Assembly: GCF_900142825.1 (NCBI RefSeq)
Contig: NZ_FRCH01000001.1
Coordinates: 1,302,001 to 1,366,000 of the forward strand
Reading direction: 5' to 3'
Length of the DNA stretch: 64,000 nt
Origin: Rhodanobacter sp. OK091
GTDB taxonomy: Bacteria > Pseudomonadota > Gammaproteobacteria > Xanthomonadales > Rhodanobacteraceae
Shown: piece by piece, positions 1 through 64,000 of the stretch
How positions within the stretch are numbered: position 1 is the first letter of the stretch
How the letters are laid out: each line of letters starts with the position of its first letter
Notes under the pieces: model-generated
What the model saw: only the letters and a program-made list of their open reading frames with translations
Told to the model about the DNA's origin: nothing
Database searches by the model: none
Made by a program: the position numbers and the translations under genes

Positions 1-1080
1 GGGGGCAAGCCATCGCTGGAGTTCTATACCACCGAAACACCTTCGAGAAATCAGAAGGGCATCGCCATCGTCGATCACCTGCTATCGACCTTGAGCATAG
101 AGGTTGATCCAGCCGTACTGCGCAGGATAAATATTTCGTTCCTGACCTATCCAAAGCTGCTCGAATGCATAGCACAGGAGAATCTCGAAATTCTCGAACC
201 TATCTACGAAAGGCATCACGGACAGTCAGCGTCGATAGCTAAAGCCATCGCCCATCTCGCTGAGGCAGTCAAGCATTACAAGCCGATGCCCCATCGGTCA
301 GACCGTCCGCTGCCTGAAGCCTTATACACGTATCTGCGCATCCTCCCATTTCTAAATTTCGTTGGTGAGTATCAAGAAGTCATCGAACTATCACGCGTCG
401 GGAATCAGGTCGATCCGATTTTGGACAAGATCGATAATTTCTGCAGCGAACTTTCTATTGCCATGCAGTCGGAAGTTCATCACAACACACCGATAACTTC
501 CGTGGAAGGATTCCCTGCCTTTGTCGATAGCAACTCTCTGGCATTAGCCAAACTGGTGCAACATGCAACCGGCATCGCCAGTGAAAGAAGAGACATTCTG
601 AAAATCGTCAATGCATCCAGCAAGGTTCTCTGCTCATACGTCCATCATGAGTGGGGCATCATTTCACTGGATACGAAGAACATCACAGTGGTCGACTGTA
701 TCGCCACCCTTTGCACCATTCGGCACCAGCAGAAGGTGAAGACAAACTATTCCGCCTACTGGCTGGGCCAAGAACAGTCCGACAAGGGTACCAGCGTGCT
801 ACGTCAGATGGATGATGCCAGGAGTTCCGAGGAACTTTTCGAGCACGACTACATACCACATGGCATCAACCAGCTGTTGTTCAGTCGCTTCAATCAATTC
901 CACATGGCAATCACCGGGAAAACCGGGCGCTACTCGGCGTGGATGGAATTACAGCTGGCTCGATTGACAAAATATGCTGAGTGCTATCAATCCAATGACG
1001 TTTCTATTTGCGACGATGCTGTTCAGCGCTTCTACAAATATTGCACGCGAGAAGCAATCAAAGCAGCAGACATCGCGTGA
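1..1080 (+). CDS. Hypothetical protein, 5'-truncated by window edge
   Basis: The reading frame is open from base 1 to the TGA at 1078-1080, and the first 30 codons (before a TTG at 91) read like ordinary coding sequence, so the gene very probably begins upstream of the window. The visible part is about 359 residues, soluble, mixed acidic/basic, with no membrane segment and no motif I recognise. Base composition is clearly lower in GC than the chromosomal genes further right, in line with recently acquired DNA. It lies ahead of the relaxase on the same strand but 244 bp away with a terminator-like hairpin between, so it is probably a separate transcript. Function unknown. Confidence 0.6.
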   Translation, partial: GGKPSLEFYTTETPSRNQKGIAIVDHLLSTLSIEVDPAVLRRINISFLTYPKLLECIAQENLEILEPIYERHHGQSASIAKAIAHLAEAVKHYKPMPHRSDRPLPEALYTYLRILPFLNFVGEYQEVIELSRVGNQVDPILDKIDNFCSELSIAMQSEVHHNTPITSVEGFPAFVDSNSLALAKLVQHATGIASERRDILKIVNASSKVLCSYVHHEWGIISLDTKNITVVDCIATLCTIRHQQKVKTNYSAYWLGQEQSDKGTSVLRQMDDARSSEELFEHDYIPHGINQLLFSRFNQFHMAITGKTGRYSAWMELQLARLTKYAECYQSNDVSICDDAVQRFYKYCTREAIKAADIA

Positions 1081-1266
1081 TCTGAGTAAATCTTTACACC
1101 ATCCCATCTATGTATATGAAGATGGAGTCGGTGTCTTGATGATAGTCAGGTAGCAGAGGAGTGCTCAGCAAAGAACTACTGCTATAGAGGGGGGGGATTG
1201 CGGTAGCGCACATACCCTTTCTCTCTACTCATCGTCAAAACAACCGAAAACTCATCTCCAAGGCAG

Positions 1267-1297
1267 CCGGCGAGGATTACCCCCGCCGGTTTTTTAT
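1267..1297 (+). terminator. Hairpin plus U-run upstream of the relaxase gene
   Basis: CCGGCG (1267-1272) pairs with CGCCGG (1284-1289) and is followed directly by six T residues. It resembles a Rho-independent terminator. It sits only 27 bp before the relaxase start, so it may end the upstream transcript or act as an attenuator in the relaxase leader. Confidence 0.5.
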
Positions 1298-1324
1298 TGA
1301 CCAACGAGAAAGGGTAGTACACAC

Positions 1325-2041
1325 ATGGCCAGCTTTCATCATCGAATCAAGAGCGGCAAGAAGGGCGCCGCCAAAGAACACGCTGCTTACATCGAGCGAC
1401 TGGGAAGGTACGAGGGTCGCGAGGATTTGATCCATGCCGAAAATGGAAACCTGCCCGATTGGGCAGAAGGCAATCCTGCCACGTTCTGGAAGGCCGCAGA
1501 CGCCTATGAGCGCGCCAACGGTGCGGCGTACCGTGAGCACGTGGTCGCCTTGCCGAACGAGCTCAGTTTGGAGCAGAACCGCGCGCTTGCGATACGACTC
1601 GCCCGTGAACTGGTGGGAAGCAAACCTTTCCAGCTCGCCATCCATGCGCCCGAGGGCACGCTTGGTGGCATAACGAATTCGCACATGCACTTGATGTACT
1701 CGGACAGGGTACAGGACGGGATCAGTCGATCACCAGAACGGATGTTCTCCAGGTACAACCGGGAGCGACCCGAAGCCGGCGGTTGCCGCAAGGATAGCGG
1801 CGGCAAGAGTCCGATGGTGCTTCGCGACGAAGTCATCGCAACACGGAAGAAGATCGCCGACATCCAGAACCAGGCGCTCGCCGAGCATGGCCACGCTGCG
1901 CGAGTAGATCACCGCAGCTTACGCGAGCAAGGGCTGCAACGTCGCCCAGAGCGCCACCTGGGGCCAACACGCATCAAGAACATGTCCGACGACGAGAAGG
2001 CCCAATTCGCCACGCTGCGTGCCGGTGGCACCGCGAACTGA
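1325..2041 (+). CDS. MobA/MobL-family relaxase (mobilization protein)
   Basis: This 238-residue protein matches the relaxase domain of MobA/MobL (MobQ) nucleases, which nick the transfer origin and bind the 5' end of the transferred strand. Visible features: an N-terminal MASFHHRIKSGKKGAAKEHA segment with a nearby Tyr (AAYIERLGRYEGR) as candidate nucleophile, and the metal-binding His pair in NSHMHLMYSDR near residue 120. The family is often fused to a helicase or primase domain; here only the relaxase domain is present, so helper functions must come from elsewhere. The gene converges on the DUF3987 gene. An origin of transfer would be expected in the 1081-1324 leader but I could not identify a nick site. 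Confidence 0.75.
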   Translation: MASFHHRIKSGKKGAAKEHAAYIERLGRYEGREDLIHAENGNLPDWAEGNPATFWKAADAYERANGAAYREHVVALPNELSLEQNRALAIRLARELVGSKPFQLAIHAPEGTLGGITNSHMHLMYSDRVQDGISRSPERMFSRYNRERPEAGGCRKDSGGKSPMVLRDEVIATRKKIADIQNQALAEHGHAARVDHRSLREQGLQRRPERHLGPTRIKNMSDDEKAQFATLRAGGTAN

Positions 2042-2141
2042 CTCCCGGAGGCCCTCGACCCTCTGCCGTCCGCGCGATTCTGCGACAAAATCGCGAGAGT
2101 CGCATGGTTTTTGCCGATCCACCTGCAGGCAGGCTCTCAAG

Positions 2142-2172
2142 TAAAAAGCCCCGGCCATAGCTGGCAGGGGCT
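2142..2172 (-). terminator. Rho-independent terminator after the DUF3987 gene
   Basis: On the minus strand AGCCCC pairs with GGGGCT around an inner GCCA/TGGC stem, followed by TTTTTA. It lies 20 bp past the DUF3987 stop and ends the leftward operon where it meets the relaxase gene. Confidence 0.75.
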
Positions 2173-2191
2173 TCAGGTTCACAACCAGCGG

Positions 2192-3637
2192 CTACAGACC
2201 GCCGAAATACCAGTCACTGAGTCGAACGAAACGCTGCTTGCCTTTGGTGGCGACCACGATCCAGACGGCCTGTTGGCCTTCAAGGAGGCGAAGGGCAGCG
2301 TTGAGCCGATCACGATTGCGTACGGGCCCGTACCGCAGCACATGGTTCTTCGGGATGTATGTATCGGAGTTGGGCCCCCGCCAGACACACTCGCGAAGGT
2401 ACTTCACCACTGCTTGTGCATCGACCTGCTCTTGCGAGAGTGTGAACTGCGGCGAGAACAATCGCTTGTATTCGTCCAGGTGCCACTGCACCACCGTGAA
2501 TGCGCGCTCCAGCGTGTCCAACGTGATCTTGCCTTCCTCGCCACTAAAGCAGTGGAACACGGCGGCCAGGCGGCCAAGCAACTCCATGATCTTCGACGCG
2601 AAGTCGTTGATGTCGTGCAGGTAGTCGCCAGGCCGAAGCATCCACTCCGTCTGCCTCGCCAGATCAAACCAACGCGCCCTTGCGTCGTCCGAGAACTCAA
2701 CCAGTTGACGCTCGATTTCACCCGATCCAGCGATTGCATCGAACTGCTCCAGCAACTCCCGCATCCGTGCATGAAAAGTCGGAAGGCACTCCCAAACCAG
2801 TTCTTCCGTGTTGACCTGCCGGAACCCCTGCGTCGATTCAGGCCAGCCCACGAGGTACCGCGCCCAGTGACCCGACCCCTTCGCGATCTCGCCATGCTTG
2901 GCCAAATAGGCCTGAAGCACCGACCTCTGGGTCATGATGCTGATCGTCACGCGGGGATTCATGACCAAGACGTTGTCGAAGTCAGCTCGATCCAGCGTCA
3001 ACATCGGCGCACCGTCCCATGCCTTGTTCAACAGACCAAGCTGCGCCATCGTCTCGCTCTTGAACATCACTTGACCTTCGTCAGTCGTGATCGCAATGGA
3101 CTCACCATCGCCATGGAGTGCATCCATCATGGCCCGCGCTGTGATGTTCTGGCGCATGAAGCGCCGCAGGCGAGGCTTTTTCGGCTTCAGCTTGGCGTGC
3201 TCCGCCATTTCTGCCTGGATCACTTCGATCGACTCACACTTGCTGACCGCCTTGGTGAGTCGATTGCGAAGACCTTGGCTTTTCGCCTCCCAAAGCTCGC
3301 GCTCGGCCTGATAGCTATCCAGCACGGCCTGGAATGCCATGGCTTTGCCGCGGTCATGCTCATACAGCGGCGCGAAGACCAATGCATCCACGGTGCTCTT
3401 GCGCTCACCGGACTCGGCAATCCCAATCAGGTTCAGAGACGTCGGTCGGCACTGCCCAGTGGGAAGCTTCACATCGAACAGGCCTTGGCACGCCGTCGAC
3501 ATCCCGGCGATCAGCCCCATCCCGATCAGCGCGTCAGGTGCCTGAATGTTCCGCCGCAGCTCCCACGCCGTGAGTCGCACCAACATCAGGAAGGCCTCCA
3601 ACGGATAGGGCGGCGGTACAAAGTTGCTGTCGTTCAT
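2192..3637 (-). CDS. DUF3987 (YfjI-type) domain protein of the element
   Basis: The 481-residue protein belongs to the DUF3987 family, common on plasmids, prophages and genomic islands and often placed with replication or primase-type functions. A Walker-A-like segment (GIAESGERKST) is seen near residue 75, and the central part has the family's ALHGDGESIAITTDEG and DRADFD-type segments. The start ATG overlaps the stop of the preceding 113-residue gene by four bases (ATGA), so translation is probably coupled. It is the last gene of the AlpA-113aa-DUF3987 set. A role in element replication is inferred from family context and is not shown by the sequence itself. Confidence 0.7.
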   Translation of the reverse strand: MNDSNFVPPPYPLEAFLMLVRLTAWELRRNIQAPDALIGMGLIAGMSTACQGLFDVKLPTGQCRPTSLNLIGIAESGERKSTVDALVFAPLYEHDRGKAMAFQAVLDSYQAERELWEAKSQGLRNRLTKAVSKCESIEVIQAEMAEHAKLKPKKPRLRRFMRQNITARAMMDALHGDGESIAITTDEGQVMFKSETMAQLGLLNKAWDGAPMLTLDRADFDNVLVMNPRVTISIMTQRSVLQAYLAKHGEIAKGSGHWARYLVGWPESTQGFRQVNTEELVWECLPTFHARMRELLEQFDAIAGSGEIERQLVEFSDDARARWFDLARQTEWMLRPGDYLHDINDFASKIMELLGRLAAVFHCFSGEEGKITLDTLERAFTVVQWHLDEYKRLFSPQFTLSQEQVDAQAVVKYLRECVWRGPNSDTYIPKNHVLRYGPVRNRDRLNAALRLLEGQQAVWIVVATKGKQRFVRLSDWYFGGL

Positions 3638-3975
3638 GCTTCGTCTCCTTCCGCGTAAACCTCGTCAGCCATGAGCGCCTGATGGCTGTCCATGCCAAGC
3701 GGACGGCCACAGGAGCGGCACAACGGCATCTCTCCACTCAACTGCCGACGCTCCCGTTCGGCCTCAAGGAACTGCCGAAACCCAGCAGGACTGACCTTCA
3801 GGCCATAGGCGTTGTTGAAGGCCGTCAGAATCCCCTTCTGGGGCACCTTCGCAGCCAACCGCTGCTCGATCTCGTCGTAGGCCTCATCGAAGGCTTCGTT
3901 ATTCCGGCGCCGACTGCTGGGCTGGATTGCCTGCAGCTCGTTCTTGAAGCGCTCGAATTCCTCGTTCTCACTCAT
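3634..3975 (-). CDS. Small hypothetical protein with CxxC segment
   Basis: A 113-residue charged protein sits between the AlpA-like regulator and DUF3987, overlapping both neighbours (8 bp with the upstream gene's end, 4 bp with the downstream gene's start). The C-terminal part carries a single CRSCGRPLG motif that could hold half a zinc site. The N-terminal half is acidic/helical. Tight overlap on both sides makes it a genuine gene of the operon. It resembles accessory proteins commonly found ahead of DUF3987 genes, but I recognise no specific function. Confidence 0.7.
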   Translation of the reverse strand: MSENEEFERFKNELQAIQPSSRRRNNEAFDEAYDEIEQRLAAKVPQKGILTAFNNAYGLKVSPAGFRQFLEAERERRQLSGEMPLCRSCGRPLGMDSHQALMADEVYAEGDEA

Positions 3976-4309
3976 GCGTGTATTCCTCGATGTTGTTGGT
4001 GTTGGTTTCGGTCTTCAGCTCGCGATCACGCAGCCAGGCGATCAGTTGGTCGTACCACCAGAAGCGGGGCGAGCGAGGCGTATCGAACAGCGGCGTGCCT
4101 TTCGGGAAGGTCGGGTCCTTCTTCAAAATCTTGTAGGCACTGCTGCGGCCAACGCGGACCACTTTGAGCAGCTCGCAAAACCGAACAGTGGGTCCGTCGG
4201 GTTGCCACGCCGTAACCAAGCAAGGCGGTGGGTAGCTGTGTTGTGCCCGATCAATCGGCTTCTTCCGCCGTGAGCGAACATTGGGGTTGCGGTGCATTGC
4301 TTTATTCAT
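3968..4309 (-). CDS. AlpA-like DNA-binding regulator
   Basis: The protein has a compact MerR/excisionase-type helix-turn-helix of the AlpA family: VRFCELLKVVRVGRSSAYKI followed by a short wing and WWYDQLIAWLRDRE. AlpA regulators control integrase and excision genes of islands and prophages. A longer frame opens at 4453, but the ATG at 4309 is preceded by AGGAAAG at good spacing, so I chose it (113 residues). It heads the leftward AlpA-113aa-DUF3987 operon. The N-terminal 40 residues are basic and probably disordered. Regulation of the integrase or of the recombination module is inferred. Confidence 0.75.
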   Translation of the reverse strand: MNKAMHRNPNVRSRRKKPIDRAQHSYPPPCLVTAWQPDGPTVRFCELLKVVRVGRSSAYKILKKDPTFPKGTPLFDTPRSPRFWWYDQLIAWLRDRELKTETNTNNIEEYTHE

Positions 4310-4471
4310 GTAACTTTCCTTTCCTGTCGAAGTACGGCCAGTTCGTTCCAACCGTGCGTGCATTTTTTCCATTTCGCCGACATCGTTCGACGGAAAAAAA
4401 ATCAAAGTTTTTGCAGTCACTCCCCGTCTCACGCCAACGGCCGCTGCAACCACTCAAAAAAAGAAGCACTT

Positions 4472-4511
4472 GAGAAAGAGAAGGGGCGCCTAAGCGCCCC
4501 TTCTCTTTCTC
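4472..4511 (-). terminator. Perfect 18-bp stem-loop terminator
   Basis: GAGAAAGAGAAGGGGCGC (4472-4489) and its exact complement (4494-4511) flank a CTAA loop. It lies 21 bp beyond the stop of the 31-residue ORF. A run of T on the minus strand follows after a short spacer (complement of 4456-4463). It separates the recombination module from the AlpA operon. Confidence 0.75.
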
Positions 4512-4532
4512 ACGCTATTGCCGACGATTCGC

Positions 4533-4628
4533 TTACTCATCAAACCGGTCGTTCCCTTTCTGTAGAAACCTCACCAGTCCGTACAAGGCGAAGCCGTAAA
4601 CCACCGTGCCACCGATGATCTTGAACAT
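4533..4628 (-). CDS. 31-residue membrane microprotein
   Basis: ATG at 4628 is preceded by GAGGAG with six bases of spacing, and the frame ends with TAA at 4533. The peptide (MFKIIGGTVVYGFALYGLVR, then a charged tail ending in DRFDE) has one hydrophobic helix and a charged C-terminus, the profile of a single-pass small membrane protein. It starts 21 bp after the RDF-like gene and is followed by the strong hairpin at 4472-4511, so it looks like the last gene of the recombination operon. Function unknown. Confidence 0.55.
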   Translation of the reverse strand: MFKIIGGTVVYGFALYGLVRFLQKGNDRFDE

Positions 4629-4649
4629 CGTCATCTCCTCATTTCTGTC

Positions 4650-5549
4650 TCAACCGACGCCTGCGGACGCCACGCGCGCCTCCAGCCTCCCACGCAAGCT
4701 GAATGCCCCTTCTTTGACACCATCAGCACGCAACGCCGGTTCCGCGTCGGGGTAGAACTCCTCGACCACGGCCTGCACGTCCTCGGCCAAGTCCTCGAAC
4801 GCACCATTGGCGAAACCTTTCCTCGCCGCCTCGTCCAAAGCCGCCTGATCGAATCCGCTGGCTTGCCGCTGCTCGTCCAGTTCTCGCGCCTGCGTAATGG
4901 CCTGTTCCAGCGTGATGCCAGTTCGCACCACGAGGTCCACGTAATAGATCGGCGTGCCATAGCTCATCGTGGTGGACTTGCCACGCAGCTTGAGTTCCAG
5001 TGGCATGCACGCCAGCCGACCACCCGATACGGCGTGGAAATACTCCAACCGAGCCGTCAGCGTGCGGATGGTGTTGTACGACGTGGTGCGAAGCACGAAG
5101 CTGCCCAAGGCATCGCCCTCACCTTCACCGATCACCACGTTGAGGCGCGCGTACGCTTTGCAGGCTTCCTTGGCGAATGCACAGGCACCCGGCCCCGGAC
5201 ACGGCAGGCTGGCCATGCCATCCTTGCCTGTACGCCGACAGGTCTCGCCATTGCCAACACATACCGGTCTGCCGGTGGTGCGGTCGAACAGCGAGTAGTC
5301 CGCGCGCAGGTTGAGCGCCGGGTCGTTGAACAGCAGCCGCACCGGTATCGCGCGCAGCTTGTGGCCCTCCGCTTCCTTGCGCAGCTTCTCGTCCAGCGGG
5401 TGCAATACCCATCCGTCCCGGCCTTGTATCTGGCTGGTGAGGGTGAACTGGTCGTCCTTCTCCGGCAACCGCTTGCCGTTGCGCTCGACCACGCGCCCGA
5501 TGGAAATCCGCCCGATCACGGGCGGGGTGATAGCCAAACCTTTCAACAT
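4650..5549 (-). CDS. Gp3/RDF-like protein ('hydrolase or metal-binding' family of mobile elements)
   Basis: This 299-residue protein resembles the family that databases call hydrolase or metal-binding protein, related to Gp3-like recombination directionality factors of phages. It has a Cys-rich centre (VCVGNGETCRRTGK, then PCPGPGACAFAKEACKAYAR) that may bind metal, followed by LRTTSYNTIRTLTARLEYF and YYVDL segments. The ATG at 5549 has GGAG six bases upstream; a TTG at 5561 lies inside that ribosome site and was rejected. It follows the YqaJ exonuclease by 15 bp. A role in excision or recombination is inferred from family and context; the named biochemical label is uncertain. Confidence 0.6.
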   Translation of the reverse strand: MLKGLAITPPVIGRISIGRVVERNGKRLPEKDDQFTLTSQIQGRDGWVLHPLDEKLRKEAEGHKLRAIPVRLLFNDPALNLRADYSLFDRTTGRPVCVGNGETCRRTGKDGMASLPCPGPGACAFAKEACKAYARLNVVIGEGEGDALGSFVLRTTSYNTIRTLTARLEYFHAVSGGRLACMPLELKLRGKSTTMSYGTPIYYVDLVVRTGITLEQAITQARELDEQRQASGFDQAALDEAARKGFANGAFEDLAEDVQAVVEEFYPDAEPALRADGVKEGAFSLRGRLEARVASAGVG

Positions 5550-5564
5550 GGTGAACTCCAAGGG

Positions 5565-6539
5565 TTATGAATCGGTGGCAAGAGACAGCACGAACCGGCG
5601 CGAGCCGGGACGGATAACGGCGTAGTTCGCAGCAAGATCGGGGTGGTCGGTGACGAGCTGCTTAGTGTCGAGGCTGATACTGTCTTTCGAGCGCCGGAAC
5701 GTGACTTCGCCACCTTGGAACCTGGCGCGAGAGGCGTCGCCCATCGCTTGCTGGATGGTTTGCTTGCACTGTTCGGCCAGTCGCGCCTTTTCTTCCATCT
5801 CGGCCTTGAGCGCGGACAGTGTTTTGAACGTCTCGCACAGCGATTCGTCCTGGCCGAAGTCCAGCGTCGTGTCGTTGCCGGGGTAGAGCTGACGCAAGGT
5901 GCGTGCGGCTGACTCACTGCCATCAGCAGACGGTGGAAGGTCCTGCTCCACGCACTGCCAGAAGTTCGCTTCCAACACGACCAGGCGAGCAATCACTTCG
6001 TCGTCGCGCTCGATGCGATGGATTTCCAGCTTTTGCCCACACAGCAGGACAGCCACATCCGCCGCGGCATAGCCCGTCACGGCAAGCTGGTGTTGCACCT
6101 GGAGTTGCACGTACTCCGGTACGCCGTCCTTCCACAGCCGCGAACCGAACTCGCCCGCCGTCTTGCACTCTAGAATCTGGACATCCGAATTCCCAACAAC
6201 CTCTCGGTCGAGGTTCGCCAACATGAAGTTGAAGGTCGGGTGCTGGAGCACGGCGTTGACGCGCCGTACCTTGCGCCCGGTCTTCTGCTGGTAAGCCGTT
6301 GCGACGTAGGGTTCGAGCAGCGTGCCCCAGTAGCACGGATCATCCATGCCGGTGGTTTCCTCCTTCGCCGTCGCCCGTCCGGTTTTTTCCAGCCAAAGTT
6401 CCAGTGGGCTCTTGTACGGATTGAGGCCCACCGCCGTGGCGGCATCGGAACTGCCGATGCCACCTTGGCGTACGGCCAGCCATTGCCCACGGTCGAGCGT
6501 GCGTGTATCGACCAGCCTCAAGGCAGATCGCTTCTTCAT
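5565..6539 (-). CDS. YqaJ-family (lambda-type) exonuclease
   Basis: The 324-residue protein is a YqaJ viral recombinase. The family degrades one strand of dsDNA ends to feed single-strand annealing. Nuclease-fold signatures are visible: GGIGSSDAATAVGLNPY near the N-terminus, the acidic GTLLEPYVA segment, and the ILECKTA (ExK) motif near residue 150, followed by VQLQVQHQLAVTGY. A coiled C-terminal part (EMEEKARLAEQCKQ) is usual. The start has GGAGAA six bases upstream. A Bet/RecT annealase is not apparent nearby; the DUF932 or Gp3-like neighbour may supply partner functions. The gene lies just after the terminator at 6552-6580, so it may have its own promoter or rely on read-through. Confidence 0.85.
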   Translation of the reverse strand: MKKRSALRLVDTRTLDRGQWLAVRQGGIGSSDAATAVGLNPYKSPLELWLEKTGRATAKEETTGMDDPCYWGTLLEPYVATAYQQKTGRKVRRVNAVLQHPTFNFMLANLDREVVGNSDVQILECKTAGEFGSRLWKDGVPEYVQLQVQHQLAVTGYAAADVAVLLCGQKLEIHRIERDDEVIARLVVLEANFWQCVEQDLPPSADGSESAARTLRQLYPGNDTTLDFGQDESLCETFKTLSALKAEMEEKARLAEQCKQTIQQAMGDASRARFQGGEVTFRRSKDSISLDTKQLVTDHPDLAANYAVIRPGSRRFVLSLATDS

Positions 6540-6551
6540 CGGTGTTCTCCC

Positions 6552-6580
6552 AAAGAAAAAGCCCGGCCTGAAGGCCGGGC
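6552..6580 (-). terminator. Rho-independent terminator between MGLDMYL gene and yqaJ
   Basis: GCCCGGCC (6561-6568) pairs with GGCCGGGC (6573-6580) around a four-base loop. On the minus strand it is followed by TTTTTCTTT. It lies 27 bp past the stop of the 150-residue gene and 13 bp before the YqaJ start, so it can act as a terminator or attenuator. Confidence 0.75.
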
Positions 6581-6606
6581 GTTATGACGTTTGCATCAGA
6601 TTGACC

Positions 6607-7059
6607 TCACCAACTGGCGCGGTAGTAGATGTCCCAGCCTTGCTCCTGCAATCGCTTGGCGTGATGAAGGACTTTCAACGTGTAATCGACATCGTCTTCG
6701 TCCAGCGTTTCATCTTCGTCGGTGGTGAAATGCTCGCTGGCACTCGCCGGGTCATCGCTGACCTGTTCGAGCTGTTCCTCCAGCTCCATCAAGGTATCTA
6801 CCGAAACAAAGGCTGCTCGGCAGTCGTCGTGGCCTTCTTGAGTGTTGTTCACAAACCAGTGATGCAAGGCATCGAACTTGCGCCAGTAGCCCACCCGCAC
6901 CGTGACGCCACTGACTTCCAGCAGGGACGCATCCTCGCCCGGCTTTTCTTTCGGCGGCACATAGCCGATGGCCGCGCCAATGGCACGGCGCATCGGTTCC
7001 GTTTGCGCGTCGCAGGGGGCAACGTACCGCTTGGCCTCCAGGTACATATCGAGTCCCAT
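6607..7059 (-). CDS. MGLDMYL-type phage/island protein of unknown function
   Basis: The protein (150 residues) starts with MGLDMYLEAKRYV, a signature of a small family seen in phages and genomic islands. It also shows VGYWRKFDALHHWFV and a C-terminal LQEQGWDIYYRASW, typical of the same family, and an acidic low-complexity patch (DEDETLDEDD) in the middle. It begins 12 bp after the DUF932 gene ends, so the two are co-transcribed. No enzymatic motif is evident and the family's function is not known to me. Confidence 0.65.
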   Translation of the reverse strand: MGLDMYLEAKRYVAPCDAQTEPMRRAIGAAIGYVPPKEKPGEDASLLEVSGVTVRVGYWRKFDALHHWFVNNTQEGHDDCRAAFVSVDTLMELEEQLEQVSDDPASASEHFTTDEDETLDEDDVDYTLKVLHHAKRLQEQGWDIYYRASW

Positions 7060-7071
7060 CGCAGGTCTCCG

Positions 7072-8028
7072 TCAGACCACCAGCTTCATCGCTTCGTCCC
7101 AGGCACGCTGCTTGATCTGCGCCCCTTGGCCGAACCACGCCGCATCACGGCGGTGGTCGTCGCTACGCGCCCGACGGTGGTGGTCGACGAACTCGGTCAC
7201 GCTGTTGAGCACACCCCATGCCGTGCCCCGGCTGGACGTCATCAACGCACCGCGGCCACCGCCTTCGTACAGTGAGCGGACGGTGGCAAGCGCCTGTTCG
7301 TTGACCACCACGGCCTTACCGTCCGGCGCGGCATAGGTGAGCACCCGGCGCAACAAGCCTTCGACCGTATCGGGGTCGACGGGCCGTTCCACCAACGCCT
7401 TCATGCGGGCGACGAAGCCATCCCACGACGAAACGGTGATGCCTAACTGACGCTTGACCGCGTCGGGATCGAACTGGCTGCGATGCGGAACCTTGATAGC
7501 ACCGTTGGCGTTCCCCAGCGCAATGGACAAGGTGTTGTTGCAGACCACACGCACCGACGTGAACTGTGCCGTGGTCGCCAGCGTGCCGTCGCAGGCCGTG
7601 GCCAGCAGCAAGTAGCCGTCCACCTTGTCTCGACCCTTCAGCGTGACGCTCTGCCCGGTACGAGCCAGTGCCCAGAACTTGCGGCCCTCACGCAGCACGC
7701 CTGCCGTTTCCAGCTCGAAGCCGTTGCAGGCGGTCAGGTCGCGATAGAACTCCAGGATCTCGCCCGGCTGCACCACATGAAAACGCTTGGACACAACCGC
7801 CAACGGAGCCTTGGTATCGGAGCGGTAGAGCACCTTCTGTTCCGGGAAGGCGTTGATGACCCCGACATTGTTGTTGCCAGAGATGTAACGGACTTCGGAC
7901 TGCTCGATCTGCCAGTCCATCCCCGCGTTCTTCTTCCAGACCTCGATGGGCTGTTGCAGGCCCAGCTTGTTACCCAAGCCATGCCACGGCTTCTCACCGG
8001 CGTAAGCCATTGTTTCAACCAAATGCAT
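7072..8028 (-). CDS. DUF932 domain protein (phage/plasmid-like, TIGR03299 type)
   Basis: The protein belongs to the DUF932 family found with YqaJ exonucleases on islands, plasmids and phages, where some members stand in the place of a single-strand annealing protein. Visible family features are MAYAGEKPWHGLGNKL at the N-terminus, YRSDTKAPLAVVSKRFHVVQ, and GTAWGVLNSVTEFVDHHRR with DAAWFGQG near the C-terminus. I chose ATG 8028 (318 residues) because GAGGAAA lies eight bases upstream; a longer frame starts at 8064. The gene is preceded by the repeated stem-loop at 8059-8089. Confidence 0.75.
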   Translation of the reverse strand: MHLVETMAYAGEKPWHGLGNKLGLQQPIEVWKKNAGMDWQIEQSEVRYISGNNNVGVINAFPEQKVLYRSDTKAPLAVVSKRFHVVQPGEILEFYRDLTACNGFELETAGVLREGRKFWALARTGQSVTLKGRDKVDGYLLLATACDGTLATTAQFTSVRVVCNNTLSIALGNANGAIKVPHRSQFDPDAVKRQLGITVSSWDGFVARMKALVERPVDPDTVEGLLRRVLTYAAPDGKAVVVNEQALATVRSLYEGGGRGALMTSSRGTAWGVLNSVTEFVDHHRRARSDDHRRDAAWFGQGAQIKQRAWDEAMKLVV

Positions 8029-8058
8029 TGTCGTTTCCTCATAGGTGGGGGCATAAAC

Positions 8059-8089
8059 GCACAAGGCCCGGACATGCCGGGCCTTGTGC
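8059..8089 (-). terminator. Perfect 13-bp stem-loop ahead of the DUF932 gene
   Basis: GCACAAGGCCCGG (8059-8071) and its exact complement (8077-8089) flank ACATG. On the minus strand it is followed by GTTTATGCC, a poor U-run. It lies between the microprotein and DUF932, so it may be a terminator, a processing site or a leader attenuator. The identical stem occurs at 13490-13520. Confidence 0.6.
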
Positions 8090-8111
8090 GCTGTGCTTGT
8101 GACGCCGTGAA

Positions 8112-8216
8112 TCAGGGTGCTTTAAGGCTGCTGCAGCTGGTGCATCGGACGATGCCGACCAGAACCGCAGTAGCAACTACCAGGACGCAGTAGATCGTGT
8201 CGAGTTTGCCTGTCAT
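8112..8216 (-). CDS. 34-residue membrane microprotein, paralogue A
   Basis: ATG 8216 to TGA 8112 encodes a peptide starting MTGKLDTIYCVLVVATAVL, with one transmembrane helix and a C-terminal CTSC segment. The same-length paralogue at 13543-13647 differs at only about seven positions, mostly conservative (T/S, I/V, T/A, R/K), with no stop or frameshift. This suggests selection on the protein. The ribosome site is weak (GGGA about ten bases upstream). It lies upstream of DUF932. Function unknown. Confidence 0.6.
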   Translation of the reverse strand: MTGKLDTIYCVLVVATAVLVGIVRCTSCSSLKAP

Positions 8217-8311
8217 GAGTCAGGGTTCCCTTGCGAACGCTGCGACGCGGAGCGTCCAAACGCAAAGCCGATGGTTATCGACTTCACATGGGTAATATAG
8301 ATCTGAGATTT

Positions 8312-8554
8312 TTTTGATCGACGTGCTTCGGGCGAGCCACGGATGCGCTGTCGAAGAAATTCTCCGCTCAGGAAACGGGATAGCTCACCGGACCCTTCCA
8401 TCGGGGATGGCGAGGAAGCGGCTTCTCGGTTTCAAGGGCTTACGGCCCGATGAAATGACCGCTCAGAACCGAAAACCCTTCGATAAACTATTCGGAATTC
8501 CGGCGCTACGCTTTAGTCTAGGGTCTAGGTGGCTTAGCGCAGGAGTATCACCCG
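8312..8554. other. Intergenic region upstream of gajA
   Basis: No convincing gene. Short frames here lack ribosome sites. The region must hold the gajA promoter on the plus strand and, at its left edge, the minus-strand promoter of the duplicated unit. AGGAG at 8541-8545 is the gajA ribosome site. Confidence 0.4.
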
Positions 8555-10306
8555 GTGTATCTGGCCCAGTTGAGCATCACCAACTTTCGCAAGTTGAGCA
8601 AAGCCACGCTGACGTTTCAGCCGGGATTGAATGTCTTGGTGGGCGCCAACAATGTCGGCAAGACAGCGGTGGTCGATGCCCTTCGCGCGTTGCTTGCCAA
8701 TCACGATGAACCGTATCCACGCTTGAGCAAGGAAGACGTGCATCATCCCAAGGGCGGCGCCGCGACCGGAGATATCACCTTTGAATACATCTTCCGGGAT
8801 CTGGATGTCGACGACGAAGCCGACTTCCTCACGGCTCTCAAGCCCGGGACCGATGGCAAGCTGCAGGCCCAGATCACCGTCCGCTACGCCGAACCGGACA
8901 AAGTCGGACGACTGCGGGTCAAGCGCTGGTGCGGCGACAATGAGGACGTGGGCCTGACCTCAGACATCATGGAAAACCTTCGGGGGGTCTACCTGCCGCC
9001 GCTGCGGGACGCCTCGCAAGGCCTCAAGCCTGGCCGCACCAGTCAACTTTCTCGGCTGCTGCGATTGCTGTCGGACACGGCAGGCGAGGACAAGATCAAC
9101 GAGGCGCTCAAAGCGCTCGACGTTGAGCTACGCAAGCACGATCCCATCCTCAAGACTCATGAGGCGATCGCGATGCGCCATACCGAGATGCTGGGAGCGC
9201 AGCTGGCCCAGGGGCTCGACATCGGACTGAGCGCGAGCGACTTTCAGCGGTTGGCAGCTCGGCTGTCCTTGCTGGTAGATACCTTTGAGATCGAGCAGAA
9301 CGGACTGGGATTCAACAACCTAATCTTCATGGCCGTCGTGCTCAGTGAGTTGGCCAAGAATCCCGACGCGAGTTACCGAAGCCTGATCGTCGAAGAGCCC
9401 GAGGCACACCTGCACCCGCAACTCCAGACCGTACTGCTTCGCTACCTAGAAACCGTTCATGCGGTCAAGGGCGAGAAGCCGGTCCAGCTATTCGTAACTA
9501 GCCATTCCCCGAATTTCGCAAGCATTGCCGACCTTGACAGCCTCGCCTGCCTAGTGGAAACCGAGGGTACAGTCGAGTCATTTTTTCCGCGAACCATTGC
9601 GTTCGGGAAGGGTAAACGCGAAAAGCTCGAGCGCTACCTTGATGTGACCCGCGCCGAGCTGTTTTTCGCTCGGCGAGTGATCTTTGTCGAGGGAGCCGCG
9701 GAGCTGATGATGGTCAACGTGCTCGCCGAGCGAGCGGGCTTCAAGCTGCGCGAGCACGCCGTCAGCCTGATCAGCGTCGAAGGCCTGAATTTCGATTCCT
9801 TCCTGCCGCTGTTCGGTGAACAGGCACTGAAAATTCCCGTCGCCCTCATCACGGACGCAGACCCGATGGAAATTCCCGCCGGAGGCGGCAAAGCCCAGCC
9901 GGTCTATCCGGCTCTCGGTGACGCGATCACGCTGTCTGACAACGCGAACAAGATGAAGAAAAGCGAGGACACGCACGTCAAGGTGTTCCATGGCATCAAG
10001 ACCTTTGAGTACGACATGGCACTGCACGCGGACAATCGAACCGCCATGTTGTTGACCCTCAAGGAGCTCCATCCGATCATTGGCGCCAGCGTGGAGGCCG
10101 AGGTTGATGCGGCGGCAGGCGATGCAGCCAAGGCGAAAGCACTCTTCCGCGGCATGTTCGAGCGCGAGCATGGCAACGTGCAGAAGGGGCGATTCGGCCA
10201 GGCCCTTGCCCAGGCGTTATCGGACCCCGCGACGGCTTGCGTGGTGCCGGAATACATCAAGAGGGCCATCGCCCACGCCTGCCAGATCGCGCCTGTAGCA
10301 ATATGA
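8555..10306 (+). CDS. gajA: GajA: OLD-family ATPase/TOPRIM nuclease of Gabija
   Basis: This 583-residue protein has the Gabija GajA layout: an N-terminal ABC-type ATPase followed by a TOPRIM domain. Walker A GANNVGKT is at residues 30-37, Walker B LIVEEPEAHLHP at about 277-288, and TSHSPNFA follows as the switch region. TOPRIM shows the catalytic Glu in FVEGAAE (E379) and the DAD motif (D434, D436). GajA cuts phage DNA when nucleotide pools fall. The GTG start has AGGAG (8541-8545) nine bases upstream. Its stop overlaps the gajB start (ATGA), the usual Gabija arrangement. All expected key residues appear intact. Confidence 0.88.
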   Translation: MYLAQLSITNFRKLSKATLTFQPGLNVLVGANNVGKTAVVDALRALLANHDEPYPRLSKEDVHHPKGGAATGDITFEYIFRDLDVDDEADFLTALKPGTDGKLQAQITVRYAEPDKVGRLRVKRWCGDNEDVGLTSDIMENLRGVYLPPLRDASQGLKPGRTSQLSRLLRLLSDTAGEDKINEALKALDVELRKHDPILKTHEAIAMRHTEMLGAQLAQGLDIGLSASDFQRLAARLSLLVDTFEIEQNGLGFNNLIFMAVVLSELAKNPDASYRSLIVEEPEAHLHPQLQTVLLRYLETVHAVKGEKPVQLFVTSHSPNFASIADLDSLACLVETEGTVESFFPRTIAFGKGKREKLERYLDVTRAELFFARRVIFVEGAAELMMVNVLAERAGFKLREHAVSLISVEGLNFDSFLPLFGEQALKIPVALITDADPMEIPAGGGKAQPVYPALGDAITLSDNANKMKKSEDTHVKVFHGIKTFEYDMALHADNRTAMLLTLKELHPIIGASVEAEVDAAAGDAAKAKALFRGMFEREHGNVQKGRFGQALAQALSDPATACVVPEYIKRAIAHACQIAPVAI

Positions 10307-12051
10307 TCGCCCTATCCGACGAACAGCAGGCCATCGTTGACGCGCCCCTAGCGCCGCTGGCGGTAGTCGCGTGCGCAGGCAGCGGCAAGACCCACACGGC
10401 CGTGCACCGCCTGCTGGAGATTCGCCGGCGACTGGGCGATGGCCGTGGTCGCGTTGCCCTCCTCTCGTTCTCCAACGTGGCCGTCAAGACCTTTCGGGAC
10501 ACCTACCATCCGCTGGCACAGACCCTGCCACAGGGCGCTGCGCGCCATCGGGTGGAGATCGATACGCTCGACGGGTTCATCACGACCAACCTCCTGCGCC
10601 CACACGCCCCACGCACCATGGGTTGCAATCGGACGCCCTTCCTGATCTTGGGAACCGAGCCTTTCCTTCAGAACAAGGATTTTCAGTTCTGGGCGCAGCC
10701 GGCAACGGGCGCGGCATTTCCGGTTCCACGCTCAGACATTGGGGACGTAATAGCGAACTTTCGGGCCGGCGCAGCACAGTTTGAGTATCGAAAACACAAA
10801 GCGCTCGTTCCGATCAACAACGGTCCAACGGTGGTGGCGCGGCTCGGCAAGATCGGCGGCTACACTCACAGTTTGGGGCAGTACTGGGCCCTTCGCACAT
10901 TGCAGTGCCAGCCGCTCATTCTGGCCGCGCTCGCCAGGCGCTACCCACACATCTTGATCGACGAATCGCAAGACATTGGCACCTTGCACCAGGCCATCCT
11001 GACGCAACTCGCCGCGGCCGGTTCGCAAATCTCCCTAATTGGCGACCCACATCAGGGCATCTACGATTTTGCTGGTGCCGATGGTCACTATCTCGCCAGG
11101 TATCACCACCAGGCAGGCGTCCTCGCTTACCCGTTGACGCGCAATTTTCGCTCTGTTCCATCCATTGTGACGCTGGCCAATGCATTGTCGGAGCGCAATG
11201 ACACGGCGGACAGAGCGGCTCCCGGGCTGCCGAATGGCGGTTATTTCATCGGCTACAAGAAAACGGAGCGAGACAAGGTCATCGTGGCGTTTCAGGCTGC
11301 AGTGATATCCGCCGGATTGAGTCTGGCGAGATCCGCAATTCTGTGCCGCGGCCGAGCTATGGCCGACAGCGTTGCCGGCACCGATGCTCCGATGGGGCAA
11401 GGCTTGGTGAAGCTGTTTGCTCTAGCGGCGGTGCTGCGAGACCGGCGACAGGACTACTTGGCTGCATTCATAGCGGTCGCTGGCTGCGTAGTCGGTCTGC
11501 TCAAGAATCCGCCCGACGGTTTGCTTGCCTCGATTTCGCAGCCGGCGCGATTCCCAGAGGCCCGACCCCTTCGCCGCGAAATTTGGAAGTTCGCTCGGGA
11601 CCCAGACACCGGTCTGCCCGGTACGTCCCTGCTAGCGGACACCCAGTGGCACCCGCTGCTGACGACACGGGTCAAGGCACTGCTCCAGCGCCTTCAGAAG
11701 GAGTTCGGTCTGGTGCCGGCGGACCACCTAGGCAACAAGTTGGCGAAAACCGAACTGCCGCATGCCCCACTGATGTCTGTCCCAGACCTAGCCACAGAGC
11801 CACAAGAAGTTCTGCGCGTGGACACAGTGCACAAGGTCAAAGGCGAAGGCTTGGATGCCCTGCTGTACTTAGTGGAGAAGGGGCATGCTGAGGCGTTGCT
11901 GTCCGGCGTGGACACTGAACTGGGGCGCATTGGCTATGTCGCCATGACGCGTGCACGAAATCTGGCATGGGTCGGTGTCCCGGCAAACGCGCTATCGGTA
12001 TTGCGCCCTGCCTTGATAGTGCGTGGTTTCGTGGAAGTGGGTGCAACCTAA
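10303..12051 (+). CDS. gajB: GajB: UvrD-like helicase of Gabija
   Basis: The 582-residue protein is a superfamily 1A helicase. It shows a Q motif (LSDEQQAIVDAP), Walker A ACAGSGKT (K29), Walker B ILIDESQD (220-224), motif III GDPHQGIYDFAGAD, LTRNFRS (motif IV region), VHKVKGEGLDALLYL (motif V) and MTRARNLAWVGVP (motif VI). GajB forms the Gabija complex with GajA and senses DNA termini or nucleotides. A frame opens earlier at 10237, but ATG 10303 overlapping the gajA stop gives the natural N-terminus MIALSDEQQ. The 16-bp gap to the next gene places the protease in the same operon. Confidence 0.85.
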   Translation: MIALSDEQQAIVDAPLAPLAVVACAGSGKTHTAVHRLLEIRRRLGDGRGRVALLSFSNVAVKTFRDTYHPLAQTLPQGAARHRVEIDTLDGFITTNLLRPHAPRTMGCNRTPFLILGTEPFLQNKDFQFWAQPATGAAFPVPRSDIGDVIANFRAGAAQFEYRKHKALVPINNGPTVVARLGKIGGYTHSLGQYWALRTLQCQPLILAALARRYPHILIDESQDIGTLHQAILTQLAAAGSQISLIGDPHQGIYDFAGADGHYLARYHHQAGVLAYPLTRNFRSVPSIVTLANALSERNDTADRAAPGLPNGGYFIGYKKTERDKVIVAFQAAVISAGLSLARSAILCRGRAMADSVAGTDAPMGQGLVKLFALAAVLRDRRQDYLAAFIAVAGCVVGLLKNPPDGLLASISQPARFPEARPLRREIWKFARDPDTGLPGTSLLADTQWHPLLTTRVKALLQRLQKEFGLVPADHLGNKLAKTELPHAPLMSVPDLATEPQEVLRVDTVHKVKGEGLDALLYLVEKGHAEALLSGVDTELGRIGYVAMTRARNLAWVGVPANALSVLRPALIVRGFVEVGAT

Positions 12052-12067
12052 GCGAGGAAGCAACACG

Positions 12068-12793
12068 GTGTCCCAGGTAGATCAGTTGGAGTTGTACCTA
12101 TCGAGTGTGCCGCTCGTCCAAATCGGCGCTAACTCCCTCCCTAGCGGCCATGCGTCGGGTTGCTTGGTCGACTATGGTGGAAAGCGCTTGCTTCTCACAG
12201 TGGCTCACGCAACCGGGGACAATCAGCGCTGGGCGCTGCAGGTCCGATTCGACCAAACGCTTAAGCGGACCCAATTGGTTGGCCTGGGCATCATGAATTT
12301 CCTTGCCAGCGGCACGCTAGATGCCTCCCATCTCAAACGCATAGATTTTTCCTATGTCCAAGTGCCTTCGAGCACAGTGGCATTCAGGCAAGAGATTGAA
12401 ATTCCGTCCAACGTGATTAAGACCGAGCGTACGATCAAGGTCCATACGCCGACCTTCGAGGAATCACCGGATTCGGCGGATCTTTATGGTTTTTGTGGCA
12501 TGGTGCTTCCGGCGCAGGAAGAGCATTTCGGAGCGAGCTACGTATCCGGTGAGTTTCGGATCTACGAGAACTTGACCTTTCTTCATCGCATAGATGACAA
12601 GCTCGTTTTCAAGTTGCCCTCCGATCATCCTGGTCACGACCAGTTTGAAGGGTGTAGCGGTGCTCCTATTCTCAATGGTGCCGGAATTCCCATCGCGCTT
12701 GTCGTTGGTGGATGCCAAGAGACTGATGAAATCTACGGGCTGTCTCTCGCAACGTACAAGGTTGCGATAGATATCGATGTTGGGCTCGTATAG
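12068..12793 (+). CDS. Cytoplasmic trypsin-like serine protease linked to Gabija
   Basis: The 241-residue protein has a chymotrypsin-fold triad: His47 in LLLTVAHATG, Asp93 in KRIDFSYV and Ser197 in GCSGAPIL. There is no signal peptide, so it should act in the cytoplasm. GTG 12068 is preceded by GAGGAAG seven bases upstream; a longer frame from 12023 lies inside gajB and was rejected. It follows gajB by 16 bp on the same strand, so it is very probably co-transcribed with the Gabija genes. Standard Gabija has two genes, so this would be an accessory effector or processing protease, or a separate resistance gene. The role in defence is inference from linkage. Confidence 0.7.
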   Translation: MSQVDQLELYLSSVPLVQIGANSLPSGHASGCLVDYGGKRLLLTVAHATGDNQRWALQVRFDQTLKRTQLVGLGIMNFLASGTLDASHLKRIDFSYVQVPSSTVAFRQEIEIPSNVIKTERTIKVHTPTFEESPDSADLYGFCGMVLPAQEEHFGASYVSGEFRIYENLTFLHRIDDKLVFKLPSDHPGHDQFEGCSGAPILNGAGIPIALVVGGCQETDEIYGLSLATYKVAIDIDVGLV

Positions 12794-12909
12794 GCAACGA
12801 TCTGGCGCTCACCAACTTCCATTTCTGGCAGGTGCCCGAAAATACAAGTTCGCAGCGGGCTCAGATTGCCAGCCTGCTGAGCAAGCACCGTCAACTGTGT
12901 TGCCCATAA
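12793..12909 (+). pseudogene. Coding-like remnant (38 codons) after the protease
   Basis: In a frame different from the protease, the DNA just past its stop reads GNDLALTNFHFWQVPENTSS, then continues to a TAA at 12907 with a protein-like composition. There is no start codon with a ribosome site, so it may be the 3' end of a gene lost when the cargo was inserted. It could also be chance. Confidence 0.3.
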
Positions 12910-12932
12910 TTGGTCAACAGGCTGGCAATCTG
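12862..12932. repeat. Perfect 15-bp inverted repeat with 41-nt spacer
   Basis: CAGATTGCCAGCCTG (12862-12876) and its exact complement (12918-12932) face each other. No U-run follows on the plus strand. It lies between the Gabija/protease operon and radC, a convergent intergenic position. It may be a bidirectional terminator, a small mobile-element end pair or a recombination site. Confidence 0.6.
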
Positions 12933-12977
12933 TCCAGAGGGGGTTCGTGGTGATGAGCCTTCAAACGTTGCGAGTAT

Positions 12978-13463
12978 TCAAAGAAGACCACGCTCCGCCA
13001 TGCTGACGCACTCACTTCCCACCACGATGTGGTCCAGAACACGTATACCGATGAGCCTCAGCGCCTCACAAAGCTCGTTAGTGAGCGCTCGATCCGCTGC
13101 GCTGGGCTCCGCCAAACCGCTTGGATGGTTATGCGCAAGGATCGCCGCGCAGGCGTTGATAGCCAAGGCTGCGCGTACCACCTCCCTGGGATGGACGCTC
13201 GCACCATCGACGGTGCCGGCGAAAAGTTTTTGGCAGTCGAGGATGCGGTGCCGGTTGTCCAGCCAAAGGACGTGGAACTCTTCGTGCATAAGCGCACCCA
13301 AGCGCATACGAAGGAAGTCGCTGGCATCGGTCGGGGTAGCGATGCTGCCTTGACGTTCAAGCTTGTTTCTCAGGATGCCCTCGGCCGCGGCGAGCACGTC
13401 TCGCTCCGTCGTTTCGCCGGTGAGTTTGTAGCGGGTGTAGGTCAAAGATTGCGCGATATGCAT
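12978..13463 (-). CDS. radC: RadC-like JAB-domain protein
   Basis: The 161-residue protein is a RadC/MPN-domain family member of the mobile-element type. The JAMM zinc motif is present: an upstream Glu (HEEFHVLWLDN), then HNHPSGLAEPSAAD (HxH...SxxD). Chromosomal RadC is longer, about 225 residues, with an N-terminal helix-hairpin-helix region; this short form is common on islands and its function is not settled despite the DNA-repair label. ATG 13463 has AGGAG six bases upstream. It follows the second duplicated unit (microprotein B and stem-loop), as DUF932 follows the first. Confidence 0.8.
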   Translation of the reverse strand: MHIAQSLTYTRYKLTGETTERDVLAAAEGILRNKLERQGSIATPTDASDFLRMRLGALMHEEFHVLWLDNRHRILDCQKLFAGTVDGASVHPREVVRAALAINACAAILAHNHPSGLAEPSAADRALTNELCEALRLIGIRVLDHIVVGSECVSMAERGLL

Positions 13464-13489
13464 GACGAACTCCTAGTGATGGCATAAAC

Positions 13490-13520
13490 GCACAAGGCCC
13501 GGACATGCCGGGCCTTGTGC
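13490..13520 (-). terminator. Perfect 13-bp stem-loop ahead of radC
   Basis: The stem and loop are identical to those at 8059-8089 (GCACAAGGCCCGG, loop ACATG). On the minus strand GTTTATGCC follows, and the radC ribosome site lies about 15 bases further on. The hairpin has been kept without change while flanking bases drifted. Confidence 0.6.
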
Positions 13521-13542
13521 GCTCTGCTTGTGGCGGAATGGA

Positions 13543-13647
13543 TCAGGGGGCTTTGAAGCTGTCGCAGTTGGTGCATTTGACGATGCCAACCAGAACTGCT
13601 GCAGCAACAACCAGGACGCAGTAGACCGTATCGAGTTTGCCGCTCAT
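13543..13647 (-). CDS. 34-residue membrane microprotein, paralogue B
   Basis: ATG 13647 to TGA 13543 encodes a peptide starting MSGKLDTVYCVLVVAAAVLV and ending with a CTNC segment and KAP. It has the same length and transmembrane profile as paralogue A at 8112-8216. The in-frame region upstream is open to 13854, but the homology between copies and the position of ATG favour the short form. The ribosome site is weak. Function unknown; see paralogue A for the selection argument. Confidence 0.6.
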   Translation of the reverse strand: MSGKLDTVYCVLVVAAAVLVGIVKCTNCDSFKAP

Positions 13648-13743
13648 GTCGTCGAGTACCAATAGCGAACGCTGCCATGCGAAGCGTCCAAACGCGAAGC
13701 CGATGACCACCGACTTCACATGGGTAATATGGATCTGAGATTT

Positions 13744-14084
13744 CGTTGAATCGAAGCTGTTACGCATTCCAACCGCAGAACGCCAGCCACCTGCCCGCCG
13801 TCGCCACAGCGACTGACCAGCATCGACAGCGAAACTGACCACGGCCGGCGGCAACGCTGTCCATCGTCACCAATGCATTGCCTATTCCCGGCATTGAGCA
13901 CGACCACCACGCCAGCGGAACTAGCCAGGCTTACCAAGAGCGCTTACTAGCGGAGTCGACCGGCCGACTTTGGCCAGAAGCGAACGTTCGGGAAGAGGCA
14001 GTCTTTTGTGGCGCAGTGCAAGTAACGGCTATATGGGTCCAGCCGAAAATACGAGTAAAACTTGCGCGAAACTGCCCAACACAC
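13744..14084. other. Intergenic stretch without recognised gene
   Basis: I see no gene with a plausible start, no strong hairpin and no repeat here. The stretch separates the duplicated unit from the 3' end of the membrane-protein gene, both on the minus strand. Confidence 0.4.
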
Positions 14085-15575
14085 TTACTTGCGTGGCGGT
14101 GACGTGGGGGATGCCTTGGAGCTGTCCTTAGTTGGTGCTGGCACGACCGTTGCGGTGGTGGGCTTGGCCGGCGTGGCGGAAACCGTGTCAGTTGCAGGAC
14201 TGGGTGGCGGCACGAACGGAATAGCGGACTGAGCCGGGACATCCGTCGACGTGGGCGTGGCGGACGTGGGCGCTAACACCGCCCAACCACAGGCTAGAGT
14301 GAGCACAGCGACAGCCACTCCGCCCAGCCACGCGGTCCAGACGAAGGAACGCTCGGCCTTACCCGTGGGCTTCACCACCATGCGCGTGTATTCGGCTTCG
14401 GGTAGGAAACGGTACAACCGGTGCTGCCAGTCCGTGCGCAACTGCCTCTGCAGGCGCATGAACTGCACGCCGGAGGAAATCACCATAGTGATGTACAGAG
14501 CGACCACCAGCATGACAATGGCGATAAGCTCCGCTGGCGCATTGGCTGCAACGCGGGCAGCGATCAATCCAATACCTGTGGCCAAAGCCGCGGCCACCGA
14601 ACCAGTCAACTGGCGACTGATGTCCGAGAGCTTGGCTGTTTCCTCAGTAACAGCCTTGCGCAGATCGCTGAGTACTTTCAGCGTGTCAAGGCCTGTTTCG
14701 GACAAGGCCATCTGGTAAGCGATCTGAGCGCTTTCCCAAGCGTGAGCCAAATGCTGGCGTAGAAACGTTGGAGTGCTTTCCGCAGTCGCACCTGAGCGGG
14801 CCAATTCGGCGGCCAGCAGGATGTGTCGCATCTCGGCTTCGCGCTCATGCTCAAACAACCAGTAGGAGACTTCCATCAGGGTGTTGAAGCTCGCGTGATC
14901 CAGCACATCGGAAACCACGTCAAATCTTGGTAACGTCAAGCGCGGAGGACCGCGAAACTTCAACGCCCCATTGTCCGCGTCAATCTCATCAGGTAGACAG
15001 CTGATCAAAGCGGCCGAGGCAGCCCGTATCCATACTTGAGCCGCCGGCTCAATAAAGAGTTCGCTATCTAATGCCGGCGCCAGCCAGTAGCGCACGTCCT
15101 CCGGCACACGGCGGACATTACCGAACTCCTTGACCAAGGCCCGGGGTGACTTGGTGGAAGGCAACGCGGCGGGCTCCTGCGCGCCCTCCCAAGACTGGAT
15201 TACCCGCACGCCAGTAACCAACGAACCTGTGAAGCGAGCTATATGCCAACGCGGCGCTACATGGCCGATCTCTAGCCACTCTGCAAAGGCGTGGTTGCTC
15301 AGCAATCGCAGCGTGTTGGCTGGTGAGGCTGGCTTTTGAATGACTAAGCGGTAAGGAGCGAAGCCGGGATCGGGGGCTTCCGCACTGACCCAAGGCTCAC
15401 CCACGCGATCAAACAGCTCCACTGGCCAACCCAGAGGCTCGCACAACGCCTTCAATTCGGAGGCGTGCGCTGCCGAAAGCGCCGACACGGTGACGGCGTT
15501 TTCGGATTCAGCGACGAAGGCTTGCTTGGTCTCAACCAAGCCATCAATCGCTTCAGCGAGCGCGATCAGGGACAA
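14085..15575 (-). CDS. Three-helix membrane protein, partner of the NA37-like gene
   Basis: The ~496-residue protein has a large soluble N-terminal region (about 330 residues, Trp-rich segments such as EVSYWLFEHEREAEMRHILL). It continues with a coiled stretch, two adjacent transmembrane helices (SVAAALATGIGLIAARV and ELIAIVMLVVALYITMVI), a linker with basic residues, a third helix (WLGGVAVAVLTLACGWAVLA), and a Pro/Thr/Ser-rich tail. TTG 15575 has GGAGG six bases upstream and overlaps the end of the NA37 gene by 23 bp, so translation is probably coupled; a GTG at 15620 is the alternative. No family was recognised. Pairing with a nucleoid-associated protein on an island suggests a two-gene defence unit; this is inference. 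Confidence 0.65.
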   Translation of the reverse strand: MSLIALAEAIDGLVETKQAFVAESENAVTVSALSAAHASELKALCEPLGWPVELFDRVGEPWVSAEAPDPGFAPYRLVIQKPASPANTLRLLSNHAFAEWLEIGHVAPRWHIARFTGSLVTGVRVIQSWEGAQEPAALPSTKSPRALVKEFGNVRRVPEDVRYWLAPALDSELFIEPAAQVWIRAASAALISCLPDEIDADNGALKFRGPPRLTLPRFDVVSDVLDHASFNTLMEVSYWLFEHEREAEMRHILLAAELARSGATAESTPTFLRQHLAHAWESAQIAYQMALSETGLDTLKVLSDLRKAVTEETAKLSDISRQLTGSVAAALATGIGLIAARVAANAPAELIAIVMLVVALYITMVISSGVQFMRLQRQLRTDWQHRLYRFLPEAEYTRMVVKPTGKAERSFVWTAWLGGVAVAVLTLACGWAVLAPTSATPTSTDVPAQSAIPFVPPPSPATDTVSATPAKPTTATVVPAPTKDSSKASPTSPPRK

Positions 15576-16602
15576 CGGTGTCCTCCACAATGCGGTCAGT
15601 GGTGATCGTGATGACCTCACCCTCCCCCGCCGGATTGGGCATGCGCTGCACCCTCACTGCATTGATTTCATCCGGGTACGTCACGGTAACGCCTTCGGTC
15701 GTACGAAGTTTGCGCAAGGGGGGCTTACGGAGGACCTGCCGATCGGGTGGGAACGCCAGTCCCGTTAGCCGTTGCGTCCTCAGCTTCTGGGTGGTTCGGC
15801 GTCGCAGCAATGTCTTCGTTTCCTCGTCGGCCGGGTGCCCAGCTGCGGCGATCACAGCATCGACGATAGCTTCCTCGTCGATTTGCTGGCGATCGCGCAG
15901 CATACCCTTGGCCTGTTGCAAGGCACTCGCTACGTCATTATTGGGAAGCAGATCCTTGCATTCCAAAAAAGTCTTACGCAGCGCTTCGACCAGCTCGCGA
16001 TTGAGTTCATCGTCGCTTCGCGTCCGTTCAACATCCAGAAACGTCGCGAAGTAGTCGGCAATCTCCGGTGCCGACTTGGTGCGATCACGTGCGGCCACCA
16101 TCGCTTCGGCCCGGCCATTTACGACACGAATCAGGGCAGCTTTCTGAATCGCCTTCTTGTCGTCAATGAATGCATGAATGATCCGACGCAGCCGCTGCTG
16201 ACCGTCTTCGCCTTCGGATTGCTCGATGGCTTCGCGATAATCGTATTTGATCAAGCTGTAGATACGAACATTGGCTTCATCGGCCCGCAGATCAAAGATA
16301 AAGAAGGCGCCATCGCGTGTAGTAGTTCCGTGTTGACGTGAGAACTCCCGTGATAAGTCCTGAGCACCGGCCTCGAAGGTAATCGCTCCGATGGCCATGT
16401 TTTGGAGTCGATCCCTTGAGCCGGATACTTCTTTGAACTGATAGACAGCCGCTGTATCAGTGTCCAGGATGCGGCCAATAAAGAAGTTGGCATGCTCGAC
16501 CACACGGGCCGGTTGTGGGTCAAACTCCTCCTCGCCCACCACGTGCAGGATCATCGACTCAATGCGCAGCTGCCCGCGCTCGTCCTCGGTCAGAAAACCC
16601 AT
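15553..16602 (-). CDS. NA37/YejK-like nucleoid-associated protein
   Basis: The protein (about 349 residues from ATG 16602) resembles the 37-kDa nucleoid-associated protein family (PF04245). The N-terminus has LRIESMILHVVGEEEFDPQP, then FFIGRILDTDTAAVYQF, and a middle part with GAFFIFDLRADEANVRIYSLIKYD and NVASALQQAKGMLRD. Family members bind nucleic acid; some island-borne versions sit in predicted defence loci. I prefer ATG 16602 (AAGG upstream) over the ATG at 16641 because homologues begin close to this point. The membrane-protein gene overlaps its 3' end, forming a two-gene operon. Confidence 0.7.
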   Translation of the reverse strand: MGFLTEDERGQLRIESMILHVVGEEEFDPQPARVVEHANFFIGRILDTDTAAVYQFKEVSGSRDRLQNMAIGAITFEAGAQDLSREFSRQHGTTTRDGAFFIFDLRADEANVRIYSLIKYDYREAIEQSEGEDGQQRLRRIIHAFIDDKKAIQKAALIRVVNGRAEAMVAARDRTKSAPEIADYFATFLDVERTRSDDELNRELVEALRKTFLECKDLLPNNDVASALQQAKGMLRDRQQIDEEAIVDAVIAAAGHPADEETKTLLRRRTTQKLRTQRLTGLAFPPDRQVLRKPPLRKLRTTEGVTVTYPDEINAVRVQRMPNPAGEGEVITITTDRIVEDTVVPDRAR

Positions 16603-17106
16603 CGCTACCTTGCTCCCCAAATCCTTGTATGCATGCTCCACCCATTGTGGCTACGAGCACGATAGAACTGCGGTGTCTCAAAATCTGCGAACACTGGCCC
16701 TTGCCTCCCCCCTGAAGCTCGCCTGGTGCATGGCTTGCCCAGTTCCGATGAGACTGCTGCGTTTGTAGCCCGTCGCTGCGGAAAGGACAAGCGTAAATGT
16801 GGAACGCCAAGGAACCGTCCTCCCCACTCCGATCGCCATGACCGAGCATCGTTCGGTGAGCAGTGTGATTGGGTACCTCAGAAAAAATTGGCTGCGCCCG
16901 CCTAAATTAGCGATTCCGCCAAACTTGCTTGAACTGGAATAGCGTGGCCATTCGTCACAATGCCGCTGCCTTCAAAAATCCGCTTGGGGGCGATAAGCGA
17001 CCTTCATTCGGACGGTCATTTAGCCGCGCCGGTCAAGTTACGCTGGGGCCCTAGATGCCAACTGTGCTGGCAACGTTTGGCCAACAAACCGGCAACCCGT
17101 GCCTCG
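16603..17106. other. Intergenic stretch between NA37 gene and integrase
   Basis: About 500 bp without a supported gene. Short frames lack ribosome sites. It should hold the leftward promoter of the NA37/membrane-protein pair. I see no strong terminator for the integrase, no tRNA and no repeat. Confidence 0.4.
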
Positions 17107-18372
17107 TCAGGAGCGCCCGATTCCTGTGGCATGTGCTTTTCGAATCGAGTCTTTGACCTTGCGAGAAGCAGCGCCTTTCCTCGTGCTGCGCACCGGGTCA
17201 TTCAAGAGATCCGCCCACTCCTGCATCATCGCCTTGCGCTCATCCATGTACTCAGCATGGTTGTAGCTCGCACGCACCTTGTCGCGTTCGGCGTGCGCCA
17301 GCTGACGCTCGATCACGTCTGAGCGATAGCCCATCTCATTGAGGATGGTCGACGCCGTGGCGCGGAAGCCGTGAGCCGAGAAACCGATGCTGTCCTTGCC
17401 ATTGAATCCCATGCGTTCCAGTGCGCGATTCAAGGTAGTGGCAGTCATGCACTCCTTTGGCCTGCGGTAGTTCGGGAACAACGCATCACGCCCTCCCGTA
17501 TAGGTCTTCAACTCACGCAACAGACTGACCGCCTGCTTCGACAATGGAACGATGTGCGGTTCCCGCATCTTCATGCGCTCTGCGGGAATCCGCCACTCGG
17601 CGTTGTCCAAGTTGAACTCCGACCACTCTGCCTTGCGAAGTTCGACAGTTCGAACAAAGGTAAGCAGCATCAGTCGTAGTGCGATTACGGTTGTGCGATA
17701 CCCGCCGTACTTTCCCAGCGCTTTGGTGAAGTCGACGATCTGACTGCGTGAAAGCGGCTTGTGATGTTCGACCTTCGGGCGATGAATGGCCCCTTTCAAT
17801 GCGGCGGCGGGATCGCCATCGGCGCGCAGCGTGGCAACGGCGTACCTGAAGATGGCCGAAGACCACTGGCGAACCAGCAAGGCAACCGTTTCGGCTCCCC
17901 GCCCTTCGATGCGACGGATGATTTCAAGCAGATGCGCCGCAGTCACGCTGCGAATCGGCAACCTGCCCACATGGGGAAATACATCTGACTCCAGGAACCG
18001 CTCCACCTGACGCAGGTAGTAGGGCGTCCACCCGGGAGACTTCTTGGAAATCCACTCCTTCGCAACGCCTTCGAACGTATTCGCGTTCGCAGCATGGTTC
18101 GATAGCCGTTCGGCCTGCCGGTTGTGTGAAGGATGAATACCTTGCTTGACGAGTGCGCGCGCCTTGCCGTGCTCGGTTCGTGCCTCGGCAAGTCCGATGC
18201 TCGGATACTCACCAATAGCAAAGACGTTCTCCTTGCCAGCGATGCGGTAGCGGAAACGCCAGAGCTTCACGCCCGTCGGACGCACTTCGAGATGGAGGCC
18301 GCCGCCATCCGCTAGCTTGATGGGTTTGGGACCAGGTTTGGTGTTGCGGATCTTGGCGTCAGTCAGCGACAT
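17107..18372 (-). CDS. P4-type tyrosine integrase
   Basis: The 421-residue protein starts MSLTDAKIRNTKPGPKPIKL, the classic arm-binding (DUF4102) N-terminus of P4-type integrases, followed by a core-binding domain and a catalytic domain. Catalytic residues are visible: Arg in LLTFVRTVELRKAEW, His/Arg in SAHGFRATASTILNEMGY, the H in QLAHAERDKVR, and the nucleophile Tyr in ASYNHAEYMDER. A frame opens at 18447, but ATG 18372 gives the family's standard start. The gene runs away from the right boundary into the island, as usual when the attachment site lies just upstream of int. A palindrome sits directly before the start codon. Confidence 0.9.
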   Translation of the reverse strand: MSLTDAKIRNTKPGPKPIKLADGGGLHLEVRPTGVKLWRFRYRIAGKENVFAIGEYPSIGLAEARTEHGKARALVKQGIHPSHNRQAERLSNHAANANTFEGVAKEWISKKSPGWTPYYLRQVERFLESDVFPHVGRLPIRSVTAAHLLEIIRRIEGRGAETVALLVRQWSSAIFRYAVATLRADGDPAAALKGAIHRPKVEHHKPLSRSQIVDFTKALGKYGGYRTTVIALRLMLLTFVRTVELRKAEWSEFNLDNAEWRIPAERMKMREPHIVPLSKQAVSLLRELKTYTGGRDALFPNYRRPKECMTATTLNRALERMGFNGKDSIGFSAHGFRATASTILNEMGYRSDVIERQLAHAERDKVRASYNHAEYMDERKAMMQEWADLLNDPVRSTRKGAASRKVKDSIRKAHATGIGRS

Positions 18373-18375
18373 GGT

Positions 18376-18400
18376 GCGGGTATCGAGCTTCGATACCCGC
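18376..18400. promoter_or_regulatory. Palindrome directly upstream of the integrase start
   Basis: GCGGGTATCGA and its exact complement flank GCT, beginning three bases before the integrase ATG. TACCCGCAA is repeated directly at 18394-18402 and 18406-18414. It could be an operator for AlpA or the integrase itself, an arm-type binding site, or a hairpin that hides the ribosome site. Confidence 0.55.
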
Positions 18401-18414
18401 AACGGTACCCGCAA

Positions 18415-18647
18415 TTTCTCTGGCTTACAACGGATGCTCGCGGACATCTATGGCATAGAAACCCTTGTTTTTAAGGCGTTCTATGCGAATACGTGGACTG
18501 CCGTGGATATGCATGGATGCCGATGCTAGTTGTCGATCATCAGGAGCATGACGGGCCTTGCCGGAATCATGGCGTATCGGCGCCAGGGGTTTCGGCATTA
18601 TAGCCATCCCTTTCCAACGGCCTTGCAGGCACGACGCTGGGGCCGTC
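18415..18647. other. Probable right junction region of the island
   Basis: This stretch has no gene. It joins the integrase promoter side to the 3' end of the FAD-oxidoreductase gene. The attachment site should lie here, but no tRNA 3' end is recognisable, and the left copy of the core repeat is outside the window. Confidence 0.4.
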
Positions 18648-19790
18648 CTATATCTCGCTGCGCCGGCGCGGCGCCAGCATCGCCGCCGACAGTCCAGCGT
18701 CGGCCAGCGGCGAAGGCAATGGCCGGCCCAGCGCCAGGTTGGCGCAGGCTTCGCCCATCGCGGCGCTGGTCTGGATGCCGTAGCCGCCTTGCGCGGCGAC
18801 CCAGAAGAAACCGGGCGCGTCCGGTGCGAAGCCACCGACCAGATCGCCGTCGGCGACGAAGGAGCGCAGGCCGGCCCAGCTTCGGTGCGGCCGACGGATG
18901 GTCATGGTGGTCGCTTCCTCGATCCGATGGATGCCCAGCGCGATGTCGTAGTCCTCCGGCTGCACATCGTGCGGCTCGACCGGATCGGCATTCGCGCAGG
19001 AACCGAGCAACAGGCCGGCATCGGGTTTGAAGTAGTAGCTCTCGTCGAAGCTGGTGATGAACGGCCAGTCTGCCGTGGCAAGGTTTTCCGGTGGCTCGAA
19101 CACGAACGCCGAGCGCCGCTTGGGCGTGATGCCGATCGGCGCCACCCCGGCCAGCGTCGCCACCTGGTCGACCCAGGCGCCGGCGGCATTGAGAAGCAGC
19201 GGCGCGCGAAACGCCTGCACGCCGTCGTCCGCCTGCCAGCCGCCCGTGCCATGGCTGATCGCGCGGATGTCGACGTTCAGGCGTAGCTGGCCGCCACGCG
19301 CGCGCAGCCCGCGCAGGAAGCCTTGATGCAGTTCGTTGACATCGATATCGGAGGCGCCAGGCTCGTGCAGGCCGATCTGCGCCGCCTCCGGTCGAAGCAC
19401 AGGCACCGCCGCCAGCAGCCGGGCTGTGTCATGCAATTCGATGTCGCGGGTGAACGGCGCGATCGCCTCGTACAGCGCCAGCACGTCGTCGACCTGCGCA
19501 GCACGGCCCAGGATGGTGGCGCCGCGCCGCGTGAGGATGGGATGGGCCGCGAAACCCGCTGGCGGCTGCGTCAGGAACGGCCGCGCGGCACGGGTCAGTG
19601 CGCGCACCTGCGGCGAGCCGTAAGTCTCGCTGAACAACGCGGCGGAGCGACCGGTCGAGTGCATGCCGGCATACGCCTCGCGCTCCAGCACCAGCACGCG
19701 CGCATGCGGTGCCATGAAATACGCGACCGAGGCGCCGGCAATGCCGGCACCGATCACGATCGCATCGAAATCGGATACATCCATATTCAT
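18648..19790 (-). CDS. FAD-dependent oxidoreductase (DadA/DAO family)
   Basis: The 380-residue protein has the DAO fold: dinucleotide motif DAIVIGAGIAGASVAYFMA at the N-terminus, VLVLERE as the second strand, and C-terminal GFFWVAAQGGYGIQTS. Family members oxidise D-amino acids, glycine or sarcosine. Its start overlaps the symporter stop (ATGA), and it is the last gene of the leftward cell-wall-peptide operon. A D-amino-acid dehydrogenase role acting on D-Ala or D-Glu from peptidoglycan would fit but is inferred. Length is close to small DAO family members, shorter than E. coli DadA (432). Confidence 0.7.
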   Translation of the reverse strand: MNMDVSDFDAIVIGAGIAGASVAYFMAPHARVLVLEREAYAGMHSTGRSAALFSETYGSPQVRALTRAARPFLTQPPAGFAAHPILTRRGATILGRAAQVDDVLALYEAIAPFTRDIELHDTARLLAAVPVLRPEAAQIGLHEPGASDIDVNELHQGFLRGLRARGGQLRLNVDIRAISHGTGGWQADDGVQAFRAPLLLNAAGAWVDQVATLAGVAPIGITPKRRSAFVFEPPENLATADWPFITSFDESYYFKPDAGLLLGSCANADPVEPHDVQPEDYDIALGIHRIEEATTMTIRRPHRSWAGLRSFVADGDLVGGFAPDAPGFFWVAAQGGYGIQTSAAMGEACANLALGRPLPSPLADAGLSAAMLAPRRRSEI

Positions 19791-21025
19791 GCGGTATCGC
19801 CTTGCGACTGCCGCGCCACCACGCTGGCAGCGGTGAGGTCGGCAGTGACGTTGCCCAGCGTGGCCAGCGCGTCGGGAAGAGTATCGACCGCCAGCATCAG
19901 GCCCAGCGGACTCAACGGCAGGCCCATCGACTGCGCCACCGGCAGGTTGGTCGCGATGAAAGTGACCTGACCCGGCAGGCCGACCGAACCCAGGCTAACC
20001 ACCACCGCCAGCAACGCGCCGGCGACCAGCTGCGCGGTGGACAGGTCGACGCCGTACGCCCAGGCGATGAAGGCCGCCGAGGTCATGTACTGCACCGGGC
20101 TGGTCAGGCGAAACAGCGACACCGCCATCGGCAGCACCAGCGCAGTGACCTGCTGCGGATAGCCGAGCCGGCGATCCGCGCTTTCCAGCATCGCCGGCAG
20201 CGAGGCCAGCGACGATTGCGTGCTGAGCGCCACCACCTGCGCAGGCACCAGCGCGGCGGCGAACCGGCGGATCCGCTCGCCGCCGAACACCATGGCTACC
20301 GGCAACATCATCACGGTAACGGCCAGATACAAAAGGCACTCGACCAGCACATACACGCCCAGCGCACTGAGCATGCCCAACCCCGAGCGCGCGCAAACCG
20401 ACAGGATCAGCGCGAACACGCCCAACGGCGCGGCCCACAGCACCCAGCGCACGATCACGATCATCGCGTCGGCGATCGCCTGGAAGAATTCCATCAGCAG
20501 CGCACGCTGCGCCGGTGCGATCCGGGTCAACGCGAAACCGAGGAACAGGGCGAACACCACCAGCGGCAGCATCGCACTCTGCGCGGCGGCCATGATCGCG
20601 TTGTTCGGCACGATGGCGGTAAGCGCGTCGGCCCAGCTGACCGGGGCCGCCAGCGCGGCCGACGGTACCGCCGCATGGCCGAGTGCCGCGATCAACGCCG
20701 GATTGTGCGGAAACAGCGCGAATACCAGCGGCGCCGCCAGCGCGGCGAACAGGGCGCCGCCGGTCAGCACCACGATGAACACCACGATCGCGCGCCGCGC
20801 GATGCGGCCCGAAGCCGCCGCGTCGGTGGCGGTATTCACGCCAACCACCACCAGCGCCAGCACCAGCGGCACCACGGTCATCTGCAATGCGTTCAACCAC
20901 AGCTTGCCGATCGGCTGCGCCACATTGGCCACCTGCAGCGCCAGCGCCGGATTCCAGCCGACCAGCAGCAGGCCGATCAACGCGCCGGCGGCCAGTCCGG
21001 TAAGCACGCGCGAGGTGGCGCTCAC
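19787..21025 (-). CDS. Dicarboxylate/amino acid:cation symporter (DAACS)
   Basis: The ~412-residue membrane protein belongs to the glutamate/dicarboxylate symporter family (GltP/DctA type). Typical parts are GKLWLNALQMTVVPLVLALV near the N-terminus and the substrate region around GYPQQVTALVLPMAVSLFR and LGSVGLPGQVTFIATN. Multiple hydrophobic helices span the length. GTG 21025 overlaps the stop of the L,D-transpeptidase-like gene (GTGA). In this operon it probably imports glutamate, aspartate or alanine released from wall peptides; specificity is inferred. A frame open to 21208 in the database-style start lies within the neighbour and was rejected. Confidence 0.8.
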   Translation of the reverse strand: MSATSRVLTGLAAGALIGLLLVGWNPALALQVANVAQPIGKLWLNALQMTVVPLVLALVVVGVNTATDAAASGRIARRAIVVFIVVLTGGALFAALAAPLVFALFPHNPALIAALGHAAVPSAALAAPVSWADALTAIVPNNAIMAAAQSAMLPLVVFALFLGFALTRIAPAQRALLMEFFQAIADAMIVIVRWVLWAAPLGVFALILSVCARSGLGMLSALGVYVLVECLLYLAVTVMMLPVAMVFGGERIRRFAAALVPAQVVALSTQSSLASLPAMLESADRRLGYPQQVTALVLPMAVSLFRLTSPVQYMTSAAFIAWAYGVDLSTAQLVAGALLAVVVSLGSVGLPGQVTFIATNLPVAQSMGLPLSPLGLMLAVDTLPDALATLGNVTADLTAASVVARQSQGDTA

Positions 21026-21822
21026 GGTGCGGTGTCCGTCGCGGCGATCGCCGGCAACTGCCAGTCCGTGCGCAAACGCTCGTATTCGCGCTGCGGCAGC
21101 AGTACGAAGATCGGCTCGTCTTCCGGCCGCAGCCAGGCCAGCAACGACTGCATCACCGACGGCGTCATCGCCGTGCAGCCGGCGGTCGAATCCGTCGGCG
21201 ACTTCCACAGGTGCGCGAAGATGCAGCTGCCCGCCTGCGGTTTCGCCTGTGGATTCTGTTCGATCACGAACCCCATGCGGTAGCGCTGGTCACCGTCGAG
21301 GTGCAGGTCGCGCCGCATCGGTTCGGTGGAACCCTTCACCGCGTCGGCGCCGACCACGTTCGCATCGACGATGCGGTTGTAGTGCGCCGCGCCGCTGACG
21401 TCGACGCAGTACTCGGTGGCGTTGAGTGCGAGATACGGCATCGCCGTGTCGACGCTGGCGGCGTAGCCGAAGGTATCGCCGATGCGGAACACACCGGCCG
21501 GGCTGCGGTTGTCGCCTTCATGCTTGACCGGTCCGCCACGCTGCGGCGCGTTCAATCCCAACCCCCAGCCGGCGCCGGTCTTGCCGATCGTGACCGGCGC
21601 GGCCACGCCGGCCGCGACCCAGCCATGCGCGCCGCGCGTAAACGTCCGCAGCACGCCATGGTCGGTGTCCCAGTCGGCGACCGTGACCAGCACCAGCTGG
21701 CGCGATGACTGCCACTGGCTGGTCTCGCTGGCCTTCAGGTCGCGCCCGGCACATCCGGCCAGGGTTGCCAGCGCCAGCGCGAGACCCACGGCGCGTGAAC
21801 GGGAGTAGCGTCGAAAAACCAT
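21022..21822 (-). CDS. L,D-transpeptidase-like (YkuD) lipoprotein
   Basis: The 266-residue protein starts with a lipoprotein signal (LALALATLAGCAG, lipobox LAGC). The C-terminal half has a YkuD-type signature: IFAHLWKSPTDSTAGCTAM, matching the family H...S/TxGC arrangement with Cys as nucleophile. It also shows GGPVKHEGDNRSPAGVFRIG, typical of the COG3786 branch. Such proteins cross-link or trim peptidoglycan in the periplasm. It starts 23 bp after the MurR/RpiR gene and overlaps the symporter gene. Its exact activity (transpeptidase or carboxypeptidase) cannot be told from the sequence. Confidence 0.75.
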   Translation of the reverse strand: MVFRRYSRSRAVGLALALATLAGCAGRDLKASETSQWQSSRQLVLVTVADWDTDHGVLRTFTRGAHGWVAAGVAAPVTIGKTGAGWGLGLNAPQRGGPVKHEGDNRSPAGVFRIGDTFGYAASVDTAMPYLALNATEYCVDVSGAAHYNRIVDANVVGADAVKGSTEPMRRDLHLDGDQRYRMGFVIEQNPQAKPQAGSCIFAHLWKSPTDSTAGCTAMTPSVMQSLLAWLRPEDEPIFVLLPQREYERLRTDWQLPAIAATDTAP

Positions 21823-21845
21823 GCATGCATGCCTGCAAAGTGGGG

Positions 21846-22703
21846 TTACGGCTCCAGCATCAGCTGGATGCGGTCGAGATTGGCCAGCAGCTGTGCGTGG
21901 CGGTCCTCGTGTCCTTCGCACAGCAGCACGAACACGCCGTCCAGCAGATGCTGCAGCGCCGACTGGTACAGCAGCGGCTGGATGTACGGCTGCTCGTCGT
22001 GCGCCGACACCACCAGCGCGATATCGGCCAGCGTGCGCAGCGGGTTGGCGGTATGCCGCGTTACCGTGATCACCTGGCCGCGGCGCTCGCGGAAGTAGCG
22101 GCTGATCTTGCACAGCGCCGGATGGTTGCCATGTTCGGAGAACACCAGCAGCACATCGCCCGGACTTGCCGCCGAAACGTTCGCCGTCATCCGTGCGGTG
22201 TCGAAGTTGTGCACGGCGAGAATGCCCAGCAACGACAGCTTCAGCGCGAAGCCGCGCGCATAGATGTCGTCCTCCCCCAGACCGAAGATGAAGACCTTGC
22301 CGTTCTTGCCGGCCCGGCCGATCGCATCGGCCACGGCCTGGATCGTCTCCGGCGGATTGATCAGCCGGGTCGCCTCCTCGGCCTCGGACTTGCGCCGCCA
22401 GAGGTTGCCGGCGAGTGAAGTGTCGGACTCGCTGGCCCGCGCCGTGGCCAGCTGCGGCGTGTCGCCATTGTCGGCGCGCGCATTCGCCTCGCCGACGGAA
22501 TACTTGAGGTCCGGATAGCCCTTGAAACCCAGCTTCTGGGTGAACTTCACCACGCTGGACTGGCTGATCCCCAGCGCGTTGGCCAGTTGCTGCGAAGAGT
22601 AATCGCGCAGCAGCTGCGCGTTCTCCAGGATGAAGTCGGCAATGCGCCGCTCCACCGCCGACATCTGGTCGCGCTCCGAACGGATTTTGACCAGCGCCGA
22701 CAT
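21846..22703 (-). CDS. MurR/RpiR-family regulator
   Basis: The 285-residue protein has an N-terminal RpiR helix-turn-helix (YSSQQLANALGISQSSVVKFTQKLGFKGY) and a C-terminal SIS domain (GKVFIFGLGEDDIYARGF, DVLLVFSEHGNHPALCK). RpiR members sense phosphorylated or amino sugars; MurR senses MurNAc-6-phosphate. Its ATG overlaps the epimerase stop (TGATG), so it is expressed within the operon it probably controls. The operator may lie in the 164-bp divergent region 26441-26604. The ligand is not known; a muropeptide breakdown product would fit the neighbours. Confidence 0.8.
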   Translation of the reverse strand: MSALVKIRSERDQMSAVERRIADFILENAQLLRDYSSQQLANALGISQSSVVKFTQKLGFKGYPDLKYSVGEANARADNGDTPQLATARASESDTSLAGNLWRRKSEAEEATRLINPPETIQAVADAIGRAGKNGKVFIFGLGEDDIYARGFALKLSLLGILAVHNFDTARMTANVSAASPGDVLLVFSEHGNHPALCKISRYFRERRGQVITVTRHTANPLRTLADIALVVSAHDEQPYIQPLLYQSALQHLLDGVFVLLCEGHEDRHAQLLANLDRIQLMLEP

Positions 22704-23800
22704 CAGGATTCGATCCTCTCCAGCCCGCGGATCTCGCGTATGCCCAGGCCGGGCGCATCCGTCACCGAGATTTCCGATTCGTTGAAGATTACCCCACCGT
22801 CGACCGGATTGAACTGGCACAGCGACGGACCGTCGAGGTCGATCTTGGTGATCACGTTCGACTTGGCCACGGCCACGTGCACCGCCGCCGCCACGCTGAT
22901 GCTGGTCTCCAGCATGCAGCCGATCATGCACTCGACGCCGTGCATGGCCGCGATGTCGGCGATGCGGATCGCGTTGGAGATGCCGCCGGTCTTCATCAGC
23001 TTGATGTTGATGATGTCGGCCGCGCGCAGGCGGATCAGCTCGATCACTTCCATCGGGCCGAACACGCTCTCGTCGGCCATCACCGGCGTGTGCACGCGTT
23101 CGGTGACGTAGCGCATGCCCGCCAGGTCGCGCGCCTTCACCGGCTGCTCGATCAGCTCCAGCTTGATGCCGGCGTCCTCCAGCGTCTGCAGCGCGTACAC
23201 CGCCTGCTTGGCGGTCCAGCCCTGGTTCGCGTCCAGCCGCAGCAGCGCGCGCCCTTCCACCGCCGCGTAGATCGCCTTGACCCGTTCGATGTCGACGCCG
23301 ATGTCCTTGCCGACCTTGATCTTCAGCGACTCGAAGCCGCGCTCCACCGCGGAGACGGAGTCCGCCACCATCTTGTCGATGTAGTCGACGCTGATGGTGA
23401 TGTCGGTGGTGATCACCGGATCGCCGCCGCCGAGCAGTTTATACAGCGGTGCGTTGTAGAGCTGGCCCCACAAGTCGTAGATCGCGATTTCCACCGCCGC
23501 CTTCGCGCTGGTGTTCTTCTCCATCGTGCCCTGGATCAGCTGGGTGAGGTGATTGAGCTCGGCGATATCCTGGCCGATCAGGCGCGGCGAGATGTAATGG
23601 CGGATCGCGTCGATGATCGAGCCGTGGGTATCGCCGGTAATCACTGCCGTGGCCGGCGCTTCGCCGTAACCGACGTGGCCGCTGTCGGTATGCACCATCA
23701 CCACGATGTCCTCGACCGTGTTGACCGTGCGCAGCGCGGTCTTGAACGGCGTCTTCAGCGGCACCCGCAGCATGCCGAACTGGATGTCGGTGATTTTCAT
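22703..23800 (-). CDS. Dipeptide (L-Ala-D/L-Glu type) epimerase, enolase superfamily
   Basis: The ~365-residue protein belongs to the muconate-lactonizing/dipeptide-epimerase branch. Key residues are visible: the catalytic lysine motif KIKVG, metal ligands in LLRLDANQGW, ELIEQP and VMADES, and the second lysine in INIKLMKTGG, plus CMLETSI near the C-terminus. These enzymes epimerise L-Ala-D-Glu from murein tripeptide to L-Ala-L-Glu so that it can be hydrolysed. ATG 23800 has AAGG upstream; a TTG at 23806 is the alternative. It sits between the NlpC/P60 peptidase and the MurR-type regulator, as expected for murein peptide use. Confidence 0.85.
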   Translation of the reverse strand: MKITDIQFGMLRVPLKTPFKTALRTVNTVEDIVVMVHTDSGHVGYGEAPATAVITGDTHGSIIDAIRHYISPRLIGQDIAELNHLTQLIQGTMEKNTSAKAAVEIAIYDLWGQLYNAPLYKLLGGGDPVITTDITISVDYIDKMVADSVSAVERGFESLKIKVGKDIGVDIERVKAIYAAVEGRALLRLDANQGWTAKQAVYALQTLEDAGIKLELIEQPVKARDLAGMRYVTERVHTPVMADESVFGPMEVIELIRLRAADIINIKLMKTGGISNAIRIADIAAMHGVECMIGCMLETSISVAAAVHVAVAKSNVITKIDLDGPSLCQFNPVDGGVIFNESEISVTDAPGLGIREIRGLERIES

Positions 23801-23858
23801 TGGCAAGCCTTCATGGAATCCGTGTCCTTGTTTCTTCTTGATGCAAGCAGCGGCGGGC

Positions 23859-25268
23859 TCAGCGGCGAATGCGCACGATGCTGGTCATGCGGTCGACGAA
23901 CGTCTGGCGGTCGTTGAACAGCATCGGCAGCAGCGGAGTCACCGACACGGCGTTGAGCTTGATGTGCGCGATGCCGCCGTCGCTCTTGCGGTAGCTCATG
24001 CCGCCCACGTCGTGGATCACGTAGGGCTGGGAGCCGATCTGGCCGATCACCATCATCACGTGGCCGGGAATGTAGACCAGGTCGCCCACCTGCAGCTCAT
24101 GCGCTGCCTGGATGCGCGCCTCGCGGCTGTCCTTGTCGGTGAACAGCCGATGCTCCAGCGCCGGGCTGATCGCCTGCTTGCTGGTGTTGCGCGGCATCTG
24201 CACGCCCATGCTGCGGTATACATCGGAAACGAAGCCGCTGCAGTCGCGGCCGTCGTAGGCATGGCCCCAGCCGTAACGCTCACCGAGGAACTTGAACGCC
24301 TGGCGGATGATGTTGGCCGGCGTCAGCGGAAGGTAGTCGCTCGCCGTATCGGTGTTCTTCTGCAGCAGCGCCGGAGTGAACTGCAGCTTGCCGGCGGCAT
24401 CGCGCAGCGGCAGCTGCAACGTGTACGCCGCATACGGCGTCTGTCCGTTGACCGGCTGATCCGCGGGCAGATCGGTCTGCAGCGGCACGCGGGTGCTCAT
24501 GTCCAACTGCAGCTGCGAAACGCCAGGCACCTCGCGCGTGAACACGGTGCGTTCGGTGGCGCCGGTGATCACCCGATACGGCGTCTTGTCGGCATAGCCG
24601 AAGACCTGCGCGGCACTGCCTTCGGCCACGTTCTCCTTCTCGGTCCATGCGGCATAGCGCGGACTCACCACGAACAGCCAATGGCCATCGCGGCTGGCGT
24701 GCACGATCGCCACCGGCACGCCGGGAAACTCGGCGGTTTCCTGGAAGCGGTCGATGTCGGTGTCGCCCTTCGAACTGAATACGCGCAGTCGGGTCGGAAG
24801 CGTACGCAACGACGCGCGCTGCACCACCAGGCCGTAACGCGTGCTCTGCTGCGCGGGAATGTCGGACAGCGCGAGATTGTCGATCAGCGCATCCAGCGTG
24901 GCGGCGGGCACCGGCTTGCCGTCGACGTCGTACAGCTGCCGCGTCGGCCGCTCGGACAGCTGGTCGATCCAGCCGGCCACCTGCTCGCGCATCAAGATCT
25001 TCGGCAGTGCGTGCAGGTCGTGCATCGAGCTGTCGATCTGCAGCAGCTTCGCGTTCTCCGCGTCGATCTGCGCACGATCGAGGATCACGCGATCGGGCTG
25101 CTTCTGCAGGCCGATCCAGTACGCCGGGGTGAGCTGCGCATCGCTCACGCCCATCACGCCCGAAGGCGGGATCGTCAGTGCCGGCGCGACATCACGCGCC
25201 TGCAGCGGCATGGCGGCGAGACCGAGCGTCAGCATACTTGCGGCGAACAGGGGAAAGCGCATCTTCAT
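23859..25268 (-). CDS. NlpC/P60 peptidase with SH3-like domains
   Basis: The 469-residue secreted protein has a signal peptide (FAASMLTLGLAAMPLQA), an N-terminal helical region, two SH3b-like regions in the middle (residues about 150-290), and a C-terminal NlpC/P60 domain with Cys in YDGRDCSGFVSDVYRSMG, His in YIPGHVMMVIGQ and a further His in YVIHDVGG. This layout is that of gamma-D-glutamyl-L-diamino acid endopeptidases of the YkfC type. It would release L-Ala-D-Glu for the downstream epimerase. It lies 20 bp after the DUF819 gene. Confidence 0.85.
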   Translation of the reverse strand: MKMRFPLFAASMLTLGLAAMPLQARDVAPALTIPPSGVMGVSDAQLTPAYWIGLQKQPDRVILDRAQIDAENAKLLQIDSSMHDLHALPKILMREQVAGWIDQLSERPTRQLYDVDGKPVPAATLDALIDNLALSDIPAQQSTRYGLVVQRASLRTLPTRLRVFSSKGDTDIDRFQETAEFPGVPVAIVHASRDGHWLFVVSPRYAAWTEKENVAEGSAAQVFGYADKTPYRVITGATERTVFTREVPGVSQLQLDMSTRVPLQTDLPADQPVNGQTPYAAYTLQLPLRDAAGKLQFTPALLQKNTDTASDYLPLTPANIIRQAFKFLGERYGWGHAYDGRDCSGFVSDVYRSMGVQMPRNTSKQAISPALEHRLFTDKDSREARIQAAHELQVGDLVYIPGHVMMVIGQIGSQPYVIHDVGGMSYRKSDGGIAHIKLNAVSVTPLLPMLFNDRQTFVDRMTSIVRIRR

Positions 25269-25288
25269 GGTCCTTGGTCGAGACTGCA

Positions 25289-26440
25289 TCACGGGCTGGC
25301 CAGCGCCGACAACACCGACGCCACCAACAAGCCGAAACCGGTGCCGAGGATATAGCCCAGCAAGGCCAGCAGGACGCCGACCGGCACCAGCGCTCGCGAA
25401 TAGCTCGCGGCCAGCACCGGCGTGGCGGCGACGCCACCGATCTGCGCCAGTGACGAGATGCCACAAAGGTAGAGGTCGAAACGGAACAGCTTGGCGAAAC
25501 CCACCAGCAGCACCGCATGGATCGTGATGATCGTGGCGCCGCACAACAGGTACAGCGGCGCCGCGGCGATGCCCTGGAAATTGCTCTGCGAAGCAAGCAC
25601 GGCGACCACGCTGATCAGCAGCGCGCTGGAAATCTTGCCCGCACCGGGAAACCGCGCCAGCGGCGTGTGCGCCACCAGCAGCCCCGCGGCGGTGGCCAGC
25701 ATAATCGTCCAGGTAGTTCCGCTGATCATGCTGGAAACCGGCAGCCAGTCCGACACCCAGCCCGACAATGCAGCCACCGCCAGCGCCATGCCCAGCCATA
25801 GCAGCACGCTGTCGTAGGTGGTCGGTCCGCTGGCCGGCGTTTCCGCCACCGCCATGTCGCCGCTGGATTCGGCCCCGGTCCAGCGGTTGAATGCCGGCGC
25901 CAGTCGCGCCACCGAGAACAGCACCACCACCCACATCGAGTAGCACAGCGCATCGGTGAGCAGCGACATCGCCAGGTGCTGATCGGACATGCCGATTGCC
26001 TGCTTCACCGCGATCATGTTCGCGGTGCCGCCCATCCAGCTGCCCGACAGCGCGGCCAGCGGCTGCCATGCGTCGCCCGGTAGCCAATGCCGGTACAGCA
26101 GGTAAGTGCCGATGAAGGCAATGAACAAGGCGATCCCGGCGCAAGTGAATACGCCCAGCACGCGCGGTCCGAGTCGCCAGATCGCGCGCAGGTCGCAATT
26201 GATCATCAGCAGGAACAGCAGTGCCGGCACCATGTGCGCGGTGAGCATCGATTGTGCGTCGTGGATCTCGCCATTGACCTGCCATAGCCCCGACACCGCC
26301 AGCGTCGTCACCAGCAGGTAGGTGAGCACGATCGGCGGCAACACGGAAAAGATGCGCCAGTTGAAGCGCCGCTCGACCGCGGGAAACAGGCCGGCGGCCA
26401 ACAACATCACCGCCAGATAAGGCCAGACCGTGTGGATCAC
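25289..26440 (-). CDS. DUF819-family membrane permease
   Basis: The ~383-residue integral membrane protein belongs to the DUF819 (YjcL) family, with ten or more hydrophobic segments and conserved LAALSGSWMGGTANMIAVKQ and GISSLAQIGGVAATPVLAASY. DUF819 genes often neighbour dipeptide epimerases and murein peptidases, so a transport role for wall peptides is likely but unproven. GTG 26440 has AAGGGG six bases upstream; an ATG at 26446 lies too near that site, and the frame is open to 26497. It is the first gene of the leftward operon. Confidence 0.75.
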   Translation of the reverse strand: MIHTVWPYLAVMLLAAGLFPAVERRFNWRIFSVLPPIVLTYLLVTTLAVSGLWQVNGEIHDAQSMLTAHMVPALLFLLMINCDLRAIWRLGPRVLGVFTCAGIALFIAFIGTYLLYRHWLPGDAWQPLAALSGSWMGGTANMIAVKQAIGMSDQHLAMSLLTDALCYSMWVVVLFSVARLAPAFNRWTGAESSGDMAVAETPASGPTTYDSVLLWLGMALAVAALSGWVSDWLPVSSMISGTTWTIMLATAAGLLVAHTPLARFPGAGKISSALLISVVAVLASQSNFQGIAAAPLYLLCGATIITIHAVLLVGFAKLFRFDLYLCGISSLAQIGGVAATPVLAASYSRALVPVGVLLALLGYILGTGFGLLVASVLSALASP

Positions 26441-26604
26441 GTGCATCCCCTTGTGGGTGGTTCGCGGACCTGCGCAAACCGTGGTTTCCGCCGTCAAGGA
26501 ATATCTGATTCTTTTCTAATTGAATTGAAGCATAAATTATTGACCGCCAATTGCAAGCGTGTTACACAGCGCTTTCAGGGGATTCGAATTGGGGACGCCG
26601 ATCG
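26441..26604. promoter_or_regulatory. Divergent promoter region of the cell-wall-peptide locus
   Basis: Two operons start here in opposite directions. The centre is AT-rich in an otherwise GC-rich region, with the near-palindrome AATTGAATT at 26518-26526 and TAAATTATTG just after. It is the obvious place for MurR/RpiR-type operators, though no site can be proven by eye. Confidence 0.45.
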
Positions 26605-28140
26605 ATGGATACGCTGTTGCCTGTCGCGCCGAGATTACGCCGCCGTGGTCATGGGCTGCGCGTCATCGCATCCCCGCTCGCCCTACTGCTTGCCCTGCTG
26701 CTCGGCATCCAGTCGGCATCGGCCAACGATAGCGGAAGCAGCAAGACCGCCCCCATCATCGCCCAGATCGACGCCGGCCACTTCAAGGCCGCCGACGCGG
26801 CGATCACTGCCGCGTTGGCGCAACCGGGCCTGTCCGCCGAGACAAAAACCGCGCTCGCGTTCCAGCGCGAACGCATGCGCCGCATCCTGCTCGACTTCAC
26901 GCTCAGCGCCGACCAGGTCAAGGCGCGCGTGCGCAAGGAAATTCCCGACCTGACCGATGCCGAGTTCGCGAAGTGGGATGCAGCCGGCCTGTTCGAACAT
27001 CAAGTCATCGACGGCAGGACGCTCTACTTCAAGCGTTCGCCGGGCAACCTGTTCCGGCTCAGCCCGGAGGCGGTGGCGCGGCGCGCCGTGCAGACACCGA
27101 TCACCGACGGCCCGATGGAGTCGTTGAACGAGCATCAGCGGGCGATCTACCACGCGGCACTCACCGAACATCGCAGCAGCGTGCTGCCGCAGCGCGTGCG
27201 CATGACCCAGACGCTCACCGTCAACGCCGACACGGTGCCCGCCGGCGAAACCGTGCGCGCCTGGATTCCTTATCCGCAGGCGGTACCGGGGCAGCAGGAG
27301 GACATCCGCTATGTCGGCAGCGTGCCGGCGCAGCATCAGATCGCAGCGACGACGGCACTGCAGCGCACCGTGTATCTGGAAAAACCCGCGGTGGCCGGGC
27401 AGAAGACGGTGTTCTCGGTGACCTACGAGCTGACCCTGCTCGCGCAATACCACGCGATCGATCCGGCCAAGGTGCAAGCGGAAAGCATCACGCCGGAACT
27501 GGCGCCGTTCGTGGCCGAACGCGCACCGCACATCGTGTTCACCGATGCCATGCGCGCGTTCTCGCGCAAGGTCGTCGGCGATGAGAAGAACCCGTACCGC
27601 ATCGCGCAGAAACTGTTCATAGCGGTCGACCGCATTCCGTGGGCCGGCGCGCGCGAATACTCCACGATCTCCAATATCAGCGACTACACGCTGCATGCCG
27701 GCCACGGCGACTGCGGCCAGCAGACCCTGCTGCTGATGACCTTGCTGCGGCTCAACGGCATTCCCGCGCGCTGGCAGTCGGGCATGGTGTTCTCCGACGA
27801 CGGCAGCGGCTACAACAACATCCACGACTGGGGCTACCTCTATCTGCCGCCCTACGGCTGGGTGCCGATGGATGTCACCACCGGCCGGCTGCATCCGGGC
27901 CCCGGCGACGACAAGGCGCTGGAGTGGTTCTACCTCGGCGGCCTGGACAATTACCGCCTCGCCTTCAACAACGACTTCGGGCGCGCCTTTCAGCCGCCCA
28001 AGCAGCATTTCCGTTCCGACGACGTGGACTCACAGCGCGGCGAAGCCGAGTGGAAGGGCGGCAACCTCTACTTCGACCAGACGGACTACGACTTCAAGTG
28101 GCAGATCCTGCCGGCGACGCAAGGACGCAACAACAAGTAA
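26605..28140 (+). CDS. Secreted transglutaminase-like protein
   Basis: The 511-residue protein has a long basic N-terminus and a signal peptide (ASPLALLLALLLGIQSASA). The C-terminal domain is transglutaminase-like with the Cys-His-Asp triad: GHGDCGQQTLLLMTLLRLNG, NNIHDWGYLYLP and VPMDVTTG. Bacterial members are usually cysteine peptidases rather than cross-linkers. The ATG at 26605 is preferred over 26551 because it gives a sensible leader. It lies 53 bp ahead of the TonB receptor on the same strand. A role in periplasmic peptide cleavage is inferred. Confidence 0.75.
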   Translation: MDTLLPVAPRLRRRGHGLRVIASPLALLLALLLGIQSASANDSGSSKTAPIIAQIDAGHFKAADAAITAALAQPGLSAETKTALAFQRERMRRILLDFTLSADQVKARVRKEIPDLTDAEFAKWDAAGLFEHQVIDGRTLYFKRSPGNLFRLSPEAVARRAVQTPITDGPMESLNEHQRAIYHAALTEHRSSVLPQRVRMTQTLTVNADTVPAGETVRAWIPYPQAVPGQQEDIRYVGSVPAQHQIAATTALQRTVYLEKPAVAGQKTVFSVTYELTLLAQYHAIDPAKVQAESITPELAPFVAERAPHIVFTDAMRAFSRKVVGDEKNPYRIAQKLFIAVDRIPWAGAREYSTISNISDYTLHAGHGDCGQQTLLLMTLLRLNGIPARWQSGMVFSDDGSGYNNIHDWGYLYLPPYGWVPMDVTTGRLHPGPGDDKALEWFYLGGLDNYRLAFNNDFGRAFQPPKQHFRSDDVDSQRGEAEWKGGNLYFDQTDYDFKWQILPATQGRNNK

Positions 28141-28193
28141 TCAGCAGCTTTCATAAACATGGCATCGACGGCGTCGATGGGGGAGATCGCGAG

Positions 28194-31100
28194 ATGAGCA
28201 GTACTCGGACATTGCGCAGGACCGTACTTTGCATGGCGCTGTGCCTCGGCCTTTCGTCGCTGGCGGTGCCGGCGGCATTTGCAGGCAACAACGATGGCTC
28301 GGTGGTAGGCCATACCGCCGCCAGCGCGGTGGTCACGGTGTCCAACGCCGATACCGGATTCACCCGCACCGTCACCGCCGACGCAAAAGGCAACTACCGC
28401 TTCCCGTTCCTGCCGGTGGGCACTTATACCCTGCAGGCCAACAGCGGCGGCGCGCCGGTCGGCGAACCGGTCCATGTCACGGTCAGTCTGGGCAATGCCA
28501 CCACCGTCAACGTCGGCTCCACACCCACTTCCGGCACAACGCTCGAGGCGATCAATGTCAGCGGCACGATCCTGCCCGGCGTCGATGTCACCTCGACCGA
28601 ATCGGCCACCAACGTCACCCGCGAACAACTGGCCCGGTTGCCGGTCGACCAGAACATCACCTCGGTGGCGGTACTGGCGCCGGGCGTCAACAAGGGTGTG
28701 GCCGGCTTTGGCGGCATCTCGTTCGGCGGTTCGTCGGTGGCGGAGAACTCGTTTTACGTCAACGGCCTCAACGTCACCGACTTCTACAACCGTAACGGCT
28801 TCTCCTCGGCACCGTTCGCGTTTTACCAGGAGTTCCAGGTGAAGACAGGCGGCTACTCGGTCGAGTTCGGCCGCACCACCGGCGGCGTGATCAACGCGGT
28901 CACCCGCTCGGGCACCAATGAGTTCAAGTTCGGCACCGAGATCACGCTGGAGCCAGGCAACTGGCATTCGCGCGCCGACGATCACTATCGCGCCGACGGC
29001 ACACGCTATCTCACCCAGAGTCGTGACCAGGACTCGCTGGTTAAGCTCAACGCCTATGCGTCCGGTCCGATCATCAAGGACAAGCTGTTCTTCTTCGCGA
29101 TGTACGAGGCGCGTGGCGCCACGCCGCACAATACTGACGATGCCGGCGCCGTATTCACCGCCAACAACGCCAACACCGGTTTCTGGGGCACCAAGCTCGA
29201 CTGGCATATCAACGACAGCAACCTGCTCGAGTTCATGGCGTTCTCGGACAAGGACAAGAACGTCGGCGACGTCTACGACTACGACTACGACACCAACACG
29301 ATCGGCAAGAAGACCAACGAGATCTATACCGATACGGGCGGCAAAAACTGGAACCTCACCTGGACCAGCTACCTCACTAGCGACCTGTCGATGAAGTTGA
29401 TGTATGGCCGCAACGATCGCGAGTCGTTCAACCGGGGCCTCAGCGATCTGGAATGCAATCGAGTCGCCACCGACGGCAAGATTGCGCTGCCGCCAGGCAA
29501 TGTCGCCCTCGGCTGCACCACCAACTCTTCGGTCAGCAAGCGCAACGACATCCGCAAGCAAGGCCGCGCCGACTTCGAGTGGACACTGGGCGAGCACCTG
29601 CTGCGCTTCGGCTTCGATCACGAGCAGAACACTTCCGACTACAACCGCTACTACACCGGCCCCGGCGCGATCTACTACAACGTCTACAAGGCGGCACCCG
29701 GCTCCTCGATCTCCAATCCGAATGGCGGCGGGGTGATTCCGCCGGGCTATACCGGCTATGTGCGCGCGCGCCGTTACCAGATTGCCGGCAACTTCGAGAC
29801 CACCAACTCGGCCTACTACATCGAGGACAACTGGCAGGTCACTCCCAATCTGCTGCTGAACGCGGGCCTGCGCGACGATGGCTTCGACAACAAGGCCGGC
29901 GATGGCAAGAGCTACATCAAGATGAACAACATGATCGCGCCGCGCCTGGGCTTTTCGTGGGACGTGACCGGCGACGGCAAGACCAAGCTGTTCGGCAACC
30001 TTGGCCGCTACTTCCTGCCGGTGGCCAACGTGATCAACATCAAGCAGGCGGGCGGCCTGCTTGATGAGCGTACTTACTACGCGTTCGGCGGTTGGCAGAT
30101 CAAGGACCGCAACGGCTCGCAATACGCAGTACCCATCCTCGGTCCGCAACTGGGCGGCGTGGACACCTCGCAGGGCAATGGCACGGTCGGCGACCTGCGT
30201 TCCGAGGTCGATCACAAGATGGACCAGGTCTATCAGGACGAAGCGATCCTCGGCTTCCAGCAGATGATCGACGACAAGTGGTCGTGGGGCGTCAGCGGTA
30301 CCTACCGCCGGCTGCATAACGCGATCGACGACATGGAGATCAGCGCCACCGCCCAGTGCGGCCCAAACGGCTATGTCGGTTGGGTGATGGCCAATCCCGG
30401 GTCGAAGGTGCAAGTGTGGGGCGATACCAATTGCGACGGCAAACCGGACGGCTATCTCACGGTCGATACGTCGAAGGAAGGCTGGGCGATGTATCGCCAG
30501 GACGGCGTCGACGCCAATGGCGACCCGATCATGACCTACATCGGCCAGCGCGGCTGGGTGAAACCGAAGCGCACCTATTCGGCAGTGGAGTTCCAGATCG
30601 ACCGCGCGTGGGACGAGAAGTGGGCGCTCAACGCGTCCTACACCCTGTCGTGGAGCCGCGGCAATGCGGAAGGCCCGGTGAATTCGGACACCAACTTCGA
30701 CGACACCGGCCGCACCGAGAACTTCGATGATCCGTTCGTGAACTTCGGCGGCGATGGTTACCTGCCGAACGACCGCCGCCACCAATTCAAGCTGCGCGGC
30801 ACCTACGCCATTACTCCGCACTGGCAGATCGGTGCCGATGTGCAGGCGCTTTCCGGCACGCCGATTACCGGCTTCGGCGTGGGCAACCCGTTCGACGCCA
30901 CCAACTACCACAGCTACTACACCTGCGTGCAGAACTGCACGTCGGACTTCTCCGCGCAGCGCGTCTATGTGAGCTCACCGCGCGGCAAGTACGGCCGCAC
31001 GCCGTGGACCTACAACCTGGGTGCGAGCATCAGCTACCTGTTGCCGATCGGCGACAAGGGCCGCTTCAAGGCCAAGCTGGCGGTATATAACTTGCTCAAT

Positions 31101-31232
31101 TCCCAGCGCAAGCTCAACGTCGACCAGGATCTGCAGACCACCATCGGCAATGGCACCAGCGATACTTTCGGCGATGGCATCAGTTTCCAGGCGCCGCGCT
31201 TCACCCAGCTCACGGTAAGCATGGATTTCTGA
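28194..31232 (+). CDS. Oar-like TonB-dependent receptor
   Basis: The 1012-residue protein has a signal peptide (CMALCLGLSSLAVPAAFA), an N-terminal carboxypeptidase-regulatory-like domain (GNYRFPFLPVGTYTLQAN), a plug region (FYVNGLNVTDFYNRNGFSSA, GGVINAVTRSGTNEF) and a long beta-barrel ending in a C-terminal Phe (LTVSMDF). The ATG has GGAG eight bases upstream. Oar-type receptors import unknown large substrates; here the gene opens a block of wall-peptide enzymes, so muropeptide or peptide uptake is a reasonable inference. A terminator follows at 31248-31280. Confidence 0.85.
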   Translation: MSSTRTLRRTVLCMALCLGLSSLAVPAAFAGNNDGSVVGHTAASAVVTVSNADTGFTRTVTADAKGNYRFPFLPVGTYTLQANSGGAPVGEPVHVTVSLGNATTVNVGSTPTSGTTLEAINVSGTILPGVDVTSTESATNVTREQLARLPVDQNITSVAVLAPGVNKGVAGFGGISFGGSSVAENSFYVNGLNVTDFYNRNGFSSAPFAFYQEFQVKTGGYSVEFGRTTGGVINAVTRSGTNEFKFGTEITLEPGNWHSRADDHYRADGTRYLTQSRDQDSLVKLNAYASGPIIKDKLFFFAMYEARGATPHNTDDAGAVFTANNANTGFWGTKLDWHINDSNLLEFMAFSDKDKNVGDVYDYDYDTNTIGKKTNEIYTDTGGKNWNLTWTSYLTSDLSMKLMYGRNDRESFNRGLSDLECNRVATDGKIALPPGNVALGCTTNSSVSKRNDIRKQGRADFEWTLGEHLLRFGFDHEQNTSDYNRYYTGPGAIYYNVYKAAPGSSISNPNGGGVIPPGYTGYVRARRYQIAGNFETTNSAYYIEDNWQVTPNLLLNAGLRDDGFDNKAGDGKSYIKMNNMIAPRLGFSWDVTGDGKTKLFGNLGRYFLPVANVINIKQAGGLLDERTYYAFGGWQIKDRNGSQYAVPILGPQLGGVDTSQGNGTVGDLRSEVDHKMDQVYQDEAILGFQQMIDDKWSWGVSGTYRRLHNAIDDMEISATAQCGPNGYVGWVMANPGSKVQVWGDTNCDGKPDGYLTVDTSKEGWAMYRQDGVDANGDPIMTYIGQRGWVKPKRTYSAVEFQIDRAWDEKWALNASYTLSWSRGNAEGPVNSDTNFDDTGRTENFDDPFVNFGGDGYLPNDRRHQFKLRGTYAITPHWQIGADVQALSGTPITGFGVGNPFDATNYHSYYTCVQNCTSDFSAQRVYVSSPRGKYGRTPWTYNLGASISYLLPIGDKGRFKAKLAVYNLLNSQRKLNVDQDLQTTIGNGTSDTFGDGISFQAPRFTQLTVSMDF

Positions 31233-31247
31233 CCTACTTCCCCCGTC

Positions 31248-31280
31248 GGCGACCCGCTGGATGGCGGGCCGCCCCTTTTT
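31248..31280 (+). terminator. Rho-independent terminator after the TonB receptor
   Basis: GGCG and CCCGC pair with GCGGG and CGCC across one mismatch around a TGGATG loop, followed by CCTTTTT. It lies 15 bp past the receptor stop. Confidence 0.75.
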
Positions 31281-31327
31281 CACCCGGATAGATGCATCCC
31301 GCCGGGCAGTGGACATGACGCGGGAAG

Positions 31328-32623
31328 ATGACTGTGCAGCCGATGATAAAGACGAACGACGCCACTTCAGAGCAAGCCGATCACCTGTTTTTCGATGGCG
31401 TCGACCTGCAGTTGCTGGCACAACGAATCCCCACACCGTTTCATGCTTATTCGACGACCGCGATCCGCCAGCGCATCGGCGGCCTGCAAGCCGCGATGAG
31501 CGGTCTCGACGCCACCATTTGCTACGCGGTCAAGGCCAACCCGAACCTTGCCATTCTGCAGTTGATGGCGAACGCCGGCGTCGGCGCCGACATCGTCTCG
31601 GTCGGGGAACTGCGCCGCAGCCTGCACGCGGGCATGCCACCCGAACGCATCGTGTTTTCCGGCGTCGGCAAGAGCGCGGACGAAATCGCCGGTGCACTGA
31701 CCGTCGGCATCCATCGCTTCAATGTCGAATCGCACGATGAACTGCTTACGTTGCAGCAGCTTGCCAGGACACAAGGGGTGACGGCCCGCGCCGCGGTCCG
31801 CATCAACCCCGATGTCGACGCGCATACCCACGCCAAGATCTCCACCGGCAAATCGGAAAACAAGTTCGGCGTGAGCATCGACGAGGCGCGCCAATGGTTC
31901 GCCGAACGCAGTCTGTTGTCGCACGTGCAGCTCGATGGCCTGCACGTGCACATCGGCTCGCAGATCCTCACGCTGGAACCGTTCCGCCTGGCGCTGCAGC
32001 GGGTGGCCGCGTTCCGGCACGAGCTCGAGCAGGCCGGCCATCCGGTCAACAGCATCGATGTCGGCGGCGGCCTCGGCGTGTGTTATCGGGCCGGCGAGGA
32101 CCATCCCGTCGCCGCCGCCGATTATGTCGCCGTGATCCGCGAGGCGCTGGCCGGCTATCACGGGCGCCTGCTGCTGGAGCCCGGCCGCTACCTGGTCGCC
32201 GAGGCCGGCGTGCTGTTGACTCGCGTGATCCGCGTCAAGCCGGGCATCGAACGCCAGTTCCTGGTGCTGGACGCAGCGATGAACGACCTGCAGCGGCCCA
32301 GCCTGTACGACGCCTGGCACGACATCGTGCCCGTATCGGACGAACCGCGGCCGCTGACCACTTACGACATCGTCGGCCCGGTGTGCGAGACCGGCGACAC
32401 GTTCGCGCGCAACCGTGCGATGCCCGAATGCATGGCCGGCGACCTCTTGCTGATCAAGGCCACCGGCGCGTACGGTGCGTCGATGGCTTCCACCTACAAC
32501 TCGCGGCCGCTGGCGCCCGAGGTGCTGCTGAACCAGGGCCGCTACGCCGTGGTGCGCCGCCGTCAGCACTTCGAGGAAATGATTGCCGGCGAACAACCGG
32601 CCCGTCACTGGGAAACGACATGA
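31328..32623 (+). CDS. LysA-like PLP-dependent decarboxylase
   Basis: The 431-residue protein belongs to the diaminopimelate/ornithine decarboxylase fold type III. Visible: PLP lysine in CYAVKANPN, GADIVSVGEL, HVHIGSQI, SIDVGGGLGVCY, EPGRYLVAEAG and the C-terminal GPVCETGDTFARNR with Cys, all diagnostic. It would convert meso-diaminopimelate to lysine. Since it lies in a wall-peptide catabolic block and overlaps the dipeptidase gene (ATGA), it probably acts on diaminopimelate recovered from murein, perhaps besides a biosynthetic lysA elsewhere; that is inferred. Confidence 0.8.
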   Translation: MTVQPMIKTNDATSEQADHLFFDGVDLQLLAQRIPTPFHAYSTTAIRQRIGGLQAAMSGLDATICYAVKANPNLAILQLMANAGVGADIVSVGELRRSLHAGMPPERIVFSGVGKSADEIAGALTVGIHRFNVESHDELLTLQQLARTQGVTARAAVRINPDVDAHTHAKISTGKSENKFGVSIDEARQWFAERSLLSHVQLDGLHVHIGSQILTLEPFRLALQRVAAFRHELEQAGHPVNSIDVGGGLGVCYRAGEDHPVAAADYVAVIREALAGYHGRLLLEPGRYLVAEAGVLLTRVIRVKPGIERQFLVLDAAMNDLQRPSLYDAWHDIVPVSDEPRPLTTYDIVGPVCETGDTFARNRAMPECMAGDLLLIKATGAYGASMASTYNSRPLAPEVLLNQGRYAVVRRRQHFEEMIAGEQPARHWETT

Positions 32624-33864
32624 ATCCGATCGTACGCCTCGCCACCTGCGCTGCCTTGACCTTGTGTACTGCGCTTCCCGCGCATGCTGTACAACGTCAG
32701 GCCGAACAAGGTCAGGCCGAGCGGGATCCACCGATCACCATCGACACCCATGTCGACATCCCGTTCTCGTACATGCGCGAGCCGCGATTCGACGTGGGCA
32801 AGCCCACGCCGCTGCTGGTCGACCTGGGCAAGATGGAGCGCGGCGGGCTCGATGCCGCGTTTTTCGTGATCTGGGTGCCGCAGGGGCCGTTGACCGCGGC
32901 AGGCTACGCCAAGGCAGTGGACCAGGCCGGGCAGAAGTACGACGGCATCGGCCGCATGCTGATGCAATATCCCGACCGCATCCGCCTGGCCACCACGCCT
33001 GAGCAATTGCTGGCCAACCACCAGGCCGGCCTGCTGTCGGCCACCATCGAGATCGAGAACAGCTACTCGCTCGGCCATGACATCCATCGCCTTGATGCGG
33101 CTTTCGATCGTGGTGCGCGCTCGGTCGGGCTGGTGCATGTAGGCAACAACGACCTGTGCAGCAGTTCGCTGCCTGACACGAAACACGGCGAGCCGGCGAT
33201 GAACAGCACCGGCGACACCGGCATGAGCGATTTCGGCCGCGCCGTAGTGAAGCGGGCCAATCAGCTCGGCATGCTGGTCGACATCTCGCACGCTTCGGAT
33301 GCCTGCGTGCGCGACGCGCTCAACGTGTCCTCGGCACCGATCTATGCCTCGCATTCCGGTGCCCGCGCCGTGCTCGATCATCCGCGCAACCTGCCCGACG
33401 ACCTGCTGCGCGCGATCGCCGCCAAGGGTGGCGTGGTGCAGGCGGTGGCGTACAAGGAATTCCTGAAAAAAGATCCGGGTCGCGAAGCGGCCGAAAAGAA
33501 GTTGCAGGCCGCCGTGGCGAAGCAGGCAGGCGACAAGGAATACGACAGCGATAAACACGACTACCTGCCTGCAATGGACAAGGGCATGGCGGAGATCCAG
33601 AAGAAATTTCCGCTGCCCACGCTGGACGACTACATGAACCAGATCCAGCACATGGTGAAGGTCGCCGGCATCGACCACGTCGGCATCGCCTCGGATTTCG
33701 ACGGCGGCGGCGGCATCACCGGCTGGGCCAACGCCAGCCAGACGCGCAACGTCACCGCCGCCTTGCGCAAGCGCGGCTTCAGCGACGCCGACATCGCCAA
33801 GCTGTGGGGCGGCAACCTGCTGCGCATGTGGCGCGAGGTGGAGCGCGATGCCGAACATCATTGA
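32620..33864 (+). CDS. Membrane dipeptidase (M19, renal dipeptidase family)
   Basis: The 414-residue protein has a signal peptide (LATCAALTLCTALPAHA) and the M19 zinc-peptidase signatures: TIDTHVDIPF (metal His/Asp), TIEIENSYSLG (bridging Glu), LVHVGNNDL, MLVDISHASDACVRD, YASHSGARAV (His ligands) and HVGIASDFDGGG. M19 enzymes cut dipeptides and accept D-residues at the C-terminal side. It overlaps the decarboxylase gene by ATGA. It probably cleaves wall dipeptides in the periplasm. Confidence 0.85.
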   Translation: MNPIVRLATCAALTLCTALPAHAVQRQAEQGQAERDPPITIDTHVDIPFSYMREPRFDVGKPTPLLVDLGKMERGGLDAAFFVIWVPQGPLTAAGYAKAVDQAGQKYDGIGRMLMQYPDRIRLATTPEQLLANHQAGLLSATIEIENSYSLGHDIHRLDAAFDRGARSVGLVHVGNNDLCSSSLPDTKHGEPAMNSTGDTGMSDFGRAVVKRANQLGMLVDISHASDACVRDALNVSSAPIYASHSGARAVLDHPRNLPDDLLRAIAAKGGVVQAVAYKEFLKKDPGREAAEKKLQAAVAKQAGDKEYDSDKHDYLPAMDKGMAEIQKKFPLPTLDDYMNQIQHMVKVAGIDHVGIASDFDGGGGITGWANASQTRNVTAALRKRGFSDADIAKLWGGNLLRMWREVERDAEHH

Positions 33865-33890
33865 GTCGCGTGCCATGTGTCTCATATCGA

Positions 33891-33983
33891 AGCGCCCCCT
33901 CACCCCTACCCTCTCTCCCCCGGCACAGCCGAGGCAGCGGGTTGTGACCGGAGGGAATCCCTTGTGGAGGGTGAGAGGGCGCT
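33891..33983. repeat. REP-like inverted repeat between dipeptidase and serine hydrolase
   Basis: AGCGCCCCCTCACCC (33891-33905) and GGGTGAGAGGGCGCT (33969-33983) are complementary with one mismatch. Similar CCCTCACCC/GGGTGAGGG pairs are frequent intergenic repeats in Xanthomonadales. It covers the possible start region of the next gene. Confidence 0.6.
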
Positions 33984-35548
33984 CCTTGCTTCTCATCGCC
34001 GCGCTGATCCTGACCGCCACCACAGCCCATGCCAGCAAGTCTCCCGTTGCAAATCCCGAAACCAAGACCTTCGACAAGATCGTCGACGACACCATCGCGC
34101 GCTATCACCTGCCCGGCATCGCCGTCGGCGTGATCGAGAACGGCCAGGTCGTGTACGTGCGTACCGCCGGCGAAACGGTGGCGGGCTCGGGGCAGAAGAT
34201 CACGCCGCAGACGCTTTTCAAGATCGCCTCCAACAGCAAGGCGATGACCACCGCCCTGCTCGGCCGCCTGGTCGACCAGGGCAAGCTGCACTGGGACGAC
34301 CCGGTGACGAAATACCTGCCGCAGTTCCGCATGCACGATCCGTGGGTGACCGCGAACATGCGCGTCGCCGATCTGCTCACCCATTCCAGCGGGCTGCCCC
34401 AGGGTGGCGGCGACCTGATGCTGTGGCCGGAGCCGAATGCGTTCACCCGTGCCGACATCATCCACGGACTGGCCTATATCAAGCCGGGCTACGGCTTCCG
34501 CTCGCAATACCAGTACGACAACCTCCTCTACGTAGTGGCCGGCGAAGTGGCCGCTGCCGCAGGCGGTGCGTCCTACGAGACGCTGATGCATCGCGAGGTG
34601 TTCGAACCGTTGGGGCTTTCGCGCTGCCAGGTCGGCGAATGGAACCGCGACGCCGTCGGCAACGTGGCGCAGCCGCATCGCCGGGATGGCAACGGCAACG
34701 TGGCGATCCGCGAAGACGCGGAGGTGATCCCGGCGATCACCTCTGCGCCCGCCGGCGGCATCCGCTGCGACCTCACCGACATGCTCAGCTGGGCGCGCAA
34801 CTGGCTGGTGCCCACGCCGGCGCAGCTGGCCTGGCTGTCGCCGGCGCAGCGGCAGATCCTGCAGGCGCCGCACATGCTGATCCCGGTGCCAGCGCTGCGT
34901 CGCACGTGGGACCACTCACACGTGATGGCCTACGGCTACGGCTGGCGCATGACCGATGTCGATGGCGAGTGGAACGTGTGGCATACCGGCACGCTGACCG
35001 GCATGTACTCGATGCTGGCGCTGCTGCCGGATCGCCGCAGCGGTTTCGTGTTCATGATCAACGGCGACGCTGACGAGGCGCGCGCGGTGCTCGGCGAAGT
35101 GCTGACCAAGCACTTCACCGCTCCCGGCGAACGGCGCGACGTGAACTGGTATGCCGATGCGCTGGACAGCATGGCCAGGCAGCATGCGGCAACATCCGCC
35201 ATGCCCGATACCGCGGCGCAGCGACCGGCGGATCCCGCCGAACTGGCGACATGGACGGGCATCTATCGCGATCCGTGGTTCGGCGATATCTCGCTGTGCC
35301 CGCGCGAGGGGACAGTGCGTTTTGCCGCTATCAAGTCGCCGAAACTGGCCGGCACGGTGATGCGCCTGGGCGCGCGCTACCTGGCGCACTGGGACGACTC
35401 GGGCGAGCTGGATGCGTGGCTGGATTTCCATGCCGCCCGGGACGGTCAACCGATCACGCTGCGCATGGCCAAGCTCGATCCGAAAGGTGACTTCAGCTCC
35501 GATTACGAAGATCTCGATCTCCAGCGCATCGGGGACTGCCACCAATGA
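33962..35548 (+). CDS. Serine hydrolase (class C beta-lactamase/DD-peptidase fold) 1
   Basis: The ~528-residue protein has a signal peptide (RSLLLIAALILTATTAHA) and the class C signatures: nucleophile motif FKIASNSKAMT (SxxK), a YxN-like QYDNLLYV, and HTGTLTGMYS (HTG). A C-terminal DUF3471-like extension (TGIYRDPWFGDISL) follows. TTG 33962 has GGAGGG six bases upstream and gives a normal leader; the frame is open from ATG 33848, but that N-terminus runs through a REP-like repeat. Such enzymes act on D-Ala peptides or small esters. Its stop overlaps the next gene start. Confidence 0.75.
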   Translation: MWRVRGRSLLLIAALILTATTAHASKSPVANPETKTFDKIVDDTIARYHLPGIAVGVIENGQVVYVRTAGETVAGSGQKITPQTLFKIASNSKAMTTALLGRLVDQGKLHWDDPVTKYLPQFRMHDPWVTANMRVADLLTHSSGLPQGGGDLMLWPEPNAFTRADIIHGLAYIKPGYGFRSQYQYDNLLYVVAGEVAAAAGGASYETLMHREVFEPLGLSRCQVGEWNRDAVGNVAQPHRRDGNGNVAIREDAEVIPAITSAPAGGIRCDLTDMLSWARNWLVPTPAQLAWLSPAQRQILQAPHMLIPVPALRRTWDHSHVMAYGYGWRMTDVDGEWNVWHTGTLTGMYSMLALLPDRRSGFVFMINGDADEARAVLGEVLTKHFTAPGERRDVNWYADALDSMARQHAATSAMPDTAAQRPADPAELATWTGIYRDPWFGDISLCPREGTVRFAAIKSPKLAGTVMRLGARYLAHWDDSGELDAWLDFHAARDGQPITLRMAKLDPKGDFSSDYEDLDLQRIGDCHQ

Positions 35549-36363
35549 ACTCCTCAAAGAACACCCGCAGGAGCGCACCCCGTGCGCGATGCCCTGATGT
35601 CGATGGCCCGGAAAAGCTTCGCGCACAGGGTGCGCTCCTACAGAGCCGCCTGCTGGCCATGTTTGCGCTGCTCGTCGCCATCGGCGGAACCGGCCGCACC
35701 CATGCGGCGGAGCAGCCGCCCGCGCTGTCGCCGGCAAAGACCGCCGCGGCGGCCGGCCTGGTAGATATCCGCACACTGGTTCCGGACATCGCCGAGGACA
35801 TCAAGTACGCCGGCCGCGACAATTTCGTGGGCGCACCGGTCGATGGCTATCGCGCGCCGAAGTGCTTCCTGCTGCGTCCGGTCGCCGAGGCACTGGCCCG
35901 CGTCGAGCACGATCTGCGTGCGCAGCACCTGCGCCTGAAGATCTGGGATTGCTACCGCCCCGCTCGCGCCGTAGCCGATTTCGTGCGCTGGGCGCACGAC
36001 CTCGGCGATCAGCGCACGAAGGCGCAGCACTATCCGGCGCTGGACAAGTCGAAGCTGCTCGGCGACTACATCGCACCCGTCTCCGGCCACAGCCGCGGCG
36101 GCACGGTCGACCTCACGCTGGAACGTTGCGCGGCCGACGATAAGCACTGCGAACCGCTGCAAATGGGCACCGACTTCGACTACTTCGGCGTGCGCGCGAA
36201 TACCGACACACCCGGCCTCACGCCACAGCAACGGGAGAATCGGTCGCTGCTGCGCCGTGCGATGGAGCGCGGCGGTTTCCAGAACTATCCGCTCGAATGG
36301 TGGCACTACACCTTCGCGCAGGAACCCACGCCGCACACGATCTACGACGTGCCGGTGCAATGA
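35545..36363 (+). CDS. D-alanyl-D-alanine dipeptidase (VanX/DdpX, M15D)
   Basis: The protein (up to 272 residues) is VanX-like: KCFLLRPVAEAL, LKIWDCYRPARAV (substrate Arg), SGHSRGGTVDLTL (zinc His and Asp) and PLEWWHYTF (catalytic Glu and zinc His). It cuts D-Ala-D-Ala. ATG 35545 overlaps the upstream stop (ATGA), but residues 9-32 are encoded by a REP-like palindrome; the ATG at 35659, just before a short signal peptide (FALLVAIGGTGRTHA), may be the real start. It fits recycling or consumption of wall D-Ala-D-Ala rather than glycopeptide resistance, as vanHA are absent. Confidence 0.85.
   Translation: MNSSKNTRRSAPRARCPDVDGPEKLRAQGALLQSRLLAMFALLVAIGGTGRTHAAEQPPALSPAKTAAAAGLVDIRTLVPDIAEDIKYAGRDNFVGAPVDGYRAPKCFLLRPVAEALARVEHDLRAQHLRLKIWDCYRPARAVADFVRWAHDLGDQRTKAQHYPALDKSKLLGDYIAPVSGHSRGGTVDLTLERCAADDKHCEPLQMGTDFDYFGVRANTDTPGLTPQQRENRSLLRRAMERGGFQNYPLEWWHYTFAQEPTPHTIYDVPVQ
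35569..35639. repeat. REP-like palindrome pair inside the vanX-like leader
   Basis: The 21-bp arm at 35569-35589 and that at 35619-35639 are complementary with one mismatch (AGGAGCGCACCC...). The type matches REP elements widespread in Xanthomonadales genomes. It interrupts the 5' part of the annotated frame. Confidence 0.7.
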
Positions 36364-36403
36364 AGCAGACCGTACCTGCGCATACCTACCCGGAGGTTCT
36401 GCC

Positions 36404-37453
36404 ATGCACAGGCTGACCGCTTTGCTCGCTTCGATGATCTTCCTCGCCGGCACCGCCGGCTGCACGAACCGCACGGCCGCGGTCGATCGCCTGATGCAGA
36501 AATACGACGGCGACGTTCCCGGCGCCTCGCTGCTGATACTCAAGGATGGCAAGCCGCTGGTCCGCCGCGGCTACGGCCTGGCGAATCTCGAACAGCACGA
36601 GAAGGCTTCGCCGGCCACCAATTACCGACTGGCTTCGGTGACCAAGCAGTTCACCGCCGCGGCGATCCTGCTGCTGGCCCAGGATGGCAGGCTGAAGCTG
36701 GACGATTCGATACGTCACTGGCTGCCGTCGCTGCCGGCGAACACCGACAAGGTGACCTTGCGCGAGTTGCTGAGCCACACCGGCGGCCTGATCGACTACG
36801 AGGACTTGATACCTGCCGGCACCACCGAACAACTCAACGACAACGACGTGCTGCGCATGCTGTCGGCCACGCCGAAAAGCTACTTCACACCGGGCTCGGC
36901 GTATCGCTACAGCAACTCCGGCTATGTGCTGCTGGGCCTGGTGGTGGAGCAGGCTTCGGGCGAAAGCCTGCCGGCCTTTCTGCAACAGCGCATCTTCCGG
37001 CCGCTGCACATGGATCACACGTTGCTGTATGTGCGCGGCAGCCCCGAGGTCAGCCATCGCGCCTATGGATACAGCGAGGAGAACGGCGCGTGGAAGCGCA
37101 CCGACCAGGACGTAACCAGTGCTACCCGGGGCGACGGCGGCATCTATTCCTCGATCGACGACATGGCCAAGTGGGACGCCGCGCTATACGACGACCGCCT
37201 GCTCAGCGACGCCTCGCGCAAGGTCGCCTTCAGCCCGCATGCGAAAGTCACCGGCGAACCGTACGAGGCCAGCTACGGTTCCGGCTGGCGCATCACCGGC
37301 GATACGCTATGGCATTCGGGCGAAAGCATCGGCTTCCGCAACGTGATCGTGCGCTGGCCGCGGCAGCACCTCACCGTGATCCTGCTCAGCAACCGCAACG
37401 ATCCGGAGCCCTACCGCACCGCGCTGTCCATCGCCGAACCGTTCCTGCACTGA
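36404..37453 (+). CDS. Serine hydrolase (class C beta-lactamase fold) 2, lipoprotein
   Basis: The 349-residue protein has a lipoprotein signal (ASMIFLAGTAGC). Class C motifs: RLASVTKQFTAAA (SxxK), YRYSNSGYVLLG (YSN) and WHSGESIGFRN (HSG). The ATG has GGAGG seven bases upstream. It is a DD-carboxypeptidase/esterase-like enzyme anchored to a membrane. It follows the VanX-like gene by 40 bp. It is not closely similar to serine hydrolase 1, so they are unlikely to be a recent duplication. Confidence 0.8.
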   Translation: MHRLTALLASMIFLAGTAGCTNRTAAVDRLMQKYDGDVPGASLLILKDGKPLVRRGYGLANLEQHEKASPATNYRLASVTKQFTAAAILLLAQDGRLKLDDSIRHWLPSLPANTDKVTLRELLSHTGGLIDYEDLIPAGTTEQLNDNDVLRMLSATPKSYFTPGSAYRYSNSGYVLLGLVVEQASGESLPAFLQQRIFRPLHMDHTLLYVRGSPEVSHRAYGYSEENGAWKRTDQDVTSATRGDGGIYSSIDDMAKWDAALYDDRLLSDASRKVAFSPHAKVTGEPYEASYGSGWRITGDTLWHSGESIGFRNVIVRWPRQHLTVILLSNRNDPEPYRTALSIAEPFLH

Positions 37454-37499
37454 GGGCTCGGCTGTACTACTGAAAAGCCCTGGTTGGGAGTCGTCGCTG

Positions 37500-38294
37500 A
37501 TGCGTCATCCGTTTGATCTGCTGCCCACGAACCCCCGCGTTGCTTGGCGTAGCGCGTTGCTGGCGCTGATTCTCTTGCTCGCCGCCTGCGCCCACGCTCC
37601 GCCGCGCAATCCGCTGGCGACATGGGTGCCTTCGCCCAACCACGACGTCCGCCGGCCGGTGCTGATCGTGCTGCATTTCACCAACCAGAACTCCGCACAG
37701 GCAAGCCTGGATACCTTGCGCACGAAGAACAGCGGCGGTCCAGTGAGCTCGCATTACCTGATCGGCAGCGACGGGCAGATCTACCAGCTGGTATCCGACC
37801 AACTGCGCGCTTGGCACGCCGGCTCGGGGCATTGGGGCACGATCACCGACGTCAACTCCGCCTCGATCGGCATCGAGCTGGACAACGATGGCGCCACGCC
37901 GTTTGCGCAGCCGCAGATCGCGAGCCTGCTGCGCCTGCTTGGTGACCTCACTGGGCGACTGCATATTCCGCGCACGCAGATCGTCGGCCATGAGGACTTC
38001 GCACCTACCCGCAAGGACGATCCGGGTCCGCTGTTCCCATGGCAGCAACTGGCCGATGCCGGCTTCGGCCTGTGGCCGCTGACGCCGCTGGTCGATCCGC
38101 CGGCCGGCTTCGATCCCTGGATGGCGCTGGGCCTGGTCGGCTATCCGCTGGAAGACCGCACCGCCGCCGTGCGCGCATTCCGTCATCACTTCCGCGGCAT
38201 GCAGGGCGACGCGCTCGATGTCGAGGACTTGCGCATCCTGTACAGCCTCACGCAACAGATCGAGTCCGGCAGCCATACGCGAGCGGTCGACTAG
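37500..38294 (+). CDS. N-acetylmuramoyl-L-alanine amidase (AmiD-like lipoprotein)
   Basis: The 264-residue protein has a lipoprotein signal (LLALILLLAACAH). The amidase_2 domain shows zinc ligands VLHFTNQ, AWHAGSGHWG and VGHEDFAPTRKDDPGPLFPW, with NSASIGIELDNDG. A C-terminal peptidoglycan-binding-like helical part (WMALGLVGYPLEDRTAAVRA FRHHF region) follows as in AmiD. It removes peptides from muramic acid or anhydro-muropeptides. It is the last gene of the rightward block and converges on the chorismate-lyase-like gene with a 4-bp overlap. Confidence 0.85.
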   Translation: MRHPFDLLPTNPRVAWRSALLALILLLAACAHAPPRNPLATWVPSPNHDVRRPVLIVLHFTNQNSAQASLDTLRTKNSGGPVSSHYLIGSDGQIYQLVSDQLRAWHAGSGHWGTITDVNSASIGIELDNDGATPFAQPQIASLLRLLGDLTGRLHIPRTQIVGHEDFAPTRKDDPGPLFPWQQLADAGFGLWPLTPLVDPPAGFDPWMALGLVGYPLEDRTAAVRAFRHHFRGMQGDALDVEDLRILYSLTQQIESGSHTRAVD

Positions 38295-38959
38295 AACGCC
38301 AGCACCTGGTCGGTATACGTCTCGACCAGCGCACTGAACGGCCGCCCATCGCCGGCAAGCAGCAGCGCGCGATGCTGCAACAGAAAATGCGGTATCGCCA
38401 ACGTACCCGAGGCCGGCCGCACCTGCGCGCGCTGCAACTCCCAGCCCGCCGGCAACGGCGACCAGAGCAGATCGGCGCTCAAGGTCTTGCGGCGAAAATG
38501 CAGCGGCTGCACCACCTTGCCGAACGGGACGTCGCTGCTGTCGAGCTGGCGATTCATCTCCGCCGTCAATCGGTTCGGCAGATACCAGTTGTCCGCCTCG
38601 GACAGCACATGATCGCCGCACTTCAGCTGGACTCGCCGATACTTCACCGGCTCGTTCGCATCGATCGCCAGCTGCGCGCGCCATTCGGGCGGCAGCGGCT
38701 TGTCGTCGCCGCGCACACGCTGCGCCACGACGCGTACAGGCGCCGCCATATGATGCGCGCCGCACCAGCGTTCCAGCGTCAGCGTCGCGCTGTCATGGCT
38801 GAGCAGATCGGCGTTGAGGGTTTGCAGCAAGGCCAATGCCTGGGTGCGGGCAAGCGGCGTGTCCGGCCAGATCGGCGCTGCCGCGTCGCGCGCGACGGCG
38901 GCGCTGCAGCCGATCAGCGACAACGCCGCGAGGAGTCGTACCTGGCGGGAATGTCTCAC
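38291..38959 (-). CDS. Chorismate-lyase-like (UbiC/UTRA fold) exported protein
   Basis: The 222-residue protein starts with a hydrophobic leader (VRLLAALSLIGCSAAVA, possible lipobox LIGC). The rest resembles chorismate lyase-type folds: VKYRRVQLKCGDHVLSEADN, WYLPNRLTAEMNRQL, DVPFGKVVQPL and a C-terminal VETYTDQVLAF. A true UbiC is cytoplasmic, so this exported form probably has another ligand. GTG 38959 overlaps the trpE stop (GTGA), so it is coupled to trpE. Function uncertain. Confidence 0.6.
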   Translation of the reverse strand: MRHSRQVRLLAALSLIGCSAAVARDAAAPIWPDTPLARTQALALLQTLNADLLSHDSATLTLERWCGAHHMAAPVRVVAQRVRGDDKPLPPEWRAQLAIDANEPVKYRRVQLKCGDHVLSEADNWYLPNRLTAEMNRQLDSSDVPFGKVVQPLHFRRKTLSADLLWSPLPAGWELQRAQVRPASGTLAIPHFLLQHRALLLAGDGRPFSALVETYTDQVLAF

Positions 38960-40431
38960 AGCCCCTTCGCCGCTTGCGCCACCGCACGGAACAAGGCACG
39001 GCCCTTGTTCATCGTCTCTTCCCATTCGGTCGCGGGATCGGAGTCGTAGACGATGCCGGCACCGGCCTGCACGTGCAGGCGGCCGTTCTGGATCACCGCG
39101 GTGCGGATCGCGATGGCGGTGTCGGCGTCACCCCACCAGCCGATCCAGCCGATCGCGCCAGCGTAGATATTGCGCTTGTACGGCTCCAGCTCCTGGATGA
39201 TTTCCAGTGCGCGGATTTTCGGTGCGCCGCTGAGCGTGCCCGCGGGGAAGGTGGCCTTGAGCACGTCCATATAGCTGAGGCCCGGCTTCGCGGTGCCCTG
39301 CACCTGCGAGACGATGTGCATCACGTGCGAGTAGCGCTCGACCATGAACGACTCGCTGACTTCGACCGTGCCGGTTTCGCTGATGCGGCCGATGTCGTTG
39401 CGGCCAAGGTCTATCAGCATCACGTGCTCGGCGCGCTCCTTCGGATCGGCCAGCAACTCGGCTTCCAGCGCCTGGTCTTCCGCTTCCGTGGCGCCGCGCC
39501 TGCGCGTGCCGGCGAGCGGGCGCACCACCACCTTGCCGTCCTTCAGCCGCGCCAGGATTTCCGGCGAGGAGCCAACGATCTGGGTATCGCCGAGATCGAC
39601 GAAGTACATGTACGGCGACGGATTCAATGCCCGCAGTGCGCGGTATACATCGACCGGCCTCGCGTTGAAGCCGACGCTGAGCCGCTGCGACGGCACCACC
39701 TGGAAGATGTCGCCGGCGCGGATATATTCCTTCGCGCGCTCGACCATCGCCTCGAACTCCTCTTTCGTGAACGAGGACTTGAAATCGCTTTCGTCCAGCG
39801 CGACCGACTGGGTGAGCTGCGGATACGACGCGCCGCCCTGCCGCAACCGATAGACCAGCGCATCGAGCCTGCGCTGTGCCTCGGCGTACGCCTGCGGCTG
39901 CGCCGGGTCGGCATGTACGATCAGATAAAGGCGCCCCTTGAGGTTGTCGAAGACGGCGACCTCCTCGGCCAGCATCAGCAGCACATCGGGCGTACCCAGT
40001 TCGTCGGCGCGATCCCACTGCGCCAGCCGCGGCTCGATGTAGCCGATCGTCTCGAAGCCGAAGTAGCCGACTAGGCCGCCGCTGAACGCGGGCAGTTGCG
40101 GCAACCGCGGTACGTCGTACTCCAGGCGCAGCTTTTCGATTTCCGCGAGCGGATCGTCCAGATGCCGCCGCTCGGTGATTTCGCCCGAGTCCTCCACTTC
40201 CAGCTGGTGTCCACGCAGGCGGTACACCCGTTTCGCCGGCAGGCCGATGATCGAATAGCGTCCCCAGGTGGCACCGCCTTCGACCGATTCCAGCAAAAAG
40301 GTGTACGGGCCGTCAGCCAGCTTCAGGTACACCGACAGCGGCGTGTCGAGGTCGGAAAACACCTCGCGTACCAGCGGGATGCGGGTATGCCCGTGGGCAG
40401 CCAGCGCGTCGAATTCGTCTCGGGAGATCAC
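38956..40431 (-). CDS. trpE: Anthranilate synthase component I
   Basis: The 491-residue protein is TrpE: N-terminal feedback region with LLESVEGG (tryptophan site), then GDIFQVVPSQRLSV, NPSPYMYFVDLGDTQIVGSS, VVRPLAGTRRRG, LIDLGRNDIGRI, VMHIVSQVQG, FPAGTLSGAPKIRA and GGA/GAGIVYDSDP. It makes anthranilate from chorismate with TrpG. No trpG lies directly next to it; the exported chorismate-lyase-like gene is coupled downstream. No obvious trp leader peptide is seen in the 56 bp between it and the histidine kinase gene. Confidence 0.93.
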   Translation of the reverse strand: MISRDEFDALAAHGHTRIPLVREVFSDLDTPLSVYLKLADGPYTFLLESVEGGATWGRYSIIGLPAKRVYRLRGHQLEVEDSGEITERRHLDDPLAEIEKLRLEYDVPRLPQLPAFSGGLVGYFGFETIGYIEPRLAQWDRADELGTPDVLLMLAEEVAVFDNLKGRLYLIVHADPAQPQAYAEAQRRLDALVYRLRQGGASYPQLTQSVALDESDFKSSFTKEEFEAMVERAKEYIRAGDIFQVVPSQRLSVGFNARPVDVYRALRALNPSPYMYFVDLGDTQIVGSSPEILARLKDGKVVVRPLAGTRRRGATEAEDQALEAELLADPKERAEHVMLIDLGRNDIGRISETGTVEVSESFMVERYSHVMHIVSQVQGTAKPGLSYMDVLKATFPAGTLSGAPKIRALEIIQELEPYKRNIYAGAIGWIGWWGDADTAIAIRTAVIQNGRLHVQAGAGIVYDSDPATEWEETMNKGRALFRAVAQAAKGL

Positions 40432-40487
40432 GTGGGAAGATCCGGATGGCCAAACGAGGAAGCGGTCATTGTAGGCGAAGCGTGGCC

Positions 40488-42518
40488 TCAGCCACTCAGG
40501 CGCTGGCGCGGCATCCCGTGCAGGCGCAGCGAGAACGCCACGCCGCTGCCATCGTCCAGATTGCGCGCACTGGCCACGCCGCCGTGGCGTTCGGCGACCA
40601 GCCGCACCACATAAAGGCCCAGGCCCAGGTGTGGTGCATCGCCGGGTGTGGTTTTTTCGCGCAGGCTGACCAGCGAATCGAACAGGCGGCCCTGCATCGC
40701 CTCAGGCAGCAGCGGACCCTGGTTGGCCAGCTCGATCTCGGCGCCGTCCGTCGCGGAATGCAGGCTCAGGCGCAGCCAGCCATGTTCGGGCGTGAACGAC
40801 AGCGCGTTGTCGAGCAGCTTGTCCAGTGCCTGCGCGATCAGCTCGGGTGCGCAATGCAGGCGCAGCGGCGCATCGGGCAGCACGCAGTCGAGCCGGCGCG
40901 TGCCGATCAATGCCCGATAGGCATCGGCGCAGCCGCGAACCACGTCGCGCAAGTCAACGTCTTCGGGTTCCGCCGTAGTGATCGAGCGCTCCATCCGACT
41001 CGACTCGCTCATCGCCCGCACCAGCGCGCCCAGCCGCGCCACGCCATCGCGGGCGCGTGCCAGATACGGCTGCGCCTCGGCGGGTAGCGCGGCCCGCTCC
41101 TGCAAAGTGTGTTCGAGGTTGTCCAGCGACGACTTGACGATCGCCAGCGGCGTGTTGAGTTCGTGCGAAAGTTTCGAGGCCAGCGTACGCAGGTAATCGG
41201 TATAGCCACCGACTACCTCGAACAGCCGCTCGAAGCTGCGGGCGAGATCGCCGATCTCGTCCGGCGCATCGGTCATCGGGAAACGGCCTTGCTCGAACAG
41301 GCCATCCAGACGTCCGTCGTTGAGTTGTGCGCGCTCGGCCGCGTTGCGCAGGCGGCCCAGGCGCAGGCTGAGCCGGGTCGCAAACGCCAGCAGGATGCCG
41401 CCAGCGACCAGCAGCACTCCGAAACTGGTCAGCAACAGGCCAAGCAAGGCTTTGTTGGCCAGCAGCGGCACGCTGCGGCTGGCCTGCTCCAGCAACAGCA
41501 CACCGTCGACCTTGCCCGCATGCTCGATCGGCACGGCGGCAGCCAGCACCACACTGCCGCGCTCTTCGCCGCTGCGCCACACGCCAACCGGTTTGCCGGT
41601 GCCCGCCGCACGGACTTCCGCGGTATCCAGCCGCGGCACATCCTGCGACCACGGGCTCGCATCTTCCAGTTGATTCGCCAGCAGCGAGCGATAGATCAGC
41701 GAGGCGAACCAGCCCGGCTGGCCATCGGCCCCTGGCGCCGTGTTCAGGCGGCCGGTGCGGGCCAGCAGCCAGCCCTGCGAGGTCAGCACACGCGCCTGCA
41801 CGCGGTCGGGCACGAGTTGCGCCAACTCGCCGGAAAGCTTGTCCGAATAACTGAGCAGTGCCCGCGTATCGGATGCCATCCGGTCGCCACCTGCCGCCGC
41901 GTCGTACACGCCGACACCGAGTACGCGCAGGCGCAGGGCGGACGGCAAACGCAGCTCGACCTGATAGCCGCTGCCGTCTTCCTGCCATTGCGCGGCCAGC
42001 AGATCCGGCAAACCGTCGACCGCGGGATCGAGCGGCTGCGCCGTGAGCGGCCCGGGCGCCGCGCTGGCCAGCAGATAGCGCCGCTGTCCATTGGCATTGC
42101 CGAGGGTCAGAACCAGATGGTCCGCGGCCAGCGCGTTGGCATCGTTGGCATCGGCACGGACGCGCCGCGTATTGCGCACAACGGCATACAGGTACAGCCC
42201 GTCATCGTCCGCGGCCAGCAGCAGCTGGCCATGTCGACCCAGCGATTGGCTCCACGGCGTCAGCGGCGCCCAGTCGTCGCCATAGCCATCCACGGTGATC
42301 GGGCCTGGCGCCTGCTGTACATACCAGGCCTTGCCCGATTCCGGCTGCACCGCACCGGTCACCACCAGGCTGCGCGCCACCGCGCCGGCCGACGCCAGCA
42401 ACGCCTGTGCCTGACCGTCGCGCAGCAGCGACTCCATCTGGCGCACGTACAACCAGCCCGCGATAGGCAGCGCCAGCGTGCACAGGGCGACCAGCAGGAG
42501 TTTTCGGCGCAGGTTCAT
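40488..42518 (-). CDS. PdsS-like sensor histidine kinase (sortase-system type)
   Basis: The 676-residue kinase has an N-terminal membrane helix (LLLVALCTLALPIAGWLYV), a large periplasmic region starting with ITVDGYGDDWAPL, a second helix (LLGLLLTSFGVLLVAGGILL), a HAMP-like segment (DEIGDLARSFERLFEVV), the phospho-His motif SKLSHELNTPLAIVKSSLDN, and the ATPase domain (ALDKLLDNALSFTP, GLGLYVVRLVAERHGG). Length and layout fit the proteobacterial dedicated sortase system kinase. No sortase gene is in the window. It forms a gene set with the secreted 197-residue protein and the response regulator upstream. Confidence 0.75.
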   Translation of the reverse strand: MNLRRKLLLVALCTLALPIAGWLYVRQMESLLRDGQAQALLASAGAVARSLVVTGAVQPESGKAWYVQQAPGPITVDGYGDDWAPLTPWSQSLGRHGQLLLAADDDGLYLYAVVRNTRRVRADANDANALAADHLVLTLGNANGQRRYLLASAAPGPLTAQPLDPAVDGLPDLLAAQWQEDGSGYQVELRLPSALRLRVLGVGVYDAAAGGDRMASDTRALLSYSDKLSGELAQLVPDRVQARVLTSQGWLLARTGRLNTAPGADGQPGWFASLIYRSLLANQLEDASPWSQDVPRLDTAEVRAAGTGKPVGVWRSGEERGSVVLAAAVPIEHAGKVDGVLLLEQASRSVPLLANKALLGLLLTSFGVLLVAGGILLAFATRLSLRLGRLRNAAERAQLNDGRLDGLFEQGRFPMTDAPDEIGDLARSFERLFEVVGGYTDYLRTLASKLSHELNTPLAIVKSSLDNLEHTLQERAALPAEAQPYLARARDGVARLGALVRAMSESSRMERSITTAEPEDVDLRDVVRGCADAYRALIGTRRLDCVLPDAPLRLHCAPELIAQALDKLLDNALSFTPEHGWLRLSLHSATDGAEIELANQGPLLPEAMQGRLFDSLVSLREKTTPGDAPHLGLGLYVVRLVAERHGGVASARNLDDGSGVAFSLRLHGMPRQRLSG

Positions 42519-42530
42519 CGGGAAGGACGA

Positions 42531-43124
42531 TCAGCTGCCATGCGGCGGAGATGTTCCCGTGTCCGGCGCCAAGCGTGTAGCCACCACCACCCGCATGAAG
42601 TCGTCGAGCAGCGTGCGCCGTGATGGGTCGGCATCATCGAACGCCATCGACCAGCTCAGCCGGATACCGCTGGCCTGGCCCGGATCGCAGAACACCACCA
42701 CGTCGTCGACGTGATCGCTGCCCTGGTAGACACTCGCCTCGCACGGCATGGTCTGGTGCCGCACGGCAATGACGGAAACTTTGCCGGCTGGATCGTGCTG
42801 CAGATAACGCTTGCGATCGGCCTGCACTTCAGCGGTCAACGTGGGCAGCTTGCGTGGGGTCACATTGAGCACCATCACCCGCTGCGGCTTGCCGCTCCAC
42901 TCGCCTTGATAGAGCACGGCGTCGACGCCGATCGCGCGAGCATACGTGCAGCAGTCGCGCGTCCAACCACCCGGTGTTGCGACAGTGACCGCCCATGCGG
43001 GTGCGGTTCCATCACGCGCGCCGTGGGCCAATACGCCGTCGGCTGGCGTAGCTGCATGTGCCTGCGCGGCGAACAGGCAGAATGCCGGCACCCACAGCAC
43101 GCGTCGCATCACTGCATTCCGCAT
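42531..43124 (-). CDS. Secreted hypothetical protein between PdsS- and PdsR-like genes
   Basis: The ~197-residue protein has a signal peptide (VLWVPAFCLFAAQAHA) and several Cys residues in the mature part (RDCCTYARA, MPCEAS, VFCDP) that may form disulfides. ATG 43124 overlaps the response regulator stop (TGATG). It is coupled into the two-component operon, so it may be a periplasmic accessory of the kinase's sensing. I recognise no family. Confidence 0.65.
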   Translation of the reverse strand: MRNAVMRRVLWVPAFCLFAAQAHAATPADGVLAHGARDGTAPAWAVTVATPGGWTRDCCTYARAIGVDAVLYQGEWSGKPQRVMVLNVTPRKLPTLTAEVQADRKRYLQHDPAGKVSVIAVRHQTMPCEASVYQGSDHVDDVVVFCDPGQASGIRLSWSMAFDDADPSRRTLLDDFMRVVVATRLAPDTGTSPPHGS

Positions 43125-43813
43125 CACGGCTTCCACCGATAGCCCACGCCGTGCACTGTCTCGATCGCATCGAACTCCGGCGCCACCGCGATGAACTTCT
43201 TGCGGATGCGCTTGATGTGCGAGGTGATGGTGGCGTCATCCACGACCAGCTCGGCCTCGCGCATCAGCTGGTCGCGGTTCTTCACGTGGCCGGGGAAACG
43301 GATCAGCGTGTGCACCATCCAGAATTCGGTGACGGTGAGCGGCACTTCCTCGCCGTTCCAGCTGATCCGCATGCGCTCGGATTCCATTTTCAGCGGGCCG
43401 TGCTCGATCACCGTCTCGCTGCTGGCTGGTGCCTTCAGCGACTCGATGCGGCGGAACAGCGCCGCGATGCGTGCGGCCAGCTGGTGCAGGCTGGTGTCCT
43501 TGCTCAGGTAGTCGTCGGCGCCCAGGCGCAGGCCGGAGATCACATCGAAATCTGAATCGCGCGCGGTAAGGAAGATCAGCGGCAAGGTGGCCGACTTAGC
43601 GCGCAACTCGCGACACAGGTCGAAGCCGCCCTCCGGCTCGTCGCCGAGACCGATGTCGATAATCACCAGTTCCGGCAGCCGCATCGCGAACGCGTTGGAG
43701 GCTTCCCGCCGCGAGCCGTATCCCCGCGCGTCGTAGCCGAAACGGTTCAGCGCCTCGACGTAGTTGGCACGGATCAACGGTTCGTCTTCGACGATGGCAA
43801 TGCTGCGGCCCAT
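43124..43813 (-). CDS. PdsR-like OmpR-family response regulator
   Basis: The 229-residue protein has a receiver domain with acidic pocket (IAIVEDEPLIR), phospho-Asp in LVIIDIGLGDEPEGG, TA in IFLTARDSD, Lys in DDYLSKDTS, then a winged-helix domain (PLTVTEFWMVHTLIRFPGHV, DATITSHIKRIRKKF, ETVHGVGYRWKP). The GLGDEPEGGFDLCRELR insertion after the phospho-Asp is of the type seen in the sortase-system regulators. It heads the leftward operon with the secreted protein and kinase. Confidence 0.8.
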   Translation of the reverse strand: MGRSIAIVEDEPLIRANYVEALNRFGYDARGYGSRREASNAFAMRLPELVIIDIGLGDEPEGGFDLCRELRAKSATLPLIFLTARDSDFDVISGLRLGADDYLSKDTSLHQLAARIAALFRRIESLKAPASSETVIEHGPLKMESERMRISWNGEEVPLTVTEFWMVHTLIRFPGHVKNRDQLMREAELVVDDATITSHIKRIRKKFIAVAPEFDAIETVHGVGYRWKP

Positions 43814-43991
43814 GGCGCGCTCCCTGGTTTAGTGAGCGCAGCGTGCTATGCGAACCGTCGCGACGCAAGCCGCGCAACGCGAGTGCCCGCATTTCGCCAC
43901 AAGCCAGCGGCAAGCCCGCCCGATTGCGTCGGCGCCAGCGCCCGGGCCGGATGTTTGATGTGCACCATGCACTACGCATGGGAGCCGCACA

Positions 43992-44111
43992 ATGTCGAAA
44001 ATCGAATCCAGAGAAAACGACCCGAACGCCGAGTTGCGCAGCTTCGAGCCGCTGCGCGTGACGCTGGCGCTGGGCGCCCTGCTGCTCGGCCTGTTGTTCA
44101 GCATCCATTGA
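43992..44111 (+). CDS. 39-residue membrane microprotein
   Basis: ATG 43992 has GGGAG seven bases upstream and the frame ends at TGA 44109. The peptide has a charged N-terminus (MSKIESRENDPNAELRSFEP) and one hydrophobic helix (VTLALGALLLGLLFSIH). It lies divergent from the PdsR-like gene, 178 bp away, and is followed after 10 bp by a second small ORF with its own ribosome site. Function unknown. Confidence 0.5.
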   Translation: MSKIESRENDPNAELRSFEPLRVTLALGALLLGLLFSIH

Positions 44112-44121
44112 GGTGAACGCC

Positions 44122-44250
44122 ATGCACGGATTCTGTCCCAACCTCGTTTCGTTCAATCCATTCGCCGTGGAAGGCATCGGCGCGGCTGGCGCGAAGGGAA
44201 TCGCGCCAGCCGCGGGGGACGACACCGACCCCGACTGGCAACCGATGTAA
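44122..44250 (+). CDS. 42-residue small ORF containing a perfect hairpin
   Basis: ATG 44122 has GAGGTG seven bases upstream; the frame ends TAA 44248. The peptide starts MHGFCPNLVSFNPFAVEGIG and ends in an acidic DDTDPDWQPM. The middle of the ORF is a perfect 14-bp hairpin (44181-44214), so the DNA may serve as an RNA structure as well as, or instead of, a peptide. A terminator follows at 44288. Confidence 0.4.
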   Translation: MHGFCPNLVSFNPFAVEGIGAAGAKGIAPAAGDDTDPDWQPM

Positions 44251-44287
44251 TCCGCGCCCTGGTTCCGTCCAACATGGTGGTTCCTTT

Positions 44288-44312
44288 CCCCTCCTTGCGA
44301 GGGGATTTTTTT
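44288..44312 (+). terminator. Rho-independent terminator after the two small ORFs
   Basis: CCCCTC pairs with GAGGGG around CTTGC, followed by ATTTTTTT. It gives the small ORFs their own transcription unit. Confidence 0.8.
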
Positions 44313-44359
44313 AATCTGAACCGCCTCGAACCGCAGATCCCGCGTGTTCATAATTCTGC

Positions 44360-44548
44360 GGGGAACCAAACCGGATCGACTCGGTCAGAATGTTTGATTG
44401 GTAGCGTTCCATTGCCGTGGAACATGCCGGTACGGCGGCTACCCCTCCCTGTCCAGCGGTCGTACCGGCACCACCAATCAATGGTGTTTCCTCTCACGTC
44501 TCCGACGACGTTTATCCCGACGCAGCCATCACTGCGTCGGGATTTTTA
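44360..44548 (+). ncRNA. Candidate structured small RNA with its own terminator
   Basis: A 9-bp closing helix (44394-44402 with 44473-44481) encloses two hairpins: GTTCCA/TGGAAC (44406-44423) and a 10-bp stem TGCCGGTACG/CGTACCGGCA (44425-44434 with 44461-44470) with a C-rich loop. This is a three-way junction. It is followed by a 12-bp terminator hairpin (44514-44525 with 44532-44543) ending in a U-run. A CATAAT box at 44349-44354 could be the -10. No ORF covers it. The 5' end is a guess. Confidence 0.55.
44514..44547 (+). terminator. Terminator of the candidate small RNA
   Basis: ATCCCGACGCAG pairs with CTGCGTCGGGAT around CCATCA, running into TTTT. It is a strong Rho-independent terminator with no coding gene directly upstream. 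Confidence 0.85.
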
Positions 44549-44640
44549 TGCGCGGAGGTTTTGTGAAATCGCGGGCGCTCTGCCGATCGCCTTGCGCATG
44601 GCGGCGGAAATGTTCAAGGGGCCCTCGAAAAACCCGTGAT

Positions 44641-44732
44641 CTGGATCGTCGTCCCAGCGAAAGCTGGGATCCAGTGACTTCAAATTCGTTGAAGCCCGGG
44701 GCGTTGGGTCCCAGCTTTCGCTGGGATGACGA
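44641..44732. repeat. REP-like paired palindromes
   Basis: Each arm carries a hairpin of the CCCAGCGAAAGCTGGG type (44652-44670 region and 44708-44725 region), and the two arms are inverted relative to each other. The sequence class is a widespread intergenic repeat of proteobacteria. It lies after the small RNA and before the 3' end of rpe. Confidence 0.65.
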
Positions 44733-44757
44733 GCAATGGCCAGTTTTCCGAGACCTC

Positions 44758-45426
44758 TTAAGCGATCGCCTTGCGCATGGCGGCGATCTCGGCGCGGTAG
44801 TCGCTGGCATGGAAGATCGCCGAGCCGGCGACGAAGGTGTCCGCGCCGGCGGCGGCAATCGCACCGATATTGTCAGCGGTGACGCCGCCATCCACTTCCA
44901 GTCGGATCGCGCGGCCGCTGGCCTCGATGCGCTGGCGCGCCTGGCGCAGTTTTTCCAGCGCACCGGGAATGAATTTCTGTCCACCGAAACCCGGGTTGAC
45001 CGACATGATCAGGATCAGGTCGAGCTTGTCCATCACGTAGTCGAGGTAATCCAGCGGCGTGGCCGGATTGAACACCAGCCCGGCCTGGCAGCCCGACTCC
45101 TTGATCAGCCCCAGCGTGCGGTCGATGTGCTCGCTCGCTTCCGGATGAAAACTGATCAGGCTGGCGCCGGCCTTGGCGAAGTCGGGCACGATGCGGTCGA
45201 CCGGCTTGATCATCAAGTGCACATCGATCGGCGCGGTGATGCCGTACTTGCGCAGCGACTGCAGCACCATCGGACCGATCGTGAGATTCGGCACGTAATG
45301 GTTGTCCATCACGTCGAAATGCACCCAGTCGGCACCGGCGGCCAACGCCGCGGCGGTGTCTTCGCCGAGCCGCGCGAAATCGGCGGCGAGGATGGACGGG
45401 GCGATGATCGGGGTTTGCTTGGTCAT
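44758..45426 (-). CDS. rpe: Ribulose-phosphate 3-epimerase
   Basis: The 222-residue TIM-barrel protein shows all Rpe signatures: [33 protein letters not shown] (metal Asp/His), [33 protein letters not shown] and [12 protein letters not shown]. It interconverts ribulose-5-phosphate and xylulose-5-phosphate. ATG 45426 is the natural family start; the frame open further upstream passes through repeat DNA. It is preceded by a repeat-rich intergenic region. Confidence 0.95.
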
Positions 45427-45434
45427 GGGGAGGC

Positions 45435-45582
45435 CGGGAATCGGGAATCGGGAATCGGGAAGATTATGGAGTGTCGAAGACCAAAAGAGACAGCGAGGAA
45501 TCGGGACCGTCGGACTCCGGACCCGTCGCGCACCTTGAACGATGCGGCTTCTCCGATTCCCGATTCCCCGCTCCCGATTCCC
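45435..45582. repeat. CGGGAAT short tandem repeats with an inverted partner
   Basis: CGGGAAT occurs three times in tandem plus a partial copy (45435-45460), and its inverse GATTCCC-type run occurs at 45552-45582. Such blocks are common between genes in Xanthomonadales. They fill the gap between rpe and djlA. Confidence 0.6.
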
Positions 45583-45587
45583 GTGCG

Positions 45588-46400
45588 TTACTTGAACCCA
45601 CGCTGTTCCTTGATCCTGTCGTAGGCCGCATTGATCTCGCTGGCGCGCGACTCGGCGCGCTTGCGCATGTCTTCGGGCAGGTCGCCGAGGCGATCGGGGT
45701 GATGTTCCGAGATCAGCTTGCGGTAGGCGCGCTTCACCGCACGATCGTCGGCGTTGCGCTCGATGCCGAGCACGGCGTACGGATCCGGCCCTTGCGGCGT
45801 GCGCTGCGGCGGCACGTAACCGCCGCCGGTAGCGCTGCCGTGCCCGTAACCGTGTCGGCCGCCGGCACTGGCGTTCCACGCGTAGCCCTTCATCGCCATC
45901 AGCGCCATCAGCTCCATATCGCTGATCCGCAGCGCGAACGCGAGCTGGCGCAGGATAGCCATCTTCTCCGGCGCCGGGTTGCCCTCGGCCAGCACGGTTT
46001 CGATCACCACGTCGAGCACCGGGAACGCATGGTCGCGGCGCATGCCTACCCAGTTGCGCAACGCGGCGATGGTCTGGGTGACGTCGAATTCGGGCTGCTT
46101 ACCGACGTTGAAGCTGGTCACCGCCTGCTTGCGCAGCTCGGCGCTCAGATTCATCCGGGTCATCAGGCGTTCGGCAATCGCAATCTCCTGCTCCGACACG
46201 CGACCATCGGATTTCGCCACCGCGCCCAGCAGGGTGAACAGCGGGCCGACGAAGCCGCCGGCTTCGGGCGTGGCGTTCTTGCGTTGGGTGTAGCGCAGGT
46301 TGTCGAAGATGAAACCGACCACCGCGCCGGTGATGGCACCGGGCAGATGGCCGATGATCAGACCGAAAAATGCGAACCACAGCGTGTAGGTAAAACTCAT
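45588..46400 (-). CDS. djlA: DjlA-type co-chaperone (TerB plus J domain)
   Basis: The 270-residue protein has an N-terminal membrane helix ([28 protein letters not shown]), a TerB-like helical domain ([19 protein letters not shown]), a Gly-rich linker, and a C-terminal J domain ([20 protein letters not shown], with HPD in SEHHPDRL). This is the DjlA layout: a membrane-anchored DnaK co-chaperone. Its start overlaps the cytochrome gene's stop region by four bases, so they may be co-transcribed. Confidence 0.88.
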
Positions 46401-46717
46401 GGATGGGCCTGCGGCTGCGGCTGCGGCGACTGTGCGCTGTACCAGCGCGCCAGCATGTCGAGTTCGGTGTCGCTGACCGGACCGATCGCGGCACGCATGA
46501 CCGGCACATTGCGGCGGCCGTCGCGATATTGCTTCAACGCGTCGCGCAGGTAGTCCAGCTGCTGGCCGGCCAGATTCGGCACGCCGGGCATGCTGGCGTG
46601 GCCCGTGCTGCCGTGACAGGCCGCGCACAGGCCCAACCGGGTCGGCTGCACCGGGGTCTGCGCGCAGAGGGTGGGGGCGGCAACCAGGCACAGCGCCGCG
46701 AGCAGTAGGATTCGCAT
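46397..46717 (-). CDS. Small periplasmic cytochrome c
   Basis: The 106-residue protein has a signal peptide (ILLLAALCLVAAPTLCA), a single haem site CAACH, and downstream Met candidates (GHASMPGVPNLAGQQ and NVPVMRAAIG) as axial ligand. It ends in a Gln/Pro-rich tail. It resembles c4/c5-type single-domain cytochromes. ATG 46717 is chosen for the leader; ribosome site weak. Its stop overlaps djlA's start. Confidence 0.8.
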   Translation of the reverse strand: MRILLLAALCLVAAPTLCAQTPVQPTRLGLCAACHGSTGHASMPGVPNLAGQQLDYLRDALKQYRDGRRNVPVMRAAIGPVSDTELDMLARWYSAQSPQPQPQAHP

Positions 46718-46847
46718 CGGCAACACATGGGGATGAAGGCGGGCAATTCTAGCAGTGCCCGGCCCAAGGCCTGCCGGGTGCGACTTTCCGGCGGGTCGGC
46801 TGCAGCGGCTAGAATAGGCAGCTTCCCCGCCTGCGGAACCCCTCGCC

Positions 46848-47744
46848 GTGCCCACCACCTTGCTGCAATCGAACCTGCCCGGCCTGCAACTGATCCATCG
46901 TGGCAAGGTGCGCGACGTCTACGCGCTGGACGATGACCGGTTGCTGATGGTCGCCACGGACCGGCTGTCGGCATTCGATGTGGTGCTGCCGAACCCGATC
47001 CCGGGCAAGGGTGAGATGCTGACCCAGATCTCCAATTTCTGGTTCGGCAAGACCGCGCACCTGCTGCCGAATCATCTGCTCGACGTGCCGCTGGCAGACG
47101 TGCTGCCGCCCGGCACCGACCTGGCTCTGTACGCGAAGCGCGCGGTGGTGACACGCCGGCTGAAGCCGGTGCCGGTCGAGGCGATCGCCCGCGGCTACCT
47201 GATCGGTTCGGGCTGGAAGGATTACCTCGCCACCGGCTCTCTGTGCGGTATCGCATTGCCCGCCGGGCTGCAGCAGGCGCAACAATTGCCCGCGCCGATC
47301 TTTACCCCGTCGACCAAGGCGGCCGTTGGGGACCACGACGAGAACGTCAGCTATGACGTAGTGGTCGATGCGGTAGGCAGCGAACTGGCCGGCCAGGTAC
47401 GCGACGCCACCTTGGCGATCTATCAATGGGCCGCCGCCTACGCGGCCGAGCGGGGCATCATCATCGCCGACACCAAGTTCGAGTTCGGTACCGACGCCAG
47501 CGGCAAGCTGTACGTGATGGACGAGATGCTGACGCCGGATTCCTCGCGCTTCTGGCCCGCCGAGGAGTACCGCGTGGGGATCAGCCCGCCCAGCTACGAC
47601 AAACAGTTCGTGCGCGACTATCTCGAGACGCAAGACTGGAACAAGACCGCGCCCGGCCCGGTCATTCCGGACGAGGTGATCGCACGCACCGCCGCCAAGT
47701 ACGCCGAGGCATTGCAGCGCCTGGCCGGTATTCAACTCAGCTGA
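46848..47744 (+). CDS. purC: Phosphoribosylaminoimidazole-succinocarboxamide synthase
   Basis: The 298-residue protein is SAICAR synthetase: [62 protein letters not shown] and [10 protein letters not shown] with [15 protein letters not shown]. It is the longer (eukaryote-like) form common in Xanthomonadales. GTG 46848 start; no strong ribosome site. It lies 130 bp divergent from the cytochrome gene. Confidence 0.95.
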
Positions 47745-47775
47745 ATCCAACGCTGAATCCATCGGGGGAAAGCCC

Positions 47776-48246
47776 ATGCGCACCATGCAGGATTGGCTAG
47801 ACAGTTACAGCAACGATCACCAGAACCCGACCAACCGGCTGTTCCACTGGTTTTGCGTGCCGCCGATCGTGTGGTCGGTGATCGCACTGCTGTGGACGAT
47901 CCCGGTGCCCGCAACGTTGTTCCGTCCCGGCACGGTGGCCGTGACGGTCATGGTGCTGGCGTTCTACTGGTACTGGAAGCATTCGCACCGGCTGGCGATC
48001 GCGCTGCTGATCGCGTTCGCACTACTGGGGCTGATCACCAATCTGCTGTACTACAGGCTCGGCGCCGCCTCACTGTGCTGGTTGGCGATCGGCGTGTTCG
48101 TGGTGGCGTGGATAGGTCAGTTCATCGGCCACCTGTTCGAAGGACGCCGCCCCAGTTTCCTGACCGACCTGTCGTATCTGCTGATCGGCCCGGCCTGGCT
48201 GATGGCCAAGCTGCTGCGCGGACTGGGATTCAAGCAAGTCACATGA
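47776..48246 (+). CDS. Mpo1-like (DUF962) membrane protein
   Basis: The 156-residue protein has four hydrophobic segments and the DUF962 motifs NPTNRLFHWFCVPPIVW and GQFIGHLFEGRRPSFLTD. The yeast relative Mpo1 is an iron-dependent dioxygenase that shortens 2-hydroxy fatty acids, using conserved His residues like those seen here. It follows purC by 31 bp and overlaps the next gene (ATGA). Confidence 0.8.
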   Translation: MRTMQDWLDSYSNDHQNPTNRLFHWFCVPPIVWSVIALLWTIPVPATLFRPGTVAVTVMVLAFYWYWKHSHRLAIALLIAFALLGLITNLLYYRLGAASLCWLAIGVFVVAWIGQFIGHLFEGRRPSFLTDLSYLLIGPAWLMAKLLRGLGFKQVT

Positions 48247-48650
48247 CCACCTTGCTCACCGTGATCAGCAGCCTGCTCTGGTGGGTGCTGTACAGCAGCA
48301 TGGCTGCGCTGGTGTTCGCCTTGATCGGCTGGTCGGTGCTGCGCTGGACCGAACGCTGCGCGGTGGTGTTCAACCGCGTCTACCTCGCCTGCCTGCTGTG
48401 GACCATGATCGGCTTGCTGCTGGTCGTCGGCGTGGCCGCGTACGAAGGCCATCTGCATCCGCCGTACGCGGCACTGCTGAACTCGGGCCTGCTGCGCGGT
48501 GCGCTGGTGCTGGACATGCTGATCGGCACCGTCCTGCTATGGCGCTTCACCCCGCGTATCGATGCGCATCGCATCCGTCCCGGCAGCGCCTGCATGGCGG
48601 TGGCCGTGATCATGGCGATCAGCTTCGGGATCGCCACCAGCCTGGCGTGA
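48243..48650 (+). CDS. Small membrane protein of unknown function
   Basis: The 135-residue protein has four predicted membrane helices (SSLLWWVLYSSMAALVFALI, VYLACLLWTMIGLLLVVGVA, a third near residue 85 and AVAVIMAISFGIA). ATG 48243 overlaps the Mpo1-like stop. No family recognised. Confidence 0.65.
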   Translation: MTTLLTVISSLLWWVLYSSMAALVFALIGWSVLRWTERCAVVFNRVYLACLLWTMIGLLLVVGVAAYEGHLHPPYAALLNSGLLRGALVLDMLIGTVLLWRFTPRIDAHRIRPGSACMAVAVIMAISFGIATSLA

Positions 48651-48669
48651 TCCGGCACTGCCGCACACA

Positions 48670-48698
48670 GAAAAGGGCGGAATTCATCCACCCTTTTC
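48670..48698. terminator. Bidirectional terminator between convergent genes
   Basis: GAAAAGGG pairs with CCCTTTTC around a 13-base loop; A/T runs at the base of the stem serve both directions. Confidence 0.65.
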
Positions 48699-48720
48699 CG
48701 CATCCGAGCGATCGCGAACG

Positions 48721-49152
48721 TCAGTGCATGCCGAACATCGCGGCACCGAACACCATCGCCACGATCAGGCCGATGATCAGCGCCAGTACGAAGCCGATCA
48801 CCATATAGACCAGTTCCACCAGGCATGCCTTGCCGTAGCCGATCTGGCTGCCGTTCTGCGCCAGCAACAGATAATTGATCACCGCGGCACCGACCAGGAA
48901 CTGCACGACTCCCGACAGCAGGCCGCTCGCACCGTTGTGCATCACCAGGCCCAGCACCACTGAGGCCACCACCACGGCAACGGCCGTGAGCAGCACCGCA
49001 CCCAGCGAACGCAGGTAGGACGGCATGTGGCCGACCACCAGCCGGAACGCCAGCGACAGCACCAGCGCGGCAACCAGGATGCCGCCCACGAACATGACCA
49101 ACAGGGCAAGCATGCCCATGCCGGCCAGCGCAGCGAACGAAGAAGTACCCAT
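48721..49152 (-). CDS. Membrane protein of unknown function
   Basis: The 143-residue protein is almost all hydrophobic helices (four, for example MLALLVMFVGGILVAALVL and VIGFVLALIIGLIVAMVFGA) with short polar loops. ATG 49152 has AAGGGGG six bases upstream. It converges on the preceding gene. Function not recognised. Confidence 0.7.
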   Translation of the reverse strand: MGTSSFAALAGMGMLALLVMFVGGILVAALVLSLAFRLVVGHMPSYLRSLGAVLLTAVAVVVASVVLGLVMHNGASGLLSGVVQFLVGAAVINYLLLAQNGSQIGYGKACLVELVYMVIGFVLALIIGLIVAMVFGAAMFGMH

Positions 49153-49449
49153 AAAGCCCCCTTGAGTTGAAGGAATACCGCGAGGTGGCATCCCGTGCCA
49201 CCCTCTCCCCGGCGGTCGCGCCAGCCTAGCTGATTCCGCCGTGGCAGGCTCAATGCCTCCCCGTGAATTGACCATGGTGCGTAACAAGAGCCGGCATCCT
49301 TCCGGCAGCGCGGCCATCATCATTCGGTCTGCAGTGCTCAGAGCAATCGAGCGCCATCGGGCAGTTATCGATCGTTGGCAAATGGACGGAAAAACGCCTG
49401 AGCCCGAGACCTGCAAGGCCGAGCCCACCGTCTATTGGAAATAACTGCC
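49153..49449. other. Intergenic stretch, no gene seen
   Basis: About 300 bp between two minus-strand genes. A plus-strand frame (49241-49444) lacks a ribosome site and family resemblance. No strong hairpin was found. Confidence 0.4.
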
Positions 49450-50532
49450 TCAATGAGCTTGGGTATGACGGCTCAACCAGTTTCCGAGGATAAAGAAGTA
49501 AGCCGGCGATTCCGGGTGCTCGCTGAGCAGGCTGGCCTTGTCGAACGACATGGTTTCGTGCGGATTGATGGCCATGGCGTGACTGATGCCGGCAATAACA
49601 TGAACTTCGATGTCGTGGCGTTTCTGCATCAGTGACTGCAAGCTCCGCGCAGACTCCTCTACCGGAACCCAAGGATCCGCACCGCCATAAATGAATAGAA
49701 GCGGCACATGCGCACCCTTCACCGCCTGCATCGGGTCGAGATCCATCTCCTTGCGCCAGCTTGAGGTTCTCGGGTCAGGATCGAGATCCTCAGCCGTCGA
49801 CATGAATGTGTTGTCAAACCACGGCTGGTGTTCTGCAGCAGCCAACGCCTTGATTGCGTCATCACGGGAATTGGTACCCCGCAGATAGGCCTGCCAGCGA
49901 TTACGTGTATCTGTCGCCTGGTCAATGGCGGCCGCGCCGTAACCGCGAAGTGCGAGCAAGTTGTCCACAGCAAATTCCATCTGACGTGCCGCCGTTACCA
50001 TCGGCGCGGACACGGACACGGCGAATGCCGCATCATGGGTCCGTGACGCGGCGAGAATGGACAGCCAGCCACCTTGGCTCAAGCCCCAAAAGCCGATGCG
50101 GTGCGGGTCGATTCGAGAGTTGTTGGCAATCGCGTGCAGGCCTGCAATACCGTCGTCTGCCAGTTGTTCGTAGTCCGTGCCGTTGAGTGTGCCCGTTGAA
50201 GCGCCGCTACCGCGCCGATCGAACACGAGCACCGCGAAGCCGAGCGCTGGCAAATCATGGGATAGGTGCCGATATAAAGCGTAGTCGCGAGTCGATGCTC
50301 CCGCGCTGTGCAGCACGACGATCGCCGGTAAACGGTCGCCATGCGCAGGGGCATAGAGCGTACCTTCAAGGTTCGCACCGGCATTCTCGAAACGCACGGT
50401 CTGTTCAACCACCACGGGCTCGCCCTTAACTTGCCACCGTGGCGGTGCCGCCATCGTCACTCCCATGACGAAGAATGCGGCCAGGCCCCACGTCCAGATT
50501 GTGACGCCATTCATTACGCGGTTTGCTTTCAT
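49450..50532 (-). CDS. Secreted alpha/beta hydrolase
   Basis: The 360-residue protein has an N-terminal hydrophobic leader (TIWTWGLAAFFVMGVTMA) and an alpha/beta hydrolase core: AIVVLHSAGASTRDY (oxyanion region), VFDRRGSGAST, nucleophile Ser in IGFWGLSQGGWL, Asp in FIYGGADPWVP and His in AGISHAMAIN. ATG 50532 has AGGAG seven bases upstream. It is probably an esterase or peptidase of the periplasm. Base composition is somewhat lower in GC than its neighbours. Confidence 0.75.
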   Translation of the reverse strand: MKANRVMNGVTIWTWGLAAFFVMGVTMAAPPRWQVKGEPVVVEQTVRFENAGANLEGTLYAPAHGDRLPAIVVLHSAGASTRDYALYRHLSHDLPALGFAVLVFDRRGSGASTGTLNGTDYEQLADDGIAGLHAIANNSRIDPHRIGFWGLSQGGWLSILAASRTHDAAFAVSVSAPMVTAARQMEFAVDNLLALRGYGAAAIDQATDTRNRWQAYLRGTNSRDDAIKALAAAEHQPWFDNTFMSTAEDLDPDPRTSSWRKEMDLDPMQAVKGAHVPLLFIYGGADPWVPVEESARSLQSLMQKRHDIEVHVIAGISHAMAINPHETMSFDKASLLSEHPESPAYFFILGNWLSRHTQAH

Positions 50533-50855
50533 GTATCGGCTCCTCATCGCATTCGCACTGCGCGAGCGCGTCCGAATTCCGTGCTGTAGGAAGATGGCGT
50601 TGCCGCCGTGGAGTATTGCGGTGACGGACACAGCAAGAGTCTTGCCAGCCGCGACTCCATCGCAAAGCTCGTGTCCGTGTGACGGCGTGAGCGGTGTTGC
50701 AGGCGAGGCGAGTGTCCGCGGACAAGTTTCTCGGACGCCGTGGACAGTGATCTCGCGCTGCACCGGCCAGCACTAGGCGAGTGCCTATCGCTGAATCGGT
50801 TCAAGATGATTGCCGTGGGCAAGCATCGCAAACGCGATCGCAACAACAAACGCGG
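50533..50855. other. Intergenic stretch, no gene seen
   Basis: Frames here are short and lack ribosome sites. It separates the hydrolase gene's start from the 3' end of the agarase-like gene, so it must contain the hydrolase promoter. Confidence 0.4.
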
Positions 50856-52994
50856 TCAGTGACTCACCGCGTTGTTCGCTACCCGCACCGCTTCGACAAA
50901 TCCGCCAAACGGAATATCGGTGATGCCCACCAGCCCGATGTGGCTGTTCTCCCCATCGAGCAGGCGTCCAGTCACCGGTTGATCGGTGTACTGGAACCAG
51001 TGCGCACCGACGATATCCGGATTGCTGGCCGCGGTAGCGATGAAACGCGCATAGGCTTCGCCGCGTTGCTGCTCGTTCCACACCGACACCACGCCCTTGC
51101 CGAACGGGCCGCGATCGTCGGAGCCGAAGTGGAATTCACCGATCAGTACGGGCTTGTCCAGCTGATGCATGGCAGCGGCGTCGAAGCCGTGCTGCGGCAG
51201 ATCGGCGTAGACGTTGAAGCTGACCACGTCGCAGTATTGCGCGCAGGCGGCCACCGCTTCGGGCGTGTTCACCGCGAAGCGGCCGCCGAGGAACAGGTGG
51301 TGCGGGTCGTGGCGGTGGATCGCTTCGGCCACGGTGCGGAAATAGGCATCGGCGTAGCGTCGCAGCCACGCGCCGTAATCGGCGGCGATGGCTGGGTGTG
51401 CCTCGTTCGGCGCGGGCGCGGCGAAACCGGCGACGTTCACTGCATCCCATGAGCCCAGCGCGATGCCCCACGCGGCGGACAGCGTTTCCGGCGCCACGTA
51501 TTTCTTGCGCAGCATCGCGATGAACGCCTGCTTGGCGGGACTCTTCGTATCGCCGGCGAGCGTACCCACGGCCAGCCCCCAGCGGCCTTGCGGTCCGTTG
51601 CCGGCCCAGGCCAGCTCGTTGTCGGCGAAATAACCGAGCAGGTACGGATCGTCGCGCACATCGGCGCTCGCCTTGGTCACCGCTGCCTCCGTCGCCTGCA
51701 CGAAGCGCGGATCGAACGGATCGGGCATGCGGCCCCAGTAGTCGTAGCCGCTGGCGACGTTGGCGTAGTCGCCGGCGATATTGATCGAGCGCGTATACGG
51801 CAGCCGGTGCGCGCGGCCCAGCGCGTCGTCGCTCCAGTTGCCGATGGTGTTGAAGCCCCATGCCTGCAGCCGGTCCAGCGTGCGTGCGCGCCACGCGTCC
51901 TGCCAGTTCCCGCCATCGACGCGATACAGGTTCGCCGCGTAGAAGTCGAACCATCGGCCATGGTTGTAATCGATGCCCGCGCTGGCGCGCTGGTCCTTGT
52001 TGCGATTGTCGCCGCTGCCGTAGAACACCGCCCATTCGCCACGGGCCGGCGGCAGATCGCGGAACATGGACTCGCGGCCTTCGACATAGCTGCGGCCGCC
52101 GTCGGCGACCATTGCGTTGACGCCCAGCGAGAAGAACGCGTGGCCGTCGGGCGTCACCAGTCGCCAGCGGCCATCGGTTTTCTGCACATGGAACCAGCCG
52201 GTACGGTTCAGGCCATGGACGTCCAGACGTCCGCCGTAAGCATCCAGCCCGGTCGGCATCGCCCTGGCCAGGATCGCTTTTTCCGCTGCATGGGCCGCAC
52301 GCAATGCGGCATCGGAATCGACTTTCTCCGGCCATTGACTGCGTGTGAACTGCCCGTAGCGGTCCACGATGCCGGCATACGCATCGTGCAGCGCGGCCGC
52401 TCCCGGCGCGACATCGAGGCGACCGAACAGCAGCGTCTGCGCCGCCTGCGGCGCGGGCACTCCGAGCCGGATCGCGCTGACCTTGTGCAGATCCAGCGTG
52501 CCTTGCACGGTGGTTGCCAGAAGGGTCGGCTGACCGCGATCGTCGAACGGCATCGGCGGTCCCGCCTGCATGCCCTCGCCGCGCGGCGAGGTTGCGTGCA
52601 GTGGAACCACCAGCGTCTGCGCCGGCCCGGCCGGTACACCTACGGTGGCGTGCAGTTGCTGGCCGCCCGCGTCATCGACTTCCACGACCAGCGTCACCGC
52701 CCACGCCATGGCGTTCTGAACGCGCAGGCGCAACTCGCCCTGCGTTGACCAGTCCCATGCGCCGTGGGCCGGCATGATGACGATCTGCGGATGAGGCGCC
52801 GGCTGGAACGCGTAACGCTGCTGCGCCACGCTGTCGCTGGCGCGCTCGACCGCGCCGGTCCGCTGCACATGATCAAGCGTGAGACGGGTGCCGGCTGCGG
52901 GGTCGGCCAGATCGAACACACCAGGTGCGGCAGCCGCGTGGCAAGCACCCAGCCCCAACAGACACAACGCCCAGATCACTGCAGCATGTTTCAT
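50856..52994 (-). CDS. Agarase-like glycoside hydrolase (GH50 type)
   Basis: The 712-residue protein has a signal/lipobox-like leader (VIWALCLLGLGACHA), an N-terminal carbohydrate-binding-like domain (to about residue 220), and a TIM barrel with FFSLGVNAMVADGG, WGFNTIGNWSDDALG, YLLGYFADNELAWAG (acid/base Glu) and KPVLIGEFHFGSDDRGPFG (nucleophile Glu). This matches GH50 beta-agarase-type enzymes. ATG 52994 has GGAG six bases upstream; the frame extends upstream through a REP element and was cut there. The natural substrate may be another galactan. Confidence 0.65.
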   Translation of the reverse strand: MKHAAVIWALCLLGLGACHAAAAPGVFDLADPAAGTRLTLDHVQRTGAVERASDSVAQQRYAFQPAPHPQIVIMPAHGAWDWSTQGELRLRVQNAMAWAVTLVVEVDDAGGQQLHATVGVPAGPAQTLVVPLHATSPRGEGMQAGPPMPFDDRGQPTLLATTVQGTLDLHKVSAIRLGVPAPQAAQTLLFGRLDVAPGAAALHDAYAGIVDRYGQFTRSQWPEKVDSDAALRAAHAAEKAILARAMPTGLDAYGGRLDVHGLNRTGWFHVQKTDGRWRLVTPDGHAFFSLGVNAMVADGGRSYVEGRESMFRDLPPARGEWAVFYGSGDNRNKDQRASAGIDYNHGRWFDFYAANLYRVDGGNWQDAWRARTLDRLQAWGFNTIGNWSDDALGRAHRLPYTRSINIAGDYANVASGYDYWGRMPDPFDPRFVQATEAAVTKASADVRDDPYLLGYFADNELAWAGNGPQGRWGLAVGTLAGDTKSPAKQAFIAMLRKKYVAPETLSAAWGIALGSWDAVNVAGFAAPAPNEAHPAIAADYGAWLRRYADAYFRTVAEAIHRHDPHHLFLGGRFAVNTPEAVAACAQYCDVVSFNVYADLPQHGFDAAAMHQLDKPVLIGEFHFGSDDRGPFGKGVVSVWNEQQRGEAYARFIATAASNPDIVGAHWFQYTDQPVTGRLLDGENSHIGLVGITDIPFGGFVEAVRVANNAVSH

Positions 52995-53033
52995 GGTCGA
53001 TCTCCACGAAAATATCCATCGACCCGTGGGTTG

Positions 53034-53115
53034 TGTGGGAGCGGCTTCAGCCGCGATGCTCTTTTCATGTTTCATGCTGGCAATCAAGAGCATCGCGGCT
53101 GAAGCCGCTCCCACA
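53034..53115. repeat. Perfect 30-bp inverted repeat of REP type
   Basis: The 30-base arm at 53034-53063 (TGTGGGAGCGGCTTCAGCCG...) and the arm at 53086-53115 are exact complements with a 22-base spacer. This REP sequence class is abundant in Rhodanobacteraceae and related genomes. It lies between two minus-strand genes and may stop transcription. Confidence 0.8.
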
Positions 53116-53126
53116 ACCCTGAAGGC

Positions 53127-54458
53127 CTATGCCACGCGGCTACGCGACCACCACTGCCAGCCGTAATACACCGGCACGCCCAACGCGATGATCAGCAGGC
53201 TCATGCCGGCATCGCCCGGCGCGTGGATCGCGCTGGCCACGATCACGCCGAACACGGTGATCACGAAGATCAGCGGCAGCAGCGGATAGAACGGCACGCG
53301 GTACGGCGCCGGCTGGTCGATGAAGTGCTTGCGGTACCAGAACAGCGTGCCGATGCCGAATACGTGGCCCAGCCACTCGCCCACGGTAGTGTAGTTGAGC
53401 AGCTGGTTGAAGCTGCCCGACACGGTCAACACGATCGCCCACAAACCGAGCACCACCAGCGCGATCTGCGGTGCGCGCGTCCGTGGATCGACGCGTGCGG
53501 TGGCGCGAAAGAACACGCCGTCCGCACCCATCGTCTGCAGCACGCGTGCACCGCCGGCGATCGCGATGCTGCAATAGCCGAAGGTGGAGCAGGCAATGCC
53601 GATCTCGATCACGGTGGCGCCGTGCGCGCCGAACAGCTTCTGCATCAGGTCCGCCGCCGGCGCCGGGCTGGCCGCGAGACCGGCATGGCCGAGCCCGGCC
53701 AGATAGGCGAAGTTGACCAGCAGATAGCAGACCACTACGCCCATCATGCCCATGCCCAGCGCACGTGGCAGGGTACGTTGCGGGTTGCGTACTTCGCCGG
53801 CGAGATCGTTGAGGTAATGAAAACCGCCATACGCGAACAGCACCGGCAGCAAGGCGCCCGCAAAGGCCCACGACGACACCGGCTGCGCGGTATCCGGCAC
53901 CAGCACCAGCCCGAGCTGACCATGCGCCAGCACCATGCCGGCAACCACCAGCAACGCGATCGCCATCACCTTCAGCACGGTGAAGATGTTCTGCATCCAG
54001 GCGCCGGCGCGGATGCCGAACAGGTTGATGCTGACGATGAACACGATCGCGCCGACCGCGACCGGCATTTCATAGAGCCGGCTCAGGCCCAGCGCCCTGC
54101 AGAAATAGACGGCGAATTTCGTCACCACCGCGGCCACGCTGCCGGGATAGTTGATCAGCGCCATGGTCCAGCCGAACAGGAATGCCGGCAGCAGACCGAA
54201 CGCCTCGCGCAGGTACACGTAGATGCCGCCCGCCTGTGGTCGCCGTGCGCCAAGTTCGGCGTAACACAGCACGCCAGCCAGGGTCAGCAGGCCGCCGATC
54301 GCCCACAGGATCAGCACCTGCGTACCGGACGAGGTGTTCTGCGCCACCGTGGCCGGCGTGATGAAGATGCCCGCCCCGATCACGCCGCCGATGACGATCA
54401 TCGCGGCGTCCCAGGTGTTCAGGCGACGGGCATAAGCATTGGCGGGTTCGGTCAGCAT
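53127..54458 (-). CDS. APC-family amino acid permease
   Basis: The ~443-residue protein has about 12 membrane helices and APC signatures: NTWDAAMIVIGGVIGAGIFI, CYAELGARRPQAGGIYVYLR, and PVLFAYGGFHYLNDLAGEVR. It imports or exchanges amino acids. ATG 54458 is the standard family start; the open frame to 54629 was rejected because its N-terminus is not membrane-like. It is divergent from the DcsG-like gene. Confidence 0.8.
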   Translation of the reverse strand: MLTEPANAYARRLNTWDAAMIVIGGVIGAGIFITPATVAQNTSSGTQVLILWAIGGLLTLAGVLCYAELGARRPQAGGIYVYLREAFGLLPAFLFGWTMALINYPGSVAAVVTKFAVYFCRALGLSRLYEMPVAVGAIVFIVSINLFGIRAGAWMQNIFTVLKVMAIALLVVAGMVLAHGQLGLVLVPDTAQPVSSWAFAGALLPVLFAYGGFHYLNDLAGEVRNPQRTLPRALGMGMMGVVVCYLLVNFAYLAGLGHAGLAASPAPAADLMQKLFGAHGATVIEIGIACSTFGYCSIAIAGGARVLQTMGADGVFFRATARVDPRTRAPQIALVVLGLWAIVLTVSGSFNQLLNYTTVGEWLGHVFGIGTLFWYRKHFIDQPAPYRVPFYPLLPLIFVITVFGVIVASAIHAPGDAGMSLLIIALGVPVYYGWQWWSRSRVA

Positions 54459-54724
54459 GCCGGCTACCTTGCCATTGTCCGTACCGGTTCGGCCAGTCCC
54501 GTGTGGCACATCTTCTCGCCGCACGCCGTTTCGGCAAATTGACAAGCGGCGGTCGCACCGGAAGACTGTCGCCGGCAGTGCGACATGCGCTGCCGGTTTA
54601 TGGCGCCGCGGCCAACCTCGCTGCGTCATCGCTGCCGAGGGGTGCTGCAGCGGACATCAGTCCGCCACGCTTGGTACGCGATTCCGTTGCAAGGGCGCCC
54701 TTTCCACTTACTGGAGACGTCGCC

Positions 54725-55639
54725 ATGTTCAACTCCGCTGCCATTCGCCCGCTCGCCATCGCCACTTCCGCCGACTACCCCTCGATCCAGCCGGACGATG
54801 CCCACCTGGCGATCTCGCTGGAACGCCTCGGCGTCCAGCCCAGCGTCTGCGTGTGGAATGACCCGGAGGTCGACTGGTCGAGGTTCGATGCGGTGCTGAT
54901 CCGCACCATCTGGGATTACTTCAAGCACCACGCAGCGTTCCTGGACTGGCTGGACCGGCTCGACCGGCTTGGCGTACCCACCATCAACGACAGCGCCCTG
55001 CTGCGCTGGAACAGCGACAAGCGCTACCTGCTCGAACTGGCCCAGCGTGGTGTTGCGATCATTCCAACCCGGCTGACCAACGCAACCGACCTGCCCGACG
55101 TGCTTGCGGCGACGCCGGGGCAGCAGATGGTGATCAAGCCGACCATCAGCGGCAGCGCGTGGCATACGCTGCGCGGCACGGTCGGCGACCCGGCGTTTGC
55201 CGCCGCAGTGACGCAGCTGCCGCGCGAGTACGACTATCTGGTGCAGCCGTTCGTACCGGAGATCGTCAGCGACGGCGAATGGTCGCTGCTGTATTTCGCC
55301 GGCGAGTTCAGCCATGCCGTGATCAAGCGCCCGGCCACCGGCGATTATCGCGTACAGGACGAATTCGGCGGCAGCGTGGAACCTGTCCAGCCGAATGCCG
55401 CCACACTGGCGGCGGCCGATCGCGCACTTGCCGCCGTCGCCGCGCTCGGTCATGGCGGGCACGCCTATGTGCGCGTCGATGGTGTGATCAGTGCCGGCCG
55501 CTTCCTGATCATGGAGCTGGAGCTGATCGAGCCGTTCCTGTATCTCGCCGTGCGTCCGGCGGCGGCCGAGCGTCTCGCGCGGGATCTGGCTGGTCGTCTC
55601 GCCCGCATCGGGCCGTCCGCGCTGGCAAGCAGACCCTGA
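54725..55639 (+). CDS. ATP-grasp ligase (RimK/DcsG-like)
   Basis: The 304-residue protein is an ATP-grasp enzyme: YPSIQPDDAHLAISLERLGV at the N-terminus, LIRTIWDYF, MVIKPTISGSAWHT (ATP lysine), YLVQPFVPEIVSDGEWSLLY and the metal-binding end FLIMELELIEPFLYL. This group is related to DcsG, the D-cycloserine ligase, and to RimK. ATG 54725 has GGAG eight bases upstream. It is followed after 1 bp by the MprF-type membrane gene. It may join an amino acid to an N-oxygenated group; this is inferred. Confidence 0.75.
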   Translation: MFNSAAIRPLAIATSADYPSIQPDDAHLAISLERLGVQPSVCVWNDPEVDWSRFDAVLIRTIWDYFKHHAAFLDWLDRLDRLGVPTINDSALLRWNSDKRYLLELAQRGVAIIPTRLTNATDLPDVLAATPGQQMVIKPTISGSAWHTLRGTVGDPAFAAAVTQLPREYDYLVQPFVPEIVSDGEWSLLYFAGEFSHAVIKRPATGDYRVQDEFGGSVEPVQPNAATLAAADRALAAVAALGHGGHAYVRVDGVISAGRFLIMELELIEPFLYLAVRPAAAERLARDLAGRLARIGPSALASRP

Positions 55640-55640
55640 C

Positions 55641-56612
55641 ATGCCGCACAGGCCAGACCCGCAGCTATCCAGCACACCCGCCAGATCCTCGTCGCGCTGG
55701 CTGCGCATCCTGTCGTGGTGCGGGTCCCTCGCGGTGCTCGGCGCTGCAGCGTGGATCCTGCATCGCTACCTGAGCCACATCGCCTGGCGCGATGTGGCTG
55801 CCGCCTGGTCGCAGTTGCCGGCTCACCGCATCGCTTACTCGGTCGCGGCGACGGCGGTCAGTTTCGCGATGCTGGCGATGTTCGACGTGCTGGCGGCACG
55901 CACGGTGGTGCGCGATCGCGTGTCCGCCGGGCTGGCCGCGTTCGCCGGCGCCGTCACCCAAGGCATTTCGAACACGCTCGGCTTCCATGCGATCACCGGC
56001 ACGGCGTTGCGCTATCGCATCTATGCGACGGCCGGCGTGGGCGCCGGCGACATCGCGCGCATCGTCGGGCTGGCCGGGCTCGGTGTGGGGCTGGGCTTCG
56101 CCGTGGTGATCACCGGCGCGCTGTGCTGGCAGCCGGCGATCACACACGGCTGGGGCCGCCTGCCCGGCACCGTGCTGGCAGCGCTGCTGGCCGCGCTGCT
56201 GATCTGGCTTGCGCGGCGTCCGCGCACGCTGCGCGTATGGCGCTGGACGCTGGCGTTTCCCGGCGCGGATATCGCGGCGGCGCAAATGCTGATCGGTGGC
56301 GTGGAAATGCTGGCCGCGATCACGGCGCTCTACGTGCTGCTTCCTGCCAGCGTGGCGCCGCCATTCATCGACTTCCTGCCGGTCTATGTCGGCGCCGTGC
56401 TGGCCGGCATCGTCAGCCATTCGCCGGGCGGACTGGGCGTGTTCGAGACAATCATGCTGGCGGCGTTTCCGGCCGAGGCACGCGCGGATCTGCTGGTGGC
56501 GATCGTTTGCTACCGGCTGACCTACAGCTTGCTGCCGTTCGTGCTGGCCTCCGCTGCGCTGGCCATGTTCGAGGCCGCGCTCAGAATCCGCCAGCGGCGG
56601 CGCCTGCGTTGA
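55641..56612 (+). CDS. MprF/LPG-synthase-type transmembrane (UPF0104) protein
   Basis: The 323-residue protein has eight or so helices and family motifs of the lysylphosphatidylglycerol synthase transmembrane region: TQGISNTLGFHAITGTALRYR, VGAVLAGIVSHSPGGLGVFE. Only the flippase-like part is present, with no transferase domain. It directly follows the ATP-grasp gene. It may move a lipid or a small product across the membrane; no substrate can be told. Confidence 0.75.
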   Translation: MPHRPDPQLSSTPARSSSRWLRILSWCGSLAVLGAAAWILHRYLSHIAWRDVAAAWSQLPAHRIAYSVAATAVSFAMLAMFDVLAARTVVRDRVSAGLAAFAGAVTQGISNTLGFHAITGTALRYRIYATAGVGAGDIARIVGLAGLGVGLGFAVVITGALCWQPAITHGWGRLPGTVLAALLAALLIWLARRPRTLRVWRWTLAFPGADIAAAQMLIGGVEMLAAITALYVLLPASVAPPFIDFLPVYVGAVLAGIVSHSPGGLGVFETIMLAAFPAEARADLLVAIVCYRLTYSLLPFVLASAALAMFEAALRIRQRRRLR

Positions 56613-56628
56613 ACAGATCAGAGCATCC

Positions 56629-57723
56629 TTAATTGGACGGCGGATACCGCCGTATCAATCGCTGCTGACGCAGATGATGCCGTGCCAGCGCCAACATGCC
56701 GATCGGCCGATGCCCGCGCGCGCGATTGGCCGCCCCCAGCGCAAACAGCAGGCGCTGCTTGGCGAACACCATGCGATAGACCTGCCACACCGAATACTTC
56801 GGATCCCACGCATGCACCGCTTCGGAACCTGCGCCGTTCACCTCCATGATGGTGAAGCGTCCGCTGCGCAGATCCTGCAGCGTGCTGTAGCGCACGTCGA
56901 AACGACCGACGTGGAATTGCGGCATGTCGTGTGCGATCGCTTCGATCGCCGCCGTCAGCTCCGCGGTGGCGGAGTCGGAACCATCTTCGTAACGGCCGCC
57001 GATCCGGGTCGAGCCGATCAGCGACAGCCGCACCGTATCGCCGGCCGCCGGCACCTCGTCGGGATCATGGCGGCACTCGTGCTCGCGCCGGTTGCGCACC
57101 ACGCGATGCAGACGCTCATCGGCCTCGATCAACTGTGCCACCGTACTGGTGCCATCGCCGGTTACCTGCGGGTAATGGCGCAGCAGTATCCCGAGCAGCC
57201 CGCCCGTTGGCTGGCCCGGATGCCGCACGTAGAAAATGCCTGCCTCACCCTGCTCGCCGAGATAGCGCTGCAGCATCAACGACTCGCCGGCCGGATAGCT
57301 CGCCAGGTAATCGGCCAGGTCCAGCGTATCGTCGAGCCGACGCACGCCGAAACCACACCAGCCAAGATCCGGTTTGGCCACCACCGGAAACATCAGACCG
57401 GCCTCGCCCATCGCCGACAACGCAGCCGCCAACATGTCGCCGCCCTCGGCCCGCAGCATCACGTACGGCGCTACCTTCGAATGTGCATGCGCACCCATGC
57501 CCGCAAAATATTCGGACTTGGTGTCTCCCACCAGGCCGCCGGCGGTGATCTGCGGATTGGCGGCGGAGGGCAGCGTCAGGCTGCGATAGCGCAGACCCAG
57601 CCAGCACCATTGCAGCACCATCGGCACCAGATTGAGCCATTTGGGGATGCGCTCTATCGTGCCCACCCGCGGCGCCGTCACCGGCGACCGCACACCCATC
57701 ACCGTGGCGAACGGCTCATCCAT
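56629..57723 (-). CDS. ATP-grasp protein (D-Ala-D-Ala ligase-like)
   Basis: The 364-residue protein has ATP-grasp features: FPVVAKPDLGWCGFGVRRL (lysine loop), LMLQRYLGEQGEAGIFYVR, and RFTIMEVNGAGSEAVHAWDP (metal site Glu/Asn). ATG 57723 overlaps the DUF1989 gene stop. It is in a three-gene minus-strand operon with DUF1989 and YqcI/YcgG. It probably ligates an amino or hydroxyl compound using ATP; substrate unknown. Confidence 0.75.
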   Translation of the reverse strand: MDEPFATVMGVRSPVTAPRVGTIERIPKWLNLVPMVLQWCWLGLRYRSLTLPSAANPQITAGGLVGDTKSEYFAGMGAHAHSKVAPYVMLRAEGGDMLAAALSAMGEAGLMFPVVAKPDLGWCGFGVRRLDDTLDLADYLASYPAGESLMLQRYLGEQGEAGIFYVRHPGQPTGGLLGILLRHYPQVTGDGTSTVAQLIEADERLHRVVRNRREHECRHDPDEVPAAGDTVRLSLIGSTRIGGRYEDGSDSATAELTAAIEAIAHDMPQFHVGRFDVRYSTLQDLRSGRFTIMEVNGAGSEAVHAWDPKYSVWQVYRMVFAKQRLLFALGAANRARGHRPIGMLALARHHLRQQRLIRRYPPSN

Positions 57724-58336
57724 GCGCGATCGCCTCGCTGTGGATCAGCCCATGGTGAATCAGTTCGTAGTGGATCGGCTTGTACGCGAAGTTGTTCGAC
57801 TGTCCCGCGGAACACGCGGTAAGGCCGATCAGCAGATCCATCTGCGCCTCGAACACGATGTAGTCGCCGGCGCGGCTGAGCGGCGGCTCCACCCGGATGA
57901 CACCGGTGGCCGCATCCACCGGTACGTTCATGAAGACGTTGAACGCGGTGGGGATCGCGTCCGCCGCGATGCCGTACGGCGCCAGCGCCGCGGCGAGATT
58001 GCCGAGACAGCCGCGGTGCGGCTCGGTGTCGCCGTAGATGATGCGAAACATCTCGGCGGAGCACGGCGACAGCAGGAAATCGTGGCGGCCGACGGTGTCC
58101 TCGACGATGCGCAGCAGTGCTTGGCTGCGGTTCGAATAAATCGTGTCGCCGGTACTGAGATAGATCTTGCTGGCGTAGTCGATGCTGCGGCCGGACGAGA
58201 TCGCCTCGCCGGTGTCATGCCGGTTGAACGCGACCAGGTCGGCCACCTGCTCGCCCTGCGGATCGATCACCTTCAGGCTTTCGCCGCGTTTCAGCTCGAA
58301 CGCCGTGCCGCTGCGCGGAGGGATGACCTGGATCAT
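57716..58336 (-). CDS. DUF1989 protein (urea carboxylase-associated family)
   Basis: The 206-residue protein belongs to DUF1989: VIPPRSGTAFELKRGESLKV, QVADLVAFN, SSGRSIDYASKIYLSTGDTI, HDFLLSPCSAEMF and NVFMNVPVDAATG, with Cys/His positions typical of the family. It overlaps the genes on both sides by four or more bases. DUF1989 genes often accompany urea amidolyase or guanidine pathways and GntA-type hydroxylases. Function not established. Confidence 0.8.
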   Translation of the reverse strand: MIQVIPPRSGTAFELKRGESLKVIDPQGEQVADLVAFNRHDTGEAISSGRSIDYASKIYLSTGDTIYSNRSQALLRIVEDTVGRHDFLLSPCSAEMFRIIYGDTEPHRGCLGNLAAALAPYGIAADAIPTAFNVFMNVPVDAATGVIRVEPPLSRAGDYIVFEAQMDLLIGLTACSAGQSNNFAYKPIHYELIHHGLIHSEAIAHG

Positions 58337-59049
58337 CGCTGCTCACTCCCGTTCACGTGGAACGGGCAGACCCAGTCCGCGCCCACCTGACGCCCGCTGT
58401 ACTGGCGCGCCTCGGAACTCCTGCCGTGCACGGCGAGCATCGGGTTTGGCGAGCCGGCGAAGGCGATGTCGCGCTGGATGATCGCCTGGCGCAATTTCTC
58501 GTAGCGCCCATCCGCACGCAGCCGCTCGAACTGATGGTGCAGATTGAACACCAGCACCGGACAGCGGAACCGACGTGCAGGCCGGCTGGCGTCCGCATGC
58601 AGTCCCACCACGTAGAACGCCCTGCCGCCCACGCTCATGCTGAAGTCCGCCGAGGCCGGGTCGGCGCTGACGCTGCTATCCCAGTCATGGCTCGCGCGGT
58701 CGATCGCATGGATCGCGCGCAGGCGCCGCCATAGCACCGCCTCGAACGCCGGCTCGGATAGCCGGGCCGAGCACGGAAACACTATCGCGAGGCTGGCGAA
58801 CAGGCTGTCGCCATCCACCTGCGCGGCAAAAGCCTGCAAGTGGCGGGTGATGCGGCGGTCGTCTCGCGCGCTGGCGATGTCGTGAACGACCAAGGTCTGC
58901 AGCTGCCGCCGCGCCTGCGATGCCTTGGCGCCAAGGCAGGGAAACGCCGGCTGCCCGATGAACGCCTCGAACGCGAGCCGGGTCGCCTCGATCATGGCTG
59001 ACCCTGCCGGCGTCTGCTCTGGACCAAGGTCGCGTATCGGCGTGTTCAT
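58333..59049 (-). CDS. YqcI/YcgG-family protein (haem N-hydroxylase-like)
   Basis: The ~238-residue protein matches the YqcI/YcgG family (PF08892): FEAFIGQPAFPCLGAKAS near the N-terminus (conserved FPC), DWDSSVSADPASADFSMSVG, FYVVGLHADASRPARRF, and LVFNLHHQFERLRADGRYE. Members such as GntA are haem-dependent N-hydroxylases acting on guanidino or amino groups. ATG 59049 or the ATG two codons upstream is the likely start. It is the first gene of the operon with DUF1989 and ATP-grasp. Confidence 0.75.
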   Translation of the reverse strand: MNTPIRDLGPEQTPAGSAMIEATRLAFEAFIGQPAFPCLGAKASQARRQLQTLVVHDIASARDDRRITRHLQAFAAQVDGDSLFASLAIVFPCSARLSEPAFEAVLWRRLRAIHAIDRASHDWDSSVSADPASADFSMSVGGRAFYVVGLHADASRPARRFRCPVLVFNLHHQFERLRADGRYEKLRQAIIQRDIAFAGSPNPMLAVHGRSSEARQYSGRQVGADWVCPFHVNGSEQR

Positions 59050-59206
59050 CACCATCCCGTCGTGTCGTCGATGCAAGCCGATCAGGGCCTGATCCGCATG
59101 GGTGGACGTTACGTGCAGTGACGATCAGCCGACGTGAAGGCCCGGTACGTTCGCAACCTCCGTCAATCGCTAGAATGAGGGGATTCCCACTTATCCGACA
59201 GCACGC

Positions 59207-60301
59207 TTGCCCTCCCCGCCACGCAAGATTCTCCACGTCGACATGGACGCGTTCTACGCGTCGGTGGAACAGCGCGACGACCCGGGTCTGCGCGGCAAGC
59301 CGGTGGCGGTGGCATGGCGCGGTGCGCGCTCGGTGGTGTGCGCGGCCAGCTATGAGGCGCGCGTGTTCGGTGTGCGCTCGGCGATGCCGGCAATCCGTGC
59401 CGAAAGACTATGTCCGCAGCTGATCTTCGTACCGCCGGATTTCGTGCGTTACAAAACGGTGTCGCGCCAAATCCGCGAGATCTTCGCTAGACATACCGAA
59501 CTGATCGAGCCGCTGTCGCTGGACGAGGCTTACCTCGATGTCACCAACACGCTGACCGGGCTGCCCTCGGCCACTGCCACCGCCGAGGCGATCCGCACCG
59601 CGATCCGCGAAGAGACGCAACTGACTGCGTCGGCAGGCGTGGCGCCGAACAAGTTCCTGGCCAAGATCGCCTCCGACTGGAACAAGCCCGACGGCCAGTA
59701 CGTGATCCGCCCACATCAGGTCGAAGCCTTCCTCACCCCGCTTCCGGTCGGCCGCCTGCCCGGCGTCGGCAAGGTGATGGAGGCGAAACTCGCCGTGCTC
59801 GGCATCGCCACCGTCGGCGAACTGCGCACGTTTGCGCTGGCGGAACTGGAACAGCGCTTCGGCCGCTGGGGCCGACGTCTGCACGAACTGGCACGCGGCA
59901 TCGACGACCATGCGGTGCAACCCGAACGGCCGACCCTGCAGATCTCTGCCGAAGACACCTTCGAGCACGACCTGTTGCTGGGCGAACTCGAACCGCACAT
60001 CCGTCGGCTGGCCGAAAAGGCCTGGGCCGGGTACCAGCGCGAACTGGCCGCAAAAGAGCGCAGCCGCGTGGCGCGCACCATCGTGCTGAAACTGAAGACT
60101 GCGGACTTCCACACGCTGACGCGCAGCCTCACCCCGGCACAGCGGCCGCTATCGGCCGGCGAACTGGCCGACATCGCCTGCGCGCTGCGCGATCGCGTCG
60201 AGCGTCCCGCCGATAGCCGCTACCGGCTCGTCGGCGTGGGCCTGGCCGGCTTCGTCGACGCCGATAGCTGCGAAGCACAACGGGATCTGTTCACCACCTA
60301 G
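59207..60301 (+). CDS. dinB: DNA polymerase IV
   Basis: The 364-residue Y-family polymerase starts with ILHVDMDAFYASVEQRDDP (catalytic Asp), then AASYEARVFGVRSAMP, the second catalytic site in SLDEAYLDVT, GVAPNKFLAKIASDWNKP, and helix-hairpin-helix PLPVGRLPGVGKVMEAKL, followed by a little-finger domain and a C-terminal QRDLF beta-clamp-like motif. TTG start at 59207. No clear LexA box is seen in the 157 bp upstream. Confidence 0.93.
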   Translation: MPSPPRKILHVDMDAFYASVEQRDDPGLRGKPVAVAWRGARSVVCAASYEARVFGVRSAMPAIRAERLCPQLIFVPPDFVRYKTVSRQIREIFARHTELIEPLSLDEAYLDVTNTLTGLPSATATAEAIRTAIREETQLTASAGVAPNKFLAKIASDWNKPDGQYVIRPHQVEAFLTPLPVGRLPGVGKVMEAKLAVLGIATVGELRTFALAELEQRFGRWGRRLHELARGIDDHAVQPERPTLQISAEDTFEHDLLLGELEPHIRRLAEKAWAGYQRELAAKERSRVARTIVLKLKTADFHTLTRSLTPAQRPLSAGELADIACALRDRVERPADSRYRLVGVGLAGFVDADSCEAQRDLFTT

Positions 60302-60380
60302 CGAAACGGCGCTCAAATCCCGTCGCGAATCGGATACGCTCCGCATCCGTACGCTTGCAACCCCCGCGTGGAGCAGTGAC

Positions 60381-61073
60381 ATGCTTTTCGAATTTCCAAA
60401 AGTCCGCATCGATTCCCTCAAGGATTTCGCCAAGCACTATCTGATGATCGTGCTCAGCATCCTCACCGCGCTGGGGCTGGAAGCGTGGATCGAGCATGCG
60501 CACCACCAGCGTGCCGCGGCCACGGCCAGTGCTCAGATCGAGACGGAAATCCGCGCCAACCTGACCGAAGCCCAGGCGGACCTGCAACAGGATGTCGCGC
60601 AGCTGAAGCGGCTCAACACGATCCGTGACGCGGTGAGCCGCGATCTCAAGGCGCACGTCTCGGATGACGTGATCAAGCAGCACATCCTGGCGCAGACCGG
60701 CGACTTCGACCTCAACCTGAACTTTCCCACCCTGCGCCACGAGGCCTGGGATGTGGTGGTGGCGAACCAGTCGGCCAGCTGGATCGATCACGATCGCATG
60801 CAACGCTACTCCGCCGTCTACGCCAGCCAGCGCGACGTCATCACCTCGATGAGCGAAAACACCGCGCTGCTGATGAACGGCACGGGCATGGTTGACACCA
60901 TCGCCGACCTGCACACCGATGAGGCGCAGCCACGCGAGTTTCTGCACGTCGTCAGCCAGATGGCGGCCATGCTCGGCCAGACGGTGAACAGCCTGCGCAT
61001 GCTCGAAAAGCAGCTTGGCGCCGCGTTGCCTGACGGAACCTCGAACAGCGCGAAGCCGGCGCCTGCTGCCTGA
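60381..61073 (+). CDS. Membrane-anchored hypothetical protein with coiled coil
   Basis: The 230-residue protein has one N-terminal helix (HYLMIVLSILTALGLEAWIEH) and a long helical region rich in Glu/Gln/Leu (IETEIRANLTEAQADLQQDV). The C-terminus is Pro/Ala-rich. The segment LRHEAWDVVVANQSASWIDHD recalls DUF6090-like membrane proteins of unknown role. The ATG has GGAG eight bases upstream. A hairpin follows at 61106. Confidence 0.65.
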   Translation: MLFEFPKVRIDSLKDFAKHYLMIVLSILTALGLEAWIEHAHHQRAAATASAQIETEIRANLTEAQADLQQDVAQLKRLNTIRDAVSRDLKAHVSDDVIKQHILAQTGDFDLNLNFPTLRHEAWDVVVANQSASWIDHDRMQRYSAVYASQRDVITSMSENTALLMNGTGMVDTIADLHTDEAQPREFLHVVSQMAAMLGQTVNSLRMLEKQLGAALPDGTSNSAKPAPAA

Positions 61074-61105
61074 CCTCGAAACCAGCCTCACGCAACGCAA
61101 CTTGA

Positions 61106-61129
61106 GAGAGCCTGCTTCCACAGGCTCTC
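61106..61129 (+). terminator. Hairpin after the coiled-coil protein gene
   Basis: GAGAGCCTG pairs with CAGGCTCTC around CTTCCA, followed by CTTGGG, a weak U-run. Probable terminator between convergent genes. Confidence 0.55.
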
Positions 61130-61196
61130 CTTGGGTAAAACCTGGCGTCCAGCATCCACACTGCACTCGCAAGGAGCGGCAGGTACTCAGGTTGCC

Positions 61197-61592
61197 TCAG
61201 GGCAATGTGTACTCGAAGTCGTAGAAATGCTGGCCATCGGTGATCGTGATCGCCAGCGTACCGGCCAGCCCAAGCAGTTCGCCGGTGCCAGAATCAGGTA
61301 TCACAGTGATGCTCAGTTGCGGCGTGCCGCGCGTCATCGTGCCGCTGTGCTGCAACGCGAACGTGCCGCTGCGGCCATGCAAGGTGCCGCTGACCCGATC
61401 CAGCGCGACATAGCCGGCCGAGCCCGACACGTCGGTACCAGCAGCCAACATCTGGCCTTTACTGGTCGCCTCGAGATCGCCCTGAAACTGCTTGTCCAGC
61501 GCCATCCGGCCGATGCCGGGATCGCCGACGCCCTCCTGCGCCGGCTGCGGCGTCATCTTCACTTCGAACGTACCGCGGGCATGCGTGGTCAT
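61197..61592 (-). CDS. DUF3224 protein
   Basis: The 131-residue protein fits DUF3224: ARGTFEVKMTPQP, GRMALDKQFQGDLEATSKGQML, AGYVALDRVSGTLHGRSGTFALQHSG split across the middle, and LAGTLAITITDGQHFYDFEY at the end, a beta-barrel family. ATG 61592 has AGGAAG upstream. Function unknown. Confidence 0.8.
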   Translation of the reverse strand: MTTHARGTFEVKMTPQPAQEGVGDPGIGRMALDKQFQGDLEATSKGQMLAAGTDVSGSAGYVALDRVSGTLHGRSGTFALQHSGTMTRGTPQLSITVIPDSGTGELLGLAGTLAITITDGQHFYDFEYTLP

Positions 61593-61706
61593 GATCTTCC
61601 TTTCGGCTGGTCGGGGCACGTCAGCCTAATGGATCACAGCGCCCGTGCGGCGAACGTGCAGCAGCGGGCCGCGTGTACGCGGGTGAACCTGACGCGCCGG
61701 TCAGGA

Positions 61707-62033
61707 TCAACCGATTCGGCGCGAGATCGCGAAGAACGCCAGGTTGCCCAGGCCGGTCGCGCCCGCCAGCACGGCGATCAGGCCGGGCGTGACTTCCCGC
61801 CAGTCGAACCACTGGATCAGCCCGAAGCCTAGCCCTACCGACAAGAGCACGATGCCCCAGCGCAGCGAGGAATGGCGCCGGCGCTGTTGCTCGTCGCGCA
61901 GGACCGAGTTGACCAGTTCTTCCGAGCCGCCGGCGTTGACCATATGCCGGCGCACCATGGCGTCGACACAGACCTTGATCGAGTAGGCAATGCAGATAAA
62001 CAGGCTGATCGGAATGAAGTCGCCGAAATTCAT
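61707..62033 (-). CDS. Small membrane protein of unknown function
   Basis: The 108-residue protein has three helices (FIPISLFICIAYSIKVCVDA, SLRWGIVLLSVGLGFGLIQW, GLIAVLAGATGLGNLAFFAI) and a charged cytoplasmic loop. ATG 62033 has AAGGAG five bases upstream. It is divergent from the sigma factor gene, 122 bp away, and may be part of its regulon; that is speculation. Confidence 0.7.
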   Translation of the reverse strand: MNFGDFIPISLFICIAYSIKVCVDAMVRRHMVNAGGSEELVNSVLRDEQQRRRHSSLRWGIVLLSVGLGFGLIQWFDWREVTPGLIAVLAGATGLGNLAFFAISRRIG

Positions 62034-62155
62034 GGGGTTCTCCTTGGGAATGATGGCGGAATGACTGATTGTCGGGGCAAGAGATACAGCCAACCCTACG
62101 GCGGTTGCAGCGAAACGCTTGCAACCGTTGCCGGCATGCGCGTATCCCTTGCGCC

Positions 62156-62734
62156 ATGGATGACATCCGCAGCAGCCCTGACCGCGATCTGGTCGACGCC
62201 GTGCTGGCCAATCGGCCGGGGGGGTTCGAGCGCCTGATCCGCGAGTATCAGGGGCTGTGCTGGCACATCATCCAGCGCATGGTGCGCAACCCGGAGGACG
62301 CGCGCGAGCTGTGCCAGGACACCTTTCTGCGCGTGCATCAGTGCCTGCATCAATACCGCTACGAGAGCGCGTTGAAATCGTGGATCGGGCGCGTGGCCTA
62401 TACCATCGCGTTGCGTCATCTGCAGCACAAACGCATCCCGCTGGTCGAGCACGGTGACGCGGATGACTACGCATTGGTGGAGAACATCGGCGACGGCTTC
62501 GATCTGGAAGCGGCCTGCGCGGACGAGGAGGCGGTGCAGCACCTGCACGCGGCGATCGAATCGCTGCCGCCGTTGCAACGCACCCTGCTGACACTGTATT
62601 ACCTCGAGGAAACCTCGATTCCGGAGATTGCCAGGATCACCGGACTGGCCAGCGGTACCATCAAAAGTCACTTGTTCCGCTCGCGGCTGCGCCTGCGCGG
62701 CGCGCTCGAAACGCGGACAGGAGTTGCGGCATGA
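62156..62734 (+). CDS. ECF-type RNA polymerase sigma factor
   Basis: The 192-residue protein has sigma region 2 (FERLIREYQGLCWHIIQRMV, ARELCQDTFLRVHQCLHQY) and region 4 (LPPLQRTLLTLYYLEETSIP, ITGLASGTIKSHLFRSRLRL). It directs RNA polymerase to stress or envelope genes. ATG 62156 is chosen because it precedes region 2 at the usual distance. It overlaps the anti-sigma-like gene (ATGA), the standard pair layout. Confidence 0.88.
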   Translation: MDDIRSSPDRDLVDAVLANRPGGFERLIREYQGLCWHIIQRMVRNPEDARELCQDTFLRVHQCLHQYRYESALKSWIGRVAYTIALRHLQHKRIPLVEHGDADDYALVENIGDGFDLEAACADEEAVQHLHAAIESLPPLQRTLLTLYYLEETSIPEIARITGLASGTIKSHLFRSRLRLRGALETRTGVAA

Positions 62735-63186
62735 ATCAGCACATCGACGACATTCCTCCCTTCGGCGACGCGAGCCACGAACGCGAATGGCTGGCGCAGG
62801 AAAGCGCGATGCGGCGCGAGCGCCTGCATCTCGATCCCGCCGGCGACGATGCACGTGGCCGACGCTATCGCCTGCTTGCGCGCGCCTTGCGCGAGCCACT
62901 GCAGGACAGCTTGCCGGCCGACTTCGCAGCGCGCGTGGCCGCCCGCGCCGCTGCCGCACCCGCGTCCGCCTTGCGTTTCGAATTCGTGCTGATGACGGCG
63001 CTCGCCACCGTGCTGGCGATCGCCGCGGGTGTCGTCACTACCATTTACGGGAGCGAGTGGCTGCCGTCATTCCGCGCGATCCTGCCCACACCGCAAGCGC
63101 CGGCAGGTCGCTGGCTGCTGGCGTTTGCCGGCTGCCTGGGCATGTCCTGGCTGCTGGGGCAATGGCAAAGGCGCGGACACGGTTGA
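62731..63186 (+). CDS. Putative anti-sigma factor, membrane protein
   Basis: The 151-residue protein has a charged cytoplasmic N-terminus of about 85 residues, then two membrane helices (VLMTALATVLAIAAGVVTTI and WLLAFAGCLGMSWLLGQW). It overlaps the sigma factor gene by four bases. No zinc anti-sigma HxxxCxxC motif is visible, so the binding mode would be different. The role is inferred from linkage. Confidence 0.65.
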   Translation: MNQHIDDIPPFGDASHEREWLAQESAMRRERLHLDPAGDDARGRRYRLLARALREPLQDSLPADFAARVAARAAAAPASALRFEFVLMTALATVLAIAAGVVTTIYGSEWLPSFRAILPTPQAPAGRWLLAFAGCLGMSWLLGQWQRRGHG

Positions 63187-63200
63187 CCGCCGATTGCTAC

Positions 63201-64000
63201 CTACAGCTCCAGCACCGCATCCAGTCCGCGATGCAGGCCGACCAGGCCGGACACTTTGCGGATCGCCAGCAGCGCGCCGTCCACGTAGGGTTTCGCGCTG
63301 CTGCCCGCGTTGTGGCGCAGGGTAAGCGTCTGGTCCGGCATGCCGAAAATCGTTTCTACGCCGATGACGAAGCCGGGTAGACGCACCGCGTGCACCTGGG
63401 TTCCGGCCAGCGTGCCGCCGCGCGTCTCGCGCATGCCGACGGTCTGCTCCAGCGGCACCTGCAACTGCGGCTGGCGCACCTTGCCCAGTCGCCCGGCCAG
63501 TTCGCGTACCGTACCGCTGGGCGCATCCGGCTTGCCCGCGGAGGCGTAGTCGATGATCTCCCACTGCGGAATCAGCTTCGCCGCCATCTCGGCAAACTTG
63601 ATCAGCAGCACCGCGGTCAGCGCGAAGTTGCCGCAAGCCAGCACACCGCGCCCGCGTTCGCGCGCGACGGCGTCGATCTGCGCATAGTCCTCGTCGGTGA
63701 GGCCCGAGGTGCCCACCACCACGTGCGCACCGTGTTCCAGCGCGGCGAGGATGTTGGCCTTCGCACTTTCCGGCCGGGTGTATTCGACGAAGACGTCGCA
63801 AGGGTGAGCCAGCGCCTGGGCGGCGTTGGCCGAAAGGCTGACGTCGAGCTTCGGTTCGTCCAGCACGGTGCCAAGCAGTTGCCCTGCATGCCGTCGCGCC
63901 ACCGCAGCAGTCAGTTGCAGATCATCGGCGACAGCGATGCCGCGGGCCAGTTCAGAACCGGCCCAGCCGGTGGCGCCGGCAAGGCATATCTTCAAAGTCA
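63201..64000 (-). CDS. dapB: 4-hydroxy-tetrahydrodipicolinate reductase, 5' end at window edge
   Basis: The protein (264 or more residues) is DapB: Rossmann loop ICLAGATGWAGSEL, VFVEYTRPESAKANI, VVGTSGLTDEDYAQI, NFALTAVLLIKFAE, IIDYASAGKPDAPSGTVREL (catalytic Lys and GT loop), and RLPGFVIGVETIFGMPDQTLTLRHNA. It reduces dihydrodipicolinate toward diaminopimelate/lysine. The frame starts at a TTG (63995), but two codons earlier the frame reads xTG at the very edge, so the true start is probably ATG at 64001, just outside. The His pair usual in E. coli DapB (SRHH) is not evident; this is a divergent type. Confidence 0.8.
   Translation of the reverse strand, partial: TLKICLAGATGWAGSELARGIAVADDLQLTAAVARRHAGQLLGTVLDEPKLDVSLSANAAQALAHPCDVFVEYTRPESAKANILAALEHGAHVVVGTSGLTDEDYAQIDAVARERGRGVLACGNFALTAVLLIKFAEMAAKLIPQWEIIDYASAGKPDAPSGTVRELAGRLGKVRQPQLQVPLEQTVGMRETRGGTLAGTQVHAVRLPGFVIGVETIFGMPDQTLTLRHNAGSSAKPYVDGALLAIRKVSGLVGLHRGLDAVLEL

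Follow-up and report, generated by a model that had tools for sequence, protein, structure and literature searches.

A Gabija operon followed by a trypsin-like serine protease gene in the cargo slot of a Rhodanobacter integrative element

Gabija is described as a system of two genes, both of them indispensable, and is among the most abundant anti-phage systems (PMC10681800). Other systems, namely Hachiman, Avs, Lamassu and DRT, have repeatedly acquired trypsin-like proteases, and those appended to Hachiman and Avs activate the partner nuclease; these proteases form the N-terminal part of a fusion with a defence enzyme, an MBL nuclease gene lies upstream, and virtually all protease-fused HamA proteins are without the catalytic motif (PMC12799240). 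In the CARD-NLR-like system LypABC a trypsin-like peptidase activity is essential within an immunity-type operon, in which LypA combines CARD-like with ATPase domains and an endonuclease domain is fused in LypC (PMC13236601).

The window studied here, a stretch of 64,000 nucleotides from Rhodanobacter sp. OK091, contains a gajA-gajB pair that is followed in the same insert by a third gene, encoding a trypsin-like serine protease (Table 1). The pair resembles Gabija, a class 2 OLD system, in both genes, their order, their overlap (ATGA), the catalytic residues and the PADLOC matches of the window proteins (GajA 4.2e-292, GajB 1.5e-243), and the locus differs from described Gabija in the third gene. 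GajA matches Pfam AAA_15 (9.3e-35) and OLD-like_TOPRIM (6.9e-16), as an ABC ATPase with a TOPRIM nuclease of the OLD family, and GajB, whose gene lies directly 3' of gajA, matches UvrD-helicase (6.3e-21). When window GajA was aligned with those of 11 plasmid systems (L006-L016), 62-77 % identical to window GajA, G35-K36 of the Walker A loop and the residues E379, D434 and D436 were invariant in all 12 rows. The stretches of GajB that we take to be the named SF1 helicase motifs likewise fall on invariant columns of the matching 12-row alignment, of which the rows are 44-57 % identical to window GajB. The initial annotation had read both genes, with the same residues, motifs and overlap, in this way, and it was correct. 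Judged from the sequences, the Gabija pair is complete, with both genes intact and the catalytic residues kept.

Table 1 Features of the Rhodanobacter locus (window positions)
Feature	Position	Strand	Description
DUF932, left slot border gene	7072..8064	-	Pfam DUF932 9.6e-71
Cargo insert, DUF932-radC slot	8322..12981 (about)	.	contains gajA, gajB and the protease gene
gajA	8555..10306	+	OLD-family ABC-ATPase/TOPRIM nuclease, 583 aa, GTG start
gajB	10303..12051	+	UvrD-like SF1 helicase, 582 aa
Ribosome-binding-like GAGGAAG	12054..12060	+	sequence reading; precedes protease start
Trypsin-like serine protease gene	12068..12793	+	241 aa, H47/D93/S197
71-nt hairpin, 15-bp exact arms	12862..12932	.	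68 nt past protease stop, 3' end of insert
RadC-like, right slot border gene	12978..13463	-	Pfam RadC 4.9e-42
Tyrosine integrase of element	17107..18447	-	Pfam Phage_integrase + Arm-DNA-bind_3

The protease gene begins with GTG at 12068 on the same strand as gajB, the stop of which ends at 12051, leaving a gap of 16 nt. The mechanical list of open reading frames also offers a start at 12023, within gajB, which gives 256 aa. Three of the four relatives have N-termini (M-T-x-D-x-L) that align with the 12068 start, the start of the Hymenobacter row in this alignment having been set by hand at 2884. Inspection of the N-terminus by eye revealed no hydrophobic stretch or signal peptide. The start codon, ribosome site, spacing, length, triad and lack of a signal peptide given for this gene and its product by the initial annotation are all in agreement with what we find.

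The four relatives are 20-30 % identical to the window protease, and H47, D93 and S197 (the last in GCSGAPI) are invariant in all five proteins, with the His-Asp-Ser order and the GxSG motif (S197 in GCSGAP) of PA-clan peptidases. As the catalytic residues persist across 20-30 % identity, we infer that the gene has been kept as an enzyme. The window protease alone had no Pfam or NCBIfam match at E<=1 and no PDB match at E<=10, while three relatives matched Pfam Trypsin_2 weakly (0.06-0.16). A profile of the five rows matched a second, distantly related trypsin-like family, represented by a profile in which six of seven examined members were aligned, with 95 % probability over 81 columns, in the N-terminal half only. 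The AlphaFold model of the protease, made with 4 sequences, failed (mean pLDDT 31.5) and the protease call therefore rests on sequence: the trypsin assignment draws on the catalytic residues, on GCSGAP and on the profile-profile match over one half, and not on a double beta-barrel fold. Against PDB the best E-value of the five-row profile was 0.01; many of the matches covered just a short segment around the catalytic serine of viral capsid or NS3-type proteases, further ones were unrelated, and they were set aside. The PADLOC LmuA model PDLC03855 matched the window protease at 0.0029 and two relatives at 5.3e-6 and 1.6e-5. The same model also matched in 86 of 229 class genomes and in 7 of 14 controls, E. 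coli and B. subtilis included, so it detects trypsin-like domains generally, and membership in Lamassu on this basis was rejected as unspecific.

The recurrence of the protease with Gabija was assessed in 96 loci, comprising 80 viral loci (kept from 93 relatives found with a GajA profile in viral contigs), 13 from plasmids and 3 from genomes. An adjacent gajA-gajB pair was present in 65 of them (53 viral, 11 plasmid and a contig of Rhodanobacter sp. MP7CTX1, L018). With the protease profile applied at E<=10 to ORFs of at least 50 aa, a protease was found with a single pair, that of L018, which belongs to the same element as the trio of the window; the four remaining matches of the profile were the relatives described below, all of them without such a pair. 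The protease thus did not recur with any independent gajA-gajB pair in this set, and the co-occurrence count that the initial annotation had proposed went against its view, as 64 of the 65 pairs were without the protease. Most of the 65 pairs are, by the identity of GajA, divergent from that of the window: besides L018, 13 have a GajA at least 61 % identical, i.e. L006-L016 (62-77 %), L057 (61 %) and L058 (69 %). Four of the 53 viral loci (L062, L080, L082 and L097) end at gajB or within ~0.6 kb of it, and a gene behind gajB might have escaped notice in them. GajB was present at E<=1e-40 in 23 plasmid records, of which 11 were examined; the other 12 (nine from Agrobacterium fabrum and one each from Delftia, Xanthomonas and Enterobacter) were equal in identity and score to an examined one, and a protease search of all plasmid records matched none of the 23. 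As a single query against viral contigs, GajB gave 14 candidate stretches and no relatives. In genomes, GajB was found at E<=1e-80 in one of 369 of the class (the source), and the GajB family PDLC00106 at E<=1e-30 in two of 398 (the source and G233).

The protease itself was present in two of 100 sampled genomes (the source and G004, which is assigned to the same genus) and in one of 398 genomes of the phylum (the source), and the source genome has one match at E<=0.001. The four relatives outside the element are on a Chryseobacterium plasmid (L004, 28 % identical), on a Hymenobacter plasmid (L005, reached via the Chryseobacterium protein), on a Flavobacterium contig (L019) and on a contig binned as Saccharibacteria (L020). 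The L020 protease (6227-6979) shares 94 % identity with its Flavobacterium beibuense counterpart, and the contig is therefore probably misplaced Bacteroidota. One genome-collection scan, with patterns derived from three divergent sequences, led from 45 candidate stretches to 3 protease loci, and the sampling of the family is thin. Three scans of viral contigs gave no protease relative, none of 50,697 phage records had a protease match, and PHROGs gave 0 matches for 3 proteins.

None of the four relatives had a gajA-gajB pair within the 11-19 kb stretches examined. On this small sample the protease is mostly found away from Gabija, a result that the initial annotation had named as one that would refute its proposal. 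In L004 a CBASS-like cyclase and a 2TM effector lie ~5-7 kb from the protease. In L019 a type I methylase, a PtuA-like ATPase and an HNH protein lie within ~8 kb, the HNH gene at a distance of 1.8 kb; downstream is an AlbA_2 gene that matches PDC-S50. Two neighbours were scanned in L005 and neither matched. A profile search of 339 phylum genomes returned the source protease and weak partial matches at five other places, four of which were examined (G428 was left out). Three of these resembled, by eye, DegP-type or exported proteins and were discarded, and one was a trypsin-like gene of the second family without a visible signal peptide (L165, in G204). In L165 (5728-12328) genes for a GmrSD-like protein, hsdR, a YgjP-like metallopeptidase and this trypsin-like protease are consecutive on one strand, possibly as a protease-equipped restriction cluster.

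For the second trypsin-like family six plasmid contexts were considered, with three further Hymenobacter matches left out. They held conjugation genes, metal resistance, transposases and an integrase, and no annotated Gabija-like ATPase-helicase pair, many neighbours being annotated just as 'hypothetical'. On an Alteromonas plasmid (L173, 1124-4774) the trypsin-like protease gene and a gene for an MBL-fold hydrolase are ~2 kb apart on opposite strands, and on a Rhizobium plasmid (L170, 5995-12783) ~5 kb separate the trypsin-like protease gene from an S1 peptidase gene that is in turn followed by a gene of the caspase family. Taken together, the relatives look like accessory genes carried by mobile DNA, in some cases close to defence genes.

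The three genes are located in an integrative element, which in addition to the integrase encodes a Gp3-like recombination directionality factor, YqaJ and DUF3987 proteins. The contig of Rhodanobacter sp. MP7CTX1 is 99.6 % identical to the window over 3068-18549, and the identity stops at 18549. Homologues of the DUF932 protein occur in 15 of 100 genomes, the source included, and 16 stretches from the 14 other genomes were compared. A radC gene was upstream of DUF932 in ten of these; the trio was present in one (L039, in G004), cargo was absent from four (L040, L041, L042 and L050) and five had other content (L043, L044, L046, L049 and L052). No radC was seen upstream of DUF932 in L045, L047, L048, L051, L053 and L054, the last having ~2 kb there. 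In the empty slots of L040-L042 homology to the window breaks off at 8321-8336 and sets in again at 12982-12997, and for the more divergent L050 the respective positions are 8090 and 12997. Judged from these breaks, the insert carries the trio and no further gene that we could recognise. For L043, whose slot is filled, the corresponding positions are 8326 and 12959.

The other fillings of the slot are varied. The L043 slot (4994-10487, in the congener genome G027) has a HamB-like helicase accompanied by a 254-aa ORF without family match and, on the other strand, a 242-aa ORF paired with a weakly PIN-like ORF; as these are two units, sharing of the slot is alone no proof of a common function. 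The L049 slot contains a KAP NTPase and further ORFs, those of L044 and L046 contain LprI-domain proteins, and that of L052 several ORFs without assignment. In L044 (8652-13276, counted with the stretch oriented so that DUF932 is on the minus strand) a second, divergent gajA-gajB-like pair lies beyond radC, and no protease accompanies it in the stretch examined.

A scan for promoters and terminators gave 2 promoter-like sites, compared to 1.8 expected, and 6 terminator-like sites, compared to 4.4 expected; Rfam and tRNA scans of the window found nothing. The 71-nt hairpin behind the protease gene was present only in the source genome and G004 among 60 genomes. A segment of ~270 bp ahead of DUF932 (8045-8317) recurs upstream of radC (13476-13749) at 84-87 % identity, and both copies contain the same hairpin with 14-bp arms. 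The two border genes may share a common control region.

The explanation that we favour, with modest confidence, is a functional Gabija system joined by a captured, self-standing peptidase gene that is not a core part of Gabija. We read the locus in this way because the few known relatives of the protease do not adjoin Gabija. The cargo slot would house a complete two-gene Gabija, catalytically intact by its residues, and a mobile trypsin-like peptidase gene of separate origin would have been captured directly behind gajB. The gene is probably co-transcribed with gajAB, and the protease would most likely be expressed from the gajAB transcript and profit from the Gabija promoter. GajAB would act as other Gabija systems do, with an OLD nuclease and a UvrD-like partner on phage DNA, and as both proteins keep their motifs, the system shows no requirement for a replacement effector. 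The protease would act as a substrate-specific peptidase and contribute a separate cleavage step, with a protein of the phage or the host as substrate. The lower G+C content of the protease gene (53.3 %, compared to 59.8 % for gajA and 61.4 % for gajB) fits a separate origin, whereas the 16-nt spacing, the gene's own ribosome site and the position in one insert fit a functional operon and speak against capture. Among the papers listed, with subscription papers largely outside, no title or abstract opening tied a protease gene to Gabija, and on this basis we regard the arrangement as a previously undescribed form of Gabija, resting on one element.

The proposal of the initial annotation was a closer coupling, in which sensing by GajAB would trigger proteolysis. 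In the fuller form considered here, GajAB would sense phage DNA and switch the protease on, a target would be cleaved, and phage or cell would be stopped. Recognition of phage DNA by GajAB would then license a second effector arm in the shape of a free-standing peptidase, without a fusion or an MBL pro-nuclease. We consider this possible but doubtful. The part of the proposal that stands is the third, co-oriented gene in an operon-like layout within one insert; a recurrent, dedicated effector is not what the 65 pairs show. The statement that trypsin-like proteases occur in other immune systems such as Avs agrees with PMC12799240, where they are fused, and these proteases in Hachiman, Avs, Lamassu and DRT are a precedent for attachment of such an enzyme to a phage-defence system; the text of that paper does not contain the word Gabija. 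The distant trypsin-like protease that terminates the GmrSD-hsdR-YgjP run in L165 also favours the proposal. Compared to the fused proteases, however, that of the window is a stand-alone gene behind gajB, unfused to GajA or GajB. Its immediate upstream neighbour is gajB and not an MBL-fold nuclease gene, none of the 12 scanned element proteins matched an MBL family in Pfam, and GajA retains its nuclease residues, unlike the HamA proteins fused to proteases. The window protein is also a bare peptidase, unlike LypABC.

It is improbable, in our estimate, that the protease regulates Gabija by trimming or removing GajA, GajB or their inhibitor and in this way sets its activity. The co-oriented gene in the same insert would suit such a function, but any cleavage site would be hypothetical, nearly all gajA-gajB pairs do without the protease, and the relatives of the protease have no such pair nearby. 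That the protease has no defence role, serving housekeeping or maintenance of the element and standing here by chance, is very improbable: LprI-domain proteins, which are not obvious defence genes, fill the L044 and L046 slots, and some second-family proteases lie beside conjugation or metal-resistance genes, but two of the four relatives (L004 and L019) are within ~8 kb of defence-type genes.

If the protease is coupled to GajAB, Gabija would be able to drive proteolysis, and the recruitment of proteases would extend to a system in which the protease is free and no MBL nuclease takes part. If it is not coupled, the locus still illustrates clearly how a defence operon and a free peptidase can together occupy one cargo slot, and it draws attention to families of trypsin-like peptidase genes on mobile DNA that have been little described.
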